64,000 bases of DNA, taken from assembly GCA_950295325.1 (NCBI GenBank), contig OX485803.1, positions 41,493,554 through 41,557,553 of the forward strand, written 5' to 3'. The position numbers were made by a program, and so were the translations under genes. Shown piece after piece: positions 1 through 64,000 of this stretch (positions within the stretch are counted from its first letter, which is position 1; each line of letters opens with the position of its first letter). The notes under the pieces were generated by a model. The model ran no database searches. It was not told where the DNA came from and saw nothing but the letters and a program-made list of their open reading frames with translations. Source of the stretch: Polytrichum commune (taxonomy: Eukaryota; Streptophyta; Polytrichopsida; Polytrichales; Polytrichaceae).

Positions 1-204
1 TCACCTTGGCATGCCAAGCAGGGCTTAAACAAGTTTGGTCCTCAATGAACCAAAAAAGGTTGCTCTTCATTCAAACTCAAACACTACCTCCCAGCATGCA
101 CCCCAAGTGAAAAGGAATTATTGACATTGTACACAAAACAACCATCGAAAATTCATAGGGAACTAACTCTCAACAAAAAGTCCCATTGAGTTGAAGGATA
201 ACTC
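1..204. repeat. TA-flanked foldback MITE, truncated copy
   Basis: This is the right arm of a foldback element found in fuller form at 2946-3302, 21251-21608 and 63005-63368. It shares the stretch from the 'lead to arms' core (tttggtcctcaatgaacc) through the CAAAACAACCA block to the end ggataactc. The base pair TA follows at 205-206. The left arm lies beyond the window or is lost. It sits in a CCDC22 intron or downstream of it. Confidence 0.75.
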
Positions 205-416
205 TATTGAGTGAGCAATTGCATCACTTCAGCCATTGATGAACAAGGCCTGAAAGAGAGTCGATCGCATCCTTTCAAGATATATAGACAAGATCAGAAT
301 GGATTTCTCCACTTGTTGCCATCTGCCTGTATATAGCTTGAGCAAGCCTTACACAGAATTCCAACATGAGAAGGTAAAAGACTAAAATGTGAAGTACCGG
401 ATTCGTAGTTTCATAC

Positions 417-3400
417 TCAGCTGCTTGAGTTGTTGTCGCATTTCCTTGATCATCTTTAACTTTTCTTGCAGCTCCCCTTGACCACTCAATAACTCTTTCT
501 CCAACTCCGCTTTCTTGTCTTCCAGCGGTTGCCTCACAGCCTCCCTGCACACAAAAATTGCTCCTTTCCATGAAGAATTGTTTCACAGACCTGTCAACTG
601 TCCCAACAATTCTTTTGCTAATCCCAATGGCCCTGCATTAAGCTGCTTGATTAGTGTGGACAAATGAGGTCTTTTTGTGTGTTGAAACCTTTACTGTTCC
701 TGTCAACCTTAACCATATTGCTTTTGCTAATCCAAAGGCCCTGCATTAAGCTGCAGAATTGTGTGGATGGAAATGAGGCCTTTTCACATGACAAAACCTT
801 CAGTATTCCCATCAATCTTAACGATATTTCACTTCATGTCATGGGGAAAGCTATTCTTGATGATACCTATTTAGATCGTAATTACTGACTTAATAGTGAT
901 GAGTAAGAATGAAAGTGTCTGTAGCAAAAATTCACTAAAACCCCAAAAGGCCTATTTTGATAATGAAGAGAGATCAGCTTGCTAGAGTTGCAAGGCTACC
1001 ATGGAGTGCTGTCTGGTTCAACTCTTGGAGCACCATAAGGTAAATTCCACATGATTCAACATGGTCTTGTCCAATGTGAAGAGGACGCATGGAAATATTC
1101 TTCCAAAGATCACTTATTTTGTGTTTAACCAGATAGCACCCTTTGGTAATATAGGGACTGCACATTCAAAGTTTAGGGTTGCAGTAAACCCACCATTCAG
1201 CTTGTAAGGCTGCCAAGTGGTCCTCAGTAACTTTCACTTGCACTTGCAACTGCTCAAGATACTCAGAAGGAGGTGGTGACGATCCCAAAGCCAGTTTTAC
1301 AGCATCTCTCAAAACAGTGGTTTCTTTCTCTGCTTGCTGAGTTCTCTGAGACCCTGCTTCTTCTTGTTCCTTCAACACAGAAATGTGTTGCTGGATGTCT
1401 TGAACTTCCACCTTCATCTGAAGAGCAAAAACCATAAAGTATGAGCCTTCCAGGAACTTGTAGGAAAGAAAAAAAGATAGATGAATCCGATGTTGCCAAT
1501 GGCATGGATTAAGGTGTTACTTCATCTTCAAGTTGGTCTAAGTCTGTATGTAATCCCGAAATAGGCAGCACAAGAATTATAGGGCCCCTGAAGACTCCTG
1601 CCTCCTTAAAAACACTTTGAACAGGCATGGGCAGGCCCCTATGTTCCCACGTGGTTGGTTGATAATATCTGATTCACCCACATACCTCCACTATGATTAG
1701 GTGGACCATAGGCGGTAGGGTGCACTGGAAAATCAGGTGTTCTAAAAGGTCAGCCATCCGAGCACTGTCCAGCCTTGGGCAGCTTAACCTCAAAAGTTCC
1801 CATGGGATCAGGGTTAAGGCCTTAGTTTTAAGCCACCCTGACCTTGTAAAATGGTAGAAAGAGATGATACAACAGACAATTCAGATCTTCCTCCCACCCC
1901 TTACGAACCTTGTCTGCTTGTGCCACAAGGTCAACCAGCTGTTCCTGCAGCTGAACATGAATGGGCTTCACTGTTGTCTCCACATCTTCCCTGTCACTGA
2001 ACTCCTCACTACCCACCCTGTTCATGTCACCTTCTTCATTCGTAAACAAATGCTCCCCTTTCACTGATTGCCATCCTTTTGCAGAGCACAAAAATTGGTA
2101 TGGAAGAAACTCTCCATGAGTGATCACCTTCATGTCTCCAGATACTCTTTCACTCTGATAGAGAAACAAGTCAAGTTGATTGCAAAAGAATAAAAATTGA
2201 TGTTTATCTATCTATCTAACTACAGTAATCTCCCACTTAAGTGTGCACTTTGAACCGGAGCCGTTGGTGCGCACTTAGTTGGTAGGTGCGTACTTTACTC
2301 ATATCGCTTTCTAAACCCTCTAATTCAGATGAATCGCAATGGGAAATGGATGAAACTTGAGGCAACCCGCTCAACCAAAGCCCAACGATGTGAAATCATT
2401 GCAAAGTTGAGCAAGCCGAACGCGCCAAGCAAGCAGGTGCTAAGGCGAGAGTATGAAGTCAATGAAGGCGCCATCCGGAAAGTCTAGAACAATCGTGAAA
2501 ACATACTGCAACGAAATCCAACCTATCGAGACATTTGCTGAATTTGAAAGTGCTACCGACTTCAAAGGCTTTGAAGCTCTACACAACATTGTCCTTGACA
2601 TCGACAACCAATTGCTTTGCTCCGATGTTCAAACGGAAGTTGGACAAATGTATGATGAATTGCGACAATTGTTTGAGACGTTTCGCTGAAACAGTAACAA
2701 ACTAACATTTAATGTCAAGCATAAAAAATTCATGCATTCGCGGCAAATGACTCTGCATGACATGTTCAAACAATAAAGTCTGAACCCTAATTTTTGTCAA
2801 AAAAATTGTGCACTTAACTGGGAGGCATACTTAAATGGGTGCGTACTTAAGCAGGAGGTTACTGTATCTATCAATTTATCTATCTATCTATCTATCTAGA
2901 TACAAATATATGTATTAGAACACTGAGATGAGTTAGAGAAGAATAGACCTATCCTTAAATTCAATTTGGCTTTTCATTGGGAGTTGGTCCCCTATAATTT
3001 TCTATTGGTTGTTTTGCATACAATATCATTAAATGTCTTTCCACTTGTGATGCATGCTCAGAGGTAGTATTTGAATTTGAATGAAGAGCAACCTATTTTG
3101 GTCCATTGAGGGCCAAACCCATTTTAATGCCTCTTCGCATGCCAAAATGAGTTTGACCCTTAATGAACTGATAAAGAATGTTCTTTGTTGAAACCTCCAC
3201 ACTACCTCCAAGCATGAATTGAAAACCCACCAAACATGGAAGACGTTGTATGTAAATCAACCGAATCCTGAACAGAAATCATATTGAGTCAGAGGATGAC
3301 TCTATTATGAAGACAATTTGATTGTTTACCTTGTTGAGAATGTGTGAATGACGAGGATCCACCACACTCTTTGCATTGAGTTCAAGAAGAGAAGGGATCA

Positions 3401-5059
3401 GCAAGTTTCGTGGTTTTGCTTGCAAGGTAACCAATGTTGGCTTTTTTTGTGCCACACCCGCAACTGTCTTATTGATAGTGGTACGAAGAGGACACGTTTG
3501 AAACGGGAGCTCCTCCTCATGTCCTCCTCTACCCTCAGCAGTATGTGCAGAAGCATGTGCTTCCACCAATGCCTGCTGCACAGTGGAGCTCAGTTGCTTG
3601 CGTGAGGGAGGGGCGGCTGTGGCTCCGCGTGATGTCTTGCGAATTCTGGAGCTTTGGGAGGATTTTGAAAGCTGGTCAAGAAGGAACCGCAGCAACCGGT
3701 GTGTGTCTGTATGTGTTGGGTAAAGAAACTGCACCATAGCCAGAGGTACTTTATCGTTATTTCTCACAAAATCAGCACAATGTAATACAATATTACAGGC
3801 CACAGCTAACCATCCTCGCCAAACCAGTTGTTAAGTGTCTGTAAGAGTTTGGGAGACTTCTTCACCACACCATTGCCATATAAATAAGAATTATGAGCAC
3901 AAAACCCAAGTATCCTGAACCTTTCACAGATTCTTGGCAAACTCAATGACCATGCGACAATGCTAAAGAGATGTGCAAAGATTGAAGCTTAGCGTGAGCA
4001 GAGCATTTCCAAGCTTAGAGGGTCAACCACGATCAAGAGAAGGACAGGCAGAATGAGGCACTCCAATCATCGAAGTTAAGAATGAAAATCATAAACTCCA
4101 TTGGCAATTTGCCCACACCACGTCCTTGCAAGGGTTTTCTTGTGGAAGTGGGCATGGTACAAATCTGAAGATTGAAACGTGAGCAGAGCACTTCCAAGCT
4201 TACAGGGTCTAAGACGATTGAGAGAAGGGTGGACGGGAGGAAACTCCCAAATCATCAAACTCAAGAATGAGAATAAGATATTCCACCGGCAATTTTGCCT
4301 CTCCACGTCCTTGCAAAGATTTTATAGTGGATGTGGGCATGGTACAAATCTGAAGATTGAAAAGTGAGCAAAGCATTTCCAAGCTTAAAGGCTCAAACAG
4401 GATGTAGAGAAGGGCAGAACGAAGCTCGCCAATCATCAAACTTAAGAATGGAAATCACAAATCCCACCAGCAATTTGCCCACTCCAGATCCTTCCAAGGG
4501 TTTATAGTGTAAGCTGGCATGGTACAAATATGCAGACTTCTTCACACCACATCATTGCAATTTACAGGAAGATTATGAGCACAAACCCAAGTACCCTGAT
4601 CCTTCACAGAAGCTTACAGGGTCAAACACGATTGAGAGGAGGGCGGGCAGAGAGGAAGTTCCTCAATCATCAAACTTATGAATAGAAACCAGAGATTCCA
4701 CCGGCATTTTGCCCACTCCAAATCCTAGCAAGGGTTTATAGTGGAAGCTGCCATGGTACAATTTGCACACACATACAATTCTGTGGTAATGGACTGACCT
4801 GATGGAAGCTGAGGTCACCTTGATAGCCCAGCAGTTTGATGGCGCCAGCCAAATCTGTGCAGACCCGAAATCGCTCCGCTGTGCCCGCAGGAAGTAAAGT
4901 GACAGGAATTGGGGACACACCTCGAAGCAACGCAACTCCTTGCGCGCAGATGCTCACAAGGCCACTTGAGCCCAGCTCTTGGCTCCCCTTCGCATCCCCT
5001 GGCACATGGATCCCGGCTTGTTGAAGGGCCACCAACACTATCTGCTGGGCATCATCCAT
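417..5059 (-). CDS. CCDC22: CCDC22 homologue, N-terminal and middle exons (partial)
   Basis: In animals CCDC22 is a subunit of the CCC/Commander complex, which acts in endosomal recycling with COMMD proteins and CCDC93. Five exons can be read on the minus strand: 4799-5059, 3330-3728, about 1910-2154, 1194-1417 and 417-544. The first encodes MDDAQQIVLVALQQAGIHV and ends ...LGYQGDLSFHQ. The second opens FLYPTHTDTHRLLRFLLDQL, which reproduces the NN-CH-type N-terminal domain of CCDC22 in order. The later exons are Glu/Gln/Lys-rich coiled coil (for example EVQDIQQHISVLKEQEEAG and EAVRQPLEDKKAELEKEL). Junction phases agree for exons 1-2 and 4-5 (TG plus G restores Trp). The 3' end of exon 3 is uncertain, because its possible donors near 1845 and 1905 differ in phase. 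The C-terminal third is missing and must lie left of base 1. Family assignment is from remembered similarity. Confidence 0.8.
1507..1845 (-). repeat. 5S rRNA-derived repeat (Cassandra- or SINE3-like), copy 1
   Basis: The segment is a diverged copy of 20093-20450. Read on the minus strand, about 1735-1830 resembles plant 5S rRNA: the blocks 'taaccctgatcccatggga', 'gttaagctgc' and 'tggctgacc' fall in 5S order. It lies in the intron after CCDC22 exon 4. Cassandra TRIM retrotransposons carry such a 5S segment in their LTRs. Here I see neither clear LTR pairs nor a primer-binding site, so SINE3-like ancestry is equally possible. Confidence 0.55.
2223..2864 (+). mobile_element. Internally deleted pogo/Tigger-type (Tc1/mariner) element
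   Basis: The inverted ends are CAGTAATCTCCCACTTAAGT on the left and the complement of ACTTAAGCAGGAGGTTACTG on the right. TA dinucleotides flank them at 2221-2222 and 2865-2866. The insertion split a (TATC)n microsatellite, whose halves lie on either side. From ATG 2329 an ORF gives a CENP-B-type helix-turn-helix (...KAQRCEIIAKLSKPN..., ...LRREYEVNEGAIRKV) and then stops at TAG where a Trp is expected. A second ORF at 2453-2689 (78 codons, other frame) ends ...VGQMYDELRQLFETFR. It looks like the C-terminal tail of such a transposase with the DDE core deleted. The element is non-autonomous and intronic. Confidence 0.7.
2946..3302. repeat. TA-flanked foldback MITE, full copy
   Basis: The two halves fold on one another around about 3110-3140, where 'ttgagggccaaacccatttt' faces 'atgagtttgacccttaatg'. 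The outer ends are GACCTATCC and the complement of ggatgactc, and TA is found on both sides (2944-2945, 3303-3304). TA duplications and extended arms suggest a Tc1/mariner-mobilised MITE. It lies in CCDC22 intron 2. Confidence 0.75.
3978..4760. repeat. Tandem array of about 190-bp units in CCDC22 intron 1
   Basis: Four diverged units start near 3978, 4168, 4359 and 4600. Each carries 'gtgagcagagca(c/t)ttccaagctta', then 'aatcatc(g/a)aa', 'ttgcccactcca' and 'gggtttatagtggaagc'. The last unit begins after an unrelated spacer of about 60 bp. Short ORFs here are by-products of the repeats. Confidence 0.75.
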
Positions 5060-6435
5060 TCTTCTTCTTCTTCTTCTTCTTGCGAGATTTCTGACAGGTG
5101 GCCCACTATGGATCTCCCATCACATCACTCATCATCATAACTTGAGGTAGGTAATAAATCCACAACCGCGACCAAACCTCTCATATCACTTCTAAAAACA
5201 GACACACCCCACTTCAGCGCTCTTCAACGACTCCGAAACTAACTTTCTTCCTTACTCTATAAAAATAAATTCACTCTCTTAATCTCGATGATGATTTGCC
5301 CGTTTCTAATCTCAGGATTACTAATGTCGCGCGTTGAGTCAAGATGCAAGAAGGCAAGAAACCCGTCATCACCACTGACTCCGGCGAGTCGTCCTTCCCA
5401 CTCGCCACAGATGAACTAATTCACACACAGATCATCACCATTTTAGTGTAAGTGTTGTTTGAGCAGCCTCACACAAACATGATTCTCAAGGCTTCACATC
5501 CCCCGCCCCGCCCCCCCCAAAAAAGCAGATGGAGTTTTTCATCCACCTGGGCCGACGAAAGTCATGGTCATAACAAGTTGAGGTATTTATAAACCCACAA
5601 CCGTGACCAGGACCCTCATCTTCCAAACACATACAGTCACCCCCCACTTCAACGCTCTTCAGTAGATCCGAAAAGAAATTCACAATTTCTTAACTCTATG
5701 AATTGCTAGTTTCTCGATGGATCTCCAGCTTGCCACGCGTTGGGTCACGAATAGGTTAACCTTTTGACAGGCAAGGTACCCATGGGCCATCATCACTTCG
5801 GACTCCAACCCTCGCCCCACTCGCAGTATCATTGCCACAGGTGAAAACATGTCTCAGACAGACAGATCATCACCATTTTACAAACATCAAAGCTAACCCA
5901 TAGACACCGGTGCAACCCCCCAAAATGGGTTTTGCTGAAGAGAAGGTGTTTTTCATCCACCTGGACCGACGAAAGTCATGGTGTTGGGTTTTGTGCCGGT
6001 TGAACCCACCGTGATGTCATCCCTCCGTACTTTACTTAACCCTTTCGACATACATACATACATAAGTTAATACATTCATCAAGGTTTCGGAGGCGGTGAG
6101 TCCTCATGACTGCAACAGACCTGCTCTTCATGCCTACTTTGGTGGGCCCTATCTTTAGTCCAACCCACCCGTAACTTTTTATAAGACCTTTCCCGACCCC
6201 ATCATCATGGCCGTGAGAACATTTCAACATTTCTTCGTTGTCCTTCCTGTCTTGAATCTGATGATCGTTATCACGTCGCAGAGTACGTCGTCTTCGTCAT
6301 CCTCTTGAAAGTTTGACAGCCCTCTTCGCTGGGACTTCCACTCCTCCGTTGAGCACTTAGTCAGGGTGGCTGCTGCTGCTGCTTCTGCTGCTTCTGCTGA
6401 TTGATATACACCACCACCAAACAGCAGAAAAGAGG
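5060..6435. other. Intergenic region with a tandem duplication of about 415 bp
   Basis: This lies between the divergent CCDC22 homologue and CHCH-like gene and probably holds both promoters. Two related blocks, about 5140-5530 and 5568-5945, share 'aacttgaggta', 'ccacttca(g/a)cgctcttca', 'cgcgttg(a/g)gtca' and 'agatcatcaccatttta'. The phrase 'tttttcatccacctgg' occurs at 5535 and again about 413 bp later. A TCTTCTTCTTC run adjoins the CCDC22 start codon at 5061-5082. No convincing coding exon was seen. Confidence 0.6.
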
Positions 6436-6561
6436 TTGCATACATCCGGTCGCGATGCATCTTCAAGGGGTCCACATGTGGGTGCAGGGTTGGGGTCGAT
6501 AAAGTTGGTGTTGAAAGGGGGGTTTTGGTTTTGGTTTACAGTTTGGGGATTCCCAGGGGTG

Positions 6562-6741
6562 ATGATGACACTGTGCGATGTGCAAGCTCTGAAAAAATGT
6601 CTGGAGGAGCATAAAGGAGATGGCGAGAAATGCAAAGAGCTGATCGGTGCTTTCAAAACGGCTTGCTCACAGTCCAAGCCACCTGGTCCTCCTCCTCAGG
6701 ACACTGTTTCTTCCAAACCCGCCTCAGCTGCTCCGCAGTAA
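6562..6741 (+). CDS. Small CHCH-like (twin-cysteine) protein, 59 aa or last exon
   Basis: The ORF MMTLCDVQALKKCLEEHKGD... has four cysteines in two C-x(n)-C pairs separated by charged helix. It runs CDVQALKKC, then C-x10-C, then a second helix ending TAC, and finishes in a Ser/Pro-rich tail and a TAA stop at 6739-6741. This layout is that of small intermembrane-space CHCH proteins that fold through Mia40-type oxidation, although the spacings are not the canonical C-x9-C. The same frame is open upstream to 6436. The sequence 'ttttggtttacag' just before (to about 6541) looks like a splice acceptor, so an upstream exon is possible. I chose the ATG at 6562 because the conserved-looking part begins there. 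The function is inferred from cysteine pattern alone. Confidence 0.5.
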   Translation: MMTLCDVQALKKCLEEHKGDGEKCKELIGAFKTACSQSKPPGPPPQDTVSSKPASAAPQ

Positions 6742-6937
6742 CAAACTGTGCCAAGTCATCATCATCAGCAGCAGCAGCTCAAGGTTAGGTCTCCATTCAC
6801 TATGGAATTTCGAGCTTGGAGCTTCATTTGATATTAGAAGTCGCTGTGCATGCTCTCTTGCATGGTATGAGGTTCGATAGGATGTGTATCGTGCTCTTAA
6901 CTCTTACCCTAGGTTCGACAGGGCGGGTGTCCGCTTG

Positions 6938-6966
6938 GGATGATGATGATGATGATGATGATGATG
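6938..6966. repeat. (GAT)n microsatellite
   Basis: About nine GAT repeats lie downstream of the CHCH-like ORF. They would encode poly-Asp in one frame, but no gene context supports that. Confidence 0.9.
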
Positions 6967-7285
6967 TCACTCTTTCCATTTTTCAAATCTTCTTCGGTTG
7001 TGCACTCTGTAATGGTATGATGGCATTCCTCATGTTAAGGTTTCTGTAATCTGTGATCTCTTTCCTGTGCCGACAAATATCTATTAGGGCTATCCTCTCC
7101 TCCGAAGGCAAGGTTTCGGAAACCCATTGTCAAGGAAGCTTTATATCTCGATGCATCCATCCACTATTGGGGGAATCCATGCATGCTGGAAGAACATAAG
7201 TGGTATCTGTGACTGTCTGCAGCATTTTGCTGCTATCATCTGTCAATTTGGGACATAATCTTAATTCTGCCTCACTTAGCTTCTC

Positions 7286-7761
7286 TTGACTTCGGGCACT
7301 TCTGCATGTCATTTTGCATCAGAAGATGAAGAGTTGAGCATCTTCTGCATGTCAAGGGTTTATGTGGTTGGGGTTGCTCGATTTCTGGCATGGTTTTGGT
7401 TTTGGTGCAAGCAGGGTTGGGAGGAGTATTTTTGCAGACGGGGAAGACTCAATCATTTGTTGTTGGTGGCAGCAGCAGCGGCCATGGATATGGAAGTGTT
7501 GGTCACAAGGAGCATGAACAGAATTCGCGCCTTGCACCGGTCGGTCCTCGTGGTGGCTCTGCGGAGGTTCATACGGGAAGAGACTCTTGCTTTTCGCCAG
7601 ATGTTGGGCTCGGTCATTCGATGGGTGGTGGACACACTGGACGACCTCCTCCAGTACAGATTTTTCCTTCTCGTCGTGCGATTCTGTCTCAATTTATGCA
7701 CTCCGGAACGGGTTCCCGCATCACCCCCGTGAGATTCATCCATCCGCATGCACTGCCATGA
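7286..7761 (+). other. Open region of unclear coding status
   Basis: Three overlapping frames are open here. The plus frame ending at 7732 gives an amphipathic stretch (VLVVALRRFIREETLAFRQM, then VIRWVVDTLDDLLQYRFFLL). The plus frame ending at 7761 gives a Gly/Ser-rich chain. The minus frame over 7453-7749 is Arg-rich. None is recognised, and overlapping open frames of this kind often reflect base composition. The segment may be 3' UTR or a decayed gene. The final bases (from about 7731) already belong to the tandem array that follows. Confidence 0.25.
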
Positions 7762-8770
7762 TGAGATTTGTTAATTAGGCGGCCTCTTGAGGGTCAATGA
7801 ATAGCAGGATAGAATTGTTAGGTTTTCTACTCCATACTTGTTAGAGAGACTCTGACACACACATTGGACATCTCACTCACCTTGGGGTACATACAAAATT
7901 CTTCTTTTGACTACCATCACATGTGATTAGTTAGTCTAAGCACACATACTAGAGTGAAGTGTTCTCTGTTGCACTCAAACCTTGACAAATTGTCTAACCT
8001 AGTGAACAACTGAGAATTTGATCTTCTCCCTAGGAACTTTGTCCTCGAGAGAATCATTGATCCGCATGCACTACCATGATGAGATTTGTTGATTAGGCGG
8101 TCTCTTGAGGGTCAATGAATAGCAGGATAGAATTGTTAGGTTTTCTACTCCATACTTTTTAAAAGACATTCTGACACACATTGGACATCTCACTGAACAC
8201 GGGGTAACATACAAACTCTTCTTTTGATTACCATCACACGTGAGTAGTTAGTCAACCGCACACACACACACACACAGACTGAAGTGAAGTATTTTCTTTG
8301 TTGCACTCAAACCCTGACAAATTGTCTAATCTCCGATGACACTTTACCATTGGCGATGTTGCAATGGTAGAACATTAGGTGAATATCAGGATATACTCTT
8401 TAGGTTTTCTCCATACTCGTTAGAAGACATTCTGACGCTCACTTTGGACATCTCAGTGAACTTTGGGTACATACAAAATTCTTCTTTTGACTCCATCACA
8501 TGTGATTAGTTAGTCTAAGCACGCACACCCATTGAAGTGAAGTATTCTCTGTTGCAATCAAACGCTGACAAATTATCTAACCTAGTGAACAACTTGAGAA
8601 TTTGATGTTCTCCCTGGGATGTTTGTCCTTGTGAGATTCATCGTTCCGCATGCACTGCCATGATGAGATTTGTTGATTAGGCTAAACCTCCGGAGATGAA
8701 TAGCAGGACATATTTTGTTAGATGTTTCTCTCGATACTTTGCTAGAAGACATTTTGGACACTGTTATGAC
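7731..8770. repeat. Tandem array, period about 290-320 bp, about 3.4 units
   Basis: The landmark 'tccgcatgcact' occurs at 7743, 8061 and 8645 (spacings 318 and 584, about twice 292). Each unit continues with 'catgatgagatttgtt(a/g)attagg', 'gaatagcaggat', 'ggttttct...ccatact' and 'acattggacatctcactg'. The third unit has lost its first part. Units differ by many point changes and small indels, so the array is old. Confidence 0.8.
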
Positions 8771-9059
8771 ACATTACATTGTTTGAGTTGAATATTTGGA
8801 TAGGTGTATGACCTAAAAAATCTAACTATGATTTGAACCAATGTTGAATTAATGAAAAGCTAATGTTGAGGAAGCCTTGAAAATGTAGTTAACAATTTTG
8901 TATCAACAATATTTTAACGCTAAAATGGTTCAAAGGCTGGTCACCTGCATTTCAAGATGATGTGTAGGACCTCAAAATCTTGGGCACCTGCAAAACCTAT
9001 AGTTGTCATTCTAAGCATATGTGTATAGTTATCAGAATTATACTAATCACCTCAATCTT

Positions 9060-9465
9060 TGTTGGCTCTGTTTGTAGGACAAAGACTATGCATCAACTTC
9101 TTTGTTTCAAGAGCAAATTTCCTAACCACTTTGTGCTTACACTTGGACGTTACTTGTTCTTGTTATTTTTGGTCCACTTTATTTAATGTGGATGTTATCT
9201 ATAGTTTATATATATATAAGTGCTCCCTAAAATGCATTGAAAGAAATCTAGTTAACTATAGTTATTTCGGCAGTTCTTGATTATTTGTTTTAAAAATTTC
9301 GGGTGATAAATGAGTAGCTTCAATCCTTGACCTGTATTTGAGAAGAAGGTGCACAAAATTCAAGAAAGGTTTGGTATAGTGAATAGCCATGAGCAAAGTA
9401 ATTAGCTACAATTGTAGTCTTTCATAGCAAAGGACAAAGCCTCACGGTTCTACCGTTTTCTTGTT
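9060..9465 (+). repeat. Dispersed repeat R1, copy 1
   Basis: It is about 90 percent identical by eye to 28277-28692 and, inverted, to 49770-50420. It starts near 'ggctctgtttgtagga' and ends near 'ggacaaagcctcacggttc'. These terminal words are inverted versions of each other (GGCTCTGTC / GACAGAGCC in the best copy), which hints at a MITE of about 375 bp with short inverted ends. An internal 'gttaactatagtta' palindrome lies beside a (TA)n run. Confidence 0.7.
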
Positions 9466-9749
9466 GGGTCTTGTTGGTAATTGGAAGAGGACTTCAGTGC
9501 ATCTTAGGATGTAGGTTTTGGAAATTGTATGAATGAATTATAAATTTTTATGGTGTTGATTCTAAAAGTGTGTCCAATTCCTACCCTAGATTGATGCATG
9601 TCCATTTTAGAAGGGACACTTTTTGGTAAAGGTCGCAATTAGAGTAGTCAACATAGAGCTCAAACACGTGGTGGCACTAACCACAACTTGTATCACATGT
9701 ACAATGGTTGTTAGGGGGCACTTAATCCAATAGAGAATCGACCTTATGA

Positions 9750-10670
9750 TTGCAAATTAGGCATGGCCTCCCTTCACCTTCCCAAGATGTAGCCAATTCC
9801 ATCCTTGGGATTTGCATTCTTGTACCGTGTAGAAACTAATGTGAGTGTAAAAAGGGGTATTTTTTGAAGCACCATCATACATGATATACGTGAGGTGGAG
9901 GTATTCTTTTTCTCTAGTGTGTATAATTAAAAAGGTTATTGACGATTATGAAGTAGAGGTAGATGTACAAAAGGGATCCCTTAAAGAAAATTTTAACAAA
10001 AGATGTGCTACAATAAATATGATATTTAATGTCACTATGGTAACTTTTTGGATGACACTTCTTATGAATAAGTAAAAAAATATTGTCATGGATGATTGAA
10101 ATTTGGATGAAAAACCACTCAGTAAGTGACAGTATTTTGCAATATTGTAAATCTATAATCCCCCAAAAAATTAACAAGTAATGACAAATATTGTGGGGTT
10201 AACATTCAGTGTTAGTGACACTATACCGCGGTTTACAATTGGTGTTGAGCAAGACTATTAGAATTGGTGACACTAAATATCATATTTAGTGTAGTTTCAT
10301 CTGAGTCGTTGCCATAGCTTCATGGTGGTGTATGTCGGAAGGTCAAATTAATATGAGTACATCATAAGAATAAAAAAAATCTTCAACCTTTTTTCTCATT
10401 GCAAAGTGGAGGTGAATTGTATAGAAAAACAAGACTTAGTTTCTCATGATTTTATTTTGTGTATATAGTTAGTGAGGCATTTATCACAATAACTTGAAAA
10501 CCTTAGTGTAAATACTTGAGTATAATATGTAGTGTACCATTAGTATGTATATGTTTATTGTTCTCTATGATTTTCCCCATATATGGGAGTTTGGATTTCA
10601 TTGTCACCCAAATATATAATTTAGTATTCCAATGAAGAGTGCACCTCAAGGACTTCCATTCTGACCACTT
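9750..10670 (+). repeat. Unoccupied copy of the host repeat that contains the 17.3-kb transposon
   Basis: The part before 9913 aligns with 30400-30565: shared 'gtgta(g/a)aaaggggtatt', 'ggaggtatt(c)tttttctctagt'. The part after aligns with 47884-48350: shared 'tagtgtgta', 'gtag(a)ggtag(a)tgtacaaaaggg', 'aggcatttat', 'tccaatgaagagt(g/c)cacctc'. The insertion point corresponds to TCTAGTGT at 9913-9920. Confidence 0.75.
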
Positions 10671-10726
10671 TGACAGTAATTCAACAAACGATCTACATTA
10701 TATGCACTAAGACATGCAATCCTATT

Positions 10727-11400
10727 GTGACACTTCCAACTCAATGCAAAATTTCAGCGATTGAATTGGATCGGAAATTGTCTCCTCTAGTTAGCAATTG
10801 CAAATCTCAAAGATTGTCATTTCAAGTTTTAAATTCAAGGTTGACTCATGCATTTATAGTTATAAGAGGTCAAAATTCTCATCCTTGTTCTCTTTAAATG
10901 GTCACATAAGCTCTCCCAGTTGTGTTAAGTACATTGAACCTATCATGATGTCTATAGATTGAGTATAAAGTCCAATCTATCTTTTGGGGGTCCATTTAAA
11001 ACCACAAAATGTTACCATATACCACTCATAATATAGGTGTTTGATTAAGAAGAGTGACCACATAAGGTCCACATACATTACTACATGCGTTCTAGTAGTT
11101 GAGTGATTTGTGTCACTTCAATGACATAGAGATTGGAAGACATGCTCAAAATATGATAACCATTATGGACCGGATAGTCAACATAATTGGGAGGGGGGGG
11201 GGGACCTATATGACTGTAGAATGAGCATGAGGGTCCTCACTTTGATATTGAATAAGATATTCATATAAACTCCAAATTATATGAGGAAAGTGGCTATGGC
11301 ATCGATTTGGATTTCGTAACTCTTTCGTACAAATCGTGTGTCACATATAGTTGGAAAAAGTAACCATTCAAGACCCATCTATCTTAGGTAATCGGTATGT
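10727..11400 (+). repeat. Dispersed repeat R2, copy 1
   Basis: It shares a series of blocks with 19212-19570 and 60637-61470: 'cacttccaa', 'tagcaattgcaaat', 'tttcaag', 'cacata(g/a)g(c)cctcccaattgtgt', 'cactcaaatataggtg' and 'agagtgaccacataaggtccacatac'. The family extends into a 'gaggaaagtggcta' block, also seen alone at 24960-25170. No coding capacity was found. Confidence 0.65.
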
Positions 11401-13213
11401 AACAAATGGAAACCCAATCCCAAAATGGGTTGCTAGGATTTGGGAAGAAGATATATGAGGCCACTCGAACGAGAAATGCAAGCAACCTCCCATTTTGTGG
11501 GTCAACGGTTGAAATTGGAGAATGTTTGTTGCTTGCAATCAAAGCTTGACAAAGTCCATCAAAAACATAACTTTGCCCAATGTTCACCAACACAAACACA
11601 TCCGTGTCGGTACTCGATGTTGTCCAAATTGGTGGACTTTGTCCAATTTTAGTTCCCTTCATGCACTTCACCATAATTCCGACACATGTAGGACCATTGG
11701 ACTTTTTAGTGTCCATTATTGTCCCCTCATGTATGTGAAGATACCCTTGAAAGCCACATAGTAGTTTCTTAAAGACCCAACTACCTCAAAGAAAGATCCA
11801 TGACCTTACATTGGTTATTGGTCACTAGGAGGCTATAAATCTATGAATTTTGATTTGGAATCACTCAGTCCGTAGATCATGAATTCATTTAGTGACCATA
11901 TTCAAGAGTTGGACCATGTGGTCTATGTAGCATCCTTAATGTTGTCTTAATATTCTTGCCTATTTTTTCTTTTGCAAACAAGATGTGTGATTCACAGTCT
12001 CAATTTCATAGATTGAATAACATAAACTGAGTTTGAATAGTTGTTGAAGGCTTTTACAAACTCACATGTATGCCTTGCAATGATAAACTGAAACCCTTCA
12101 AACCCTCCAAGATCCAAGTGGTTTATTTATGGTGAATGAATAAACTCATGCTTTATGGTTCCCAATCAAAAATGGCTTATGCATAGCATTCTTCATGGTA
12201 GGGGAGTTATTCACTTGCCAAAATTGGCAGCCCCCCCTCCCCCACTTCATGTTTTTATCAAACTACAAATTCCATGACACATTCAACAGTAACCGGTCTC
12301 ATTGAGTTGTAAATTTTCTAGGCCAACGGCTTAGTGACAACTTTGATTGCTAGGCTCACCTCAACGTTGTTGATTTGATAGCTCAAATCATCATGGTCAA
12401 CTGGCTACTAGCCCATGATTAGCTCAGGTACTTGTTGCCCCAATAATATTGGGGGACAACATTAAAAAAAATTAGACTAATTTTTTTGACAATTCAAACA
12501 TCTCACCTAGTGTGTGAGCATCTTTGCCCTAGGTGCTAACCCCACCAAGTAGGATCTAGGGGCTGAAGAATGCTATGTGGTCAACTTGGAGGCTTGCACT
12601 TAAATAAGACACTTGAAAATTCATGGAAAACCTTCATCTATTTTTTCCATTTTCTCACACTAAAACTTGATAGAAAGTTTTGAAAGAAAAAATCACTTCT
12701 CCTCGTATTTATGAAAAGTCCATAATGAAAGTCTTGATTAGGAGACCATTAACCTAGAAGTGGCATGCAGAAAGTCACATACCTAAATGATGTCCTGCAA
12801 TGTATGCTATAAATAATGATCCTTTCCTATTGCCAAAACAGAATGAACAATCAACCATGCACATTCCTCACATTCAAGTCCAAATATCAACATCATTCAA
12901 CCAAGGGGTTCCCTCCATGTTCGTATGTTTCATAAAACATTCATAAATTTGGTCAACTTTGATCGTGTCACAATTTTTCAAAGGATGTTGTAAAACTCAA
13001 ATTATTAGGTCAAAATGCAACACCGAGTGGTATATAATAATGCGATTACATGTATTTGCCTTACATTGCAACAAATTGCTTTGTAATAATAAAATAGAAG
13101 AAAATGGGAATACTGTCATGTAATGATCACGGCGCAAATGGAACACCTTAATATCAATTTGATTTTTTTTTTTCCACCTAATATTTTTCCCTTCAAAAGT
13201 TTGTGATATAACC

Positions 13214-13245
13214 CTTGGGGAACTTGGGGAACTTGGGGAACTTGA
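13214..13245. repeat. Short 9-bp tandem repeat
   Basis: The unit CTTGGGGAA is repeated three times in an otherwise unremarkable spacer. Confidence 0.85.
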
Positions 13246-15483
13246 TTGATTGGCCGTGCGGTACCCTACCACCGCCCAAATGGAGCGTTACCCAACTCGA
13301 CTGATCTAAACTGAACGGCTGCGATTGCAATCTGACCGTTGAGTGTCCACCGCACGATCAGTACTGCCCTTCATCACCCGTCAATTCCCGTCAATGCCCT
13401 TCGGAAGAAACCCAAAGGAGAACCCGTGTCCGAACATGGTTTCACAGCCAGAAGGGGTTTCGGAAGCCTCCTAGTTGTTCATGTTGCAATGTTGATGAAC
13501 TCGAATGCGTGGTTGAAGGGATTCTTCAATTGCACACATACATGGGAGTGTTTCATAATTCAGTGGAGTCTACACTGGAGTGAAGCTGACTCAGCATGTG
13601 TGTAATCATTCACATTCTAAGAACCCTGCAACCTCGCCATCGGGCCCATGACCATTGCATTCTTGAAGCTGAAGGAGTATTTCGATTAGGGTTTCCTTTG
13701 GGGTTTTGCATCTTGTGTGTTCATGTGAGAGTGGGAGCTGTGAAAGACGAAGAAGAAGAAGATGTCCTTCATGCTTTCTGGGATGTGTACAGGTTTAGTG
13801 TTTCTGCCTCCTTTTGCCCATTGAGCAAATTTAAGTGACGAACTACACTAAACATCTGATTTAGTGTGGCACTTGAAATTGGTTCGACATTCTCTCTAGT
13901 TGCCACTCAGTGATTGCAAGACAATTAATGTGTGTCGACGATGAATACCTAGTGTGGGCCACACTAAATCAGATGTTTCGTGTACCTAGCCCTAATCTTG
14001 GAAGTATTCGAGGTCTGCTTCAGTGCCATTAGGTATTTTGGTGAAATCTCGTGGAGTCGAAGATCAACGGTGCTTGTAAAAAAAATGTTCTTAGTATCTG
14101 CAATGTCCTACGGTACGAGCTCCTTTAGCTGAAGTTTTGGGGTTACAAGATCGCAGCCAGCCTTTGGAAGAGGGTGGGGATGTTAATTACGGAGATGGAC
14201 GATGGATTCTGCGCGTTACAAGGAGCTAGAGATATGCAACCTTCGTCATGCAGCGTGGGAGATTCCTGTCCTCCCGTGCAAGGGAGGACAAATGCTCACG
14301 GTAATCACGACCCTCTAGTTCCCTTCCTAACTCCGGGAGTTTTCAGAAATAGAACAACAAATTTGCAGCTTGCAAGTGTTTTCATGGATTTCAGATTATT
14401 GTTGTTACCACCCTCTACCAGTTATAGGGACTCAAGCCAAATCTTTGGAGCATGCCGAGATTGTACCAAACCTTCCAAGTACAAAGAGGCCCGGACCTTC
14501 ATCATCACCGAGTCTCAACTACCTCTGTCTTAGCTGTACAATCCTTATTTACTCTTTTCTGCGAAGGTGCGAAAGATTCACTCGCCACCCATGTGCATCC
14601 TCTTGTTCCTCGATTTTATCCTTACGGTTGTTTTAATCTCAAGTTAACATCCTATTCTTCCACACAGCTTTATTGTGTGGGTAAAGATTTGCATTGCCAT
14701 GGCCGGAAATGCATCATTTGGGACATCATTAACTGTCCTCTCAGTACATCATGCTATACTGGAATCTCTATAAACCATTTGAAATTCCTTAATTCAAGGT
14801 TGAGGTGTTTTTGCAGAAATGGGGAACATCTATGGTTCTCAGAAGATGCTTTGGCTGCCCAAATCTGCATCATTTTTGCGCCAGCATCTGCACTCTCAAG
14901 GGGGTTAGCCTCTTCCCTTTCTACCTCCAGCAATTACTTAGTTTAACGTTTCACTTTAAGAATTTGTAGGGATCTTGGATTGTGTTAGGTACATGGGACA
15001 GGTTGGAGGCTTTTGATTTTTTGTTTTTGCCTCTCAGTAGTTTCAACTCCAATTTGCCATAGTGCACCTATGTTCCTATCAGTGAAATCTCCACACAAGG
15101 TTCTCAAAATGTTGGATATATCACAAGGGTACTTCAATTTCTGGCCTCCCAGCCCCTAATGTTTTCCTCTGCTTTCTTATTCCCATTTTGATAACTCTTG
15201 TGGCAGGACTGTTGGACGATGACGTACAGATCTTTGTTCATGATGGTGGAACTTGAGACTCTGGAAACTATGCAGGACTCTGCAAAGATGGCAATAGCAG
15301 TGATCATCATATTTGTTTCTGTACTGCCCATACATCTCTCACATTCAAAAGACCTTCCTATAAAACCAACCCAAACACAGGTCTGTCTTCATCTTCATCA
15401 TCCGGTGCCTTGTTTCACTACTTTAGCACATCAGAAAATTTGCTGTCAAGGTGGAGGTGTAATTTAGCCTCTAAAGAAGTGTC
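13246..15483. other. Upstream region of the PLAT gene; possible unassigned exon
   Basis: It is more GC-rich than the preceding spacer and may be transcribed. One short candidate exon, 14202-14299, starts ATG and reads MDSARYKELEICNLRHAAWE... up to an ACG|GTAATC donor. I could not find a continuing exon and do not recognise it. A palindromic MITE lies at 13843-13984. The other open frames are in mutual overlap and lack family-like features. Confidence 0.3.
13843..13984. repeat. Short palindromic MITE with ACACTAAA ends
   Basis: The left end 'acactaaacatctgatttag' is matched by its inverse, 'ctaaatcagatgtttcgtgt', at the right end, with one mismatch over about 27 bp. Each end is itself a palindrome (ACACTAAA...TTTAGTGT). 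Related palindromes occur at 10263-10287, 41582-41640 and 53743-53770. Confidence 0.7.
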
Positions 15484-17550
15484 ATGCTTGTATCTGTTGC
15501 CAAGATGAGGAGAGGAAGGTGGGTGGCTGGAGCTCTGATTTTGGCTCTCATGGCAACCGTGTGCAATCTTGCAGGAGCTTCCAGGCATGAGAAGTTTTTT
15601 GAGAGTTCACCATCCTCACCACCAGCAATTTCATCTGGTCCTCCACCTCCAAGGCATTTGATACCGTCACTGCCACTGCCACTGCCACCACCATCACTGC
15701 CATCATCGCCACTACCGCCAATGTCAGTGCCCAACCACACCGAGACCTTCCGAAATCCATATCCTCCACACCGTCCAGGATATCATCACGAGGTGCTGCC
15801 TCCACCTTCAGTCAACAAATTCCCTCCTCCACCTCCATCTGCAGTGGACAAATTCCCTCCTCCACCTCCACCTGCAGTGGACAAACTCCTGCCTCCACCC
15901 CCACTTGTAGTGGACAAACTCCTGCCTCCACCCCCACCTGTAGTGGACAAACTCCTGCCTCCACCTCCACCTGCAGTGGACAAACTCCTGCCTCCACCCC
16001 CACCTGCAGTGGACAAACTCCCGCCTCCACCTCCACCTGCAGTGGACAAACTCCCGCCTCCACCTCCACCTGCAGTGGACAAACTCCCACCTCCACCGCA
16101 ACCATTGTACAGGTCACCACATCCTCCACCACCTCCTCCAGTGGTGATGGTGCACCATGAGCCCCCACTGCCGCCGCCGCCGCCACCACCACCGTCACCA
16201 CGACGAGAGATTTTCCACCAGCCACCACCTCCAATCTCACGACCCTCCTCTCAACAAGTTGGGGAGCATTCTGACGGAGACGGAGTTCACGACTCTTTGC
16301 AGGATAGGAGGTCGCTGATGCTGTTACCGAGAAAACAACATAGTCACCAGGAGGAGGAGGACAGTCACACCCATGGAACACCATTGGCGATGATGCCAAC
16401 TTTATCTGGCCATCGCAGGCTCTTCAGTGAGGAGGTGGAGAAGCATTTGGCAGAGCATTTACCAGATTCCTCATTAGGACAGGAGCAATTTGAGATGGAG
16501 CATTTTCCATTACAGGGCGGCGGTAGTTCATCATCATCACTGGGGGGGAAGTGTGCAGATCCTGTGTTGGCTCCAAGTTACACACCTCAAGGAGGTGGTG
16601 GTGGTGACTATGGTGGTTATGGTGGGTATATACCTGTTGGGTCACCTCTTCTCCCACCTGGAGTGCCAAGTCTTGCACCTGCACCTCCACCAACTTCTGG
16701 AAGTGATGACCCTTATAACAATCCTCTGCTGCCGCCACAACCACCCCCACCATCACCCCCACCATCACCACCAGCCAGCAGCAACAGCACTCGAGCTCAT
16801 ACCACTGTGGTGAGTGCCATGAAGGTAGGTCTAGTAAACTACAAAGCTAACTTTTGGAATCAAGGTTTTGGAATATGTTGCATTTGTCGTTAGAATGGAA
16901 TATGGTCCTTGTCTGTCTCACATCTGCTCTGTGTGTTCTGTTTAGCCTGGGAGTGCTTGATGCCTTTTGAACACTTTTCCTGCTTCAATGATGGCACAGT
17001 TTAAAAACAAATTCAGACCACGTTGTATTAGAAAATGGGGCAAATACAACTTGCATTCAGAGTTGCTCATTTCATCTCAGTTGCTGATATCGTTTTGTGA
17101 GTTGATTGCTTTTGATACATGGTTTGGTGATCTACATGTAGTGACAATTGATCAAATGTATGTGTTGTGTGAGAGCAGTACAACCAGTGCACATACACAA
17201 TAATAACGAGCACCGGAAACATTGAAGGAGCAGGCACGACAGCAGATGTGAACGTGGAGTTTTTCGACAAGTTTGGCAATTCTGTTCTCTTTGTGAACCT
17301 CAAGAGTCAGAACCGAAATTTTGAACGCGGTGTCACAGACACGTTTACTGTTGTGGGCGACTGTGTCCGGAATATATGCCGTATGCATCTGTCTCATGAC
17401 GATGCTGGCCCTGATCCCAGCTGGTTTGTCAACACTGTGACGGTCTCACTGATGTACCAAACCCATGTGTTCAATGTGTTTGAGTGGTTATCCAAGACTG
17501 AACCCCCATACGCTCTCTCCCGCACTGTTACTTCATGTCCAGCACTATGA
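15484..17550 (+). CDS. Proline-rich secreted protein with C-terminal PLAT/LH2 domain
   Basis: Two exons, 15484-16809 and 17188-17550, give 562 residues. The N-terminus (MRRGRWVAGALILALMATVC after a short lead; the ATG at 15505 is an alternative start) is a signal peptide. Residues about 45-250 are extensin-like: around ten PPPPP-A/V-VDKL units of 30-36 bp, then a longer PPPP-rich part. A Gly/Tyr- and Pro-rich linker follows. Exon 2 starts CTYTIITSTGNIEGAGTTA and contains NFERGVTDTFTVVGDC, ICRMHLSHDD and PSWFVNTVTV. These are the hallmarks of the PLAT/LH2 beta-sandwich of ATS3-like plant proteins. The donor at 16810 (GTGAGT) is preferred over GTAGGT at 16825; both keep phase 0. Known PLAT proteins bind lipids or protein partners. 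A wall or apoplast location is inferred from the signal peptide and the extensin-like part. Confidence 0.8.
15828..16110 (+). repeat. In-frame 27-36-bp coding repeat (PPPPPAVDKL)
   Basis: Tandem units of 'ctcc(t/c)gcctccac(c/t)(c/t)ccacctgcagtggacaaa' type keep the reading frame of the proline-rich domain. The minus-strand open frames over the same span are shadows of this repeat. Confidence 0.9.
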
Positions 17551-18500
17551 GGATATTGAGTATAAAAGATAATCTAGTCATAGGCGCGGTGTTATGCCAG
17601 TGTGGAGCAGATGCAAGGTCATATCATTACATGAATGAGTGGGTTATGTAGTTAGGGGTGGAGGAAATAAGTGGTCTGCTAGCTTCACAGATCACACAAT
17701 CATATCTTTATGAATTGTTGCTATCTGTCAAACTTTTCAATAAAGAGCCCACCTTTGATTCAATGTTTGGGATTGTTCGTGGAATGTTTTCAGAATGATC
17801 CTGAAGATGGATATCAGTTGCACATGTAGTGATGATTTGTTTTGGTATACATGCAGTCAACCGAGTACAATGCATCCAGGAACATTGAAATCATGATGGA
17901 TGAAAGTGCACTTCTCTCTGTTTAATATTTTGCATAATTATTACCTAGCCATTGAAAAAGTCATCCCACAATGTCTAACAGTCAGTATGAAAATAGAGTT
18001 CAAGGAAATCCACAAGTTGCTTACTAATTTGAATCCATCAGACCTATTTTCACGCAGAACTATCAGACATATTTGTGATATGAAATATGCCATTTACTAG
18101 CACAAGTAGAGCTTGAAAATTCAGATGCAAGGCTATGTTGCAGTTGAATTGGGCCTAGGCGGCATGGAATTTCATATGAATAATGAAGACGTGAGCATAT
18201 TCTCTTTGTACCTCACAATGAAATAGTCACCATAACCACTTGTGCTGGTGAATATGAGTTGGGTTTGGGATAAAATTCATAGACTCCTGCATTAGAGAGG
18301 GTGGGAGGGGGCAGGGGTTTCAACCTCAAAATATGAAGCTTCAAATTTCAAAGTTCAATCAAGACCCATACAGAGGATGTGGAAAACTTGAAAAGAAAAG
18401 AAAATTCTGTACCAGAACTCTCAAGTCTGATATGATTCTGTAATGTCTGGAAAGAAATTCCGAACATGACCCAACAATGTACAACTACTGTCTAGTGCCA
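17551..18500. other. Spacer between convergent genes
   Basis: This holds the 3' UTR of the PLAT gene (an AATAAA-like 'caataaagagccc' lies at 17738-17750) and the 3' flank of the ABCG gene. I see no further gene. Confidence 0.6.
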
Positions 18501-21500
18501 TTAGTACTTTCCTGATAGCCGCAGTGGAGCTGTTTCATGAAGAGGGGAGGGCTTACTTGAGATGGGAGGGATATTGTTTTGTACAGGTGAATCAACCCTG
18601 CGAGCCATCTTTGTGGTCGCCCGCTTTGCGACCAACGAGTTTATGAATGGCCGCAGATTTTCTCTCAGTTTAATCATGAGAAAAAAGATGACTCGGTAGC
18701 CCAGAACCATCCCAAAGACAATCACAAGGTTTGCCCATTTTCCCCGGGTCGTCTCAATCTCATATAGCTGCTCAACAATGTATTTCCCTGTGAGAGGCGG
18801 TCCTATGGCGGTTGTACCCCCGACCATGTAGTTCTTAAATGTCAATCCCAGGAAATCATTCTCGTACATGCCCTGCCAATGCAAGTGAACAACTTGTCAA
18901 TTTTACCAAAATGAAGCCCCCTATTACGGTATGCTGCTTGAACATTTGGTGAGATGGAATGCTAATGGGTTGCTTGAAATTAGGGATTCGGAATTAGCAG
19001 TACCTGCAGAGCATAAGTGTGGAAGCTGATGTAAGACATTGGATACCGCCACACAGCTTTTGGGAGGTCCTTTCGCAAACGGAAGAATCCCGCGACCAGC
19101 ATGAATATGCCCTGATTCATCAAAATGGGTGCCAATAGCACCATACCAGTCAAATTACCAGAGTATCTGCTTGAATGCAATATTCTTATATAAGGTACGT
19201 TGCTTGATTATGGGCACTTCCAATCCCACAAACAATTCTGACTATTGGATGGAATTGGAAGTTGTCTCATCTGATTAGCAACTACGAATCACGCATACTG
19301 TGATTTCAAGCTTCAGAAACGGATCTTGGATGCAAAAGTTATGAGAGGTCAAAGTAAAGATCCTCCTTATGTTAAAGTGATCACATAGGCCCTCCCAATT
19401 GTGTGAACTTTCAAACTTAGAATGGTGTCTAATAGTCTGAGCACAGTCCACTCACATAGTAACATGTGTCTATTTGGTGTTTGTTGTTAATTATAAATAC
19501 CTTTCCATATATCGTGCACCACTCAAATATAGATGTGTGATCAAGAGTGACCATATAAGGTCCACATACCTTAGATATCTGTAAGAAGTTCTTGATCAGA
19601 TTGTTTCGTATATAATGTAATTGTGGAGATGTTTTGTTTTGTTACTTTTCTTTCTTTCGTGTATCTAAACAGATCTTGTGTGTGGAATGTGGTCATACCT
19701 GGATCCCAGCTCCAGTGATGATGCCCATCAAGAAATTGGGAACAACACTCGCGACAGCCATCATGAGGCTCTCCACGCAGGCAACGCATGCAAAGAGCAT
19801 GAGCACAAAGTAGGCAAAGTGGTCCCACCCAGGGTGCAATTGCACCATGAAATAAACAAGGCAGCTGGATATGAGGGAAATGAGGAAGAGGAAAGGTAAT
19901 GAGGAGAGCGAGTTCCCAATCACAAAAGCGGCCACGCCATAGTGGCCGTTCAACCTCTCCCGGCTGAACACCTGTAGGAGTAGTTAACATTTTCAGACAT
20001 GGGTCAATGTTGCTACATGCCCTTCAAAGTTTAATAGATGTTTGAGTGCTAACTTAGTAGAAAGATAACCCTGATGTTGCCACCAGCGTGATTCATGGTG
20101 TTGCTTCATCTTTGAGTTGGTCTTAGTCTATATGTAATCTTTGAACGGGCATCACCTGCATGACAGAGCCCCCAAAGACTAGTGTCTCCTTTCAAAGGTG
20201 AGCACCTTGAATGGTTGTGGACAAGCCAGCCTGCACCTATCTCCCCCAAGGGCAAACCCCTAGATATTGGTTGAGAATATACAGTTCACCTGGATACCCC
20301 CACTACACTATAATGGGTGGACCATAGGTGGTAAGGTGCACCAATTAGGAGGGTCACCCATCCAAGCATTATTCGGTCTTAAGCGGCTTAACCTCGGAGT
20401 TCCCACTGGATCTGGGTTAAGGCCTTGGTTTAAGCCACCCTTGAGACATGGGTATTTGTTGATAAACTGAAGACATAGGTCAGTGTTGATACACACTCTT
20501 CAGGGTTTAGATTTTTTAGTGCTAACTCAACATTTAGCTAATGATTCATTGAATATTGAGTGAACTCGATGACTCAATTTTTCAGAGCTCGTATTTGAAA
20601 ACAAAGACTGAAATTTCAACCCAATATTTGGCTGGTATGGATTTAATGGTGTAGGTTGATGTGATTGAATCAATGTGAAATCAATATGAATTGAGAGGTT
20701 TGTGAGAACTTGTACGCGAGCATTTCCATTCAGAACACGATCATGTGGATGTGGACTTTTAGGTTGGAAGAGAAGAAAGAGGGAGTGTCGACCTTCATAT
20801 CCTCGACGAAGGAAGGGAAGCCGCCAATGGACATAAATGTCAAGAATCCAGCAACGTACGACATGCAACCTGCCCTTCCCTGCTCAAACAAACTCACCAC
20901 GCAGATAATTCTTAGTACTAATTCCTTTGCAACGTGTCGAGGTACAGAATACAGAAATCATGTGCAGTAGCTCCTCACCATGATGGAAGAAAACTCGTTG
21001 CCAACTCGGAAGTAGATTGTGCCAATGCAAACACACAGGAAGATGTAAATGACAAGTCGTAGCCAGTAGTAACCCATGTCGCGCGACATGTTCACGAAGG
21101 ATCTCCGAGTGAGCACATAGGATTGGAGGAAGAAACTTGCTTTGCTCCCAGCTGCCTCTAGAATTGTGCCACCCTGTTATAATACCAACAGCCGCATCAG
21201 GTTAGGTGGCACACTTAGTATCCACTATTCTTCAAGTGCAGAAAATATCAGAGTTATTCTGTAACTCAACATGACTCTTTTCTGGTCGGAAGTTGGTTAA
21301 TTTGCATACAGCACATTCCATCTACGTTAAGTCTTCGGTGCATGCTGGAGGTAGTGTGGAGGTTTCAACGAAGAACATTCTATATCTGTTCATTGAGGGT
21401 CAAACTCATTTTAGCATGTCAAGAGGTGATAAATTGAGTTTGGTCCTTAATGAACCGAAGTAGGTTGTATTCCATTTGAATTCAAACACTATCTCCGCGC

Positions 21501-24500
21501 ATGCACCTTAAGTGGATTTTTTTAATTGATAATGTATGCAAAACAACCAATGGAATCTCACAGGGGACCAACTCCTGACGAAAAGCCCATTGAGTAAGAG
21601 GATAACTCTATCGATTAAGAAGTGATTCAATGGGTCGGGTCAGAAGGGTTGGAAGCAGCCTGCAGCTGGAGAGCTTACAATCTGGTTGATTTCGTGCACA
21701 CGCTGTAGCGCCATCATGCGGAACTCCGAATTCAGGTATGATTCTGTCAATATTTTCACAACTTGCTTCGTGCTCATTCTGTCCAAGGGATCCACACTGC
21801 CTGCCTCGAAATCCTGCTCTCAGAATTCCAATTCAGATTGTGGAAGCCCTAATTAGTTCAGCCACAAATTACAGAGGCTACCTTATAAAGTACAGGCACT
21901 AAATCTGGATACTAAGCTGAGAACTGATGTCTTGCAGGAAATTGAACGAAGTTACAAAAATTAGGAAGTGTAAAAGTGACTCCTTACCCTGATTTTGAAG
22001 GAGCCCTTTAATGTCGCCTTGACACGATCAAAGTCGGAGTTGACAGCCCTGAGGAAGTGGTCTGATGGGTTTCGCAATGGCGGGCAGGGGAATCCTGACG
22101 CTGAGAAATGCTGCAATTCATCATATCATCCATTCTCACGATTCTCAAAATTCTATTGCTGGAACAACCCAGTTCATGCAAAATTGTTGCAGTGTCAAGA
22201 GGATCGATACTATTTCACAGAATGGGTTCTCTTCTATTGCACATGGTTCTAATTATGGGGATGATTGCCGCGTGGCGGCCTCCACGTATGTTCTCTCACA
22301 CATGGAAGATGAGCATGCGGTATTAGCCCAAAATGCTATGAAAGCCGATAATTGAGAGATGTTTTTACAGTGACCGTAGGAGTTGCTCTTAGGGAGTGAT
22401 AAGAATGTGCATGTGTAGTACCTCATTGGCGGCAGCAGCCTCACCGAAGAAAATGGTTTGGCCATGGGACAGTAGGAAGAGATTGTCAAAAAGGTCAAAG
22501 ACCTCACTGCACGGCTGATGAATTGATGCTATCACCGTCCGTCCATCTCGTGACAAATTCTTCAAAGTTGTGATGACAAAGAAGGCTGAAGCGCTGTGAT
22601 GTGCATCGCAGCAGAAAAATCAATTGTACAACATCAGCACAACATCATCCTGGTTTCCCATCTTACTTCTTGAATCCAGCTCGTTCTCATTAAGCAGAAT
22701 GTGCTCTATGGACATCCACGACCCACAGAAGACATGACTCTCGTCCAGATTCATCAACATGGTTCTTAGGGTGCCAAGTTGAAGTCCCCCCTTTAGAACG
22801 GTAATTTTTAAAACACTTCTGATGATTTTAATGAATTGATGATTTGCCATTTCACAAAGAGGAGCAACATGCTTGCAATGAGGTCATTTACACCTTTCAA
22901 ATTTTATTTCTTAGAGCTGATTAGAAGAATTATTTTCTACAGCAGGGGTCGGAGGAAGGTATGTGAGGCTTTATGCGGTCATTTCTCTTAATTGGACAAC
23001 TATATTTGAGTGGTATATGAAATGACTTGGAGTAACGAATGGACAACAAAAAGACACACGTTACGATGAGATTGGACTATGTGCTCAGAATATAGACATT
23101 GTGACTGCTTAAAAAGATTCAGAAGAATCTTCACTTTGCCCTCTTAGGGCAACCCCACATATAGCTGTATCCACGTAAAAAACCTTGCCACAGTCATCCA
23201 CTTTTCGATAGCATTCCCCCACCCATTGCCGTATCCATATCCGCATTAGGAGAAATAGTCACCTTGTCTTGCAAAAAGACATGATAAGGAGCTCATGAAT
23301 TGAAGCATCTTAGACTACTTTAGGTAGACGACTCACCTTTAGGTGGAAATGACTCACATTATGGACATTGATTGCTCATCATGTCTTATCATGTTTGTGG
23401 CGAGTATGCGGTAACCGCAAACGGGCTCAATATTTTAAAAAATATGGATGATCGTATCCACTTTCTGCACATATTGGCGAATACGACGATGGGTGGGAGC
23501 CCTCGCCGCAAATATTCCAACATAATATGCAATTTTCATCCGTATTCAATGTTTATTATGTGAATACGGCAACAGGCGGGCTTGCCCTTATGACTTTTGC
23601 CTCTTAAGTCCATTCCTTGAACCTTGAAATGGCAATCGTCGTGGTTTGCGACTTGCAAACGCTTACCGGAAGAGACAGTTCTCCAGCCGAACTGACGGTC
23701 AATTCTCATTGTAAATGGAGTTGGAAGTGCCCACAAGAGGCGAAGAATTGATGATCCGCAGATTCTGGATTTGCATATGGAAGTTACCTGTCAAGGCCGC
23801 TGGTGGGCTCGTCCAGGAAGAGCATGCGCGGGCGGGTGAGAATCTCGAGCGCAATGCTGACTCGGCGGCGCTCACCACCGCTGAGGCCGCGGAGGTGCCA
23901 GTTGCCAATGGGCGTGTTGGCGCAGTCCTGCAGCCCCATCTCCACGATGGTACTCTCCACCACCGCCCGTTTCTCCGCCCGTGGCATCTTGTCCGGCAGC
24001 CGCAGGTTTGCCGAGTAGTAGATCGTCTCTTGCACGCTCAGCGTCCCCATTAGGTCATCCTGCTGCGTCACATACGCCTGCATGCATGGGCAATATTGCA
24101 ACCATCCACCACAATTACAACAATCGTCATCGCAAAACTTCAAAATGTGCAAAGATGATCAGTTGACACCCAAGACGATGTGCTCTCCGGGTGGCAAGGT
24201 GAGCTCTCCCCTTTAGAACATAAGTTTCTAAGTTACTTCTAATGCTTCTGATGGCTTGATGATTTGTTACTATACAAAAAAGAGCAATATGCTTGGAAAG
24301 CGGCTGGCATCGAGATGAGGAATCCCATCACAATTACAACACTTATCATCACAGTTACAACGCTCATTCTCACAAAATTACAAGCACTTGTCCTCGCAAA
24401 ACTCTGCAAAAATAATCAGATGACACTGTAAACCTCATCATCCTCCCTTGGTAGCAAGTTGAACTCTCCCCTTGCGAACAGCTGTTTCTAAATTACTTCT

Positions 24501-26180
24501 GATGCTTCTAGTGGATTGATGATTGTTATTCCCACAAAAGAGGAGCAACATGGTTTGAAAGAGCCAGCTGTCATTGAGAGGAAGCCCATCACAATTCTGC
24601 AATCCCTCCGTAAAGACGTGCAAAAATGATGTCACCAGTGTCTTTTGAGGAGTCCGTGTTACTGAACAGACAAACCCCCTCGTTTCAGAGGATGTCTAGT
24701 TTTATGGCCTTCAGAGCAAGAGAACTGGCAGACTCTTATACCGCAAATATTTGACCCGTCTGTGTGTCCAGCGTTCAATGCAGATCAGTTTGGATGAATT
24801 AGAGAGCTCAGAGGTTGCAACTTACAGCTAGTCCATAGGAGAGCTTGGTATTGTGGCCGTTCACAAGGATCTCTCCCTTCAGGGTTACATTCTTCGCCAG
24901 CCTCCCTGCACAATATCGATGTCATTTCCCACATCTTATTGGGTCCCTAATCTGGAAACTTGATCCATTAGCACTGGTACCCCTATTCTCTAGGACCTAC
25001 ATGAACACAAGCATCTTCACTTAGATAATTAATAAGTTATTCATATGAGCTCCAAAAATTATGAGGAAAGTGGCTAACCATATCGTGCTAATCGCATGTT
25101 TCATATCTTAGGAGAAGTGGGCTAGTTAGAAAAAGTAACCATTTAAGTTTCATCTACACAACCAACCGCTTCGCATTTCTGAAGTTATTGAGTGATTCGA
25201 TGACTAACCTACTCAAGAGTCATTTTCCCTACTCAATCGCTACGAACAACTCTATATCCACATGTCGGTCCAAGCTCACCTGCAAGTGGTGCATGATTCC
25301 TTCCTGATCTCCAAGGTGAATGACATGGCTAAATACACCAACAAACAATAGGAGATTTTGTTTTCTCTGCTTCTAGTGCACCCGATTATATAAGGAAAAA
25401 CCATCTCTGCCCATTCGACTATCACTCCCATAATAAGCGAAAAGCTCAAGGTCACTGATGATGTGACTCGTGAGGGAAGTATGTTTAAGCTTTTCTCTAG
25501 TGATGATGATGTTCAGAGCTTCTTTTTTGAAGTAGTTTTATGGAAGTAAATGTGAGATGAGCGTATTTCAAAATGCATGGGTGCACTAGAAGCGGAGAAA
25601 ACAAAATCTCCCAATGGTTGTTGGTGCATTTAAACATGTGATTCACCATGGAGATCAGGCGAACTTGGGTCGACATGTGGATATAGCTAGAGGTTAAGAG
25701 AAAAGCTCACATCAAGGGCATCCTGGTCATGTGAGGAAAGTTAGTATGTGAAAACAGGCAGACAGACTGACCTGCTAAGGAATCCAGCAGGGTGGATTTT
25801 CCGGAGCCAGAGGGACCCATGATGGCCAACATGGAGCCAGGCTCGGCATACCCCGTCAACCCATGCAACAATGTCCGATTCTCTCCCTTGGCATTGGTGA
25901 CGGACACCCACAAGTCCTGCCATGTCAACCTGGCGCTCATATCCCCCATATGATGCATCCTGGACTGCCCCACCCCATTTACATGATGAGCGCCGGCGCC
26001 GCTACTAGTACTCATCTTGGTTGTAGGCTCCTTCCACACCGTGGACCGGCTGAGAGGGCTTGCAGATGCACCGGTACTACTAGTAGTAGTACTCCCCCCT
26101 CCCTTCTTTTGCTTCCCCCCCTGCTGATGGATGTTGTTGTTACCATGATATCCCCCGCCCTTCATCATCTCCACTTCCAT
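18501..26180 (-). CDS. Half-size ABC transporter, ABCG11/ABCG12-like, 11 exons
   Basis: Exons in order are 25772-26180, 24826-24905, 23788-24077, 22422-22593, 21988-22110, 21679-21813, 20979-21173, 20793-20879, 19699-19971, 19004-19111 and 18501-18872. All phases fit and total 747 residues. The N-terminal 80 residues are Gly/Ser/Thr-rich and unlike the family. Then come Walker A ([17 protein letters not shown]), the Q-loop ([18 protein letters not shown]), signature LSGGERRR, Walker [13 protein letters not shown] and switch His ([15 protein letters not shown]). The membrane half follows, with [46 protein letters not shown] and [20 protein letters not shown]. Among ABCGs it is closest by eye to Arabidopsis ABCG11/WBC11, which exports cutin and wax precursors at the plasma membrane as homo- or heterodimers; substrate here is inferred. 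The start at 26180 could also be 26213 in frame. Introns carry several MITEs. Confidence 0.9.
19212..19570 (+). repeat. Dispersed repeat R2, copy 2 (ABCG intron)
   Basis: It is collinear with 10727-11085 and 60637-60995, with the shared block 'gaccatataaggtccacatacctta' at its end. It lies in the intron between ABCG exons 9 and 10. Confidence 0.65.
19997..20528. repeat. Direct repeats of about 62 bp flanking the 5S-like repeat
   Basis: Blocks at 19997-20058 and 20467-20528 share 'agacat(g/a)ggtca(a/g)tgttg' and end in 'agtgctaact'. An inverted relative occurs near 61925-61990. The pair brackets the 5S-derived segment and could be decayed terminal repeats. Confidence 0.5.
20093..20450 (-). 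repeat. 5S rRNA-derived repeat (Cassandra- or SINE3-like), copy 2
   Basis: On the minus strand, 20345-20440 reads 'taacccagatccagtggg', 'aactccgaggttaagc', then 'gcttggatgggtgacc'. These are in the order and spacing of the A-box to C-box part of plant 5S rRNA. Copy 1 lies at 1507-1845. It is in the intron between ABCG exons 8 and 9. It is not a functional 5S gene: the 5' and 3' stems are replaced. Confidence 0.65.
21251..21608. repeat. TA-flanked foldback MITE, full copy (ABCG intron)
   Basis: It has the same family ends (GAGTTATTC ... ggataactc) and the same internal fold around 'attgagggtcaaactcattt' / 'aaattgagtttggtccttaat'. The right flank is TA and the left flank is CA, so one target base has changed. 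It lies between ABCG exons 6 and 7. Confidence 0.75.
24150..24620. repeat. Two direct repeats of about 230 bp in ABCG intron 2
   Basis: Units near 24165-24350 and 24410-24600 share 'ctctcccctt(t/g)(a/c)gaaca', 'acttct(a/g)atgcttct' and 'gaggagcaa(t/c)atg'. A third relative lies at 22745-22880 in the intron between exons 3 and 4. Confidence 0.6.
25247..25690. repeat. MITE with inverted repeats of about 130 bp (ABCG intron 1)
   Basis: The left arm 25252-25384 ('tatatccacatgtcg' ... 'ttttctctgcttctagtgca') is repeated in inverse orientation at 25575-25688 ('tgcactagaagcggagaaaa' ... 'cgacatgtggatata'). The central part (about 190 bp) is unrelated. No coding capacity was seen. Confidence 0.75.
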
Positions 26181-26222
26181 ACAGCACTTAGCCCAACAAT
26201 ATTGTGTGTGCAATACTACAAT

Positions 26223-26780
26223 GTTCCTTCAGTGCGAGCTATAAATCGATTCTTAAGTTTCCCGAAGATCCTATGATTTTTTACTTTGGTTTCCGAGCAG
26301 CTTGATCAACCACCATGTAAGACCAGTACTGAAATCATCAGCACAACAAATGTGTGTGTGTGTACTACAGACTTACTCCTTCACTGCAAGCTATCAAACC
26401 TTCCTACAAGTTTAACCAGCTATCCTAGAAGTTTGCCCTCTGGTTTCCCAGCATCTTGATCAACCTCCATAGACTAGGACGGCAATGGGACTGCAATTAG
26501 CACAACAGTGTGTGTGTATGTGCGCAGACTTGCTCCTGCAATATTACAAGCTCTCAAAATTTTCTTAAAAGCTCCCTATCCTAAAAGCTTGCCAGGCTAT
26601 GGTTTCCAAGCAGCTTGATCAAGTAATCCACCTCCGTAGACCAGAACCAGCACTACAATATGTGCGCAGACTTGCTGGACCATATATTGCAGTATTGCAA
26701 GCTATCAACTCCTCCAAGTGTTTTTCTATCCTAAACGTTTGCTTTGTGGTTGCCCAGCAGCTTGATCAAGTTACAATGCT
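26223..26780. repeat. Tandem array of about 140-bp units upstream of ABCG
   Basis: Four diverged units each contain 'gcaagctatcaa', 'tatccta(g/a)aa(g)tttgcc', 'tggtttccca(g)cagcttgatcaa' and a (TG)n stretch before 'cagacttgctc'. They lie in the 5' flank or a 5' UTR intron of the ABCG gene. Confidence 0.65.
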
Positions 26781-26997
26781 GATTTTCCCTGCACATGAGT
26801 ACTGGTATGGGTCTACCCTTCATGTAGTTCTGGTACTGGACACATGGACTCCGCCACCCCATTGTTGTCCCAAGCTGAATGAATGGAGGAGTGTAAAAAC
26901 CTCAATTGTGGCCGCCTGTGTGCAAGTCAAGTAGAAATCATATATGGCTTCTTGTCTGAAAACCAGCTTCCACTCCTCTCATATTGTCATCAGCTCA

Positions 26998-27207
26998 CCT
27001 TCTTCGCCGGAGGACGTCCAAGTCCAAGTCCAACTCTTTGATCACAAAAGCAGCAATGACTCCACCCACCGCCACGGTGATGGCCAAAACTAACAAAAAG
27101 TATCTGAAGCAACAGGCACAAGTGCAGCAGCTCCTTTGTTTCGGCTCATGCTCCGCCCCCTTCTTCATCAAGCCTAACCCTACTTCACGCCCACTCAGCT
27201 CACTCAC
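26998..27207 (-). CDS. Small one-TM protein (or first exon), 69-70 aa
   Basis: The ORF reads MSELSGREVGLGLMKKGAEH..., a Cys-rich stretch (CCTCACCF), one hydrophobic helix (LLVLAITVAVGGVIAAFVI), an acidic ELDLDLDVL and an RRRR tail. A GTGAGC donor begins at 26998, so it could be an exon of a longer protein. The layout recalls the N-terminal anchor of LEA-2/NHL proteins, but no following exon was found. It may equally be a 5' exon of the ABCG transcript or a free microprotein. Function unknown. Confidence 0.35.
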
Positions 27208-27222
27208 TCACCCACTCACCTA

Positions 27223-27253
27223 GTGTCTCTCTCTCTCTCTCTCTCTCTCTCTG
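27223..27253. repeat. (CT)n microsatellite
   Basis: About 15 CT repeats lie immediately 5' (in transcript sense) of the small one-TM ORF. This is a common position for plant 5' UTR or promoter pyrimidine tracts. Confidence 0.9.
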
Positions 27254-30200
27254 ACAAGCACATGCAGGAAATTTATGAAGCTAGGCTGCAGGTCCACTAA
27301 GTAGTACTGTTTCTCACAAAGACCACTCACAGTTGCAGCATTTGTGATGCTAGAACTTCTCGGCTTCTCATGATAAGTAAAGGTAAGTAAGTAAGTATCC
27401 CTGATCTTAAAGGCTTTTTTGGGTTGTTTTCTTTTCGTTTTTGCTTTTTGGTTGCATCAAAGGTGTGAGCTTTGCTCTGGCGTGGGGGTGGGGAGTTAGG
27501 GATTCGGTGTTGTTTCTGCATGGAAGTAGATGTAAGGGGCTGGGCAGTGGGGGTGGCCTTTGTGGTGCTTTAACTTAAACCTCATCCCAGTGTTATGAGG
27601 GAGAGGTGGCGACCAGGGCGAGGCTTCTATTGCCTCGCCTCGCTGATCTCTGACTCAGGGAAGACTCAGGTGGCCTGGGCGGAATTTAATACACTGGCAC
27701 GCAGTACTCCCATTGTCATCAAGGTGCTTCAATGCCTCCGCACATGTCTGTCATCTCATGTTAACTTACTTACAATTACCCCCCTGCCGCGGTGATCAAT
27801 ATCTCCATCATGAGTGCGCCTGCTGCTTGCTGCACCGATGACTGGTCCTTCAACACATTGCGACTTTACTTGACCTTCTCATCAATTCCATGGCCGTCCG
27901 GCCGATCGATGGATCACACGTGGCCTGCTGCTGCTGCTGCTGGAGGTGGAATCGCGCGCGAACGTTAAGGGTTTCATAAGGTAGACGTGTGTTTACTCGG
28001 ATACGTTTCTCTCTGCACCCACTTCTCGTACGATATGAAACAACACAATTAGTTAGTGCAAGATGATCAGCAAATCCAAAGCGTGCCCCGGTAAGGTAAT
28101 CGTGTGCTTCGTGATTTCGGGAGCTCAGACGGATGTTTTATCCATTATCAAGGTGGAGATTCTTGTGCTCTATGAGTGGTCATGTAGGGGCATCTAGGTC
28201 TCCCCAATCATGTTGACTATTGGACTTAGAATGGTTAACATATTTGGAGAACGGAGTCCAATCTTTTTTTTTTTTGCTCTGTCTGTAGGACAAAAACTAT
28301 GCATCAACTTCTTCGTTTCAAGAGCAAATTTCCTAATCACTTTGTGTTTACACTTGGACGTTACTTGTTCTTGTTATTTTTTATCCACTTTATTTAATGT
28401 GGATGTTAACTATAGTTTATATATATATATACAAGTGCTCCCTAAAATGCATTGAAAGAAATCTAGTTAACTATAGTTATTTCGGCAGTTCTTGATTATT
28501 TATTTTAAAAATTTCGGGTGATAAATGAGTAGCTTCAATCCTTGACCCATATCTGAGAAGAAGGTGCACAGAATCCAAGAAAGGTTTGATATAGTGAATA
28601 GCCATGGATTGGCATGAGCAAAGTAATCAACTACAATTGTAGTCTTTCATAGCAAAGGACAAAGCCTCACGGTTCTACCGTTTTCTTGTTTAACACATGT
28701 CATTTTGGTGTCCATTCTTAGATCCACACCCAACAGTATACCACTCATATATATATATATATATATATATATAGGTGTCCAAATTCTTGCTATGTTGGGT
28801 CTACATTAGCTCTCTCTATTTCGATCCACTTTGAAATTGGTTGTGTAACTTACTCCTTGTATCGTGTCGCATCGAGTGGATAATACGACCAATTTATGTG
28901 ACATTACACTTGTCTATTGATCAACCAAGTGTCAATTGCTTGGTTCATCAATATTGCAGAAGGTTGTCTAGTTCAACACGTTTGAGTGCCGAAAGCTAAG
29001 ATTTCTTCGTTGAATTGAGCTATTGACTAATGCACGTATGACATGTGGTAAAATTCTTTCACAAAAGAATCATCTTGTGACGAACTAGACAACACCCTAC
29101 GGTATGGCTCTTATATAGGTACATGGCTCTTATGTTGTGGGTATTTCCAAAACAAAACAAAAAAAATTGACCATTATATCAATGGAGAATTGTCTCATAT
29201 AGCTATAAGCAATTGCAGATCACAAAAATCGTCATTTCAAGTTTTAGGACCGGAGTAGAGATGCACAAATTATGTATGAGATAACAAAGTGATTCTTTTT
29301 CTTTTCTATTTTTCTCGTTAACTTTTGATGAGGGTTCACATAGTCCCTCTCAATTGTGGGAATGTTGGACATAGATTGGTTGTTATATTATGAGCACATA
29401 CGTTTAATGATCAATCCAAACTCATCATAAATTGTATTTCGATCAACTTTAAAACTAGCCCTAGCTAGCATGTTTGGTGTTGATTTGAACTATTGCAATT
29501 TGAATGACACAATATATGTTTGTTGATCAACCAAGTGACATCGGCTCATGAAGTTACTGGTATTGCTTGAGATATTGAAATGGGTACTCAAGAATGTGGC
29601 TCTTATTTATTGGCATTTCCAACTCCAAATGAAAATTTGGACACTAGATTGAATCGAGAACCATCTCTTAAAGTCAAAATGAAGATTACATTTTGTTTAA
29701 AGTGATCACATAACCCTCTAGATTGAGGATAGAATGCTATCTATTTTTTAAGTAGTTCGTCCAATCTCATCATGACATGTGTAAAAAAAAAATTGTCATG
29801 TTCATTCTCAAGTAAGCCTTGCCTACAGATATATACCACCACAAATGTTATGTATGTTAAAGAGGGTTGACTTGCAAATTTGATCCTTCTAGCTTGTATG
29901 GAGTTTGATTTTCTACTTATTTGGAAGACTTATTGTCAGTCATAGCTAAATATTAAATTGCCAAGATGTTGTGTAAGCTTGTTCATGATTTAGATAGTAA
30001 CAATTTAATCAGTACAACTTCTATAATATTTTCATAATCAACTTTGCATATTTTATCATTGAATTCAACATGTTATGATTCTAGATTTGGACTTAATCCA
30101 ATTTTACTTAAATATCAATTTTATGGGTGTTATTACCATCATGTTATGCTCTTCCATTACCTTGACTTGGACACTTTCTAAGCATGCTTCCCTTGCCTCC

Positions 30201-30400
30201 CGGTCATTTTTCTACCATGATGTCATGAGTGTATAATGTCTTGTAGAGCTCTATTATTTGAGCTACATCCTTGGATCTTTATCCATTTACATACATATGC
30301 ATACATATGAGATGTATACTAGGCATGACATGGCATATAAGATGGAAACACATAGGGCTAATTAGTGATTGCCTAACCCTTACCTACACAATCTTGTTTC
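27254..30400. other. Gene-free spacer with dispersed repeats
   Basis: It contains R1 copy 2 (28277-28692), a (TA)n run at 28746-28772 and R2-like fragments near 29125-29420 and 29605-29830. No ORF here is family-like. The first 800 bp are GC-richer and may be the promoter of the minus-strand gene at 26-27 kb. Confidence 0.55.
28277..28692 (+). repeat. Dispersed repeat R1, copy 2
   Basis: Nearly collinear with 9060-9465, including 'gcatcaacttcttcgtttca' and the terminal 'ggacaaagcctcacggttc'. The left end abuts a poly-T run. Confidence 0.75.
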
Positions 30401-30565
30401 CTTGCTTCTAGGTACATCTCATTTCCATAAGAATTGCAATGGTGCCCCATAACCAGGTGGACACTTCATAGCACGTACAAACTAACATTTGTGTAGAAAG
30501 GGGTATTATTTGAGGGATTAACGTACATAGTTATATAAGGGAGAGGTATTTTTTCTCTCTAGTAA

Positions 30566-30591
30566 CACTATATTCGTTAAATTGAGACTTT
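30566..30591 (+). repeat. Left terminal inverted repeat
   Basis: These 26 bp are identical to the inverse of 47858-47883. The inverted match breaks at base 27. Confidence 0.9.
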
Positions 30592-30699
30592 TTGGGCATT
30601 TTGAGACATTCACATAAATAAGAACAAGGATAAATGGAACACATATTGGAGAAAGTTGTAAGATGCGAACACTTTGTGTCGGGTATTTAGAACAAGAAC

Positions 30700-30980
30700 C
30701 CCATTAATAACTCATATTTGGGATTGTTTAGGATGAGCAATCCAAACCTTAGGCCAAATTGAAGGGGAAATCTTAAAACATTCATATTATCGCACACAAA
30801 ATATGAGATCTTGTATGAATATGTTTTAGGTAGGGCACTCCAAACCCTTAGACCATATTGAAGGGGAACTATGTGAACCAATATAATATAACATACAAAA
30901 TATTCCAAACTCATATTTGTGATGGTTTAGTTAGGGCAATCCAAACCTTGGACCATATTGAAGGGGAAATCATGTGACAC
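30700..30980. repeat. Left subterminal repeats, three units of about 98 bp
   Basis: Each unit carries a GTTTAGG-like / CCAAACC-like imperfect palindrome (near 30728, 30822 and 30924). A 'cc(a/t)tattgaaggggaa' block and an AT-rich tail follow. The cores match the outer bases of the 22-bp palindrome found through the element. Confidence 0.7.
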
Positions 30981-31111
30981 TTATATTATTGCAAAAAAAA
31001 CATACAAAGTATGGCATGTAAAATGCATAGCATGCTAACACCACACATACATTGGATAGTGCGACCCAAAATGATGTTGCCTATGGCCCAAAACCCTACG
31101 CCTACTATGGC

Positions 31112-31918
31112 CTATCTAGCCTCGGAGATTGCCTCTTTTTCTTTTGCTTTTTTTTCTTTTGCCTCTTTTTCTTTTGCCTCTTTTTCTTTTGCTGCGGCTT
31201 CTTTTGCTCGCATTGCTTCAACATTCCTGAAAATCTCCGCCCCGCGACTATAGTCATTCTTGGGGTGACCGCCATCCATAAGACATTTTGGAGTCCGTCG
31301 GCCGCCCGAAATATACGTCGAAGAATTCGAATACGATGAAGTGGATTGTCTCGCATTTCTGGTCATGGCGTACATACGCTCGAACTCGATGGACGCACTA
31401 GACCGCATAGGTTTTCGGGTGGGAGCAACCTGCAACGCGTCATTGCAAGACCACATGTGTTAGTTTAGGGAGGAAGACCCAAACGTGTCACACGATCATT
31501 TTTTAAGTGCAAAATGATTGTAATGCGCGGTTAACCATGTTTTAGAGAGGGGGGGGGGGTTCACCTTGTCACCGGGGGCGTTCCCATCGGAGTTGGCAAG
31601 GAGGGGCAAGGCGTCCCGCAAAGGAATAGGAAGGGTTCCACTCTTCGTTGGCCGTGCGTCCATCCGCAGCCGCCGTTGAGGTGTAATACTTCCGCCGGGC
31701 CGAGAGGGGGATGTCCGGACGCATTTGCGATTTATGCCCTTGAGCGGCGACGGGGACGGAGATCGCCGTAAGATTTGCTTGGGTGGGGGGCTATCGACGA
31801 CGCCGGCGTCAATAGGCTCCTTGGAGTAGTCAATGGTTGATGCGGCGTCGTAAACGGTCTCGTAGAAGAAGCTCCCCAACTCTGACTCGCTGACGATGTC
31901 AATCGAGGGCTCCAAACG
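31112..31918 (-). CDS. Two-exon low-complexity protein of the transposon (5' end unknown)
   Basis: Exon 31565-31918 (118 codons) follows a strong acceptor (pyrimidine tract, then CAG at 31919-31921) and ends in AAG|GTGAAC. Exon 31112-31429 (105 residues and a stop) follows TTGCAG. Phases agree. The first part reads RLEPSIDIVSESELGSFFYE, then a Pro/Ser/Arg-rich chain. The second ends in a Lys/Glu/Ala-rich helix of repeated AKEKE units (31120-31200) that is probably coiled coil. The start lies upstream and I could not fix it. The neighbouring phosphatase-like ORF ends in its own stop with no phase-0 donor before it, so this is probably a separate gene. Function unknown. Confidence 0.45.
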
Positions 31919-32056
31919 CTGGCGCAAAAAGGAAACGAAACAAAACCCAAAGGAAGAGGGTTTGCTAGAGCGCGTGAAAATCAAGATATATATGAAGCAT
32001 ATATTACACAAAGTGGGCGGGCGCATACACACACACACACACACACACGTGCTGCC

Positions 32057-32806
32057 TCAAATGAGCTTGTTAAATTTCGCGTGAGAGAACAACTCTCTGT
32101 ACAAATGGTCTCGTGGATCCAAGTATCTCTCGCCTATCGGATTATTCCTAACAAAATTGTTTACAGGTAGTCCGCTTCCCCTGAGCGCCTGGAGGTATTT
32201 ACTAAGGTCTAACAAAAATCGGTCCCGGACCTTCTCGACCGTCCACGTAGGGCAAACTATTAAGTTGGCCGCCGGGTTCAACATGTTCTTTGCGGCGCTG
32301 TCGTCCACCATGAGCATGTTCTCCCGGGTGGGACGGACGTCGTAGGGGACACCTATCAATGACGGACGCTGGTCCCAAAAAATGGGCTTCAAGACCTTGA
32401 GGTATTGGGGGGAAGCGGGGTTGTTTGGTTTTTTGACGACTTTGCCGTCCGGTGTGTACAATATTCTACAGGCTTCCTGTGCTAGGACCATGCAGGGGGG
32501 CTCGATGCCCTTGAAGATGAACTCCACGACTGCATTGGTGTTCTCGGCCTTCATGGAGCTCCACACGACCACCCACCATCGTTGTTGGGCGATCTGGAGG
32601 AAGGTCCGAAGCCACGGGCGGAGGTGAACTAGCTTGCTCTTTATGAACGTGGGCGGCCCGTCGTAATTCGCGTCCTCGGGCTTGCAAAAGGGCACCGTGG
32701 GGGTCCTCGGGCAATGAACGCATTGGACGAGGACCCCGTTGAGGTCTAACACCAAGAACCGGGTCTTAGGCGGCAAAGGTGGAACGGGTAAAATGGGGGG
32801 GACCAT
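32057..32806 (-). CDS. FCP1/NIF-type HAD phosphatase-like protein, 249 aa
   Basis: The ORF starts MVPPILPVPPLPPKTRFLVL and reads straight into HAD motif I, DLNGV (D21, N23). Motif II is VVVWSS (about 79-84), and motif IV is LMVDDSAAKNM (D168, D169). The length and spacing match the CTD-phosphatase-like (NIF, FCP1 homology) fold, whose members remove phosphate from RNA polymerase II tails or other Ser/Thr sites. The second Asp of the DxDx(T/V) signature, the usual acid-base residue, is Asn here. Activity may therefore be altered, although Asn at this site occurs in some plant relatives. There is no intron. It lies just downstream of the large DGQH protein on the same strand, within the transposon. 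I infer that it is element cargo; a captured host gene is possible. Confidence 0.7.
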   Translation of the reverse strand: MVPPILPVPPLPPKTRFLVLDLNGVLVQCVHCPRTPTVPFCKPEDANYDGPPTFIKSKLVHLRPWLRTFLQIAQQRWWVVVWSSMKAENTNAVVEFIFKGIEPPCMVLAQEACRILYTPDGKVVKKPNNPASPQYLKVLKPIFWDQRPSLIGVPYDVRPTRENMLMVDDSAAKNMLNPAANLIVCPTWTVEKVRDRFLLDLSKYLQALRGSGLPVNNFVRNNPIGERYLDPRDHLYRELFSHAKFNKLI

Positions 32807-33309
32807 CGCGCTACCTTCCTCGCTTCTTGGAGAGCCGCGACGCTATGCTCCGATCCCTGTGGAGACGAGCGACATAAGGCAGGGGAAGACTATGTCATGC
32901 TATGTCCACTTAAAGTGAATACAATATTTTCTGTGAAAAATACAAGAACCACTATGCATAGGCGGCCATACAAATGCAAGAGGGGGCAAGAGGAAAAAAT
33001 ATACATTTGAACACAAAAACAAACATAAGGGCACAAAATAATAATTTTATTGTTTGCAATGCTCTATGTACAAAATGCCTAGGGGTGCGAAGCCGCGTTG
33101 AACGATCCGTTCAAACTATCCTAATTCAACATCTACAAAATTGTGTGCACGCCTCCAAGTTCGAGTAAAATCGTGGGACGGGCGACGTTAGTGATCGTCG
33201 GGGGGGGGGGGGGGGGCTGAAGGGATGCGAGAGCGGATGGACGGGGTGGGGGCAGTTCCTCCTAGCTAGGGGGGACACGACCACGGCAACAAGACAATAG
33301 ACCAGGAGT

Positions 33310-33331
33310 TTGGGTCGAGCGACCCAAACTG
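33310..33331. repeat. 22-bp palindrome just 3' of the DGQH gene
   Basis: Arms GTTTGGGTCG and CGACCCAAAC surround AG, about 10 bp past the stop codon. Two further copies lie inside exon 3, near 33629-33650 (centre GC, perfectly symmetric) and 33699-33720 (centre GA). Confidence 0.9.
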
Positions 33332-33339
33332 AGGAGGTC

Positions 33340-36300
33340 TCAGTGTATTACCTCTCCCTGGTCATGCCTGGACGCCATGGAAGCCTCCACCGCCTCCGCT
33401 TGTCGTTCTCTCTCGCCACCGCCTTCTCCGACGATGTCAGCACCCCTCTCCTGCAAGCGCTCAGTGTCAGGACCTTCTCCTAACCCAACCTCCGCATGTG
33501 CATCATGCATAGGTTCATCGATTGGGATAGGAGTAGAGGTATCACCAGGCCCTCGAGGACCTTCAACATCAGGCATGGGTGTGTCTCTTTCAGACCCATG
33601 CTGGTCCATTGAAGACTGAGCGGTAACGGGGTTTGGGTCGGCCGACCCAAACTCTCGTGCATCATGAGATTGGCCTTGTTGCACTGTAAGGGGGGGCGGG
33701 TTTGGGTCGGACGACCCAAACATGTGGGGGTCGTCCTGCTGATGGGGCGGGGGGATCACCAGGGGCGGCCGAAGTGGTGGGGGGGTCACAGGTCTAGAAG
33801 ACCCGGGAAGGCGCCATATATTGGGGTCATCCGCTTGTTGAACCGGCGGATACGGACGGACGTGGGGGGGAACCATGTGCTGAAAGCTGAAGGAGGATTG
33901 CGGCACGGGCTGCGGAGGAATGTTCTGGGGAGGGAAGCCGGGGGGCAAGTGTGGAAATGAGCCCGGGGGAGCCACCACCAAACCCTGCGCCCACATGCCT
34001 CGAATCACTTGCGTGATCAAGTCCGCACTAGTTGGAGGTTGCGCCAATGCCCGCAGTCGCTCTTGCTCCAATAAGAGAGCCCTTAGCTCTGCCACTTCGT
34101 TCCGCACTGAGGGTTCTTCAGCAGCGGCCTTTTGCAAGCGGACGCGTTGTTCTTCGTCCCTTAACATCTTCTCGTTGGCTTCTTGCACGGTGAGGACTTC
34201 CGGCTTCACCTTCACCATCCCTGCGAAGGCACCTAGAGAGGGAGGGTCCGACCTGAGCCATTTCGCGAGCTCCATGTCGTCCTCGTCTTCGCTGCTAATG
34301 GCAATTGTCTCCTCGATGGCATAGTCGCCATAGAGTTTCTTGCCTTTTAGTTTCCTCCTCTCCCTGAACGCGGCAGTCGCATCCCTGGAGTACATGTCGC
34401 GGGCATCATCAACCGTCAGGACGGGCACCAACTTACTTTGTGGAGTTGCTACCCGCATTGCCTTCTTTCGTTGAGGGGCTTCAGATTCCTGAGTGAAACC
34501 TGTTCCCCCTTCTTCGACCTCGCCCTCCACTTTAGCCTCTTCTTCCTCCTCTTCCACCTCCTCCTCCTCCTCCCCCTCCTCATCACGCGGTCGCCGAGAG
34601 GATGTGCCTGGATGCACTTGGACCAGAGGCTCTGGTACAGCAACTGGAACCCTTATGGCCAATTCTTCAGGGTTGACACGCCTCGCCTTATCCAGCGGGC
34701 TCTCACCCCCTTCAACAGTCTCCTCGGCGTAGCTCCCAGGGATCCAGTCTAGTATATCCATCTTCTTCGCCAATGATTTTTGGGCCTTGTAGAATTGGAT
34801 GTCATTAAGGTCTACATAGCTGTACACGTTCAGCCCCAGCATCTGCAGAAATCCCACCAGATGTTATTATATGGCATAACATATGATTCCACCGAAAAGG
34901 GGAAGTACATACAAGACCTAATATCAATTGCAAAGGTTATAGTTTGGGTCGAGCGACCCAAACTAGCATCGGTGTTAGTTTGGGTCGCTCGACCCAAACT
35001 ATGAAAACAATTATGGTAAGGAGCTTACCATGCCAGCGAAGACGGGCTTGGTGCCGCCGAAGACGTTGAATATACAGTCCCCTCTTCTCGTCAAGGCCCT
35101 CATTATTCGGAGATAGAATTCCATCCGCAACTCGTCCGAATGGTATATGGCATATTTTGCCTCGTCGTAGAGGGACTTACTTGCGCCCAGGCCTTCTGGA
35201 ACTTGGAATAGTTTCTGCATCCGGGTTATGGGGTGGTTCTCCACCTTCAGCAAGGTTGCTTTGAACACAAAGTACAAGCACAACAAATTCATGACTTTGG
35301 TTTTCTTGTCCTTTAGTGTCGTGTACACCCCCTCCGCCGGTGCAGCAATGTAGTGAGACTTAGACACCGCATACTCAGGCTGCAATTTCCTCACAATTTC
35401 ATACACCTGCTCTGCTATCCTATCCTCTACTATCCACAGCCACATATCGACCTCCCTAAGCTTAGGGCTTGCATACTCCACGAACTTCGACATGAAGGGC
35501 TCGTAGAAGGGTGTACCCATTGTGCCCTCAAACGTACTCCCAAGAATGCTCCGGAAGTCTATTATACCAAAGGGGAACCGGTCCGCTGCTCTTACTCGTA
35601 TTTCTTTCCTGGAATCAAGGCCGGGCCATCCCTGGATTTTAATAGGGTCAAAAGCGACAAGGTTGAAATGCGCATCCCCCTCAAAACTTACAATCTTCTT
35701 CTCCTTTATAAAGTTTGAGAAGGCACGCGTCGAGTGTTCTGGAAGAGCCAGGTTCTTCCCACCCTTCACCAGTTTTGACTTTAGGAAGTCTTCTCCTGCC
35801 TCCCTGATCAGAGCTGCCATGGATGCACTGGTGAAGTTGTATTCAGCCTTGAACGCTCTCCAGTTCACCTCGTTCACCTCGTCATCGACAAAAATGTTCT
35901 TTTCCGGGATTAGCTTCTGCAGCTCCTGGACGATCGTTGTTTTCTTCTTCCTATTCTCTGCCCATTCCTTCATTGTGTAGCATGAAGGAACAAAGGATTT
36001 CGGCTTGGTGAAGACTATTTTGGGGTACACCCAAAATCTCTTAGGGGTCGGGTTGTTGTGCAAGATGTGCGTTGCCGCCTTCCCCATTTCCGCCTCCGAA
36101 AGACCCTGCAGACTTCTAAAGAATTCTCTCATGAGAGGCTTCATCGCCTTGAATCGAGAGGACGAGTTGAAGAGGTTGCATGTGTCAGGATCCATGAGAT
36201 CCCCTGTCTCGTGTTTCTCAAACACTGTCTTCCACTTCTGCCAAACCATGTCGGATGATGTAATCAAGTAGATCTCTCCTCTTAGCTCATTGTACTTCTT

Positions 36301-38042
36301 TTGCTTGTGACTTGAATTGTCAATTGAGGAGAACTTGTTTATCATTTGGTATTTGAAAAACTGCACAAGAGCATAGAATGCGTGTTAATTCTCAATATGT
36401 TGTTTCCAAACAAAGAAGAAAAATGATGAACAACAAACTGCGTAGACAAACACAAACTAAAACACAAGGTTTGGGTCGAGCGACCCAAACTGTATGAAGA
36501 AACACAAGGTTTGGGTCGAGCGACCCAAACTGTATGAAGAAACACAAGGTTTGGGTCGAGCGACCCAAACTGTATGAAGAAACACAAGGTTTGGGTCGAG
36601 CGACCCAAACTGTATGAAGAAACGCAAAGTTTGGGTCGAGCGACCCAAACTGTATGAAGAAACCCAAAGTTTGGGTCGAGCGACCCAAACTCTGTTTGAG
36701 AAACAATGCTCACCTCCCACTTTGGATTCTTGTCTTTTGCATTCTCCCTTTCCTTGGGAGGCCGGCCGTAGAACTCCCACACATCCCGCGATGCCATGAT
36801 GGTCATAATCCAAGAAGCTTGATATGCCCGCTTCTTGTTATTCATGTTGAAATAGCGGGAGATATCGCTCAGCCGGGTTTTGTCGTCCGACCACACGACC
36901 AATGCCTTCCATACCTTCAATTTTTCCTTTAGACCATTAGGATCATTCCACTCCGTCATCAGTTGAAGTTTCTTTGAAGCTTCAACACTGTGCTGACCGT
37001 CAATCAGCCAAAAATCGCCTTTCTCTATAGAAGGCCACATATCCAGTGTAGGCATTCTTTTGTGTCCCTGAGGCATGACAACAATAGTCTGCCTATCATG
37101 TTTAAACTGGTCGCTCACCATCTGGGCGATTAACCAATCAACATACGCATCTTCCTTTGCCCGAACGCACTTCTCTGGTGGCGCTAGGTGGCATTGTGCG
37201 ATGTTGACATCAAACTTGAATTCTCTACCCATGAAAAAACAATGTAAACACTTGGTGTCGAAATTGTTGAGTATTTTCTGGATCTCCGATGGCTCCACTC
37301 CTTTCCCGGGCTTGGGCATACGTAGCTCCGGTGAAACAGGCTCATCTGTCATGGCAGATACTGACTCTCTCGGCCTCTTAGATGGTGTCGTCTGCCGGCT
37401 TTGTGATGGCGTCGGTGTTTCACTATCAGCAGGAGTTGCCGTAGGTGTTGTTCTCCTCGAGTCAGCTGGAACCGGTCGGGGCTTCCTCACTGTTTGAGGT
37501 CTTGACGACCCTGCGCCCTCTTCAACAGTCGCCTTGCGCCTCACAACTTGTTGAGATTTTGACTTGCTTTGCTGGGTCTTGTTTATTGCGTTGATTGCCT
37601 GCTTAAGTTTAGTGAACCTGGTTGCAACCTTCGTGTTTGAAATGATCGCATCTATGAAGATTGTATCCGGTTTAACAATGTCTGGCTCAGCGCAGGATTC
37701 CTTCACGTATACCGGATCGAATGGCTCGGCTTGCTCATGCATGAACATGTGCACATTTTCCAGAGAAGAGTTTTCCAGGATGACGTCAACGTGCTCTCCT
37801 AGAGCATGAACTGATGCCACCTCCCATCCCGTCAAAGCATCCCATGTGTGTTGCTCCTCCGTGCCAACCTTCAAAACAAGGAGGATTTTGAATTGAGTTG
37901 CCTTTACTACAAGAAAGGACCATGCAATTACGAGGTCTTCTTTTGCTACGTAGGATTGGTTTTTAGGAGTTTCGTGCTCCTGCCAGATCGCGTCTGGTGC
38001 CGGCTTGAACCATCGTTCTCCAGGTCTTTTCTTGGGGGGCAT
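33340..38042 (-). CDS. Large DGQH-motif (ParB/DndB-like) protein, 3 exons, 1387 aa
   Basis: Exons 36714-38042, 35029-36360 and 33340-34842 join in phase 0 (donors GTGAGC and GTAAGC, acceptors TGCAG). The start MPPKKRPGERW directly follows a TTGCAG acceptor, which suggests a 5' UTR intron. Residues about 160-260 are a Ser/Thr/Pro/Arg-rich linker. Residues 300-443 contain FWLIDGQHSVEASKKL (D348), the DGxH(R) signature of ParB/Srx-fold and DndB-type proteins. The usual Arg after His is Ser. LSDISRYFNMNN follows. Exon 2 (444 residues) is a well-ordered chain I do not recognise (YCLYFVFK-like and WLWIVEDRIAEQVYEIV segments). Exon 3 has an acidic run (EEEEEVEEEEEE), a coiled coil (EVAELRALLLEQERLRALA) and a Pro-rich tail. 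Two palindromes are translated in frame as FGSSDPNP and FGSADPNP. Introns 1 and 2 hold six and two palindromes. Enzymatic or DNA-binding roles are inference. Confidence 0.65.
34945..35001. repeat. Palindrome pair in intron 2 of the DGQH gene
   Basis: Two full copies, one with centre AG and one with centre CT, lie about 33 bp apart in an otherwise ordinary intron of 186 bp (34843-35028). Confidence 0.9.
36460..36692. repeat. Six palindromes in tandem in intron 1 of the DGQH gene
   Basis: Each unit of about 40 bp is 'aaacacaag', the palindrome with centre AG, then 'tgtatgaag'. The six units are almost identical, so amplification is recent. The array ends about 20 bp before the exon 1 donor (in + coordinates, 36692 versus 36713). 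Open frames through the array (GSSDPN- and VWVARPK-like repeats) come from the palindrome and are not genes. Confidence 0.95.
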
Positions 38043-38065
38043 CTGCAAGTAGAAATACATATGTT

Positions 38066-38855
38066 AGTTTCGGTCGGGCGACCCAAACTCTTTCAAATCA
38101 TATAGGCTTATGTCTGGGTTTAGTAACATTTATATATGGGGTTACTTTTCACAGGTTTGGGTCGAACGACCCAAACCTGTGCCTACAATGGCTAATGAAT
38201 AATATATTATTTGGCTACGAAAACCAATCTTTAAGTTCATGGATACAACAATCATCACGAGCTACTGTTCTAGTTGTGGGTCATTTCATTATTGCTTGGG
38301 TGTTTGAGTTGTTGTTTATAAGTGTAAGTATTGTTCGTAAGCAGTAAAAATTTACGCAGAGTTTGGGTCGTTCGACCCAAACTTTGTAGCGGTATGGAAT
38401 GATCGGCTATGGCCTTTGATCATACCCAAGATGATGATTACCTAAATTATGAATTACCATTTCATGCGCTGTTTGGGTCGAACGACCCAAACTCTGCAGA
38501 TGGATTGGGTCGAGCGACCCAAAGCATGTGCTAGTTTGGGTCGAGCGACCCAAAGCATGTGCTAGTTTGGGTCGAGCGACCCAAACTCTGCAGATGGATT
38601 GGGTCGATAGGGTTAGATATTCACCCAAGATGATGATTAAATTAATTATAAATGAACATTTGATGCGGAGTTTGGCTAAACCCTAGACCCAAACAATGCT
38701 TATGGTTTGGGTCGAGCGACCCAAACTCTGCAGATGGATTGGCGCCCACGACCCAAAGCATCTGCTAGTTTGGGTCGAACGACCCAAAGCATCTTTAGAG
38801 TTTGGGTCGAACGATCCAAACCAGCTGGAGAGTTTGGGTCGCTCTACCCAAACCA
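38066..38855. repeat. Palindrome cluster upstream of the DGQH gene
   Basis: About 11 copies occur, near 38066, 38155, 38361, 38471, 38502, 38536, 38567, 38706, 38769, 38800 and 38832, plus half-sites near 38600 and 38890. Centres vary (GG, AA, TT, AG, CT) and spacing is irregular. Several copies follow 'ctgcagatgg' or 'catgtgcta'. The cluster lies in the promoter or 5' UTR intron. Confidence 0.9.
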
Positions 38856-40769
38856 GCTGCAGAGTTTAGTGTTTTAGGGTTTCAAACTGAAGTTTGGGTC
38901 GTCTCTCGAAACACTTTTGATTCCAGAGACCTTTATAATGTGTTTACGCAGCATATACAATGCTTATGCATTGTAGATGCTGCGAAACTTTAAAGAAATT
39001 GACACACATAAAGAAGTTGAAGAAATCACCTTGCTTTGCAAACTACACAACAAGCTGCTGTTGGAAGCAGTTCTAACAAGCTAGTCTTGGAAGCTGATTC
39101 TAGAAAGGATTGGATATCATAAAACTAAGAACGCCTCACAAACATTCACTCTGAATTGAAGAAGCTTTCACAAACATTCACTCAGAATTAAACAATCCCT
39201 CACAAACATTCACTCTAAATGTAACAAGTGTTTACAAACATGAACAAAGAAGCTATCTGAAGGCCACACATGCATCCTGATTTTCGAACAATCATTCTAA
39301 TTCCGAAATCACTCTACACTCACACATGAATGTTTCTAAGACCAGGAGGAACTGACACAACCACTTTGAAACAACACTCACACTCCAAAACAACAAAGAC
39401 GTTTTGAAATGGCTAAAATGTATAGACTTTAATACAAAAACAAACCCTAAACTCATACTACACTCAGAACTCGGTCAATGCGCACTCAATGAACAACAAA
39501 ATAGATCAAAAGAAGAGGAGGAGTGAAAGAGAGAATGAGATAATGATGAAGAGGGAAGGAGAGAGGGAATGCAAGTTCGACAAGGAGAGAGAGAATGCAA
39601 GGGAGGAGGCGGCGCTTTCAAGAGCGGCGGCGCCTCCAGAAAGTATGAGGAACGTACAAAGGAGGAGGAGCTTGGAGCGGAGGAGAGAGAAGGAGAAAGT
39701 GCGGAGGGGAGAGTGAAAGGGGGAAGGTCACTCAAGGGCGGGACCCATTCGGGCCGGCGCCTTTCGTGTCCGTTCGGCTCATGGCCGCCACGTGTCACGG
39801 GGCGCTCCATGGCCCAAACGAATACACAATCTGAGCCATTGGAGAGCCCCAGGCCCATCGACGGTCGATAGGCCTCGCAGGTGGGTATCCTTTAGCCACC
39901 TATCCCATACCATCCTTGAGGATACTAAAAAACCTTTATAGCCTAAGGTTTTTAATTTAATGGTCCCCCGATGGATTTGCTAATATCAAATAATGAAACT
40001 GTATTGGTTTTGTAATTTTAGTAATCTACACATATGCATGAATCGAGAATGATAGATACTAGACTAAGAGGAGTATTTAATAATTATATTGCAATCCTCG
40101 TAGGCAATTACATAATGGAATAATATAACTATGGTAACCATTTACACAATGAATGGTTTCGAGTTATATATTGTAATTATCTATGAAGGTTGTTGGTAAA
40201 GGACAATGCTATAGCCTACGATGGATCCGTTAACACATACCATTGAACTAAATCTAATTATACAAGTTTATGTAGTGTCATTCATTATAATATGGAATTA
40301 TGCAATATTAAGTGTTGACAACTTAATATCATTGTTGTTTGCGAAAAGCAACAAAGATGTTGTTTGATTTATAGCATGATGGAACATTAACATACTTATT
40401 TACAAGTTTACATATTTATGAGATACAAATATATTGAAGCGGGTGTTTTTGCTGAAGAACCCAATTAAGAACTCATATGAAGATGGTTTAGGTAGGACGA
40501 CCCAAACATTAGACAATGTTGTTGTTGTTCATATATTTAGTTGAGACAAGATAAAGTCTACAAATATTGAATATAGTGATAGTAAATGAGAGAAGCACCA
40601 TGTATACAAATATGAAGCTATCAAATACTAATATGTGGAGTTTAACATTATATGAAGCCATTTAAGCAATCACTTTGTTGTTGGATGATCCCTCCACATA
40701 TATTAAACAACATATCTTATTAGGAAATGAGGCACAAATTACAGTAGATGGTGTTCTATATGGAAGCCA

Positions 40770-41318
40770 CACGGGTAGGTCACTCTAAGGCATTTTTGTG
40801 CACCACGTGCGGCTCAGGGTTTTTTGTTTTGGGGCTATTTACCTTCAAGGGTTGAATTAAAGCCTCCCTATAATTACTTGAATTTCAAAAATGGCCCATT
40901 TGTTTGCACCCTTCCATTACTTATATTGTCCAAGTCACTGCAATTTTTTGTACTCTATATTCCTTTTAAGTAATAAAAGCTAATCTACTTCCTGTTAAGG
41001 GAAACCATGGAAACAAAGAAGGGTGCAAACAATAATATCATTGCAAACAAAGTTATGAAGAAAACACATAGGAGACCATAGCAAACATTATACTAAACAT
41101 ACCTTCTAGGAACCTTATCTTCAGCCCCTATATTAATTTTACAAAAAAATAATGGCCCACATTTTATGTCCATCTAACTTACTTATAATGGGATTGTCTA
41201 CATTTAATGGCCCCTTCATTATTTGGAATTCCTTTATAATTTTTATTTCAAATGATTTCAATCCTCTCTATATTATGCCGAACGTCGTTTTTAAAATGCA
41301 CTAAGTGACCTACCCGTG
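40770..41318. mobile_element. Nested 549-bp MITE with 8-bp target duplication
   Basis: The left end CACGGGTAGGTCACT is matched by the inverse AGTGACCTACCCGTG at the right end, and similarity continues through a 'gcattttt' block. The flanks are GGAAGCCA (40762-40769) and GGAAGCAA (41319-41326), identical at 7 of 8 bases. No coding capacity. An 8-bp duplication points to hAT or a similar superfamily. Confidence 0.75.
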
Positions 41319-41345
41319 GGAAGCAACCCTGAACAACTACGAGGG

Positions 41346-41392
41346 TGTAGGGTGTAGGGTGTAGGGTTTAGGGTTTAGGGTTTAGGGTATAT
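41346..41392. repeat. Interstitial telomere-like repeats (TTTAGGG)
   Basis: Three GTGTAGGG units grade into about three TTTAGGG units, the plant telomere motif. With so few units it could be a telo-box-rich stretch or a healed break. Confidence 0.85.
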
Positions 41393-43260
41393 AAATGTGT
41401 CTTGTTGCACTCGAAGCCATAAATGAATGGCGCATAGGTCAAATGAGGGGGCCAAGTCGCTTGTGGTTCTAAAAACAAATGTATATAGATATCACAATAG
41501 TCTAATTCATGAACATGAACGTTGGTTACATTTCATGTTATGTTTGTTATGTATGTTATGTTACGTCGTAGATGCGTTCATATTTAGTGTATAAATCTCT
41601 AAATATCTTATTTAGTGTAGTGACACTAGAACACACCAACATGTATTTAAGGACATGTTCTGCTCAACTTGCATTGAATAGATACAACTATATATGTTTA
41701 GATTTTTCATCAAACATTTGTTAAAACAAATAAAGTTGACTACATTTTTTTTGGCAAGCCAAATCAATAAAAACTATAGGTACAAAACACAACTACAATA
41801 AGTATGATATTTAGTGTTTGATACACTAAATACAAGTGAATACACAATATATCAATAACCATATGAAAGTAATAAACATTAAATATAAGCTATAGTAATA
41901 TGTGGCATTGACATGTTTGAATTTAGTGTTAGTAAGGATGTGAAAAGAAGAAATATACGTGAGAGTAGAAGGTAGCAACACATTTACTTCTAACACTAAC
42001 TGTCATAGGATTGAAAATTAATGTTGAGCATGTAAGGGTGGTAACCATAGTCCGCCAAGAGCCTAAGGCTAGTGTAAATGCAGCCTACAAAATTTGTGAC
42101 TTAGCCTATAAAATTTTGAAAGTGTAGGACAAAGAGCCTATGGACAATTTTAAAACATAGGATATCAACCTATGTGGTAAAAAACATGTAGGAAATTTTG
42201 CCTACAAAGTTTTTAAAAGAGCGGATTTTAGCCATTCATCCTTCTTCAAATTGGGAAATTAGTTGGCCTAAGTACATATCTTTAGGCTAATACTCGGGGC
42301 TCTTGAGTGGCACATAGGCGGATATCAATAATAGCCCTGACTCCCTCCCCGTCGATCTTTACAAATACCACAGCCCAAGCCCCATCACCGCATAGAGGTT
42401 GAATCAGAAGATGGTGAGGACTTTCACCCTTAAACTCATTTGAATTTTAGCAACCTTTCATAACTTATAATCAACTCTTTAAAAAGGAGTTGGTTAATCC
42501 TTGGCCTTCAAACGTGGTGAAGGGCTTAGCCAGGTTCAATTCCTGCCAAGGATACCACTTAGTACTCAAATTTTGAATTTAAAGCCTACAACATTAAAAG
42601 ATATGAAGGATTTTAACCTACTAAAAATTAGTTTTAAAGGCAATTGGCAGGTAACTTAAAAACTCAAAAGGTTTTCAACTTACAAAAATTTGATATTGTA
42701 GGATGCAACCTATGCCATGAGGGAAATAGCCTATGCCCTTTTAAAGAGGTAGGCAATTAACCTCAATAACTTCAAAAACTTTTCGGACACTGGTGGTAAC
42801 AACACTACATATAATCAAATCCACACATCATATTTTGTGTAGTTATTTAATAGCGGAATTAGGAGGTTAGTTGTCCAAGGTCATTTGATGGTTGGCGCCA
42901 CGAAGAGGCAAGCTAAATATGGATGCTCTATTACCAACAAGAAGCGGGAAATTCTGTCAGAAGGTTTGAACTTAGGTTTAGGGTTTACGTTCGGGCGGGA
43001 AAGGGATCCAAAGAGGAAGGCCAAGGCGGAGGCGGGTAGTATAAAGTACCAAACCCCCCAAACTTTGCTCCTTTTTTCTCATCTCTCCATTCTGAAATGG
43101 TTGCAAGCTCTCTCAAGTAGTGGTGGAGTGCAAGGTTCGTGTATGCATCCGTTGATGAGTAGCTAATTACAACAGCCATGCACGGCCTGAATTCTTCCAA
43201 TTAGTATCCACGTAGCTGAATATGGAAGATTACCGCAATTTAAGGCGGAATTTGCGGAAT

Positions 43261-44094
43261 GTTTGGATCGCTCGACCCAAACCCACCCCCATAGTGAGGT
43301 TTGGGTCGAGCGACCCAAACCCACCCCTATCACGGGCTGGGCCTGGATTAGCAAGCCCATCCTGTCACGAGGTTTGGGTCGCTCGACCCAAACCCACCCC
43401 CTCTCACGGGCTGGGCCTGGATTAGCAGGCCCATCCTGTAACGAGGTTTGGGTCGCTCGACCCAAACACACCTCCATTGTGAGGTTTGGGTCGAGCGACC
43501 CAAACCCACCCCTGTCACGGGTTGGGCCTGGATTAGCAGGCCCATCCTGTCACGAGGTTTGGGTCGCTCGACCCAAACCCACCTCCATTATGAGGTTTGG
43601 GTCGAGCGACCCAAACCCACCGCTATCACGCGCTGGGCCTGGATTGCCAGGCCCATCCTGTCATGAGGTTTGGGTCGCACGACCCAAACACACCTCCATT
43701 GTGAGGTTTGGGGCAAGCGACCCAAACCCACCCCTGTCAGGGGTTGGGCCTGGATTAACAGGCCCATCCTGTCACGAGGTTTGGGTCGAGCGACCCAAAC
43801 CCACCCCTATCAAGGGCTGGGTCTGGATTACCAGGCCCATCCTGTCACGAGGTTTGGGTCGAGCGACCCAAACCCACCCCTATCAAGGGCTGGGTCTGGA
43901 TTACTAGGCCCATCCTGTCACGAGGTTTGGGTCGCTCGACCCAAACACACCTCCATTGTGAGGTTTGGGTTGAGCGACCCAAACCCACCTCCATTGTGAG
44001 GTTTGGGTCGAGCGACCCAAACCCACCCCTGTCACGGGTTGGGCCTGGATTAGCAGGCCCATCCTATCACGAGGTTTGGGTTGCTCGACCCAAA
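43261..44094. repeat. Palindrome array upstream of the candidate transposase gene
   Basis: Fifteen copies of the palindrome begin at 43261, 43299, 43372, 43446, 43483, 43557, 43594, 43668, 43705, 43779, 43852, 43925, 43962, 43999 and 44073. CT-centred and AG-centred copies often alternate in pairs 37 bp apart. Between pairs lies a second inverted repeat, GGGCCTG-(6 bp)-CAGGCCC, eight times. The array ends about 190 bp before the ATG at 44288. Long open frames across it on both strands are repeat artefacts. Confidence 0.95.
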
Positions 44095-44287
44095 CCCACC
44101 CTCATGCACACAATGGGGATGTGCATAGACGGATCCTGACTAAACTGTTGTGCGCTCCATCTTTTTGGAACCCATCGATATAATATTCATACAACATGTG
44201 TTATGATAAGGTTTCTGTGTTTTTCTATTGGACCCTATAGCTTTTGTCAATTCTTTACAAGGTTCCATGTTCATGTGTGTAGGCAAA

Positions 44288-47200
44288 ATGGATGGGTATA
44301 CTGGAAGAGGGTATTCGTCTGGAGAAGACATGGCCACTTGGCCATCTGCATCTGAGGAAGAGCTAGACATTGTCGGGGAGGCTACTATGGATGAGAGTTC
44401 AGATGAAGAGCGTTTCGATATACCTTCGCGTTCCGTACCGGACTGTCCCATTCCAGAGTGTGCCGTGCTTTCAAGAGCTTCATGGGTGAATTTGGATGTG
44501 TTACTTCTTAATGACAATGGGGTTGTTGTGGCGGAGGGTATCTGTCGTAACACCCATCCACAAGATTGCATTGATCAAAATCCGCTTGGCACCGAGGACG
44601 TTGGGATTGTCATATTGGAGTCACTCGTTCCTTCTGAGGTGGATCCCACTCATAGGTTCTCCCTCCGCAGGTGGCCATTGAGGAATGTCACGACTGATGG
44701 AGTTAGCTTGCGTGAACATGAGCAACGACACATGCAACTCGAAAAGGAAATGCAATCAAACATGCGGCCACGCAAGGGTCAAAGAAAGTACGATACTGTG
44801 GCACGTCCTTCTCCATCTGCAACTGATTGTAAACGTCAAAGGCTGCTTGGGGAGGAGTCCATAAGAGAAGTTGCCACAAAAGATTGTTGTGCGCATTGTT
44901 GTTGCCAATTGTTTCCAAGGGATAAATTGAAGGCCATCCGTGAAGAAATGTGGCTTGGAGATTTTCGTCTAAGATCCACAAAAAAACTTGATGTCCATAG
45001 GGCAATACATGTGAATGGGACGGGTCGCAAGGTAATCACCATTGAAAGCATAGACGTGTGTTGTAAGGCATGGTACACCATTTACGGTGTGTCGAAGGCG
45101 GACTTCTATAGACAAGCTGCTTATGCCAAGGAAGGCCGCCGGTCCCGTTACCATGGGAACGTGGGTTTAAAGAAACCTAGGGAAGCAACAAGACAAGCAA
45201 CGGCAACTCTAGCAACCATCATTGTCCCCCTTGCTGATGCAATGCCGCACAAAACACGCACACTCACAACCGGTGAAAAGGTTGTGGAGAAAGTTTTTCC
45301 CACAGGCACAAAATGGAAAGACATATTGTTGGACGTTAATGCAGTTGGCGAGAAGATTGGGTTGGAGCCAATTTCATTGTCAAAATTAAGTGCAATCAAA
45401 AAACAAAACTTTAGCGAATACATTACAAAAAGACGAGGGGACAAATTTGCCAGGTGCTCTAATTGCGAGAAGTTGAAGCGCCTCCGGGATGCACACACGA
45501 TGGATACCGAGTCATATGCATCGCATCAATTGAACTATTTCAAGCACGTAAACATGCAAGAGGCACACCGTAATGATTACTACACAAATAGAGCTTTGTC
45601 CATCTCCAGGCCCTTGGAGGTTCTTACGGTCATCCATGACAAAATGGACCATGCCAAAACAGCCTCCCCATGTTTTGCAAATCGAATCAAGGCCACGGAT
45701 GGGTTTTTTAAGTTGCATCTATCGGTTACAGGTGAACTTCGAAACAATGTCATGACATACCCTAAATGTTGTGGTTTTTTATTCCGTGATGTACTGGAGA
45801 ACATGGATTCCTTCATAATGGTTTATTCATACATAGATGCTAATCACGTTGGGTTGGCATTGCAGGAATGATTGCACATGGACACGGTGATGTCAAGTTT
45901 GCTCATTATGCTCTTGATTTGTATCCAGCGGATTCAAACCACACGATAGGATCATTTGCAAGGCTTTTACGTGATTTAGAGAAACCACCAGCCTATTCTT
46001 CAGGATTGTTATTTGAGAACACAGGTTCAACACCTTTATATGAAGCGGTGTTGGATGGAAAAGATGTATGCTTGCATTCGTTGCCCGAGCCACCCAATGA
46101 ACCCGTGATTGCCAAGAAGTTGCCTCCAACTTTGCGTGTCTAATTGGACAATTGTGCCAAGGACAATAAAAGCATATATGTATTTGCATATTGGTCGTTG
46201 TTGGTTGCGAAAGGCATTTTCAAGGAGGTTTTTGTGTCCTTCCTATTGGTAGGCCACACGCACAATGATATTGATGCATCTTTTGGGCGGTGGAGCATGA
46301 AGTTGCGGGAGGAGGATTTTCCTACAATCCCATTATTGATGAAGTCGTACATGGATTTGGAGAACGTTCCCGTCATCCCCCATATGATTGAGGAGGTGCC
46401 AGACTTTAAGGCATTTATAGAACCTTATATTCGAAGTGGAGCTCACCGATTGATCGGGCATACGAAGGCACAACAATTCCGGTTCTACATGCGTGACGAT
46501 GGTGTCCCGGCCATGCAATACAAGTTGTTGTGCACGACACAAGACTGGAGCCCGCCGGAGGGTCTTCTTGTGTGGCGCGTGGATGCGGATGGGAAGACCA
46601 TGTTACCGGATGGGGAGCCTAGCCCTTGTAAGCCAATAGCCATGAAGAATTTGGAGGATATTTTGAAAGGTATATCAGGCTTCATACAATATTGGGAGAG
46701 TTTGAAGATAGCGGATGTTGGCGGATCATGTTGGCATCGTTATGGGAGTTGGATACATTATTGGACACGTGTTCGTGCCGCCTTGGTAGACCTCCACCAA
46801 GATAGCCCTCATACTTTGAGGCATGGATTTTGGCCACAAACACGAGTCGATGTACAAGCTTCAGAGGCTAGTCTTTTGGGAAATGGAGAGGTTCGAGAGG
46901 AGTTTGATGTGGACGACCATTACGTGGGGCCTGCTAGTAGTCGTCCGCCACCATCTTTCCGCATTGCAGTGGATTGTCATGAAGGATATATGCTCATTTT
47001 GCGTCCTGGAGACGAGACATATGTGAAGCCAGTGTGGGTGGCAAGAGCTTTGTCCAAACCCAATTTTGTAACTTCCAGCCCTCATTTTCGACAAATACAA
47101 GTGGAGTACTACCGACCGACGGCAAGGAATGAAGATGTGATTCGGCATTATACAGGCTGGGATACAAACCCTAACTTTCGGTGGAAGGTGGATTCTGAGC

Positions 47201-47352
47201 ACGGTCCATCTTGGGTAGATACAGATTCCATATTCATAGCATGGAAACCACGGAAAAATCATAGTGGATCAGTGTCCATCCCTCAAAAGTACATAACTTT
47301 TGCAAAAGACAACCTTGCTCGGATCGCAGAAGAAGCAACCCACGTTGAATGA
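44288..47352 (+). pseudogene. DUF7869-like protein, candidate transposase, interrupted
   Basis: The likely start is ATG 44288 (MDGYTGRGYSSGEDMATW), just after a TGTGTAG acceptor-like site. Frame 1 runs to about 45790, with a Cys cluster CCAHCCCQLFP, LSLSKLSAIKKQNFSEYI-like helices and the acidic motif VIHDKMDHAKTASP. A second frame resumes at a GCAG acceptor at 45861-45864 with MIAHGHGDVKFAHYALDLYP, and runs to 47352. The frame change is best explained by an intron of about 70-100 bp whose donor I could not fix. TAA at 46141-46143 interrupts LPPTLRV*LDNCAKDNK, where relatives appear to have a coding residue; CAA to TAA is the simplest change. GHTHNDIDASFGRW follows. The Asp-rich motifs suggest an RNase H-like DDE core, but this is inference. 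The N-terminal half is acidic and variable. Confidence 0.65.
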
Positions 47353-47883
47353 GAAGTTGGTAGGATTGTATTAGCATGATTATAGTGTAAACAGTAATTC
47401 TACGAACATATATTACTCATATGTGTGCTCTTCAAAATTGGGGCAGAGTTTGGGTAGAACTTACGAATACTATATTGTTTTGGAGTTGAATGAATATCCA
47501 TTTACTATATTTCAATACAAATGTGAAGTTCATTTTTTTATTAAGTTTGGGACTAAATTGTCTATTGAAAAAATATGCATTTATTACATGCACTTTGTAT
47601 GTTGCAATGTCTATATTCTATGGAGCATGCTAATAATAGAAATCATTATATATATATTTTTGGGTGAAACTTGTTTGGAGTGCTCTACCCAATGTGTTTT
47701 TGTTGATGAAATTGGTGTTGAGTGCTCTACCATATGTGCTTATGTCCGCACATCATAGGTGTGGGATATTAGAACATTTAATATATTTGAGATTGTTGAC
47801 AATATAGTTTCAGGCATCTTCATGTTGTTTGATCCATATATTAATTTGAGACTAGAGAAAGTCTCAATTTAACGAATATAGTG
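47353..47883. other. Right subterminal region of the transposon
   Basis: AT-rich. It has degenerate palindrome relatives (gtttgggtag near 47449, TGTTTGGAGTGCTCTACCCA near 47681 and 'ttgagtgctctacca' near 47717). A small hairpin, GAGACT-6-AGTCTC, lies close to the terminus. Confidence 0.6.
47858..47883 (-). repeat. Right terminal inverted repeat
   Basis: The exact inverse of 30566-30591. It is followed by TTTAGTGT, the right target-site copy. Confidence 0.9.
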
Positions 47884-48589
47884 TTTAGTGTGTACATCTA
47901 AAATGATTATTATTTTTCTTTGAAGTAAAGGTAGAAGTACAAAAGGGGCCCTGAGGTTTAGAGAAAAAATTGATAATAAATGTGCAAGTTTTGTTCAATT
48001 TACTTTATTTCATCCAAATGGCATGTGTTTAGGGGTCATATTCCTATGAGTGAAAAAATGTTCAATAAATTTCTCATTAGAAAGTGAAAGTGGATTAACT
48101 ATGTAATAAATGCCTATTTATTCATGATTTATATTTTGTGTGTGTAGTAGAGGCATTTATTATATTCAATTGAAAAGCTTAGTATAATTACATGAGTCCA
48201 TTTTCTAGCCTAATGTTAGTACATATACGTATGTTTTCTCTATAAATTTCTTGTATATGGGTTTTTTATTTCACAGTCACCTGTGCACGTCATTTCAGTT
48301 TCCAATGAAGAGTCCACCTCCTGGGAATGTACACATAATACTACTTGATAAAACTAATAGTGTCACCAAAGCCTACTATTGATGCAACTCTCCTCTTAAC
48401 AATTATACTACAAATTGTCATCTACCTACTCAAGCCATTTGTGGGGCACAACTTGTTCGGTCATAGGCAAAACCAAAGGTAATATTGAGATATTCTTTGT
48501 TTGGATAAGAATGCACAAATCACAAAAAAGTTGGTGATAATGCTCTTCATTTGGATGAAGGCCAACCTTACAAGCACTAGCAGTTGGAT

Positions 48590-48842
48590 CACTATATTCG
48601 TTAATTTGGGATTTTTTTGGCATTTTGAGACAGTTACAAATATAAGAACATGGATAAAATCACACAGATCTTGGAGAATGTTGTAAGATGCAAATACTTT
48701 GAAGCGGGTGTTCATATCAAGAACCCAATTAAGAACTCATATCAAGATGGTTTAGGTAGGACGACCCAAACATTAGACCATGTTGTTGTGGTCCAAATAT
48801 TAATTTGAGACAAGAGAAAGTCTCAAATTAACGAATATAGTG
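48590..48842. mobile_element. 253-bp non-autonomous derivative of the 17.3-kb transposon
   Basis: Its ends are CACTATATTCGTTAATTTG and the inverse. Inside are the left-subterminal blocks (ttggcattttgagaca, gaatgttgtaagatgc(a/g)aa, aagaaccc(a/c)attaa), one palindrome-like site (ggtttaggtaggacgaccca) and the right-terminal hairpin block. The flanks agttggat and atttggca agree at 5 of 8 bases. It lies about 700 bp to the right of the large element. Confidence 0.8.
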
Positions 48843-48849
48843 ATTTGGC

Positions 48850-49769
48850 AGTTGGGGCATGCAACAATAATGGTCAATGTGGTAAACAAACTTGTCAGAT
48901 TCATACTACAATTCTTGTAAGCCCTAGTATTTGCAAGTTGTTGGGCAATTGCTAAGAGTTGGACCAAGACTAGCAATTGTTTCAAATGACCTAATTTCAT
49001 CATTTTTCACTATGGAAAAGCATGGCGAGCATATTTGGGAACCACTAAGCATCATCCCTGGTTATTTTCGGATCTTTTTGGTATTATTTTTTATAAAATT
49101 ACATGCTAAGTAACTTGGAAGGAAATTTTCTTCTTTGTTATTAAATACTTGGCATATGTGGCTGCTTGTTTAAAAAATTTATGGTCGGCCACCCGTAAGT
49201 GCAAGATTGAAATTATAGCTTCAAATGGTGGGCCAACCGATTGTGGCAACCCCATGAGCGGCCATTTATGATCACATGCACTCTACGGCCATGTGGAATC
49301 GAAATAAAGAATATCAAGATATCCCACTAAATGGGGCACTCACGATCTAAGATATGCTAGTTGGTGTTGTTCGGTTCTAGATTCCATGACCAATATCTTA
49401 TGTACCATGTATTGGATTTTTTTCATAGCCATTTGATACAAGTTTTTGTGTGGATCGTAATAACACAAAAAAAACTCTAGAATTCATAGGGTAAGCATGC
49501 CTAACTCGGTAAGTAATCCTAATCAGATACATGTATTCAAGTTGTGTGTGGTTAGGTGTGGACCTCAAAATTGACACACAAAAAAACGCGTGCTTAAAAG
49601 AGATTAGAGTACATGCTCTGAATGTGTTAACTATACTAGACTCAATAACCAACATTATCGGTGAACCCTACACGATCATTTATGAAGGAAAGACATGTTT
49701 AGTTTGACAACGGATTAGTTACTCAAGTGAGCTCCAAATCTTACGAGGAAATTGAACAAGAAAACGGTA
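48850..49769. other. Gene-free spacer
   Basis: No convincing ORF (the longest is about 85 codons). AT-rich, with no recognised structure. Confidence 0.5.
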
Positions 49770-50540
49770 GACCGTGAGGCTCTGTCTTTTACTATGAAAG
49801 ACTACAACTGTAGTTGTCCACTTTGCTCATGCCAGTCCATGGCTATTTTAGAAAGAAACTATAGTTAATTATATATATATATATAACTATACTTAACATC
49901 CACAATAAACAAGAAAACGGTAGAATCGTGAGGCTCTGTCCTTTGCTATGAAAGACTACAATTATAGTTGATTACTTTGCTCACGCCAATCCATGGCTAT
50001 TCACTATACCAAACCTTTTTTGGATTTTGTGCACCTTCTTCTCAAATACAGGTCAAGGATTGAAGCCACTCATTTATCACCCAAATTTTTTTAAATAACT
50101 CTCCTCGAAAACCCTAAAATTCTGAGGTGACGTGGCCGCCTGAGAGGGCGGCATTTCGGGAAAGGCCTATAGGCCCTCCTCCTCGAATAATCAAGAACTG
50201 CCGAATTAACTATAGTTAACTAGATTTCTTTCAATGCATTTTAGGGAGCACTTGTATATATATAAAAAAACTATAGTTAACATCCACATTACATAAAGTG
50301 GACCAAAATAACAAGAACAAGTAATGTCCAAGTGTGAACACAAAGTAATTAGGAAATTTGCTCTTGAAACGAAGAAGTTGATGCATAGTCTCTGTCCTAC
50401 AGACAGAGCCAATAAACTGGATCAAATGTAACAAGTTCAAGTAATGTCCAAGTGTGAACGCAAAGTGGTGAAGAAATTTGCTCGTGAAACAGAGAAGTCG
50501 ATGCATAGTGTCTGGCCTACAGACAGAGCCAATAAAGCGT
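49770..50540 (-). repeat. Dispersed repeat R1, copy 3, rearranged
   Basis: An inverted R1. The 3' part (in R1 sense) is present twice, at 49763-49890 and 49913-50095. A GC-rich 75-bp insert lies at about 50110-50185. The R1 start block is repeated in tandem (about 125 bp apart, near 50285-50410 and 50410-50535). The ORF over 50231-50692 spans these units and is not a gene. Confidence 0.7.
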
Positions 50541-50862
50541 GATGAGAAAGAAAGGGAAAAAGGGTCCATTTCAGTCACTTCGGGGCCACTTACGTTATGA
50601 AGATGAAGCACTAAGATTGAGTTAGTTAAGTTTCCAGGTGCGGAGACAAGACAGTTGTTGAGTTCATCGGATGTGGATGTCGGCCTGTACAAGACAATTT
50701 CAAGCTCTCCTGACTCCTCTCCAATACCTGGTTGATGGATGATAAATACCTGGTTGACTGCTGCTTCACGACATAATATCTATCACCAAACCTAGTACTC
50801 AGTTTCTGAATGCAGCGCAATGTAACTTATGTCTGCAGAGACTCTTGGGCATAAGTTATTCA

Positions 50863-51762
50863 GTGGTTCCAAGTCCCACCGGTTATGTGTTGGTTCTCTT
50901 TAATAATTTGAAGCAATGTTCTGTACGTTCCTCTAGAACGATCGGTGATCTTCCCCGAGTCTTGGTTTCCAACCGGTTATTTGAGACCCTAGTGGTTCCA
51001 AGTCCAACCGGTTATATGTTGGTATTCTTTAATAATTTGAAGCAATGTTCTGTACGTTCCTCTAGAACGATCGGTGATCTTCTCCGAGTCTTGGTTTCCA
51101 ACCGGTTATTTCAGACCCTAGTGGTTCCAAGTCCAACCGGTTATATGTTGGTTCTCTTTAATTTGAAGCAATGTTCTGTACGTTCCTCTAGAACGATCGG
51201 TGATCTTCCCCGAGTCTTGGTTTCCAACCGGTTATTTGAGACCCTAGTGGTTCCAAGTCCAACCGGTTATGTGTTGGTTCTCTTTAATAATTTGAAGCAA
51301 TGTTCTGTACATTCCTCTAGAACGATTGGTGATCTTCCCCGAGTCTTGGTTTCCAACCGGTTATTTGAGACCCTAGTGGTTCCAAGTCCCACCGGTTATG
51401 TGTTGGTTTTCTTTAATAATTTGAAGCAATGTTCTGTACGTTCCTCTAGAATGATTGGTGATCTTCCCCGAGTCTTGGTTTCCAACCGGTTATTTGAGAC
51501 CCTAGTGGTTCCAAGTCCAACCGATTATATGTTGGTTCTCTTTAATAATTTGAAGCAATGTTCTGTACGTTCCTCTAGAACGATTGGTGATCTTCCCCAA
51601 GTCTTGGTTCTCAACCGGTTATTTGAGACCCTAGTGGTTCCAAGTCCAACCGGTTATAAGTTGGTATTCTTTAGTAATTTGAAGCAATATTCTTTACATT
51701 CCTCTAGAATGATTGGTAATCTTCCCCAAGTCTTGGTTTTCAACTGGTTATTTCTCAAACTT
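50863..51762 (+). repeat. Minisatellite, 129-bp unit, 7 copies
   Basis: Units start at 50863, 50992, 51121, 51247, 51376, 51505 and 51634. All are 129 bp except the third, which is 126. Each contains AACCGGTT twice and 'tctagaacgat(c/t)ggtgatc'. Because 129 and 126 are multiples of 3 and no unit carries a stop, a 330-codon ORF (50845-51837) runs through with a 43-residue repeat (VVPSPTGYVLVLFNNLKQCS...). I see no start context, signal or family and treat it as satellite DNA. Confidence 0.85.
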
Positions 51763-51837
51763 AACCGGTTCATCTGTCAACTAGCGGTTGATTCTCCCCA
51801 TCCATTGTTGCTTCGGCTTTTAATGAATGTGGATTGA

Positions 51838-54800
51838 TCTTGAGATTTGCCAAGTGGCAGTTTTTTGGGTCACTTTACACTAGGGCTTGTGGGCTCTTGA
51901 CCCATGGTAAACAAATTATGTGATTGGTTGAGGAGCTAGAGACAGTCCAAGTTCACTTTATGTTAGATCTAGAAGGCTTGAGCGACCAAAGGAATTCTAA
52001 TGGATGAAAAAATATCTATATGGTGTCCTATGTGGCAACAAATGGGTAATATTTCATGGTCTACTAGATATTGCTTTAGGATGATAAAAAAGAAGAAGAA
52101 AAAGTGTTTAACACAAAACTAGGGGTTGTGGAAACCAATTAAAATTTCTATTGGCTTTTAGAATTATTATACTGCCATGGTGAGGATCTGAATCTGAACT
52201 CGGACATATGTTACGGCCCCTCAACATGGTCCACTTTCACTTTACACGAGGCTTCAAGGCCCATCAACTGCAAAATTGGATCTCTATTTCCAAGAGTACG
52301 GCCTTTGGATGATTTTCACGGGCCCTTGCATGTTTATGGTCATGGCTCTTGGTATCTGTGTAAAGCGGCCCTTGGAAGTAATCCCGTCCTCTTATTGGTT
52401 GAAAAATGAGCAGTAGTCCCATTCGCTTCACATCAGGTCATCAAAAACAAAATTAACTATGTTAGAGAACAAACAAGAAAGTAACATGGAATCTTACAAA
52501 CTTGAAATGGATAATATTTGGTGGTTGCTTGGGTTTTGCAGCGAGACCACTCTAATAGGTTGTCTAAAAAAAAACGAGGGCAATGTTAGAAAAATAAACT
52601 TCCAACGACCTTAATCTATGAACGACCAATGCCAAATCTATTTTGTTAAATCAATGTGGAACACATTGATTTATTTTCTAGTTAGTTGGTGTGGGTGAAA
52701 ATTCTATTTTATGCCATTTTTTAATGAAAGGCGAATGTTTTATTTGATGTCAACTGTGCTAGTTGGAAGTCTCAAGAAAGAGTGAGGGGAACAGGGGTCT
52801 TGGACCCATGTTATTTCCACCCCGACTAGACAATTAGAGTGGCCCATGTTAATTTTCCATCCACACGAATCCTAGACTATTTAGTGTAGTTTTCAACATG
52901 ACAATATTTGTCAACAAATTAGAAATGAGAATACTTGTACATTTTGATACTTAGTGTAAGGAGTCCAAAATGTGGAAGTGAAGTAAGAAACGAGGTCGCA
53001 ACTTAAGGTTGATCCACTACATGTAAAAGACCTCTCAATGTTTGTCCATATTGTTACTATGGTATATTAGCAATATATTTAAAAAAATTACTAACATAAT
53101 TTTAATGGAATGATGGGACGCAACCTTTCACAAATCGTCACAACCCTTCATGGACCTCCATGGACCATAATGGACCTTAACGTAACTCTTATGGACCGTT
53201 GTTGTCAATAATTGTCACAAACCATCTGCAACCTTAATTTGAAGGGTTTGGTACTTGCTATGAAATCTTAACATCAACATAATTGAAAGAGAGAGGAAGA
53301 CTCAAAATTGTCTAGATGAAACCACAATTTTTGGTCAATTCAACTTTACAGGATTTGCTAATCATCTGGCATGCATGATTGAAGAGTCTCTTCACCCTCA
53401 TGGTATCATTTGCCCCATGTCATGGATGGGTCCCAACATGAGAATCACCAATCAAATCAATATGCCATAGTTGGAGGTGGAATGACATGTTCCCGGATGA
53501 CATGGGGATGACATGATGTACATTGAAAAACTCACCACCCTATTGAACAAAGTATAGAAATTGCAAAGGACCATTGTGTTCAATTTGGAATCACATAATT
53601 GTAAGGGCGATGGCTCATGGGAAAGACCTCGAGAAGAGCTACAACTTAAACTCTTCATCTCCTTCACTTACATAATCATTGAGAATAGTGTAATATTATA
53701 AGAATGTAACTATGAAATCTCAGCGCTCATCACATATAAATAGCTCTACACTAAACATCTTATTTAGTGTGACCCATGCTAGTCATCATCAACCCACACT
53801 AACTCTCTAGGTGACATTTGGAAAAAAACATCATATGATATTTGGCCCTACATGACAAGTCAAGAAAACCAATTTTATTTAAATGGCACGTCAATTTTAA
53901 TGCCAAATTGAATCAAATATTTAGTGTAGACAAAAAACACTTATGGTGATTATTTATTTTCATCAATATTATATTGATTTCTTGTATGCAAAAATGCATA
54001 CATGGACTACCTCCATTCTATGAAATCTATTTAAGTTCTAGAGTATCTCATAATGTCCATTCCATCAATATGTGTTTACAATGAAAAAAATTCCCATAAT
54101 GAGAGCATCATTTCGTAACTTCAAATTTGTATAATATGAGGTCAAATGGGCAACTCTTGATGGAGTAATCAAGTTTATGTACCGCACCCAAGCACTACAA
54201 GGATCACATGGTCAAGTCACTGGCAAAATGTGCACTTAGAAGACAGAAATGATGCAAATTACTAGTCCGGTCATGTAGTATTATGTAGTATAATGTAGTG
54301 AGATGGAACCAGTGGTGCTGCCCACCCACATAAACACCAATTAGGAAAAGTTTGCATACAATAAGCAAGATTGCAATCATTGTCTACCCAAGCAAAATAT
54401 CCCAAATTAAGAAGCTTACATTAATGCATGTAATTGCACATGGTGAGGCCTTCCTAGGCTTGCATGGCAATGCTAAGGGACTAGCCAAGGCCTTTGAACT
54501 TGGGACCCCACCACTCCCAACTTCCAAGTAGCTAGCCTAGCCACCAAGTCCAATGATGACACACACATGCATTGAGGTTGTTAAACAAACTTTTTGATCA
54601 CTTTGGAGTAGCCATGCTTATAGTGAGATATCAAAGGGTTGGAAATGAGAGGCAAAACTGAACGAGGTATACCAAAATCTCCTATTATTGTGGACCACAA
54701 TAATTATCCTTGCCACAACAACCATCTTTGAGCTTACTTGAGCTCTTGATCAATTGGGCTCAAAAATGGTATCCCACTACAGGAACAATGGAACGACCAC

Positions 54801-57800
54801 GTGATCCTTGGAGTGAAGATTCCAATCTAGACCTTAATCAATGAGTGCAAGATACATGACATAATATGCCGACAACCAACTGTTGTATATTGAACCTCAT
54901 TGCTCATACCTAACTTAGATGTGCACAATAATTCAAAAATGTAGGTTGTGTTTACCATTACAACATTTTTGAACGGTGTTGATGACCTGTTGTAACCAGG
55001 AACATTTGCCTTAATTTGATTACCTTAAGGTGTCCTTACTTCATCTACATAAGTATATGCATATATATTGAAGTTCAACTCTAACTTGCTTTGAGTGGTC
55101 TTAACCAATGTAAGATTGACATGTGGTAAAGTATCAATGATAATAATTTACGACCTAAGTAAAATGAAAGTACAGTGGTTGCAAATTATTTGTTTAAGCT
55201 GAATTGACTAAAAACCCTTGTGAATATTCCTTGAGATTTGCAAATACTCCATGTTCATTCGGGAGTTGGTTAGCCTTAGGACAATTTGTTTATTTGTTGG
55301 GTCATCCTATGGAAAAAAGGGTGACATGGGGGCGTGAGCACCATGAACCAAAACCACATTTGTTCCTATGATATAAGTTTTAAATTGCTCATTAAATTTT
55401 AAATTTGTTGATTTTTTTTCCATACAAGATTGGAAAGAAAAACACTTTGTTTTATAAATTCCAGTAATAGCTTTGAAAAAATATCTTCAAAATAACTATG
55501 TACATTGAAGATACTAGAAGTAGTCGATGTCAAGTCAAGAAAGTTTATACAGAATGGGCTAAACTAATATATACCCGCATATTTGCACAAAACCAGGTGG
55601 AGCAATATTCTAGTATGATATGTTTAGTTTGTAAGCCAAAATTCTAATCAAATATCCTTTTGTACACCCACATGGGATTGTACATTGAGTGGCCCCCCTT
55701 CCCCCAACACCACCCCAAGATTGAAGAATTGATACTACTCAATGATGCCATCAAGAATGTTTGGAACATAATCTCTAATGAAATAACCTTGTGGTTTTGT
55801 TTTCTTCAACACTTATTATCATTGTCAATGGAACTGAAGTATGATGATATACAAGGACATGAGAGTCTTACAAACATATGGTCATGGGAGTTTGGAGTAT
55901 TTGTAGTCCCAATATATTATGGGGATTGTTAAATCAACCACACATTGCTTAAAACAAGCATAGTCAATATGTAAGGTGTCTACTTGTTCTAACTTATCAT
56001 CCAAGTTGGCAAGAAGTTGGCCAAGTTCATTAACTCTAACACATATAAAGACATCTAATGATCAATACAAATAACATTGATACCAAATTATACCAAATTA
56101 TTGAAAAACATCAACGTGAAAATTATACTTGTACTCGCACAACTAATAATGAACAAATAATTGGGTTTATTTAGATTTTATTTTTCCTATACATATTAAC
56201 ATCATCAAATATTAAAACATTGTTCAACATTCATTTTTTGAAGAAGTGCATAAAACTTATGGGTTGGTAGAATGTAAACTAAATTAATATTTTATGAATC
56301 ATATATATAGGAGATGCCTACACATGCTGAAAAATATTCATTATTAATGTCATCAAACTCAACTTCATTATAATGGAAATTGGTTGTGTTGGAATTCATG
56401 TGCCAAAATAATTGTCCATCCAAATATTTATATCATTATTTACAACCAATTCATGAGCTTTTGTGTCTATATTGGACCACTTCATAGTATGTACATTGGT
56501 ATGATTAAAGTTACATACAAATTTGTTTGAATGAGAGCGATTTTATTTTGAAAGACATTGTATGCGGTATGTCATATCCAATGATCACCTTTGAAAGTAT
56601 CTTTATTATCAAAAAATGAACATAGATCAATAACTATACTCTATATTAATTTTTGGAATCATAATGCTCATTATAATGAACATATTGCATTATATGTGAT
56701 GTAAAAAAAAAACAAGATCAAGATTTGCAACAAACTTGATAAATGAAATGTTAGATAGGAATTGAGGCCATTTAGCATATTCATCAATAATTGAAGGATG
56801 CATAACATTCATGAAGTCTAAAGGTAATGTTTTTAATAGTTTGGTATTTTTGTTACAAATATATGTTTTGGCAATGAGAAAATGTTGATAACTTTAAACG
56901 TACAAAGTGCATAATATAAACAAATGAATAAGACTGTATATATGGCTAAATGTACTAACACTTGTTACACATCAAGTAAAAATATTCTCATTGTTTGAAT
57001 ACGCATACTTGCTTCCATCTTGTTGTCATGACAACTTATGAATTAGTTTTTATTTTGTCAAAATTTGTCCAATAGCTAATAAAATGAGTAACCACAACAT
57101 AATGTTCAGATATATAACTGCGTATTTGTATTTACTTATCATAAAATTCTCACATTAATGCCAAGGATATTTGAATGTTTTTAGACAATCTTTGTAGGAA
57201 AATGTAGGCTTATGTGATTTTACATGCAAGGCAGTTATATAAGTCTTTAAATCTATAGATAAGAAATTTAATAATGATGTTAAAAATATAGTCACCAATT
57301 GTAGGTCCATTTTTCAATTCTTTATTATGAATTTCAATATGATAAGTTTTTTAAGCAATAGATAAAGAGTAAAGTGTTAATGATGCAAAAATTCATGTCT
57401 ATTCAATGGGATGCCATGAAAATTTGAATTAACCTATTGGCTGATGTTTTCCCTACAAGTGTTTTTTCGTGTCAATGTGTTTACGCATCATGAAAATTAA
57501 ATTATATTTTACTATTATCATACATAACATATTTATCAATAAAACTTACAATGGCCATGTTAGAATAGACACCATATATTGGTGCATTGGCCACCCATAA
57601 AAGTCCATGGCAATATTTACTTTCCACAACTTTTAAATTCCGTGACAAAAAGAAAATCCAAGAATATCACAAATATTCTATCATGTTTTATGCATAAAGT
57701 TTGGGAAAACTTATATGATGATCATAATGATATGCACATGTGATGGGATTACATCAAACAAACTCCATTATGTGTTTAGATCCTAAATGTTTAAATAGAA

Positions 57801-60800
57801 TATCAAATCAAGTTTTTTTCAATATAAATTATATAAATATAGAGGTCATTTTCTTTCGGTGCTCTAACCATCACAATATTATTCTTGAAGTCTTAAGTGA
57901 TGAATCATTGTAAAACATTTGTTCTCAAGTGGCATGAATAATAGGTTGATGTGCTTAATCTTGAAAAATCCACATAGAAAAAAATTAATGTGAAATGTTC
58001 TCTAAATTTGATTATGTTAAAGATATCACATGCTTGCAATTCACATCCAAAGGAGTTTTTTTTGTTTTGTTTTGTTTTGTTTGTGTATCTGAAGTCCAGA
58101 TCAAGAGACAACATAATGAATCAACACCTCGGGGGGGGGGGGTAGTCATTGGTTGGAGTAGCAATATATGTGCGAACAAATGATAGGGTATTTTAAAAAC
58201 ATGGGGGCTAAAAATTATAAATGGACTTAAGAGTAATACTGGTATAGGGTATCAAAAATGGCACTGGGCATCTTTAAAGTACTATAGGGTATGGAATAAT
58301 AGGTAATTTGGAATTATAAGTAATGCAAGCCATTTTCCTATTAACCCAAAGTAGAAATTTACATAATGATAGCATGTGAAAAAAAGAAGAGAATTGAAAG
58401 TAATACCCCCCTATAAAATAGTGGTTGTTCGCACCTATATCCTTAACTTTTTAACACACTGCCCCCCCCAAGATCAACACTTTGATGGCTTGAAAAAAAA
58501 AGACATATTTGTAGCAAATTATGGTCATTATGCAAAAGTTTTCATTAAGCAATTATGTGAGAAAAAACATGTTAATTCTAAGAATATTATGGGGTTGACC
58601 AAAAAAACACTATTGAAAAATAAAACTCTTTGCAATGAAGATCTTGAAATAAATCTCATAGTTTTCATTCTAGATTTGGTGCTAGAAAATTTCTAATCTA
58701 AGTTAATGATAAATTCGTTCCAAATAAAAATTAAGCACCAATGAATCTGACACAGTATTTTCATGTTCTTCTTAATCATCATTATTATCGTAGCCACAAG
58801 TAATGTCACTTGCATCAATATGTTGACTTTGTCGTGATAATGCATTAGTTAATGAATTAATTAATTCTATTGAATCCTTCAATTTTATATTCATAGGAAC
58901 TACAAGTTTGGGATTTAAGAAGAAAAATTGAATAACGACTTGTAAAATGTTTCTCTAGCATCATAAAATATTCTTTTAAGGTTCCTTGCATATTATATAG
59001 TCCCCTTCTAATATATAAGTTCTCCCCATGAGGTCTCCACAATCCATGTGGGATATATATAATCCCCTCCTAATACATAGCATATTCTATGTTGTTTTTA
59101 TTTTTCCTAGCACTGTAAAATATTTTCCTAGCACCGTGACCTTTTTTTCTTTTTTTTCAGATCATATAATATTTTCCTGGGCACTATAAATTTTGTTCCA
59201 GCATAGTAACTTGTTTTTTCAAGCACCGTAACTTGTTTTTCCTTCACTGTTCATAATATTTCTACCATTATAAGTCTTCTACAAAAAAAATTTACTTAAG
59301 TAACTCAATCATCTAGTAATTCCAACTTTGTAACTTGTTCTTATTCTTCATATACGGCCATGCAAATTTTAAAGAATCATTTACTATTTTAAGAGCTTTA
59401 AAAGAACTCCCACATCAAATTTACATCTTACATCATGGCAAATACTTATGAGAGTGTTCAAGTACCTTCCTACTTAAGGCTCCCTCCATACTTAATACAA
59501 CTACATGTTGCCGTCATATTTGATGATGCACAATTGCATCCTTAAAGAAATCATCCAAGTTTCAGGTATATAATCATTTCCAATTGCTTGTCTTACACCT
59601 ACCATAAGTTTTTCATACAAAATATTCTATGCATTGAATATTTGTCTTGTACACGTATCATACATCTAAGTTATGAAGGACCGCGTTCATGAGACACCAT
59701 TGCATAGTCTCCCCCCTAAAAGAACGAATAAATTAAGTGTCTTCAAGCTATTAGATTCCAATCTCATTGTTGATGGAATTACTTGGAACTTGAAAAAAAA
59801 CGCAGTGGATGAGTGGTGGCAGGAACGGAGGAGATCAGGGGAGGAGGGTTACATCGGTCAAATCCGACGGTTGAGAAAGCACAGGCAACATGGCCTCACC
59901 AAAAGCCAAAAGCTGCTTTCATTGCCCATAGACTTCTTCTCGACAATTCCACAAAGTTGTTGCATTTGAGATCATGCTCCAAGATCCTTGATGCCATTAT
60001 CTAGCGTTGAATATTATTTATCAAAATTCATAGAGCATTTAGCCACCTAAAGTTCAAAAAAAGCATAAACATCATATGATGAGATTGTTCCCCAATTTTT
60101 CACACAACGTTACTTGAGTTCAAATCTATGAATGCCACACCTTTTTTTGTACGAGGCATGGAAGAGAGAACTACAATAAATATTGTATTTAGTGTCATAT
60201 GGTATGTATTGTCACCATAGTAATTTTTCTAATGACACTTCTTATGAATAATTTTGCAAGTATTGTCATCCCAACTTTGTGTTATTTCACCAAATAATGA
60301 CTCGGAACTACAAAGATCCTCTCACCTTGACATACCCACCAAATATGAATATTTGATTAGTATTACAATTTCGATACCCACATGTAGGTTCTTTGATACC
60401 ATTATGGATGTTGGTTATTGATACCCATGCCTTCACCTAGATATTGGTCCAATATTGGTATTGACACCGACATTGTATCAACTAATATCAATGGTTTGGC
60501 CATACTCTCGCTCAAATTTACGACTTTTGTAATTGACATTTTAACTTTTGATACATGAGAAATTATGTTCTATGCACAGTTGAACTATGATGTGCACACT
60601 CTCAAATTCTGCATATAAGGTATGCGGCCCTAATGTGGACACTTCCAATTCTTGACAATCTTGGCCATTAGCTCAAATCAAGAATTATCTCATCCAGTTA
60701 GCAATTGCAAATTACACATATTATCATTTCAAGTATCAAAATTAGAGTTGAATTGTCAACATTATTAGAGTCCATAGTGAACAATCACATAGACCCTGTC

Positions 60801-61504
60801 TCTTTAAAGAAAGACATAGGCCCTTCCAATTGTGTTAAACAATTAAACCTAGAATGGTGTCTATATATGAAGCACACGTTCCAATCTCATCATATCACGT
60901 GTATCCTTGGTGTCCATTCTAAACTACAAACCTTGTGAAACACCACTCAAATATAGGTGTTTTTAAGAAGAGTGACAAGATAAGGCCCACATACCTTATG
61001 GTTTCTTCAAGGTGGACGTCTACCTCAACTCTTACATGCTCCGAGTGTAGTAACTCAGATAAACTCAAAACTCACCTCTTTTGTATGCAGATGGACTGGG
61101 TTTAGTAGATCATATTCGTCTACATAAGTGGTACACATTCATACTAAAGTTGTTAAATTGAGCTCTCAAAATCTGAAGGGGATTGGTTTAAAAGAGAGTG
61201 GACTTCGTGCTTAAATCATGTTAATAATTCTAAGCTCAATAGTCTAACATAATTGGGGGGACATATACCACCATTTCAAGAGCTTGAGAATCTTCACTTT
61301 GAGAAGATATTCTCACTTTGATAAGATATTCAGTGAGCTCAAAACATGGCTACAAGCATGATATGAATTTGTTGAACATCTTGCACTAATTGGGTCTTTC
61401 ATATTCTAGAAGAAGTGGGTGCAGAGAGAAAAGCATCCTATTAAGGTCCACTTACCTTGTGTGAAGAATTTGATTATAAATTATACACATCACAAAATTT
61501 CATG
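51838..61504. other. Long AT-rich gene-free region
   Basis: No supported gene in about 9.7 kb. ORFs of 60-106 codons (for example 58376-58696 plus, Lys-rich; 59673-59969 plus) have no recognisable features. Visible structure: an ACACTAAACATC / TATTTAGTGT palindrome at 53743-53770, a segment at 52740-52880 repeated in inverse orientation at 62375-62560, a poly-G run at 58131-58142, and R2 copy 3 at 60637-61470. Confidence 0.5.
60637..61470 (+). repeat. Dispersed repeat R2, copy 3
   Basis: It is collinear with 10727-11400 through 'tagcaattgcaaat', 'cccttccaattgtgttaa', 'cactcaaatataggtg' and 'agagtgacaagataaggcccacatacc', then more loosely to 61470. It ends just downstream of the last exon of the hydrolase-like gene. 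Confidence 0.65.
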
Positions 61505-64000
61505 TTAGGTGACTACTGCCTTCTGAGGAGCAAAAGTAGGCCCCAGTATCTCCTTCAGCACAAGTTTAAGTAGCATGTTTTGAGCATTTAGCTCCTTTGC
61601 AAGGCGGTGATCGTTGACATCATGCACCTCCAACTTTACCTGTGCAAATCATAATTTACCATTATACATGAGTTGATGTCAAATGGGATTGATACAATTG
61701 AGTAAGAAGCTGATAGACACACATCAGAAACTCCCAAGACAAATGTCATCAGCACTGATTTCACGTTGATTCAATCACATCTTACTACAACGTCAAATCT
61801 GTGCCTACTAAGCAAATAGGGTTTACAACTTTAATCTTTTGTATGTACATTTTATAGTTGCAAGACCAAATAGGCTGAATTATGAGTTGATGTATCCATG
61901 CTCAGCGAATCACCAGCTAAATGTTGAGTTAGCACTGAAAAGACATTACACCCTGAAAAGTTACGCATCAACACTGACTCAACATTTAACGCTAGTCACT
62001 TGCAACTTGAGATTCGTGGCTGAAAATACAGATGATAACTGTAACCTGGTGAACTTATAACATGCTCCTTGTTCCTCCAATGGTAGTTAAAGCCCAAATG
62101 GAGAAAAGTCATGACATTCTTTGAACTAGGCAGTGGATGTGAGGAGCATTGCCATAGCCTATAGTAGGCCTCCAACCTACTTAGTTGCGGTAGCAGTGAA
62201 GTAGGTACTAGGTGCCTACTACAGTTGATGGCAATACATGTGACATGTGTCCATTACCAATTGCAGTGGTAAGACCACGGTAGGGTCATCAATTGCAAGT
62301 GATAATGTGCCTTTCTTATCCGATTAGGAATAGACATAATACCAAAACCACTTGGCCTAACCACTACACTGAATAGTCCTATTAGTGTGGGTGGAAAATT
62401 ACTGTGGAAATAATTAGCATGAGCCACTCCAATTGTCTAGTGAGAGTGGAAGTAACATGGGTCCAAGACCCCGGGTCTTCCCCTCAATATTTCTCAAGAC
62501 TTCCAATCAACACCTTACATAAAATAAAATAGTCATTTTACATCGAACGTAGCATAAAACCGAATATTCATCCACACCAATTTCCTACAAATACAATTAA
62601 TGTGGCTCATGCTCATTTTCAACTAGAGATTTGACGTGGGTTGAACATTAACATAGCCCACATTAATTTTCATTCTAGGTTTTATTGTGGGCTCTAGAGA
62701 TTTACTTTGGCGCATACTAATAGGACTATTTAGTGGACTATAGTGTTGGTGGTTTACTCCAGGTGAGAGAATTGGTAAAAGGGGATACTGACCTTATCAG
62801 GTGGAAGCAATTTCGCCTGATTGACATCATGTGACCATGTACCGCAGTGCACATAAATTGTAGCATTTGATGAAGATACAGCTGTGAGCAACTCTTCCTT
62901 GAAAGTTTGAAGCCAGTCTTCAGATTGACCAGGCCTGATTGAGGATGTGCTTAGGTCCACCTGGTTCGAGCCAAAAGCATTGTAAGAGAAAAGCTTAGAA
63001 ACTAGAGCTATCCTCTAACTCACCATGAGTTTCGATTGGGAGTTTGTGGTTTTGCATAAAATACCTTCCATGTTTGGTAAATTTCTTTATGGTGGATGCT
63101 TGGAGATAGGTAGCGTGGAGGTTTGAGCGAAGAACATTCTGTATCGGTTCATTGAGGGTCCAACTCATCTTGACATGCCAAGAGGTGCCTAAATGAATTT
63201 GGCCCTCAATGGACTGAAATAGGTTGCTCTTCATTCAGATCCAAACACTATCTCTGAGCGTGCACCACAAGTAGAAAGCAATTATTGATTTTGTATGCAA
63301 AACAACCAATGGAAAACCAAAGGGGACCAACTCCTAACGGAAAGTCCCATTGATTTAAAGGATAACTCTAGTGTCCAGAAAATTAACTCACTATTTCAAA
63401 TAAGTATGAGGGTTCTGCATCTCCAGGAGAAGCACAAAACCTGATACCCAGAGCTCATTGAAGATTTCTGATGAGCTCTGGGTTAAAACTTAGCAAGATT
63501 ATACTTCGACTTTAACAGAGACCTCTGACAAAGAAAACCTTCTGTACACACTAATGCAATAGAAAACCAAATTGCTAATAGAAAGTAATCTTTCCATATT
63601 CTTTCATAGCTCAAATCATGCCCTTCCCTTTTGACGCCCTCCCGAACTTCTTCATTTCTTAGAAATTCATGATTGTTATAACATATTCATAGAGACTGAG
63701 GAAAACATACTTGTGGGCAAAAGGCGATGACGGATGTTGCCAATGTGGAGAACATGAGTGCTGCGCTGGCACCCATGGAGTCACCGAGCATAACAACATC
63801 CCTGTATGGTCTCACTGCAATCTCCAATTCTTTCTTGTAATAATTGCCTAACCCATTCGCTTCAGCCTCATCAGCTGCATTACCTGCATCCCTAAACTCT
63901 GCGCCATCTTCATGAGTATACCATGACCTTTCACTGTCGACAACATAAAGAATGTCGAAAGGTGATGGTGTTCCTTTGGCTATCATTTCAGCTTTGATCT
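61505..64000 (-). CDS. Alpha/beta hydrolase-like protein, last three exons (partial)
   Basis: Exons are 63711-64000 (open at the window edge), 62793-62960 and 61505-61639. Phases are 0 throughout and the stop is TAA at 61505-61507. The first reads IKAEMIAKGTPSPFDILYVV and later VVMLGDSMGASAALMFSTLA. GDSMG fits the GxSxG nucleophile elbow, and TSVIAFCPQ fits the next strand. Exon 2 (VDLSTSSIRPGQSEDWLQ...) ends ATIYVHCGTWSHDVNQAKLL. Exon 3 (VKLEVHDVNDHRLAKELNAQ) supplies a His that could be catalytic. It resembles plant alpha/beta-hydrolase superfamily proteins of unknown substrate. The 5' part lies right of base 64000. A foldback MITE (63005-63368) sits in the first intron seen here. Confidence 0.75.
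62375..62560. repeat. Dispersed repeat, inverse of 52740-52880
   Basis: Shared blocks include 'gcatgagccactccaattgt' (inverse), 'aagtaacatgggtccaagac' and 'tctcaagacttccaa'. It lies in an intron of the hydrolase-like gene. Confidence 0.65.
63005..63368. repeat. TA-flanked foldback MITE, full copy
   Basis: The ends are GAGCTATCC and the inverse of ggataactc, with TA on both sides (63003-63004, 63369-63370). The internal fold is 'ttgagggtccaactcat' against 'atgaatttggccctcaa'. It lies in the hydrolase intron. It confirms the TA target site seen at 2946-3302. Confidence 0.8.

What the first reader, a model, noticed from the sequence alone, without database searches (positions are those of the whole stretch)
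30566..47883. A 17.3-kb multi-gene TIR transposon of unclear superfamily
Seen: 26-bp perfect inverted ends, a decayed 8-bp target duplication, four genes in two divergent groups, and dozens of copies of one palindrome. Known: CACTA (En/Spm) elements start CACTA but make 3-bp duplications and carry tnp2-type transposases; hAT elements make 8-bp duplications but have other ends. Inference: the combination of CACTA-like ends, an 8-bp duplication, a DUF7869-like protein, a DGQH protein and an FCP1-like phosphatase may define an undescribed element family.
Basis: partly seen in the sequence, partly recalled or inferred. Interest (0 to 1): 0.92.

Follow-up and report, generated by a model that had tools for sequence, protein, structure and literature searches.

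The report
Giant Sola-like transposon with palindrome arrays
This is a real, apparently recently active 17-kb "jumping gene" whose ends occur about a thousand times in its host, most like the known Sola group, and it carries a gene plus dozens of copies of a 22-letter palindrome that may together let it control its own expression or escape silencing by its host.

Summary
The ends are a perfect 28-bp inverted repeat beginning AACACTATA, not CACTA. The target duplication is a perfect 4 bp in 21 of 21 elements checked. The unnamed 408-Mb host genome holds 1045 forward and 1043 reverse copies of this end. There are three genes, not four: a DUF7869 transposase (one in-frame stop in this copy), a divergent three-exon gene with a DGQH (ParB-like) motif, and an FCP1/SCP-like phosphatase. 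Two further families share the transposase type, similar ends, 4-bp duplications and a DGxH-type gene. This fits the Sola superfamily, not CACTA or hAT; a brown-algal Sola1 element is published with a divergent ParB-methyltransferase gene. What looks new is the cis side. A 22-bp palindrome (10-bp arms, variable dinucleotide centre) forms arrays in introns and upstream regions. A second family carries a different palindrome of the same geometry. Other elements, one Mutator-like, carry such palindromes beside a DGNH-methyltransferase gene, one of them the very same palindrome. I propose that the DGxH proteins, or a factor acting with them, bind these arrays to keep element genes expressed, as VANC does for VANDAL. 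Binding is inferred, not shown.

The parts
30560..30563 (.). left copy of the 4-bp target duplication, TAGT
   Evidence: perfect 4-bp direct repeat directly outside the TIRs in 21 of 21 elements
30564..30591 (+). left terminal inverted repeat, AACACTATATTCGTTAAATTGAGACTTT
   Evidence: 28 bp, 100% complementary; 1045/1043 genome matches of its 25-bp core
32057..32842 (-). FCP1/SCP-like phosphatase gene (NIF domain; motif I reads DLNGV, Asn where the second Asp is expected from recall)
   Evidence: Pfam NIF 1.4e-15; dN/dS 0.11-0.22 against copies A-D; 150 genome matches scored of 1247 candidates
33340..34842 (-). left gene, exon 3 (acidic, low complexity)
   Evidence: AG acceptor before ATG conserved in W, A, B, D; dN/dS 0.14-0.17
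34843..35028 (-). left gene, intron 2, with two palindromes (34942, 34978)
35029..36360 (-). left gene, exon 2; possible remnant of a beta-class methyltransferase fold (GDCIFNVFGGTKP), not supported statistically
   Evidence: hhalign E 0.061 against 0.32 reversed
36361..36713 (-). left gene, intron 1, array of six palindromes at 40-bp spacing (36469-36690)
36714..38042 (-). left gene, exon 1, with the DGQH (ParB/Srx-like) motif IDGQHSVEA
   Evidence: donor GAG|GTGAG conserved; a profile of it with the family 2 exon matches the family 3 gene (hhalign 93%, 2.7e-7); dN/dS 0.06 against B and D
33308..33721 (.). three palindromes; 33631 and 33700 lie in exon 3, 33308 just beyond its stop
38066..38856 (.). 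palindrome array upstream of the left gene (exact copies at 38155, 38361, 38471, 38565, 38705, plus degenerate ones)
43299..44022 (.). palindrome array upstream of the transposase gene (11 exact copies)
44210..45871 (+). transposase gene, exon 1 ORF (first presumed catalytic Asp in IHDKMDHAK); splice site not fixed
   Evidence: 38-39% identical to the family 2 transposase; dN/dS 0.21-0.33
45844..47352 (+). transposase gene, exon 2 (DUF7869: LDNCAKDNK, GHTHNDID), with one in-frame stop at 46141-46143 in this copy; exact exon start not fixed
   Evidence: Pfam DUF7869 2.5e-31 for 46144-47352; 502-codon open frame in copy C, one stop in W
47858..47885 (-). right terminal inverted repeat
47886..47889 (.). 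right copy of the 4-bp target duplication, TAGT

Best explanation
A giant Sola-like cut-and-paste transposon. Shown: DUF7869 elements with similar TIRs, 4-bp target duplications and high copy number; exons kept by purifying selection; palindrome arrays mostly outside coding sequence. Inferred: DUF7869 is the DDD transposase, acting on the 28-bp TIRs with a 4-bp stagger. Inferred: the three-exon left gene makes a DGxH (ParB-like, perhaps formerly ParB-methyltransferase) protein that binds the family's 22-bp palindrome as a dimer, one monomer per 10-bp arm, at the arrays in its own introns and upstream of both main transcription units, and so keeps those units free of silencing or sets their expression, as VANC proteins do on VANDAL elements. 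The phosphatase may act on RNA polymerase II at the same genes; that part is a guess.
For: Ends and duplication. Two more DUF7869 families with similar TIRs (by eye) and 4-bp duplications (9 of 9 and 6 of 9) and a divergent DGxH-type gene (hhalign of the family 1+2 profile with family 3, 2.7e-7 against 0.0045 and 0.0073 reversed). Purifying selection on every exon compared, dN/dS 0.06-0.33 between W and copies A-D wherever dS could be estimated. In family 1 the palindrome is conserved at exactly 10+2+10 bp with little information outside, although silent sites of the neighbouring exons 1 and 2 are saturated (dS 1.6-2.5 or not estimable against A-D) and spacers and centre bases differ by copy. 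Palindromes avoid coding stretches: 2 of 27, 2 of 36, 2 of 25 and 1 of 23 (W, A, B, D) fall inside protein-similar stretches that make up 43-46% of each element. Family 2 has its own palindrome with 10-bp arms and two centre bases. DGNH-methyltransferase elements carry palindromes too. CpG o/e 0.74-0.85 in family 1 against 0.40-0.55 in flanks. Published parallels: VANC motif arrays in introns and upstream regions (PMC5735166, passages); Sola1 with a divergent ParB-methyltransferase gene (PMC12477816, passage).
Against: Family 3 has the DGQH gene but no such palindrome in the three loci read, only, in L056 and L057, a tandem array of about 59 bp. The W exon 1 protein had no tblastn hit at 1e-3 in the family 2 or family 3 loci, L058 or L059; family 2 is placed by motif and position (23% identity). 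DGQH versus DGNH, and DGNH versus real ParB-like proteins, align in register at the motif but not significantly (E 0.05 and 0.059 for one target); DGQH versus ParB aligned elsewhere (0.063). The methyltransferase part of this element's own gene is not supported. The same palindrome occurs in two superfamilies whose DGxH proteins are not detectably alike, which a host factor would explain as well. A methyltransferase ORF at C1:9662150 lies in 10 kb without such palindromes. The centre is not free in every family: 1 bit in family 2 and near fixed in two other palindromes. No methylation, expression or binding data exist here.
Confidence: 0.5

Rival explanations
1. The palindromes are sites for a host dimeric transcription factor or insulator protein; several transposon superfamilies have acquired them to be expressed, and the DGxH protein does something else.
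For: One and the same palindrome, GTTTGGGTCG-NN-CGACCCAAAC, lies in a Sola-like and in a Mutator-like element whose DGxH proteins are not detectably similar. Family 3 has the DGQH gene without palindromes in the loci read.
Against: Different families carry different palindromes of about the same size, as expected for co-evolving element proteins. Apart from AT repeats, no palindrome family with 3 or more copies and a 2-base centre was found in the 46.7 kb of window outside the element.
Confidence: 0.25
2. The palindromes are selfish or neutral minisatellites that expand in non-coding parts of elements and have no function.
For: Arrays vary in copy number and spacing between copies and mostly avoid coding sequence.
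Against: In family 1 only the 22 bp is kept and the spacers are free, across subfamilies whose silent sites in exons 1 and 2 are saturated; symmetric arms with a variable centre are what dimer binding selects for.
Confidence: 0.15
3. The palindromes are transposase-binding sites needed for transposition, like the subterminal repeats of CACTA elements.
For: They occur in the six long copies read and are absent from two short deletion copies, one of which is a singleton by its junction (1 full-length match; 40 scored of 783 candidates).
Against: In W the exact copies start 2.7 kb from the left end and stop 3.9 kb from the right end. The short copies without palindromes still have 4-bp duplications, although deletion after insertion is possible. 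The same palindrome occurs in an element with another type of transposase.
Confidence: 0.08
4. The element is a CACTA or hAT element with unusual features.
For: CACTA occurs two bases inside the end.
Against: Perfect 4-bp duplications in 21 of 21 elements, with fewer than 4 of 21 sharing a longer repeat at that place; no CACTA or hAT domain among the Pfam matches of six ORFs.
Confidence: 0.02

Closest known systems
Sola superfamily, in particular Sola1-1_Ec32 of the brown alga Ectocarpus (PMC12477816, passages read)
   Same: 4-bp duplications and DDD transposase for Sola in general, some members over 15 kb, known from a moss (PMC10741241, passage); [quoted passage not shown]
   Different: Here the methyltransferase part is degenerate or unrecognised in the Sola-like family; there is an added phosphatase, and palindrome arrays. 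The passages that I read in the Ectocarpus paper mention no palindromes (its figures and supplements were not seen). Sequence homology to Sola1 could not be tested.
VANDAL (Mutator-like) elements with VANC anti-silencing proteins (PMC5735166, passages read)
   Same: Family-specific short motifs in tandem arrays in introns and upstream regions of element genes, which diverge fast in spacing and number.
   Different: VANC motifs are 9-bp direct repeats, here 22-bp palindromes; a relation between VANC and the DGQH protein was not tested; different transposase superfamily.
CACTA (En/Spm) with TnpA sites (TnpA recalled; 3-bp duplications also in PMC10741241, passage)
   Same: Large element, short TIRs, an element-encoded factor binding repeated motifs in the promoter.
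   Different: 3-bp duplications and subterminal sites in CACTA; here 4 bp and internal sites.
Bacterial ParB/parS (recalled)
   Same: A DG-x-H type motif protein paired with a palindromic site; the motif reads DGFHR in 6 of 6 ParB-like proteins fetched.
   Different: No significant profile match; eukaryotic transposon context; long arrays with a variable centre.

Membership tests
Sola superfamily | 4-bp target duplication | tested here: met
   21 of 21 (family 1), 9 of 9 (family 2) and 6 of 9 (family 3)
Sola superfamily | DDD transposase | tested here: inconclusive
   DUF7869 shows D / DN / GHTH-x-D-I-D motifs by eye; catalytic residues not proven
Sola superfamily | sequence homology to known Sola1/2/3 transposases | not testable with these tools
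   no Repbase sequence at hand
Sola1 with ParB-methyltransferase accessory gene | divergent gene with ParB-like domain | tested here: inconclusive
   divergent DGQH (NGQH in family 2) gene in all three families; motif only, profile match to ParB not significant
Sola1 with ParB-methyltransferase accessory gene | methyltransferase domain in that gene | tested here: inconclusive
   not significant for the Sola-like gene; significant only for the DGNH gene of other elements (hhalign 3.5e-7; Pfam 1.7e-4 but below the curated cut-off)
CACTA (En/Spm) | 3-bp target duplication and CACTA terminus | tested here: not met
   4 bp; terminus AACACTATA
hAT | 8-bp target duplication | tested here: not met
KDZ/Zisupton | 8-bp target duplication (PMC12730594, passage) | tested here: not met
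VANC/VANDAL-type anti-silencing system | family-specific motif arrays in non-coding parts of the element | tested here: met
   families 1 and 2; not in family 3, and one palindrome is shared by two superfamilies
VANC/VANDAL-type anti-silencing system | element protein binds the motif and removes methylation | not testable with these tools
   needs binding and methylation data; only CpG o/e was computed
Mutator-like (the L058 element, not the window's) | long target duplication of Mutator type (7-12 bp in PMC10741241, passage) | tested here: met
   10 bp in 2 of 3 copies; right end of the third not found. No MULE domain matched its transposase ORF in Pfam; SWIM 0.076, below cut-off

The most novel reading that the evidence does not exclude
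A portable self-recognition module, made of a DGxH (ParB-like, often methyltransferase-linked) gene plus arrays of a cognate palindrome of about 22 bp, has spread among unrelated DNA transposon superfamilies (Sola-like and Mutator-like) of one genome. Palindrome sequence and protein co-diversify by family, giving a convergent counterpart of VANC anti-silencing and a candidate binding site for the ParB-methyltransferase proteins known from algal transposons, for which I found none named in what I could read.
Probability: 0.4. Interest if true: 0.85.

Novelty: new variant of a known kind. Interest (0 to 1): 0.7.

Why it matters
ParB-methyltransferase genes in algal transposons have been proposed to bind and mark their own element (PMC12477816, passage), but in what I could read no target site was named. 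Here are four palindrome types, each found in elements beside a DGxH or DGNH-methyltransferase gene; three were counted in this genome (9231, 644 and 997 copies). That makes the idea directly testable by one binding assay and one methylome. If true, sequence-specific anti-silencing arose outside VANDAL elements, which would help explain how 17-25-kb transposons can remain long and abundant.

Tried and rejected
8-bp and 3-bp duplications: rejected by 21 of 21 perfect 4-bp duplications. CACTA and hAT: see above. Methyltransferase domain in the window's left gene: I saw motif-like stretches, then tested the joined exons against Pfam, a PDB profile search and nine N6/N4 methyltransferases, and the family 3 exons alone. 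The best result was E 0.061 for one target against 0.32 reversed; hmmsearch scored reversed sequences as well as real ones. I dropped it for this element and keep it only for the DGNH gene. Structure prediction of two window proteins without an alignment gave mean pLDDT 33.7 and 35.4, so no fold search was run. PDB profile search with the DGQH domain: one hit, E 0.029, to a Cas1, judged noise. Viral contigs: no confirmed relatives of the transposase exon or the DGQH exon. Literature: 'DUF7869' 0 papers; Sola1 and 4-bp duplications 28 papers, listing of 20; DGQHR plus transposon 3 papers, none on topic by the listing; moss DNA transposons with Polytrichum 0; ParB plus transposon plus methyltransferase plus alga plus N6-methyladenine 1 paper; three broader searches gave nothing nearer in their listings. 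Only open-licence PMC papers were searched, so absence from print is not shown. Papers: PMC5735166, PMC12477816, PMC12730594 and PMC10741241 read as passages (of PMC12477816 also part of the reference list); PMC10398659 abstract and outline; the rest listings only. Rows left out of claims: copy E (too few changes; ratios 0.17-1.46); dS not estimable for exons 1 and 2 against A and C. Alignment A2 had a useless short row and was not used.


Full report
WHAT IS THERE. The element runs from 30564 to 47885 (17,322 bp). Its ends are a 28-bp perfect inverted repeat, AACACTATATTCGTTAAATTGAGACTTT. Searching the unnamed host genome (G000, 407.8 Mb, 64 contigs) with the first 25 bases and up to 3 mismatches gave 1045 forward and 1043 reverse matches; the reversed-pattern control gave 0 and 0. 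I fetched 20 end pairs picked from the C1 listing (18 of 14.4-18.4 kb, 2 of 3.6 and 4.8 kb) and added the window. In 21 of 21 the bases directly outside AACACT form a perfect 4-bp direct repeat; a longer repeat at that place is shared by fewer than 4 of 21. So the duplication is 4 bp, not a decayed 8 bp, and the terminus is AACACTATA, not CACTA. Only 100 of the 2088 ends were listed. Among the 91 of these on C1 (47 forward, 44 reverse, all exact) there are 36 adjacent convergent pairs: 20 span 14-18.5 kb, 2 are short, 13 span 18.5-60 kb (probably nested insertions or separate elements) and 1 is longer. In this sample full-size copies outnumber short ones, which is unusual for a DNA transposon.

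GENES. The window has three genes. (1) Transposase, plus strand: exon 2 matches Pfam DUF7869 at 2.5e-31; exon 1 holds the IHDKMDHAK stretch. In this copy exon 2 has one in-frame stop just before LDNCAKDN; copy C has an open 502-codon frame there. (2) The left gene, minus strand: ORFs 36342-38063, 35011-36384 and 33340-34863 read as exons joined by GT-AG junctions kept in the four copies examined, giving about 1,387 residues with no stop in the window copy. Exon 1 carries IDGQHSVEA. (3) A phosphatase with a NIF/FCP1 domain (1.4e-15), whose motif I reads VLDLNGV, with Asn where FCP1/SCP enzymes have a second Asp (that comparison is recalled). In the genome the best 150 of 1247 phosphatase candidates were scored; by my count 131 of these 150 rows show no stop, a sample biased to intact copies. 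Of the 26 of them on C1, 17 lie between two adjacent listed ends, 5 within 4 kb of one listed end and 4 near none.

SELECTION AND MOSAIC STRUCTURE. Five further full-size copies were compared. E is 96-98% identical outside the arrays. A, B, C and D are 74-84% identical over the left genes (92-93% in the first 0.6 kb of A and B), but A and C are 93-96% and B and D 86-93% identical across the transposase gene and right end, so modules have been exchanged. Against A-D, dN/dS is 0.11-0.22 (phosphatase), 0.06 (exon 1, where dS could be estimated), 0.07 (exon 2, likewise), 0.14-0.17 (exon 3), 0.21-0.33 and 0.14-0.22 (transposase exons); dS was saturated for exons 1 and 2 against A and C. Every exon compared is thus under purifying selection. 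Copy E had too few changes to say anything (ratios 0.17-1.46).

RELATED FAMILIES. DUF7869 matches in the genome: the best 150 of 1492 candidates were scored and all 150 pass the family cut-off; of the 23 on C1, 9 lie with family 1 ends, 6 next to family 2 ends and 8 near neither kind of listed end. Family 2 (about 25 kb, ATGGGGATATTAACTAAAATGAG ends, 50 and 47 matches) has 4-bp duplications in 9 of 9 and the same gene order: phosphatase (tblastn 2e-19), acidic exon, middle exon (4.5e-11), an NGQH version of the DGQH exon, then the divergent transposase (E below 1e-90). The NGQH exon itself gave no tblastn hit at 1e-3; it is placed by motif and position (23% identity). Family 3 (mostly 3-11 kb, AACACCGGTTTCGTTAAAAGTGCA ends, 51 and 53 matches) has 4-bp duplications in 6 of 9 and a DGQH gene divergent from the DUF7869 gene. 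A profile of the family 1 and 2 exons against the family 3 gene gives 93% probability, E 2.7e-7; reversed controls 0.0045 and 0.0073. The three TIRs resemble one another by eye. DUF7869 and a divergent DGxH-type gene are therefore the common core of this lineage.

THE PALINDROMES. GTTTGGGTCG-NN-CGACCCAAAC occurs 27, 36, 25, 25, 23 and 22 times in copies W, A, B, C, D and E and 9231 times in the genome. In family 1, information is close to 2 bits at each of the 10 arm positions, low at the two centre positions (0.35 bits) and falls to 0.6 and then below 0.2 outside, so the site is exactly 22 bp. The same places carry arrays in different subfamilies, but spacing (40, 57 or about 50 bp in intron 1) and centre bases differ (AG in 21 of 27 for W; AC in 19 of 25 for B and 20 of 23 for D, strands pooled). 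They lie in both introns of the left gene, upstream of it and upstream of the transposase gene; only 2 of 27, 2 of 36, 2 of 25 and 1 of 23 fall in protein-similar stretches in W, A, B and D (C and E not examined). Family 2 carries CCCACGGGTG-NN-CACCCGTGGG instead, with the same arm length and spacing but a centre limited to A/T (12 copies of its 9-bp-arm core in L060, 5 in L054; 1 bit at the centre; 644 in the genome). Family 3 carries none in the three loci read. Apart from AT repeats, no palindrome family of 3 or more copies with a 2-base centre occurs in the 46.7 kb of window outside the element, and none arose in 20 rounds of shuffling the loci.

THE SAME DESIGN ON OTHER TRANSPOSONS. Palindromes outside these elements led to L058, an element of about 12.3 kb with a 10-bp duplication in 2 of 3 copies (the third right end was not found); this and a weak SWIM match (0.076, below cut-off) make it Mutator-like, although Pfam found no MULE domain. 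It carries the very same GTTTGGGTCG palindrome between two exon-like ORFs of its transposase gene and just upstream of a divergent gene reading FIWDGNHRFFAW; relatives of that protein number at least 150 (150 scored of 1182 candidates). Its downstream exon, with those of L059 and L116, matches N6/N4 DNA methyltransferases (hhalign 93%, 3.5e-7; reversed 0.40 and 0.48); the next exon of L116 gives Pfam N6_N4_Mtase 1.7e-4, below that family's cut-off. L116 (DGNH gene, superfamily not determined) and L059 carry a third palindrome, GTGTCTCGG-NN-CCGAGACAC (997 copies; one cluster brackets the DGNH gene at C1:10936941, another lies about 3 kb from a weak methyltransferase match, E 0.033, at C1:15217832). 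L058 also has CCCTGTGCGTTAACGCACAGGG, 22 bp with a nearly fixed centre.

WHAT IT IS AND HOW IT MAY WORK. A 4-bp duplication, a presumed DDD transposase and a size over 15 kb fit Sola, which is known from a moss (PMC10741241, passage). Sola1-1_Ec32 of Ectocarpus, 21.5 kb, has a gene on the strand opposite the transposase with ParB-like and methyltransferase domains, suggested to bind and mark its own element (PMC12477816, passage). I had written down the DGxH and methyltransferase reading before finding that paper. The arrangement of arrays in introns and upstream regions, evolving in spacing and number, is what VANC motif arrays do in VANDAL elements (PMC5735166, passages). I therefore infer that DGxH proteins bind these palindromes and protect element genes from silencing. 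A high CpG o/e (0.74-0.85 in family 1, 0.76 in L058, against 0.40-0.55 in flanks) is compatible with low methylation but could reflect composition or age; family 2 pieces gave 0.68, 0.43 and 0.61, and family 3 gave 0.60.

WHAT SPEAKS AGAINST IT. Family 3 has the gene but not the palindrome. The DGQH and DGNH proteins, and DGNH and ParB, match only at the motif and not significantly (0.05, 0.059); DGQH and ParB do not even align there (0.063). The left gene of this element has no statistically supported methyltransferase part. One palindrome shared by two superfamilies with unlike proteins would also be explained by a host factor. No binding, methylation or expression was measured, and Sola membership was not tested against a Sola sequence.

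VERDICT. The superfamily is probably known (Sola), the family and its gene set look new, and the paired palindrome arrays are the part worth testing. The organism was not identified; a moss is a guess from genome shape and the literature.

Noticed in passing
window 50758-51837: 359-codon open frame made of tandem copies of a unit reading VVPSPTGYVLVLFNNLKQCSVRSSRTIGDLPRVLVSNRLFETL; probably a minisatellite read through.
   Followed up: no
window 25707-26228: Open frame (minus strand) with [16 protein letters not shown], by eye an ABC-transporter fragment.
   Followed up: no
L058 (C1:2152000-2161999) with L099 and L100: Mutator-like element, about 12.3 kb, with a 10-bp target duplication (2 of 3 copies), a DGNH-methyltransferase-type gene and two palindrome types.
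   Followed up: partly
L115 (C1:9656000-9665999), ORF 5227-6957: 577-codon frame matching N6_N4_Mtase at 1.1e-7 with VDLIIVDIPYGMP; no palindrome family in these 10 kb.
   Followed up: partly
L057, 5900-6565: Family 3 locus has an 11-copy, 59-bp tandem array, about where families 1 and 2 have palindromes (upstream of the transposase gene); no palindrome with 9-bp arms in it.
   Followed up: partly
G000 C3:17877971-17894103: Three ends of family 3 type spaced 5,544 bp apart on one strand, suggesting a head-to-tail tandem of an element.
   Followed up: no
copy A610k, element 14791-16308 (in L041; this copy lies reversed in the genome): About 1.5-kb insertion in the transposase gene, 97% identical to part of L059; probably a nested smaller transposon.
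   Followed up: no
copies B2112k and D36932k, about 8.8-9.6 kb: An inner extra copy of sequence found near the left end, next to an inverted stretch matching 11.5-12.2 kb of W.
   Followed up: no
G000 contigs C10, C12, C23: Methyltransferase matches near the start of C10 and C12 and ParB matches on C10, C12 and C23, much stronger than those on the large contigs; possibly bacterial contamination.
   Followed up: no

Follow-up and report, generated by a model that had tools for sequence, protein, structure and literature searches.

A 22-bp palindrome common to two unrelated transposon types in the moss Polytrichum commune, a probable site for a symmetric DNA-binding dimer

The host element and its palindromes

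The window, that is the whole 64,000-nucleotide stretch of Polytrichum commune DNA analysed here, harbors a transposon of the DUF7869-transposase type (hereafter W) with perfect 28-bp TIRs (30564-30591 and 47858-47885) and, further to the right, a short copy with the same terminal sequence (Table 1). This terminal sequence recurs in relatives A and C. The termini of the four complete copies (W, A, C and the short copy) read AA- or ATCACTA, and their TSDs are 4 bp long (TAGT in W, at 30560-30563 and 47886-47889, ACTT in A, ATAA in C and TTGG in the short copy). Membership of CACTA (EnSpm) was rejected despite the CACTA-like terminus because the TSD is 4 bp, not 3. A tnp2-type transposase was not found, Pfam giving only DUF7869 in the transposase gene. 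Sola1 elements have a 4-bp TSD, and that of the W-type elements fits this class. The literature search on DUF7869 found nothing. The accessible part of PMC9033089 records Sola1 in Physcomitrella, and the accessible part of the Repbase literature states no TSD for Sola.

The transposase frame of W is broken by a stop codon at 46141-46143, whereas 88 of the 102 other scored transposase copies have none in the matched part. A structural model of a moss relative of the transposase (P0014) is similar in residues 409-626 to DDE/D integrases and transposases; Foldseek with the transposase model gave no match at E <= 0.001. The first exon of the DGQH gene stands at about 75% against its relatives, and the AF2 model of the protein (pLDDT 33) is uninformative as to fold. 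For the phosphatase ORF, identity is 95% to A, 75% to B and 77% to C.

Table 1. Position of the element, its genes and the palindromes within the window
Feature	Position	Strand	Remarks
Host element of palindromes (W), DUF7869-transposase type	30564..47885		17,322 bp
Three degenerate 22-bp forms (GTTTAGG..CCAAAC type)	30726..30946		163, 261 and 362 bp from left end
NIF/FCP1-like phosphatase ORF	32057..32842	-	PF03031, E 1.4e-15
Palindrome, 3' of DGQH stop codon	33308..33329		centre AG; same place in A, B and C
DGQH gene, candidate regulator	33340..38042	-	1387 aa; inferred exons 38042-36714, 36360-35029, 34842-33340
Two palindromes, DGQH coding exon 3	33631..33721		69 bp apart; centres GC (33631) and GA (33700); both sites also in A, B and C
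Two palindromes, DGQH intron 2	34942..34999		intron about 34843-35028
Six palindromes, DGQH intron 1	36469..36690		40-bp tandem array; intron about 36361-36713
Eleven palindromes, inferred DGQH 5'-UTR intron	38067..38853		intron about 38043-39029, by splice signals
TATA-like box and transposase-gene leader exon	43038..43134	+	box AGTATAAAG at 43038
Fifteen palindromes, inferred transposase-gene 5'-UTR intron	43261..44095		38/73/111-bp units; intron about 43135-44282, by splice signals
DUF7869 (PF25273) transposase gene	44288..47352	+	inferred intron 45732-45865
Short copy (MITE), W-type terminal sequence	48588..48844		TSD TTGG; degenerate palindrome at 48750

Allowing up to 3 mismatches, we found 39 matches to the palindrome in the window, against 0 expected from 100 dinucleotide shuffles. 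An earlier note on this DNA had counted about 37 palindromes, and indeed 37 of the 39 form one set at 33308-44095, 27 of them exact; the other two (40486 and 48750) are a degenerate form found in short copies that have the ends of the element. Copies occur in several different sequence contexts, as the note had also described. Many arose by tandem duplication within clusters (units of 31-32, 40 and 38/73/111 bp), so that the 37 palindromes are not 37 independent events.

Judged by inferred splice sites, 34 of the 37 are intronic, 2 exonic and 1 follows a stop codon. The earlier placement in introns, a 3' flank and coding sequence was borne out. The supposed promoter clusters are preceded by a TATA-like box and a splice donor, and splice signals would put them most simply in 5'-UTR introns. 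Sites occupy the same gene positions in W, A, B and C despite different tandem units (40, 57 and 46-49 bp in intron 1 of these elements). Similarly, in metagenomic relatives P0115-P0117, peptides read through the palindrome were seen by eye at intron positions.

Genome-wide distribution and a second carrier

Exact copies number 9231 in the genome, while the reversed control gives 0; allowing up to 1 mismatch raises the count to 11977. A link to transposons had been set beforehand as a test. Among the matches listed, 100 of 100 copies (of 9231) fall inside transposons, namely five elements that are either relatives of W or of a Mutator-like, unrelated type, whereas ten 10-kb control stretches of the genome hold 0 copies; a uniform genome-wide distribution was rejected on these grounds. 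Consistently, 23 of the 37 other sites with a pyrimidine-purine (YR) centre have at least one of the 103 scored transposase matches no more than 6 kb away (random mean 0.13, maximum 3 in 1000 draws). An origin of the site in bacteria or viruses was also rejected, as viral_contigs and genome_contigs contained no exact match. Literature searches on Polytrichum transposons and on palindromic subterminal anti-silencing found nothing; by title, the matches listed for the arm sequence were unrelated to transposons, and none of those listed for a bryophyte palindromic MULE was relevant.

The Mutator-like element, represented by copies F and D, carries the palindrome in an intron and in a leader. Its ends differ from those of the W type. 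Both copies have TIRs and a 9-10-bp TSD (AGTTGGCATG in F, TGGATGGAG(G) in D), within the 9-11 bp of Mutator-like elements, and GCTATCTTATGAGCGRTGAGC termini are common to the two. A SWIM zinc finger match in the transposase stayed below the cut-off (13 vs 19.6 bits, E 0.076). By eye, a CxC..CxH pattern is visible in this transposase.

We found that the promoter and leader of the W transposase gene resemble those of the DGNHR gene of the Mutator-like element: the local alignment scores 77 with copy F, where 200 shuffles reached at most 30, and 64 with copy D, where they reached at most 28. Among the four elements this likeness is confined to W and A; the leaders of B and C have little or none, scoring 32 and 31 against F (shuffle maxima 33 and 29) and 27 and 26 against D (shuffle maxima 29 and 26). 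The leader array of D is split by two inserts; within that stretch, only 45306-45449 of D can be aligned with the F array. A profile comparison of DGQH and DGNHR gave nothing in common beyond DGxH (hhalign probability 0.2%), and DGNHR/methyltransferase-like pieces had 0 homologues among 7982 scored candidates.

With tblastn, no relative of DUF7869 or DGQH was detected in the Mutator-like element. The note had named the DGQH and DUF7869-like proteins as candidate binders; as the Mutator-like element nonetheless has the same palindrome, it is improbable that the DUF7869 protein alone reads it. The reader could be a host factor or a factor from a third element. A host DNA-binding protein, for which the transposons would have evolved a promoter-proximal intronic enhancer, would explain both a site common to two unrelated types with no recognisable common gene and the promoter and leader that W and A share with the Mutator-like element. 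However, host targets would be expected of a host factor, and no copy lies outside elements among the 100 listed of 9231 or in the ten control stretches; the sample is small, and we regard this explanation as improbable.

Degenerate relatives of the palindrome near the element ends bear on another possibility, namely that these end copies serve the DUF7869 transposase, or an accessory protein, as binding sites for building a synaptic complex, the perfect internal copies being high-affinity decoys or regulatory sites as for TnpA of Spm. Measured from the left end, such forms are found at 163-362 bp in W, A, B and C, with C having equivalents of two of the three in W; measured from the right end, they are found at 212-213 bp in W, A and C. 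Short copies contain them too. At up to 7 mismatches, the left 1.5 kb of the four elements holds 5-7 matches each, against a shuffle mean of 0.23 (30 shuffles). In contrast, the outermost perfect copies in W, A and C are about 2.7 kb inside the element on the left and at least about 3.8 kb inside it on the right. Moreover, copy F, with its internal perfect copies and no DUF7869 relative, has no degenerate form within 1.5 kb of either end. A primary role in transposition is accordingly doubtful.

Constraint on arms, spacing and centre

Substitution in the arms below that in the flanks had likewise been set beforehand as a test, and the arms varied less at single sites, in arrays and at third codon positions. 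In an alignment of three single sites from four elements, 59 of the 60 arm columns are invariant, as against 124 of 240 flank columns (p 1e-13; about 33 columns that separate the two exon sites enter the flank total twice). For the site after the DGQH stop codon, all 20 of 20 arm columns agree with A, B and C. In the exon, third codon positions are identical at 15 of 16 arm sites compared with 188 of 474 elsewhere (four elements; p 1.3e-5), on which basis protein coding was rejected as the cause of conservation. Within 9 arrays, all 12 of 12 sets of equal-period units with at least 3 members are less diverse in the arms than in the spacers; one array of A (158 bp) had too few units and was dropped. 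The arms are constrained at the DNA level.

Spacing is fixed, with 9231 copies at 2 bp, 2 at 0-1 bp and 175 at 3-30 bp; 49 of the 50 listed of these 175 measure 31 bp and seem to belong to a single dispersed family. Genome-wide, the centres comprise 5475 RY, 38 YR and, by subtraction, 3718 RR and YY, with TA at 0. The earlier note had described an unconstrained centre. The variability is real (AG, CT, AA, TT, GC, GA and GG, to which we add CA at 43668), but the centre is not free, pyrimidine-purine being nearly excluded. The YR counts are not independent, as the 20 loci examined hold 21 of the 38 sites and 18 of these loci lie in a transposase array of near-identical copies of the window subfamily, apparently one inherited site. 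On the sense strand of inferred genes, complementary centres are both used (AC 29/GT 27, AG 21/CT 34, AA 16/TT 24), AG and CT being not quite balanced.

These patterns bear on hairpins, which the note had named as the main alternative. Among 182 sites we counted 71 arm mismatches, of which 69 face an intact partner and 0 are compensated, arguing against a hairpin. A wobble test on 38 transitions, of which 23 keep pairing (p 0.26), does not speak against a role in RNA. Hairpin-driven amplification was rejected on the lack of compensation and the fixed 2-bp spacing, other loop lengths being rare. An RNA hairpin acting in pre-mRNAs, in splicing or small-RNA production, would suit the position of nearly all window sites in inferred introns or exons, where each transcript would form a 9-10-bp stem. 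Nevertheless, the uncompensated mismatches, a loop of fixed length where hairpins tolerate longer ones, and the use of both complementary centres on the sense strand make it very unlikely. We give still less credence to a functionless hairpin- or recombination-prone repeat spread by slippage and copying between elements: the arrays are clearly tandem duplications whose units differ between elements, yet single non-tandem sites keep their arms and not their flanks or synonymous neighbours, and YR centres are almost absent.

A putative dimer-binding site in transposon regulation

The fixed 2-bp spacing, the synonymous retention of the arms and the use of both complementary centres lend good, if indirect, support to the symmetric-dimer site that the note had proposed. 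We consider it reasonably probable that a symmetric dimer binds the palindrome as double-stranded DNA and acts in transposon self-regulation or anti-silencing, this binder probably being supplied by a transposon. The half-site would be GTTTGGGTCGR, with two halves abutting and a purine required beside the dyad in at least one of them. Transposons would place dense arrays of such sites in introns just downstream of promoters and inside a regulatory gene, to be bound by a trans-acting factor that is most likely transposon-encoded. For the W-type element the candidate is the DGQH protein; the Mutator-like element might use DGNHR or borrow a factor. Binding would control transcription or keep the element clear of silencing.

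Bacterial ParB binds a palindromic site, parS. A DGxH motif that resembles ParB/DGQHR domains occurs in one gene of each element type, a likeness of four residues. DGQH has no match in Pfam, NCBIfam or PDB and DGNHR no countable one, and a literature search on ParB in moss transposons gave nothing relevant by title among the matches listed.

Closer parallels are found in plant transposons. In anti-silencing of the VANC type, target arrays are bound by a VANC protein that the transposon encodes and that brings about loss of DNA methylation. According to the accessible parts of two reports on Arabidopsis VANDAL elements, which are MULEs, VANC target motifs are tandemly repeated in non-coding sequence, among it introns of VANC21 and VANB21 as well as the region upstream of VANA21; the VANC21 motif is 9 bp long (YAGTATTAY), lies in single-orientation arrays and is rare in other transposons (PMC5735166, PMC10398659). 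As far as these parts go, the palindrome arrays are alike in their short motif, high density, fast unit divergence and tandem-amplified non-coding placement (introns by splice signals, two sites exonic). They differ from the VANC21 motif in that the palindrome is a 22-bp dyad of fixed spacing, occurs in two unrelated element types and is also found in a coding exon. No VANC family was named among the scanned ORFs. Similarly, the accessible part of PMC2613891 describes TNPA of Spm/En as an element-encoded protein reading CACTA subterminal repeats that also affect transcription. DUF7869 elements share degenerate subterminal forms with this system, but their perfect palindromes are internal, no tnp2 or TNPA family was matched and the TSD is 4 bp, not 3.

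What is new here is one palindrome common to two transposon superfamilies; it has been amplified in tandem in each lineage. In Arabidopsis VANDALs, the sequence-specific anti-silencing used by transposons has been worked out in detail; a perfect dyad carried by two unrelated types of element, with thousands of copies and measurable synonymous-site constraint, would be a second and cleaner such system. At 22 bp, the site is long enough for a direct search for its binder, and its sharing between element types makes cooperation or parasitism among transposons testable. A less likely reading is that the two superfamilies share one regulatory code, made up of the dyad and of a promoter-leader module handed from one to the other, and read by transposon-encoded DGxH proteins that maintain expression of both families in the face of host silencing. 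If true, this would amount to a regulon of selfish elements across superfamilies.

Palindromes in the window and constraint on their arms

Searching the window for GTTTGGGTCG-NN-CGACCCAAAC, a 22-bp dyad with two 10-bp arms around a 2-bp centre, returned 39 matches at up to 3 mismatches, with 0 expected. Of these, 37 (27 exact) lie at 33308-44095 in the DUF7869-transposase element (W), agreeing with the earlier note, which had claimed about 37 at 33310..44094. Their number is partly due to tandem units.

Features with their positions. Intron and exon placement of palindromes follows splice signals.
Feature	Position	Palindromes	Remark
Transposase 5'-UTR intron		15	
DGQH 5'-UTR intron		11	
DGQH intron 1		6	
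DGQH intron 2		2	
DGQH coding exon 3		2	
After DGQH stop		1	
Second inverted repeat TGGGCCTG..CAGGCCCA in transposase-array spacers	43330-44060		Window copy, by eye
Short copy with the large element's ends	48588-48844	1 degenerate	Complete, TSD TTGG
Short copy with the large element's ends	about 40420-40574	1 degenerate	Decayed
129-bp tandem array	50862-51753		6.9 copies, 94% matches; outside W
DGNHR protein and stretch VDLTCSTGASILATRACGR of Mutator-like element	L018:265-3731 and L017:2832-6734		Stretch has DNA methyltransferase look, by eye
Insert in Mutator-like copy D	G000:C1 about 441152-460851	0	LTR retrotransposon by eye

The proposal that arms are kept more than flanking bases held. 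At three single sites common to W and its relatives A, B and C, arms are identical in 59/60 columns and flanks in 124/240 (about 33 flank columns are counted twice), while the centre of each site differs among the four elements. Third codon positions of exon 3 are identical at 15/16 in arms versus 188/474 elsewhere, so protein conservation alone does not explain arm conservation there. Across 12/12 unit sets (9 arrays), arm diversity (0-0.07) was lower than spacer diversity (0.07-0.42).

Sequence comparison favours function at the level of double-stranded DNA. The palindrome may also have a role in RNA, which is compatible with a wobble test in which 23/38 keep pairing (p 0.26). However, of the 71 mismatches recorded in the arms of 182 sites, 0 are compensated and 69 stand opposite an intact partner, and the sense strand uses both members of complementary centre pairs; both observations argue against a hairpin.

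Genome-wide distribution, spacing and centre

The genome holds 9231 exact copies versus 0 for the reversed control, and 11977 at up to 1 mismatch. Clustering near transposon genes, suggested previously, was recovered. Among the matches listed (100 of 9231 exact), all sit in five elements: A, B and C, with transposases 76-98% and other genes about 60-95% identical to those of W, and F and D, copies of a Mutator-like element whose transposase exon gave 114 scored matches (of 2163 candidates) at 83-100% identity. Ten 10-kb stretches chosen arbitrarily as controls contained no palindrome, even with 3 mismatches allowed. Using 103 scored transposase matches of 1742 candidates, 23/37 further rare-centre sites lie within 6 kb of one, versus 0.13 at random. 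The window transposase frame is broken by a stop at 46141-46143; the family looks young, because 88/102 of the other copies scored are free of stops over the matched part.

The half-site gap is exactly 2 bases in 9231 copies, 0-1 in 2 and 3-30 in 175. Among the last group, 49/50 of the matches listed (50 of 175) have a length of 31 bp; the 12 whose sequence was read represent a single form. This dispersed form, GTTTGGGTCGAGCAAAATGCTCGACCCAAAC, occurs once per place (50 of 175 places listed) and is perhaps a third mobile family.

The earlier note was right that arms are kept and centres vary, but not that the centre is free: exact copies comprise 5475 RY, 38 YR (all CA/TG), 0 TA and, as the remainder, 3718 RR+YY. 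Purines have an overall share of 0.79 at the inner half-site position, so about 390 YR centres would be expected if the two bases varied independently. Copies made in tandem or by transposition are not separate events, and 18/20 of the YR loci whose sequence was read look like a single inherited site, so YR events are rarer than 38 suggests. The counts fit half-sites of the form GTTTGGGTCGR, with one intact half-site of the two as the minimum.

Degenerate forms near element ends

In all four DUF7869 elements (W, A, B and C), degenerate 22-bp relatives (GTTTAGGTAGGGCAATCCAAAC and similar) lie at 163-362 bp from the left end; W, A and C also have one form at 212-213 bp from the right end. Copy F has none within 1.5 kb of either end. 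A transposition role is plausible for the degenerate form, from which the perfect palindrome may derive.

Sharing between element types and candidate binders

The Mutator-like element is unlike W in ends, transposase and TSD (9-10 bp), and tblastn of W proteins against F and D found no relative. Its palindromes lie in a transposase intron and the DGNHR leader. From a TATA-like box across the splice donor, this leader resembles the transposase leaders of W (score 77) and A (54; shuffle maximum 30 for each), with little or no similarity to those of B and C. The simplest reading, which draws on a single Mutator-like family and on W and A among the DUF7869 elements, is that a promoter module would have been exchanged between element types.

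Family and structure-database searches found no recognisable domain in the DGQH and DGNHR proteins, nor did DGNHR and the methyltransferase-like stretch match a family above threshold. Profile comparison of DGQH with DGNHR gave no match, and structure prediction for DGQH no usable fold. Neither element type had a family match to VANC, TNPA or tnp2, and in topic and arm-sequence searches of published literature no paper listed dealt, by its title, with this site. Metagenomic relatives carry a DGQH gene (65-70% identical) with palindromes, by eye, at its intron positions, so the window copy is not the only one with this combination. By analogy, the arrangement may work similarly to VANC target arrays of Arabidopsis VANDAL (PMC5735166, PMC10398659) and TNPA sites of Spm (PMC2613891).
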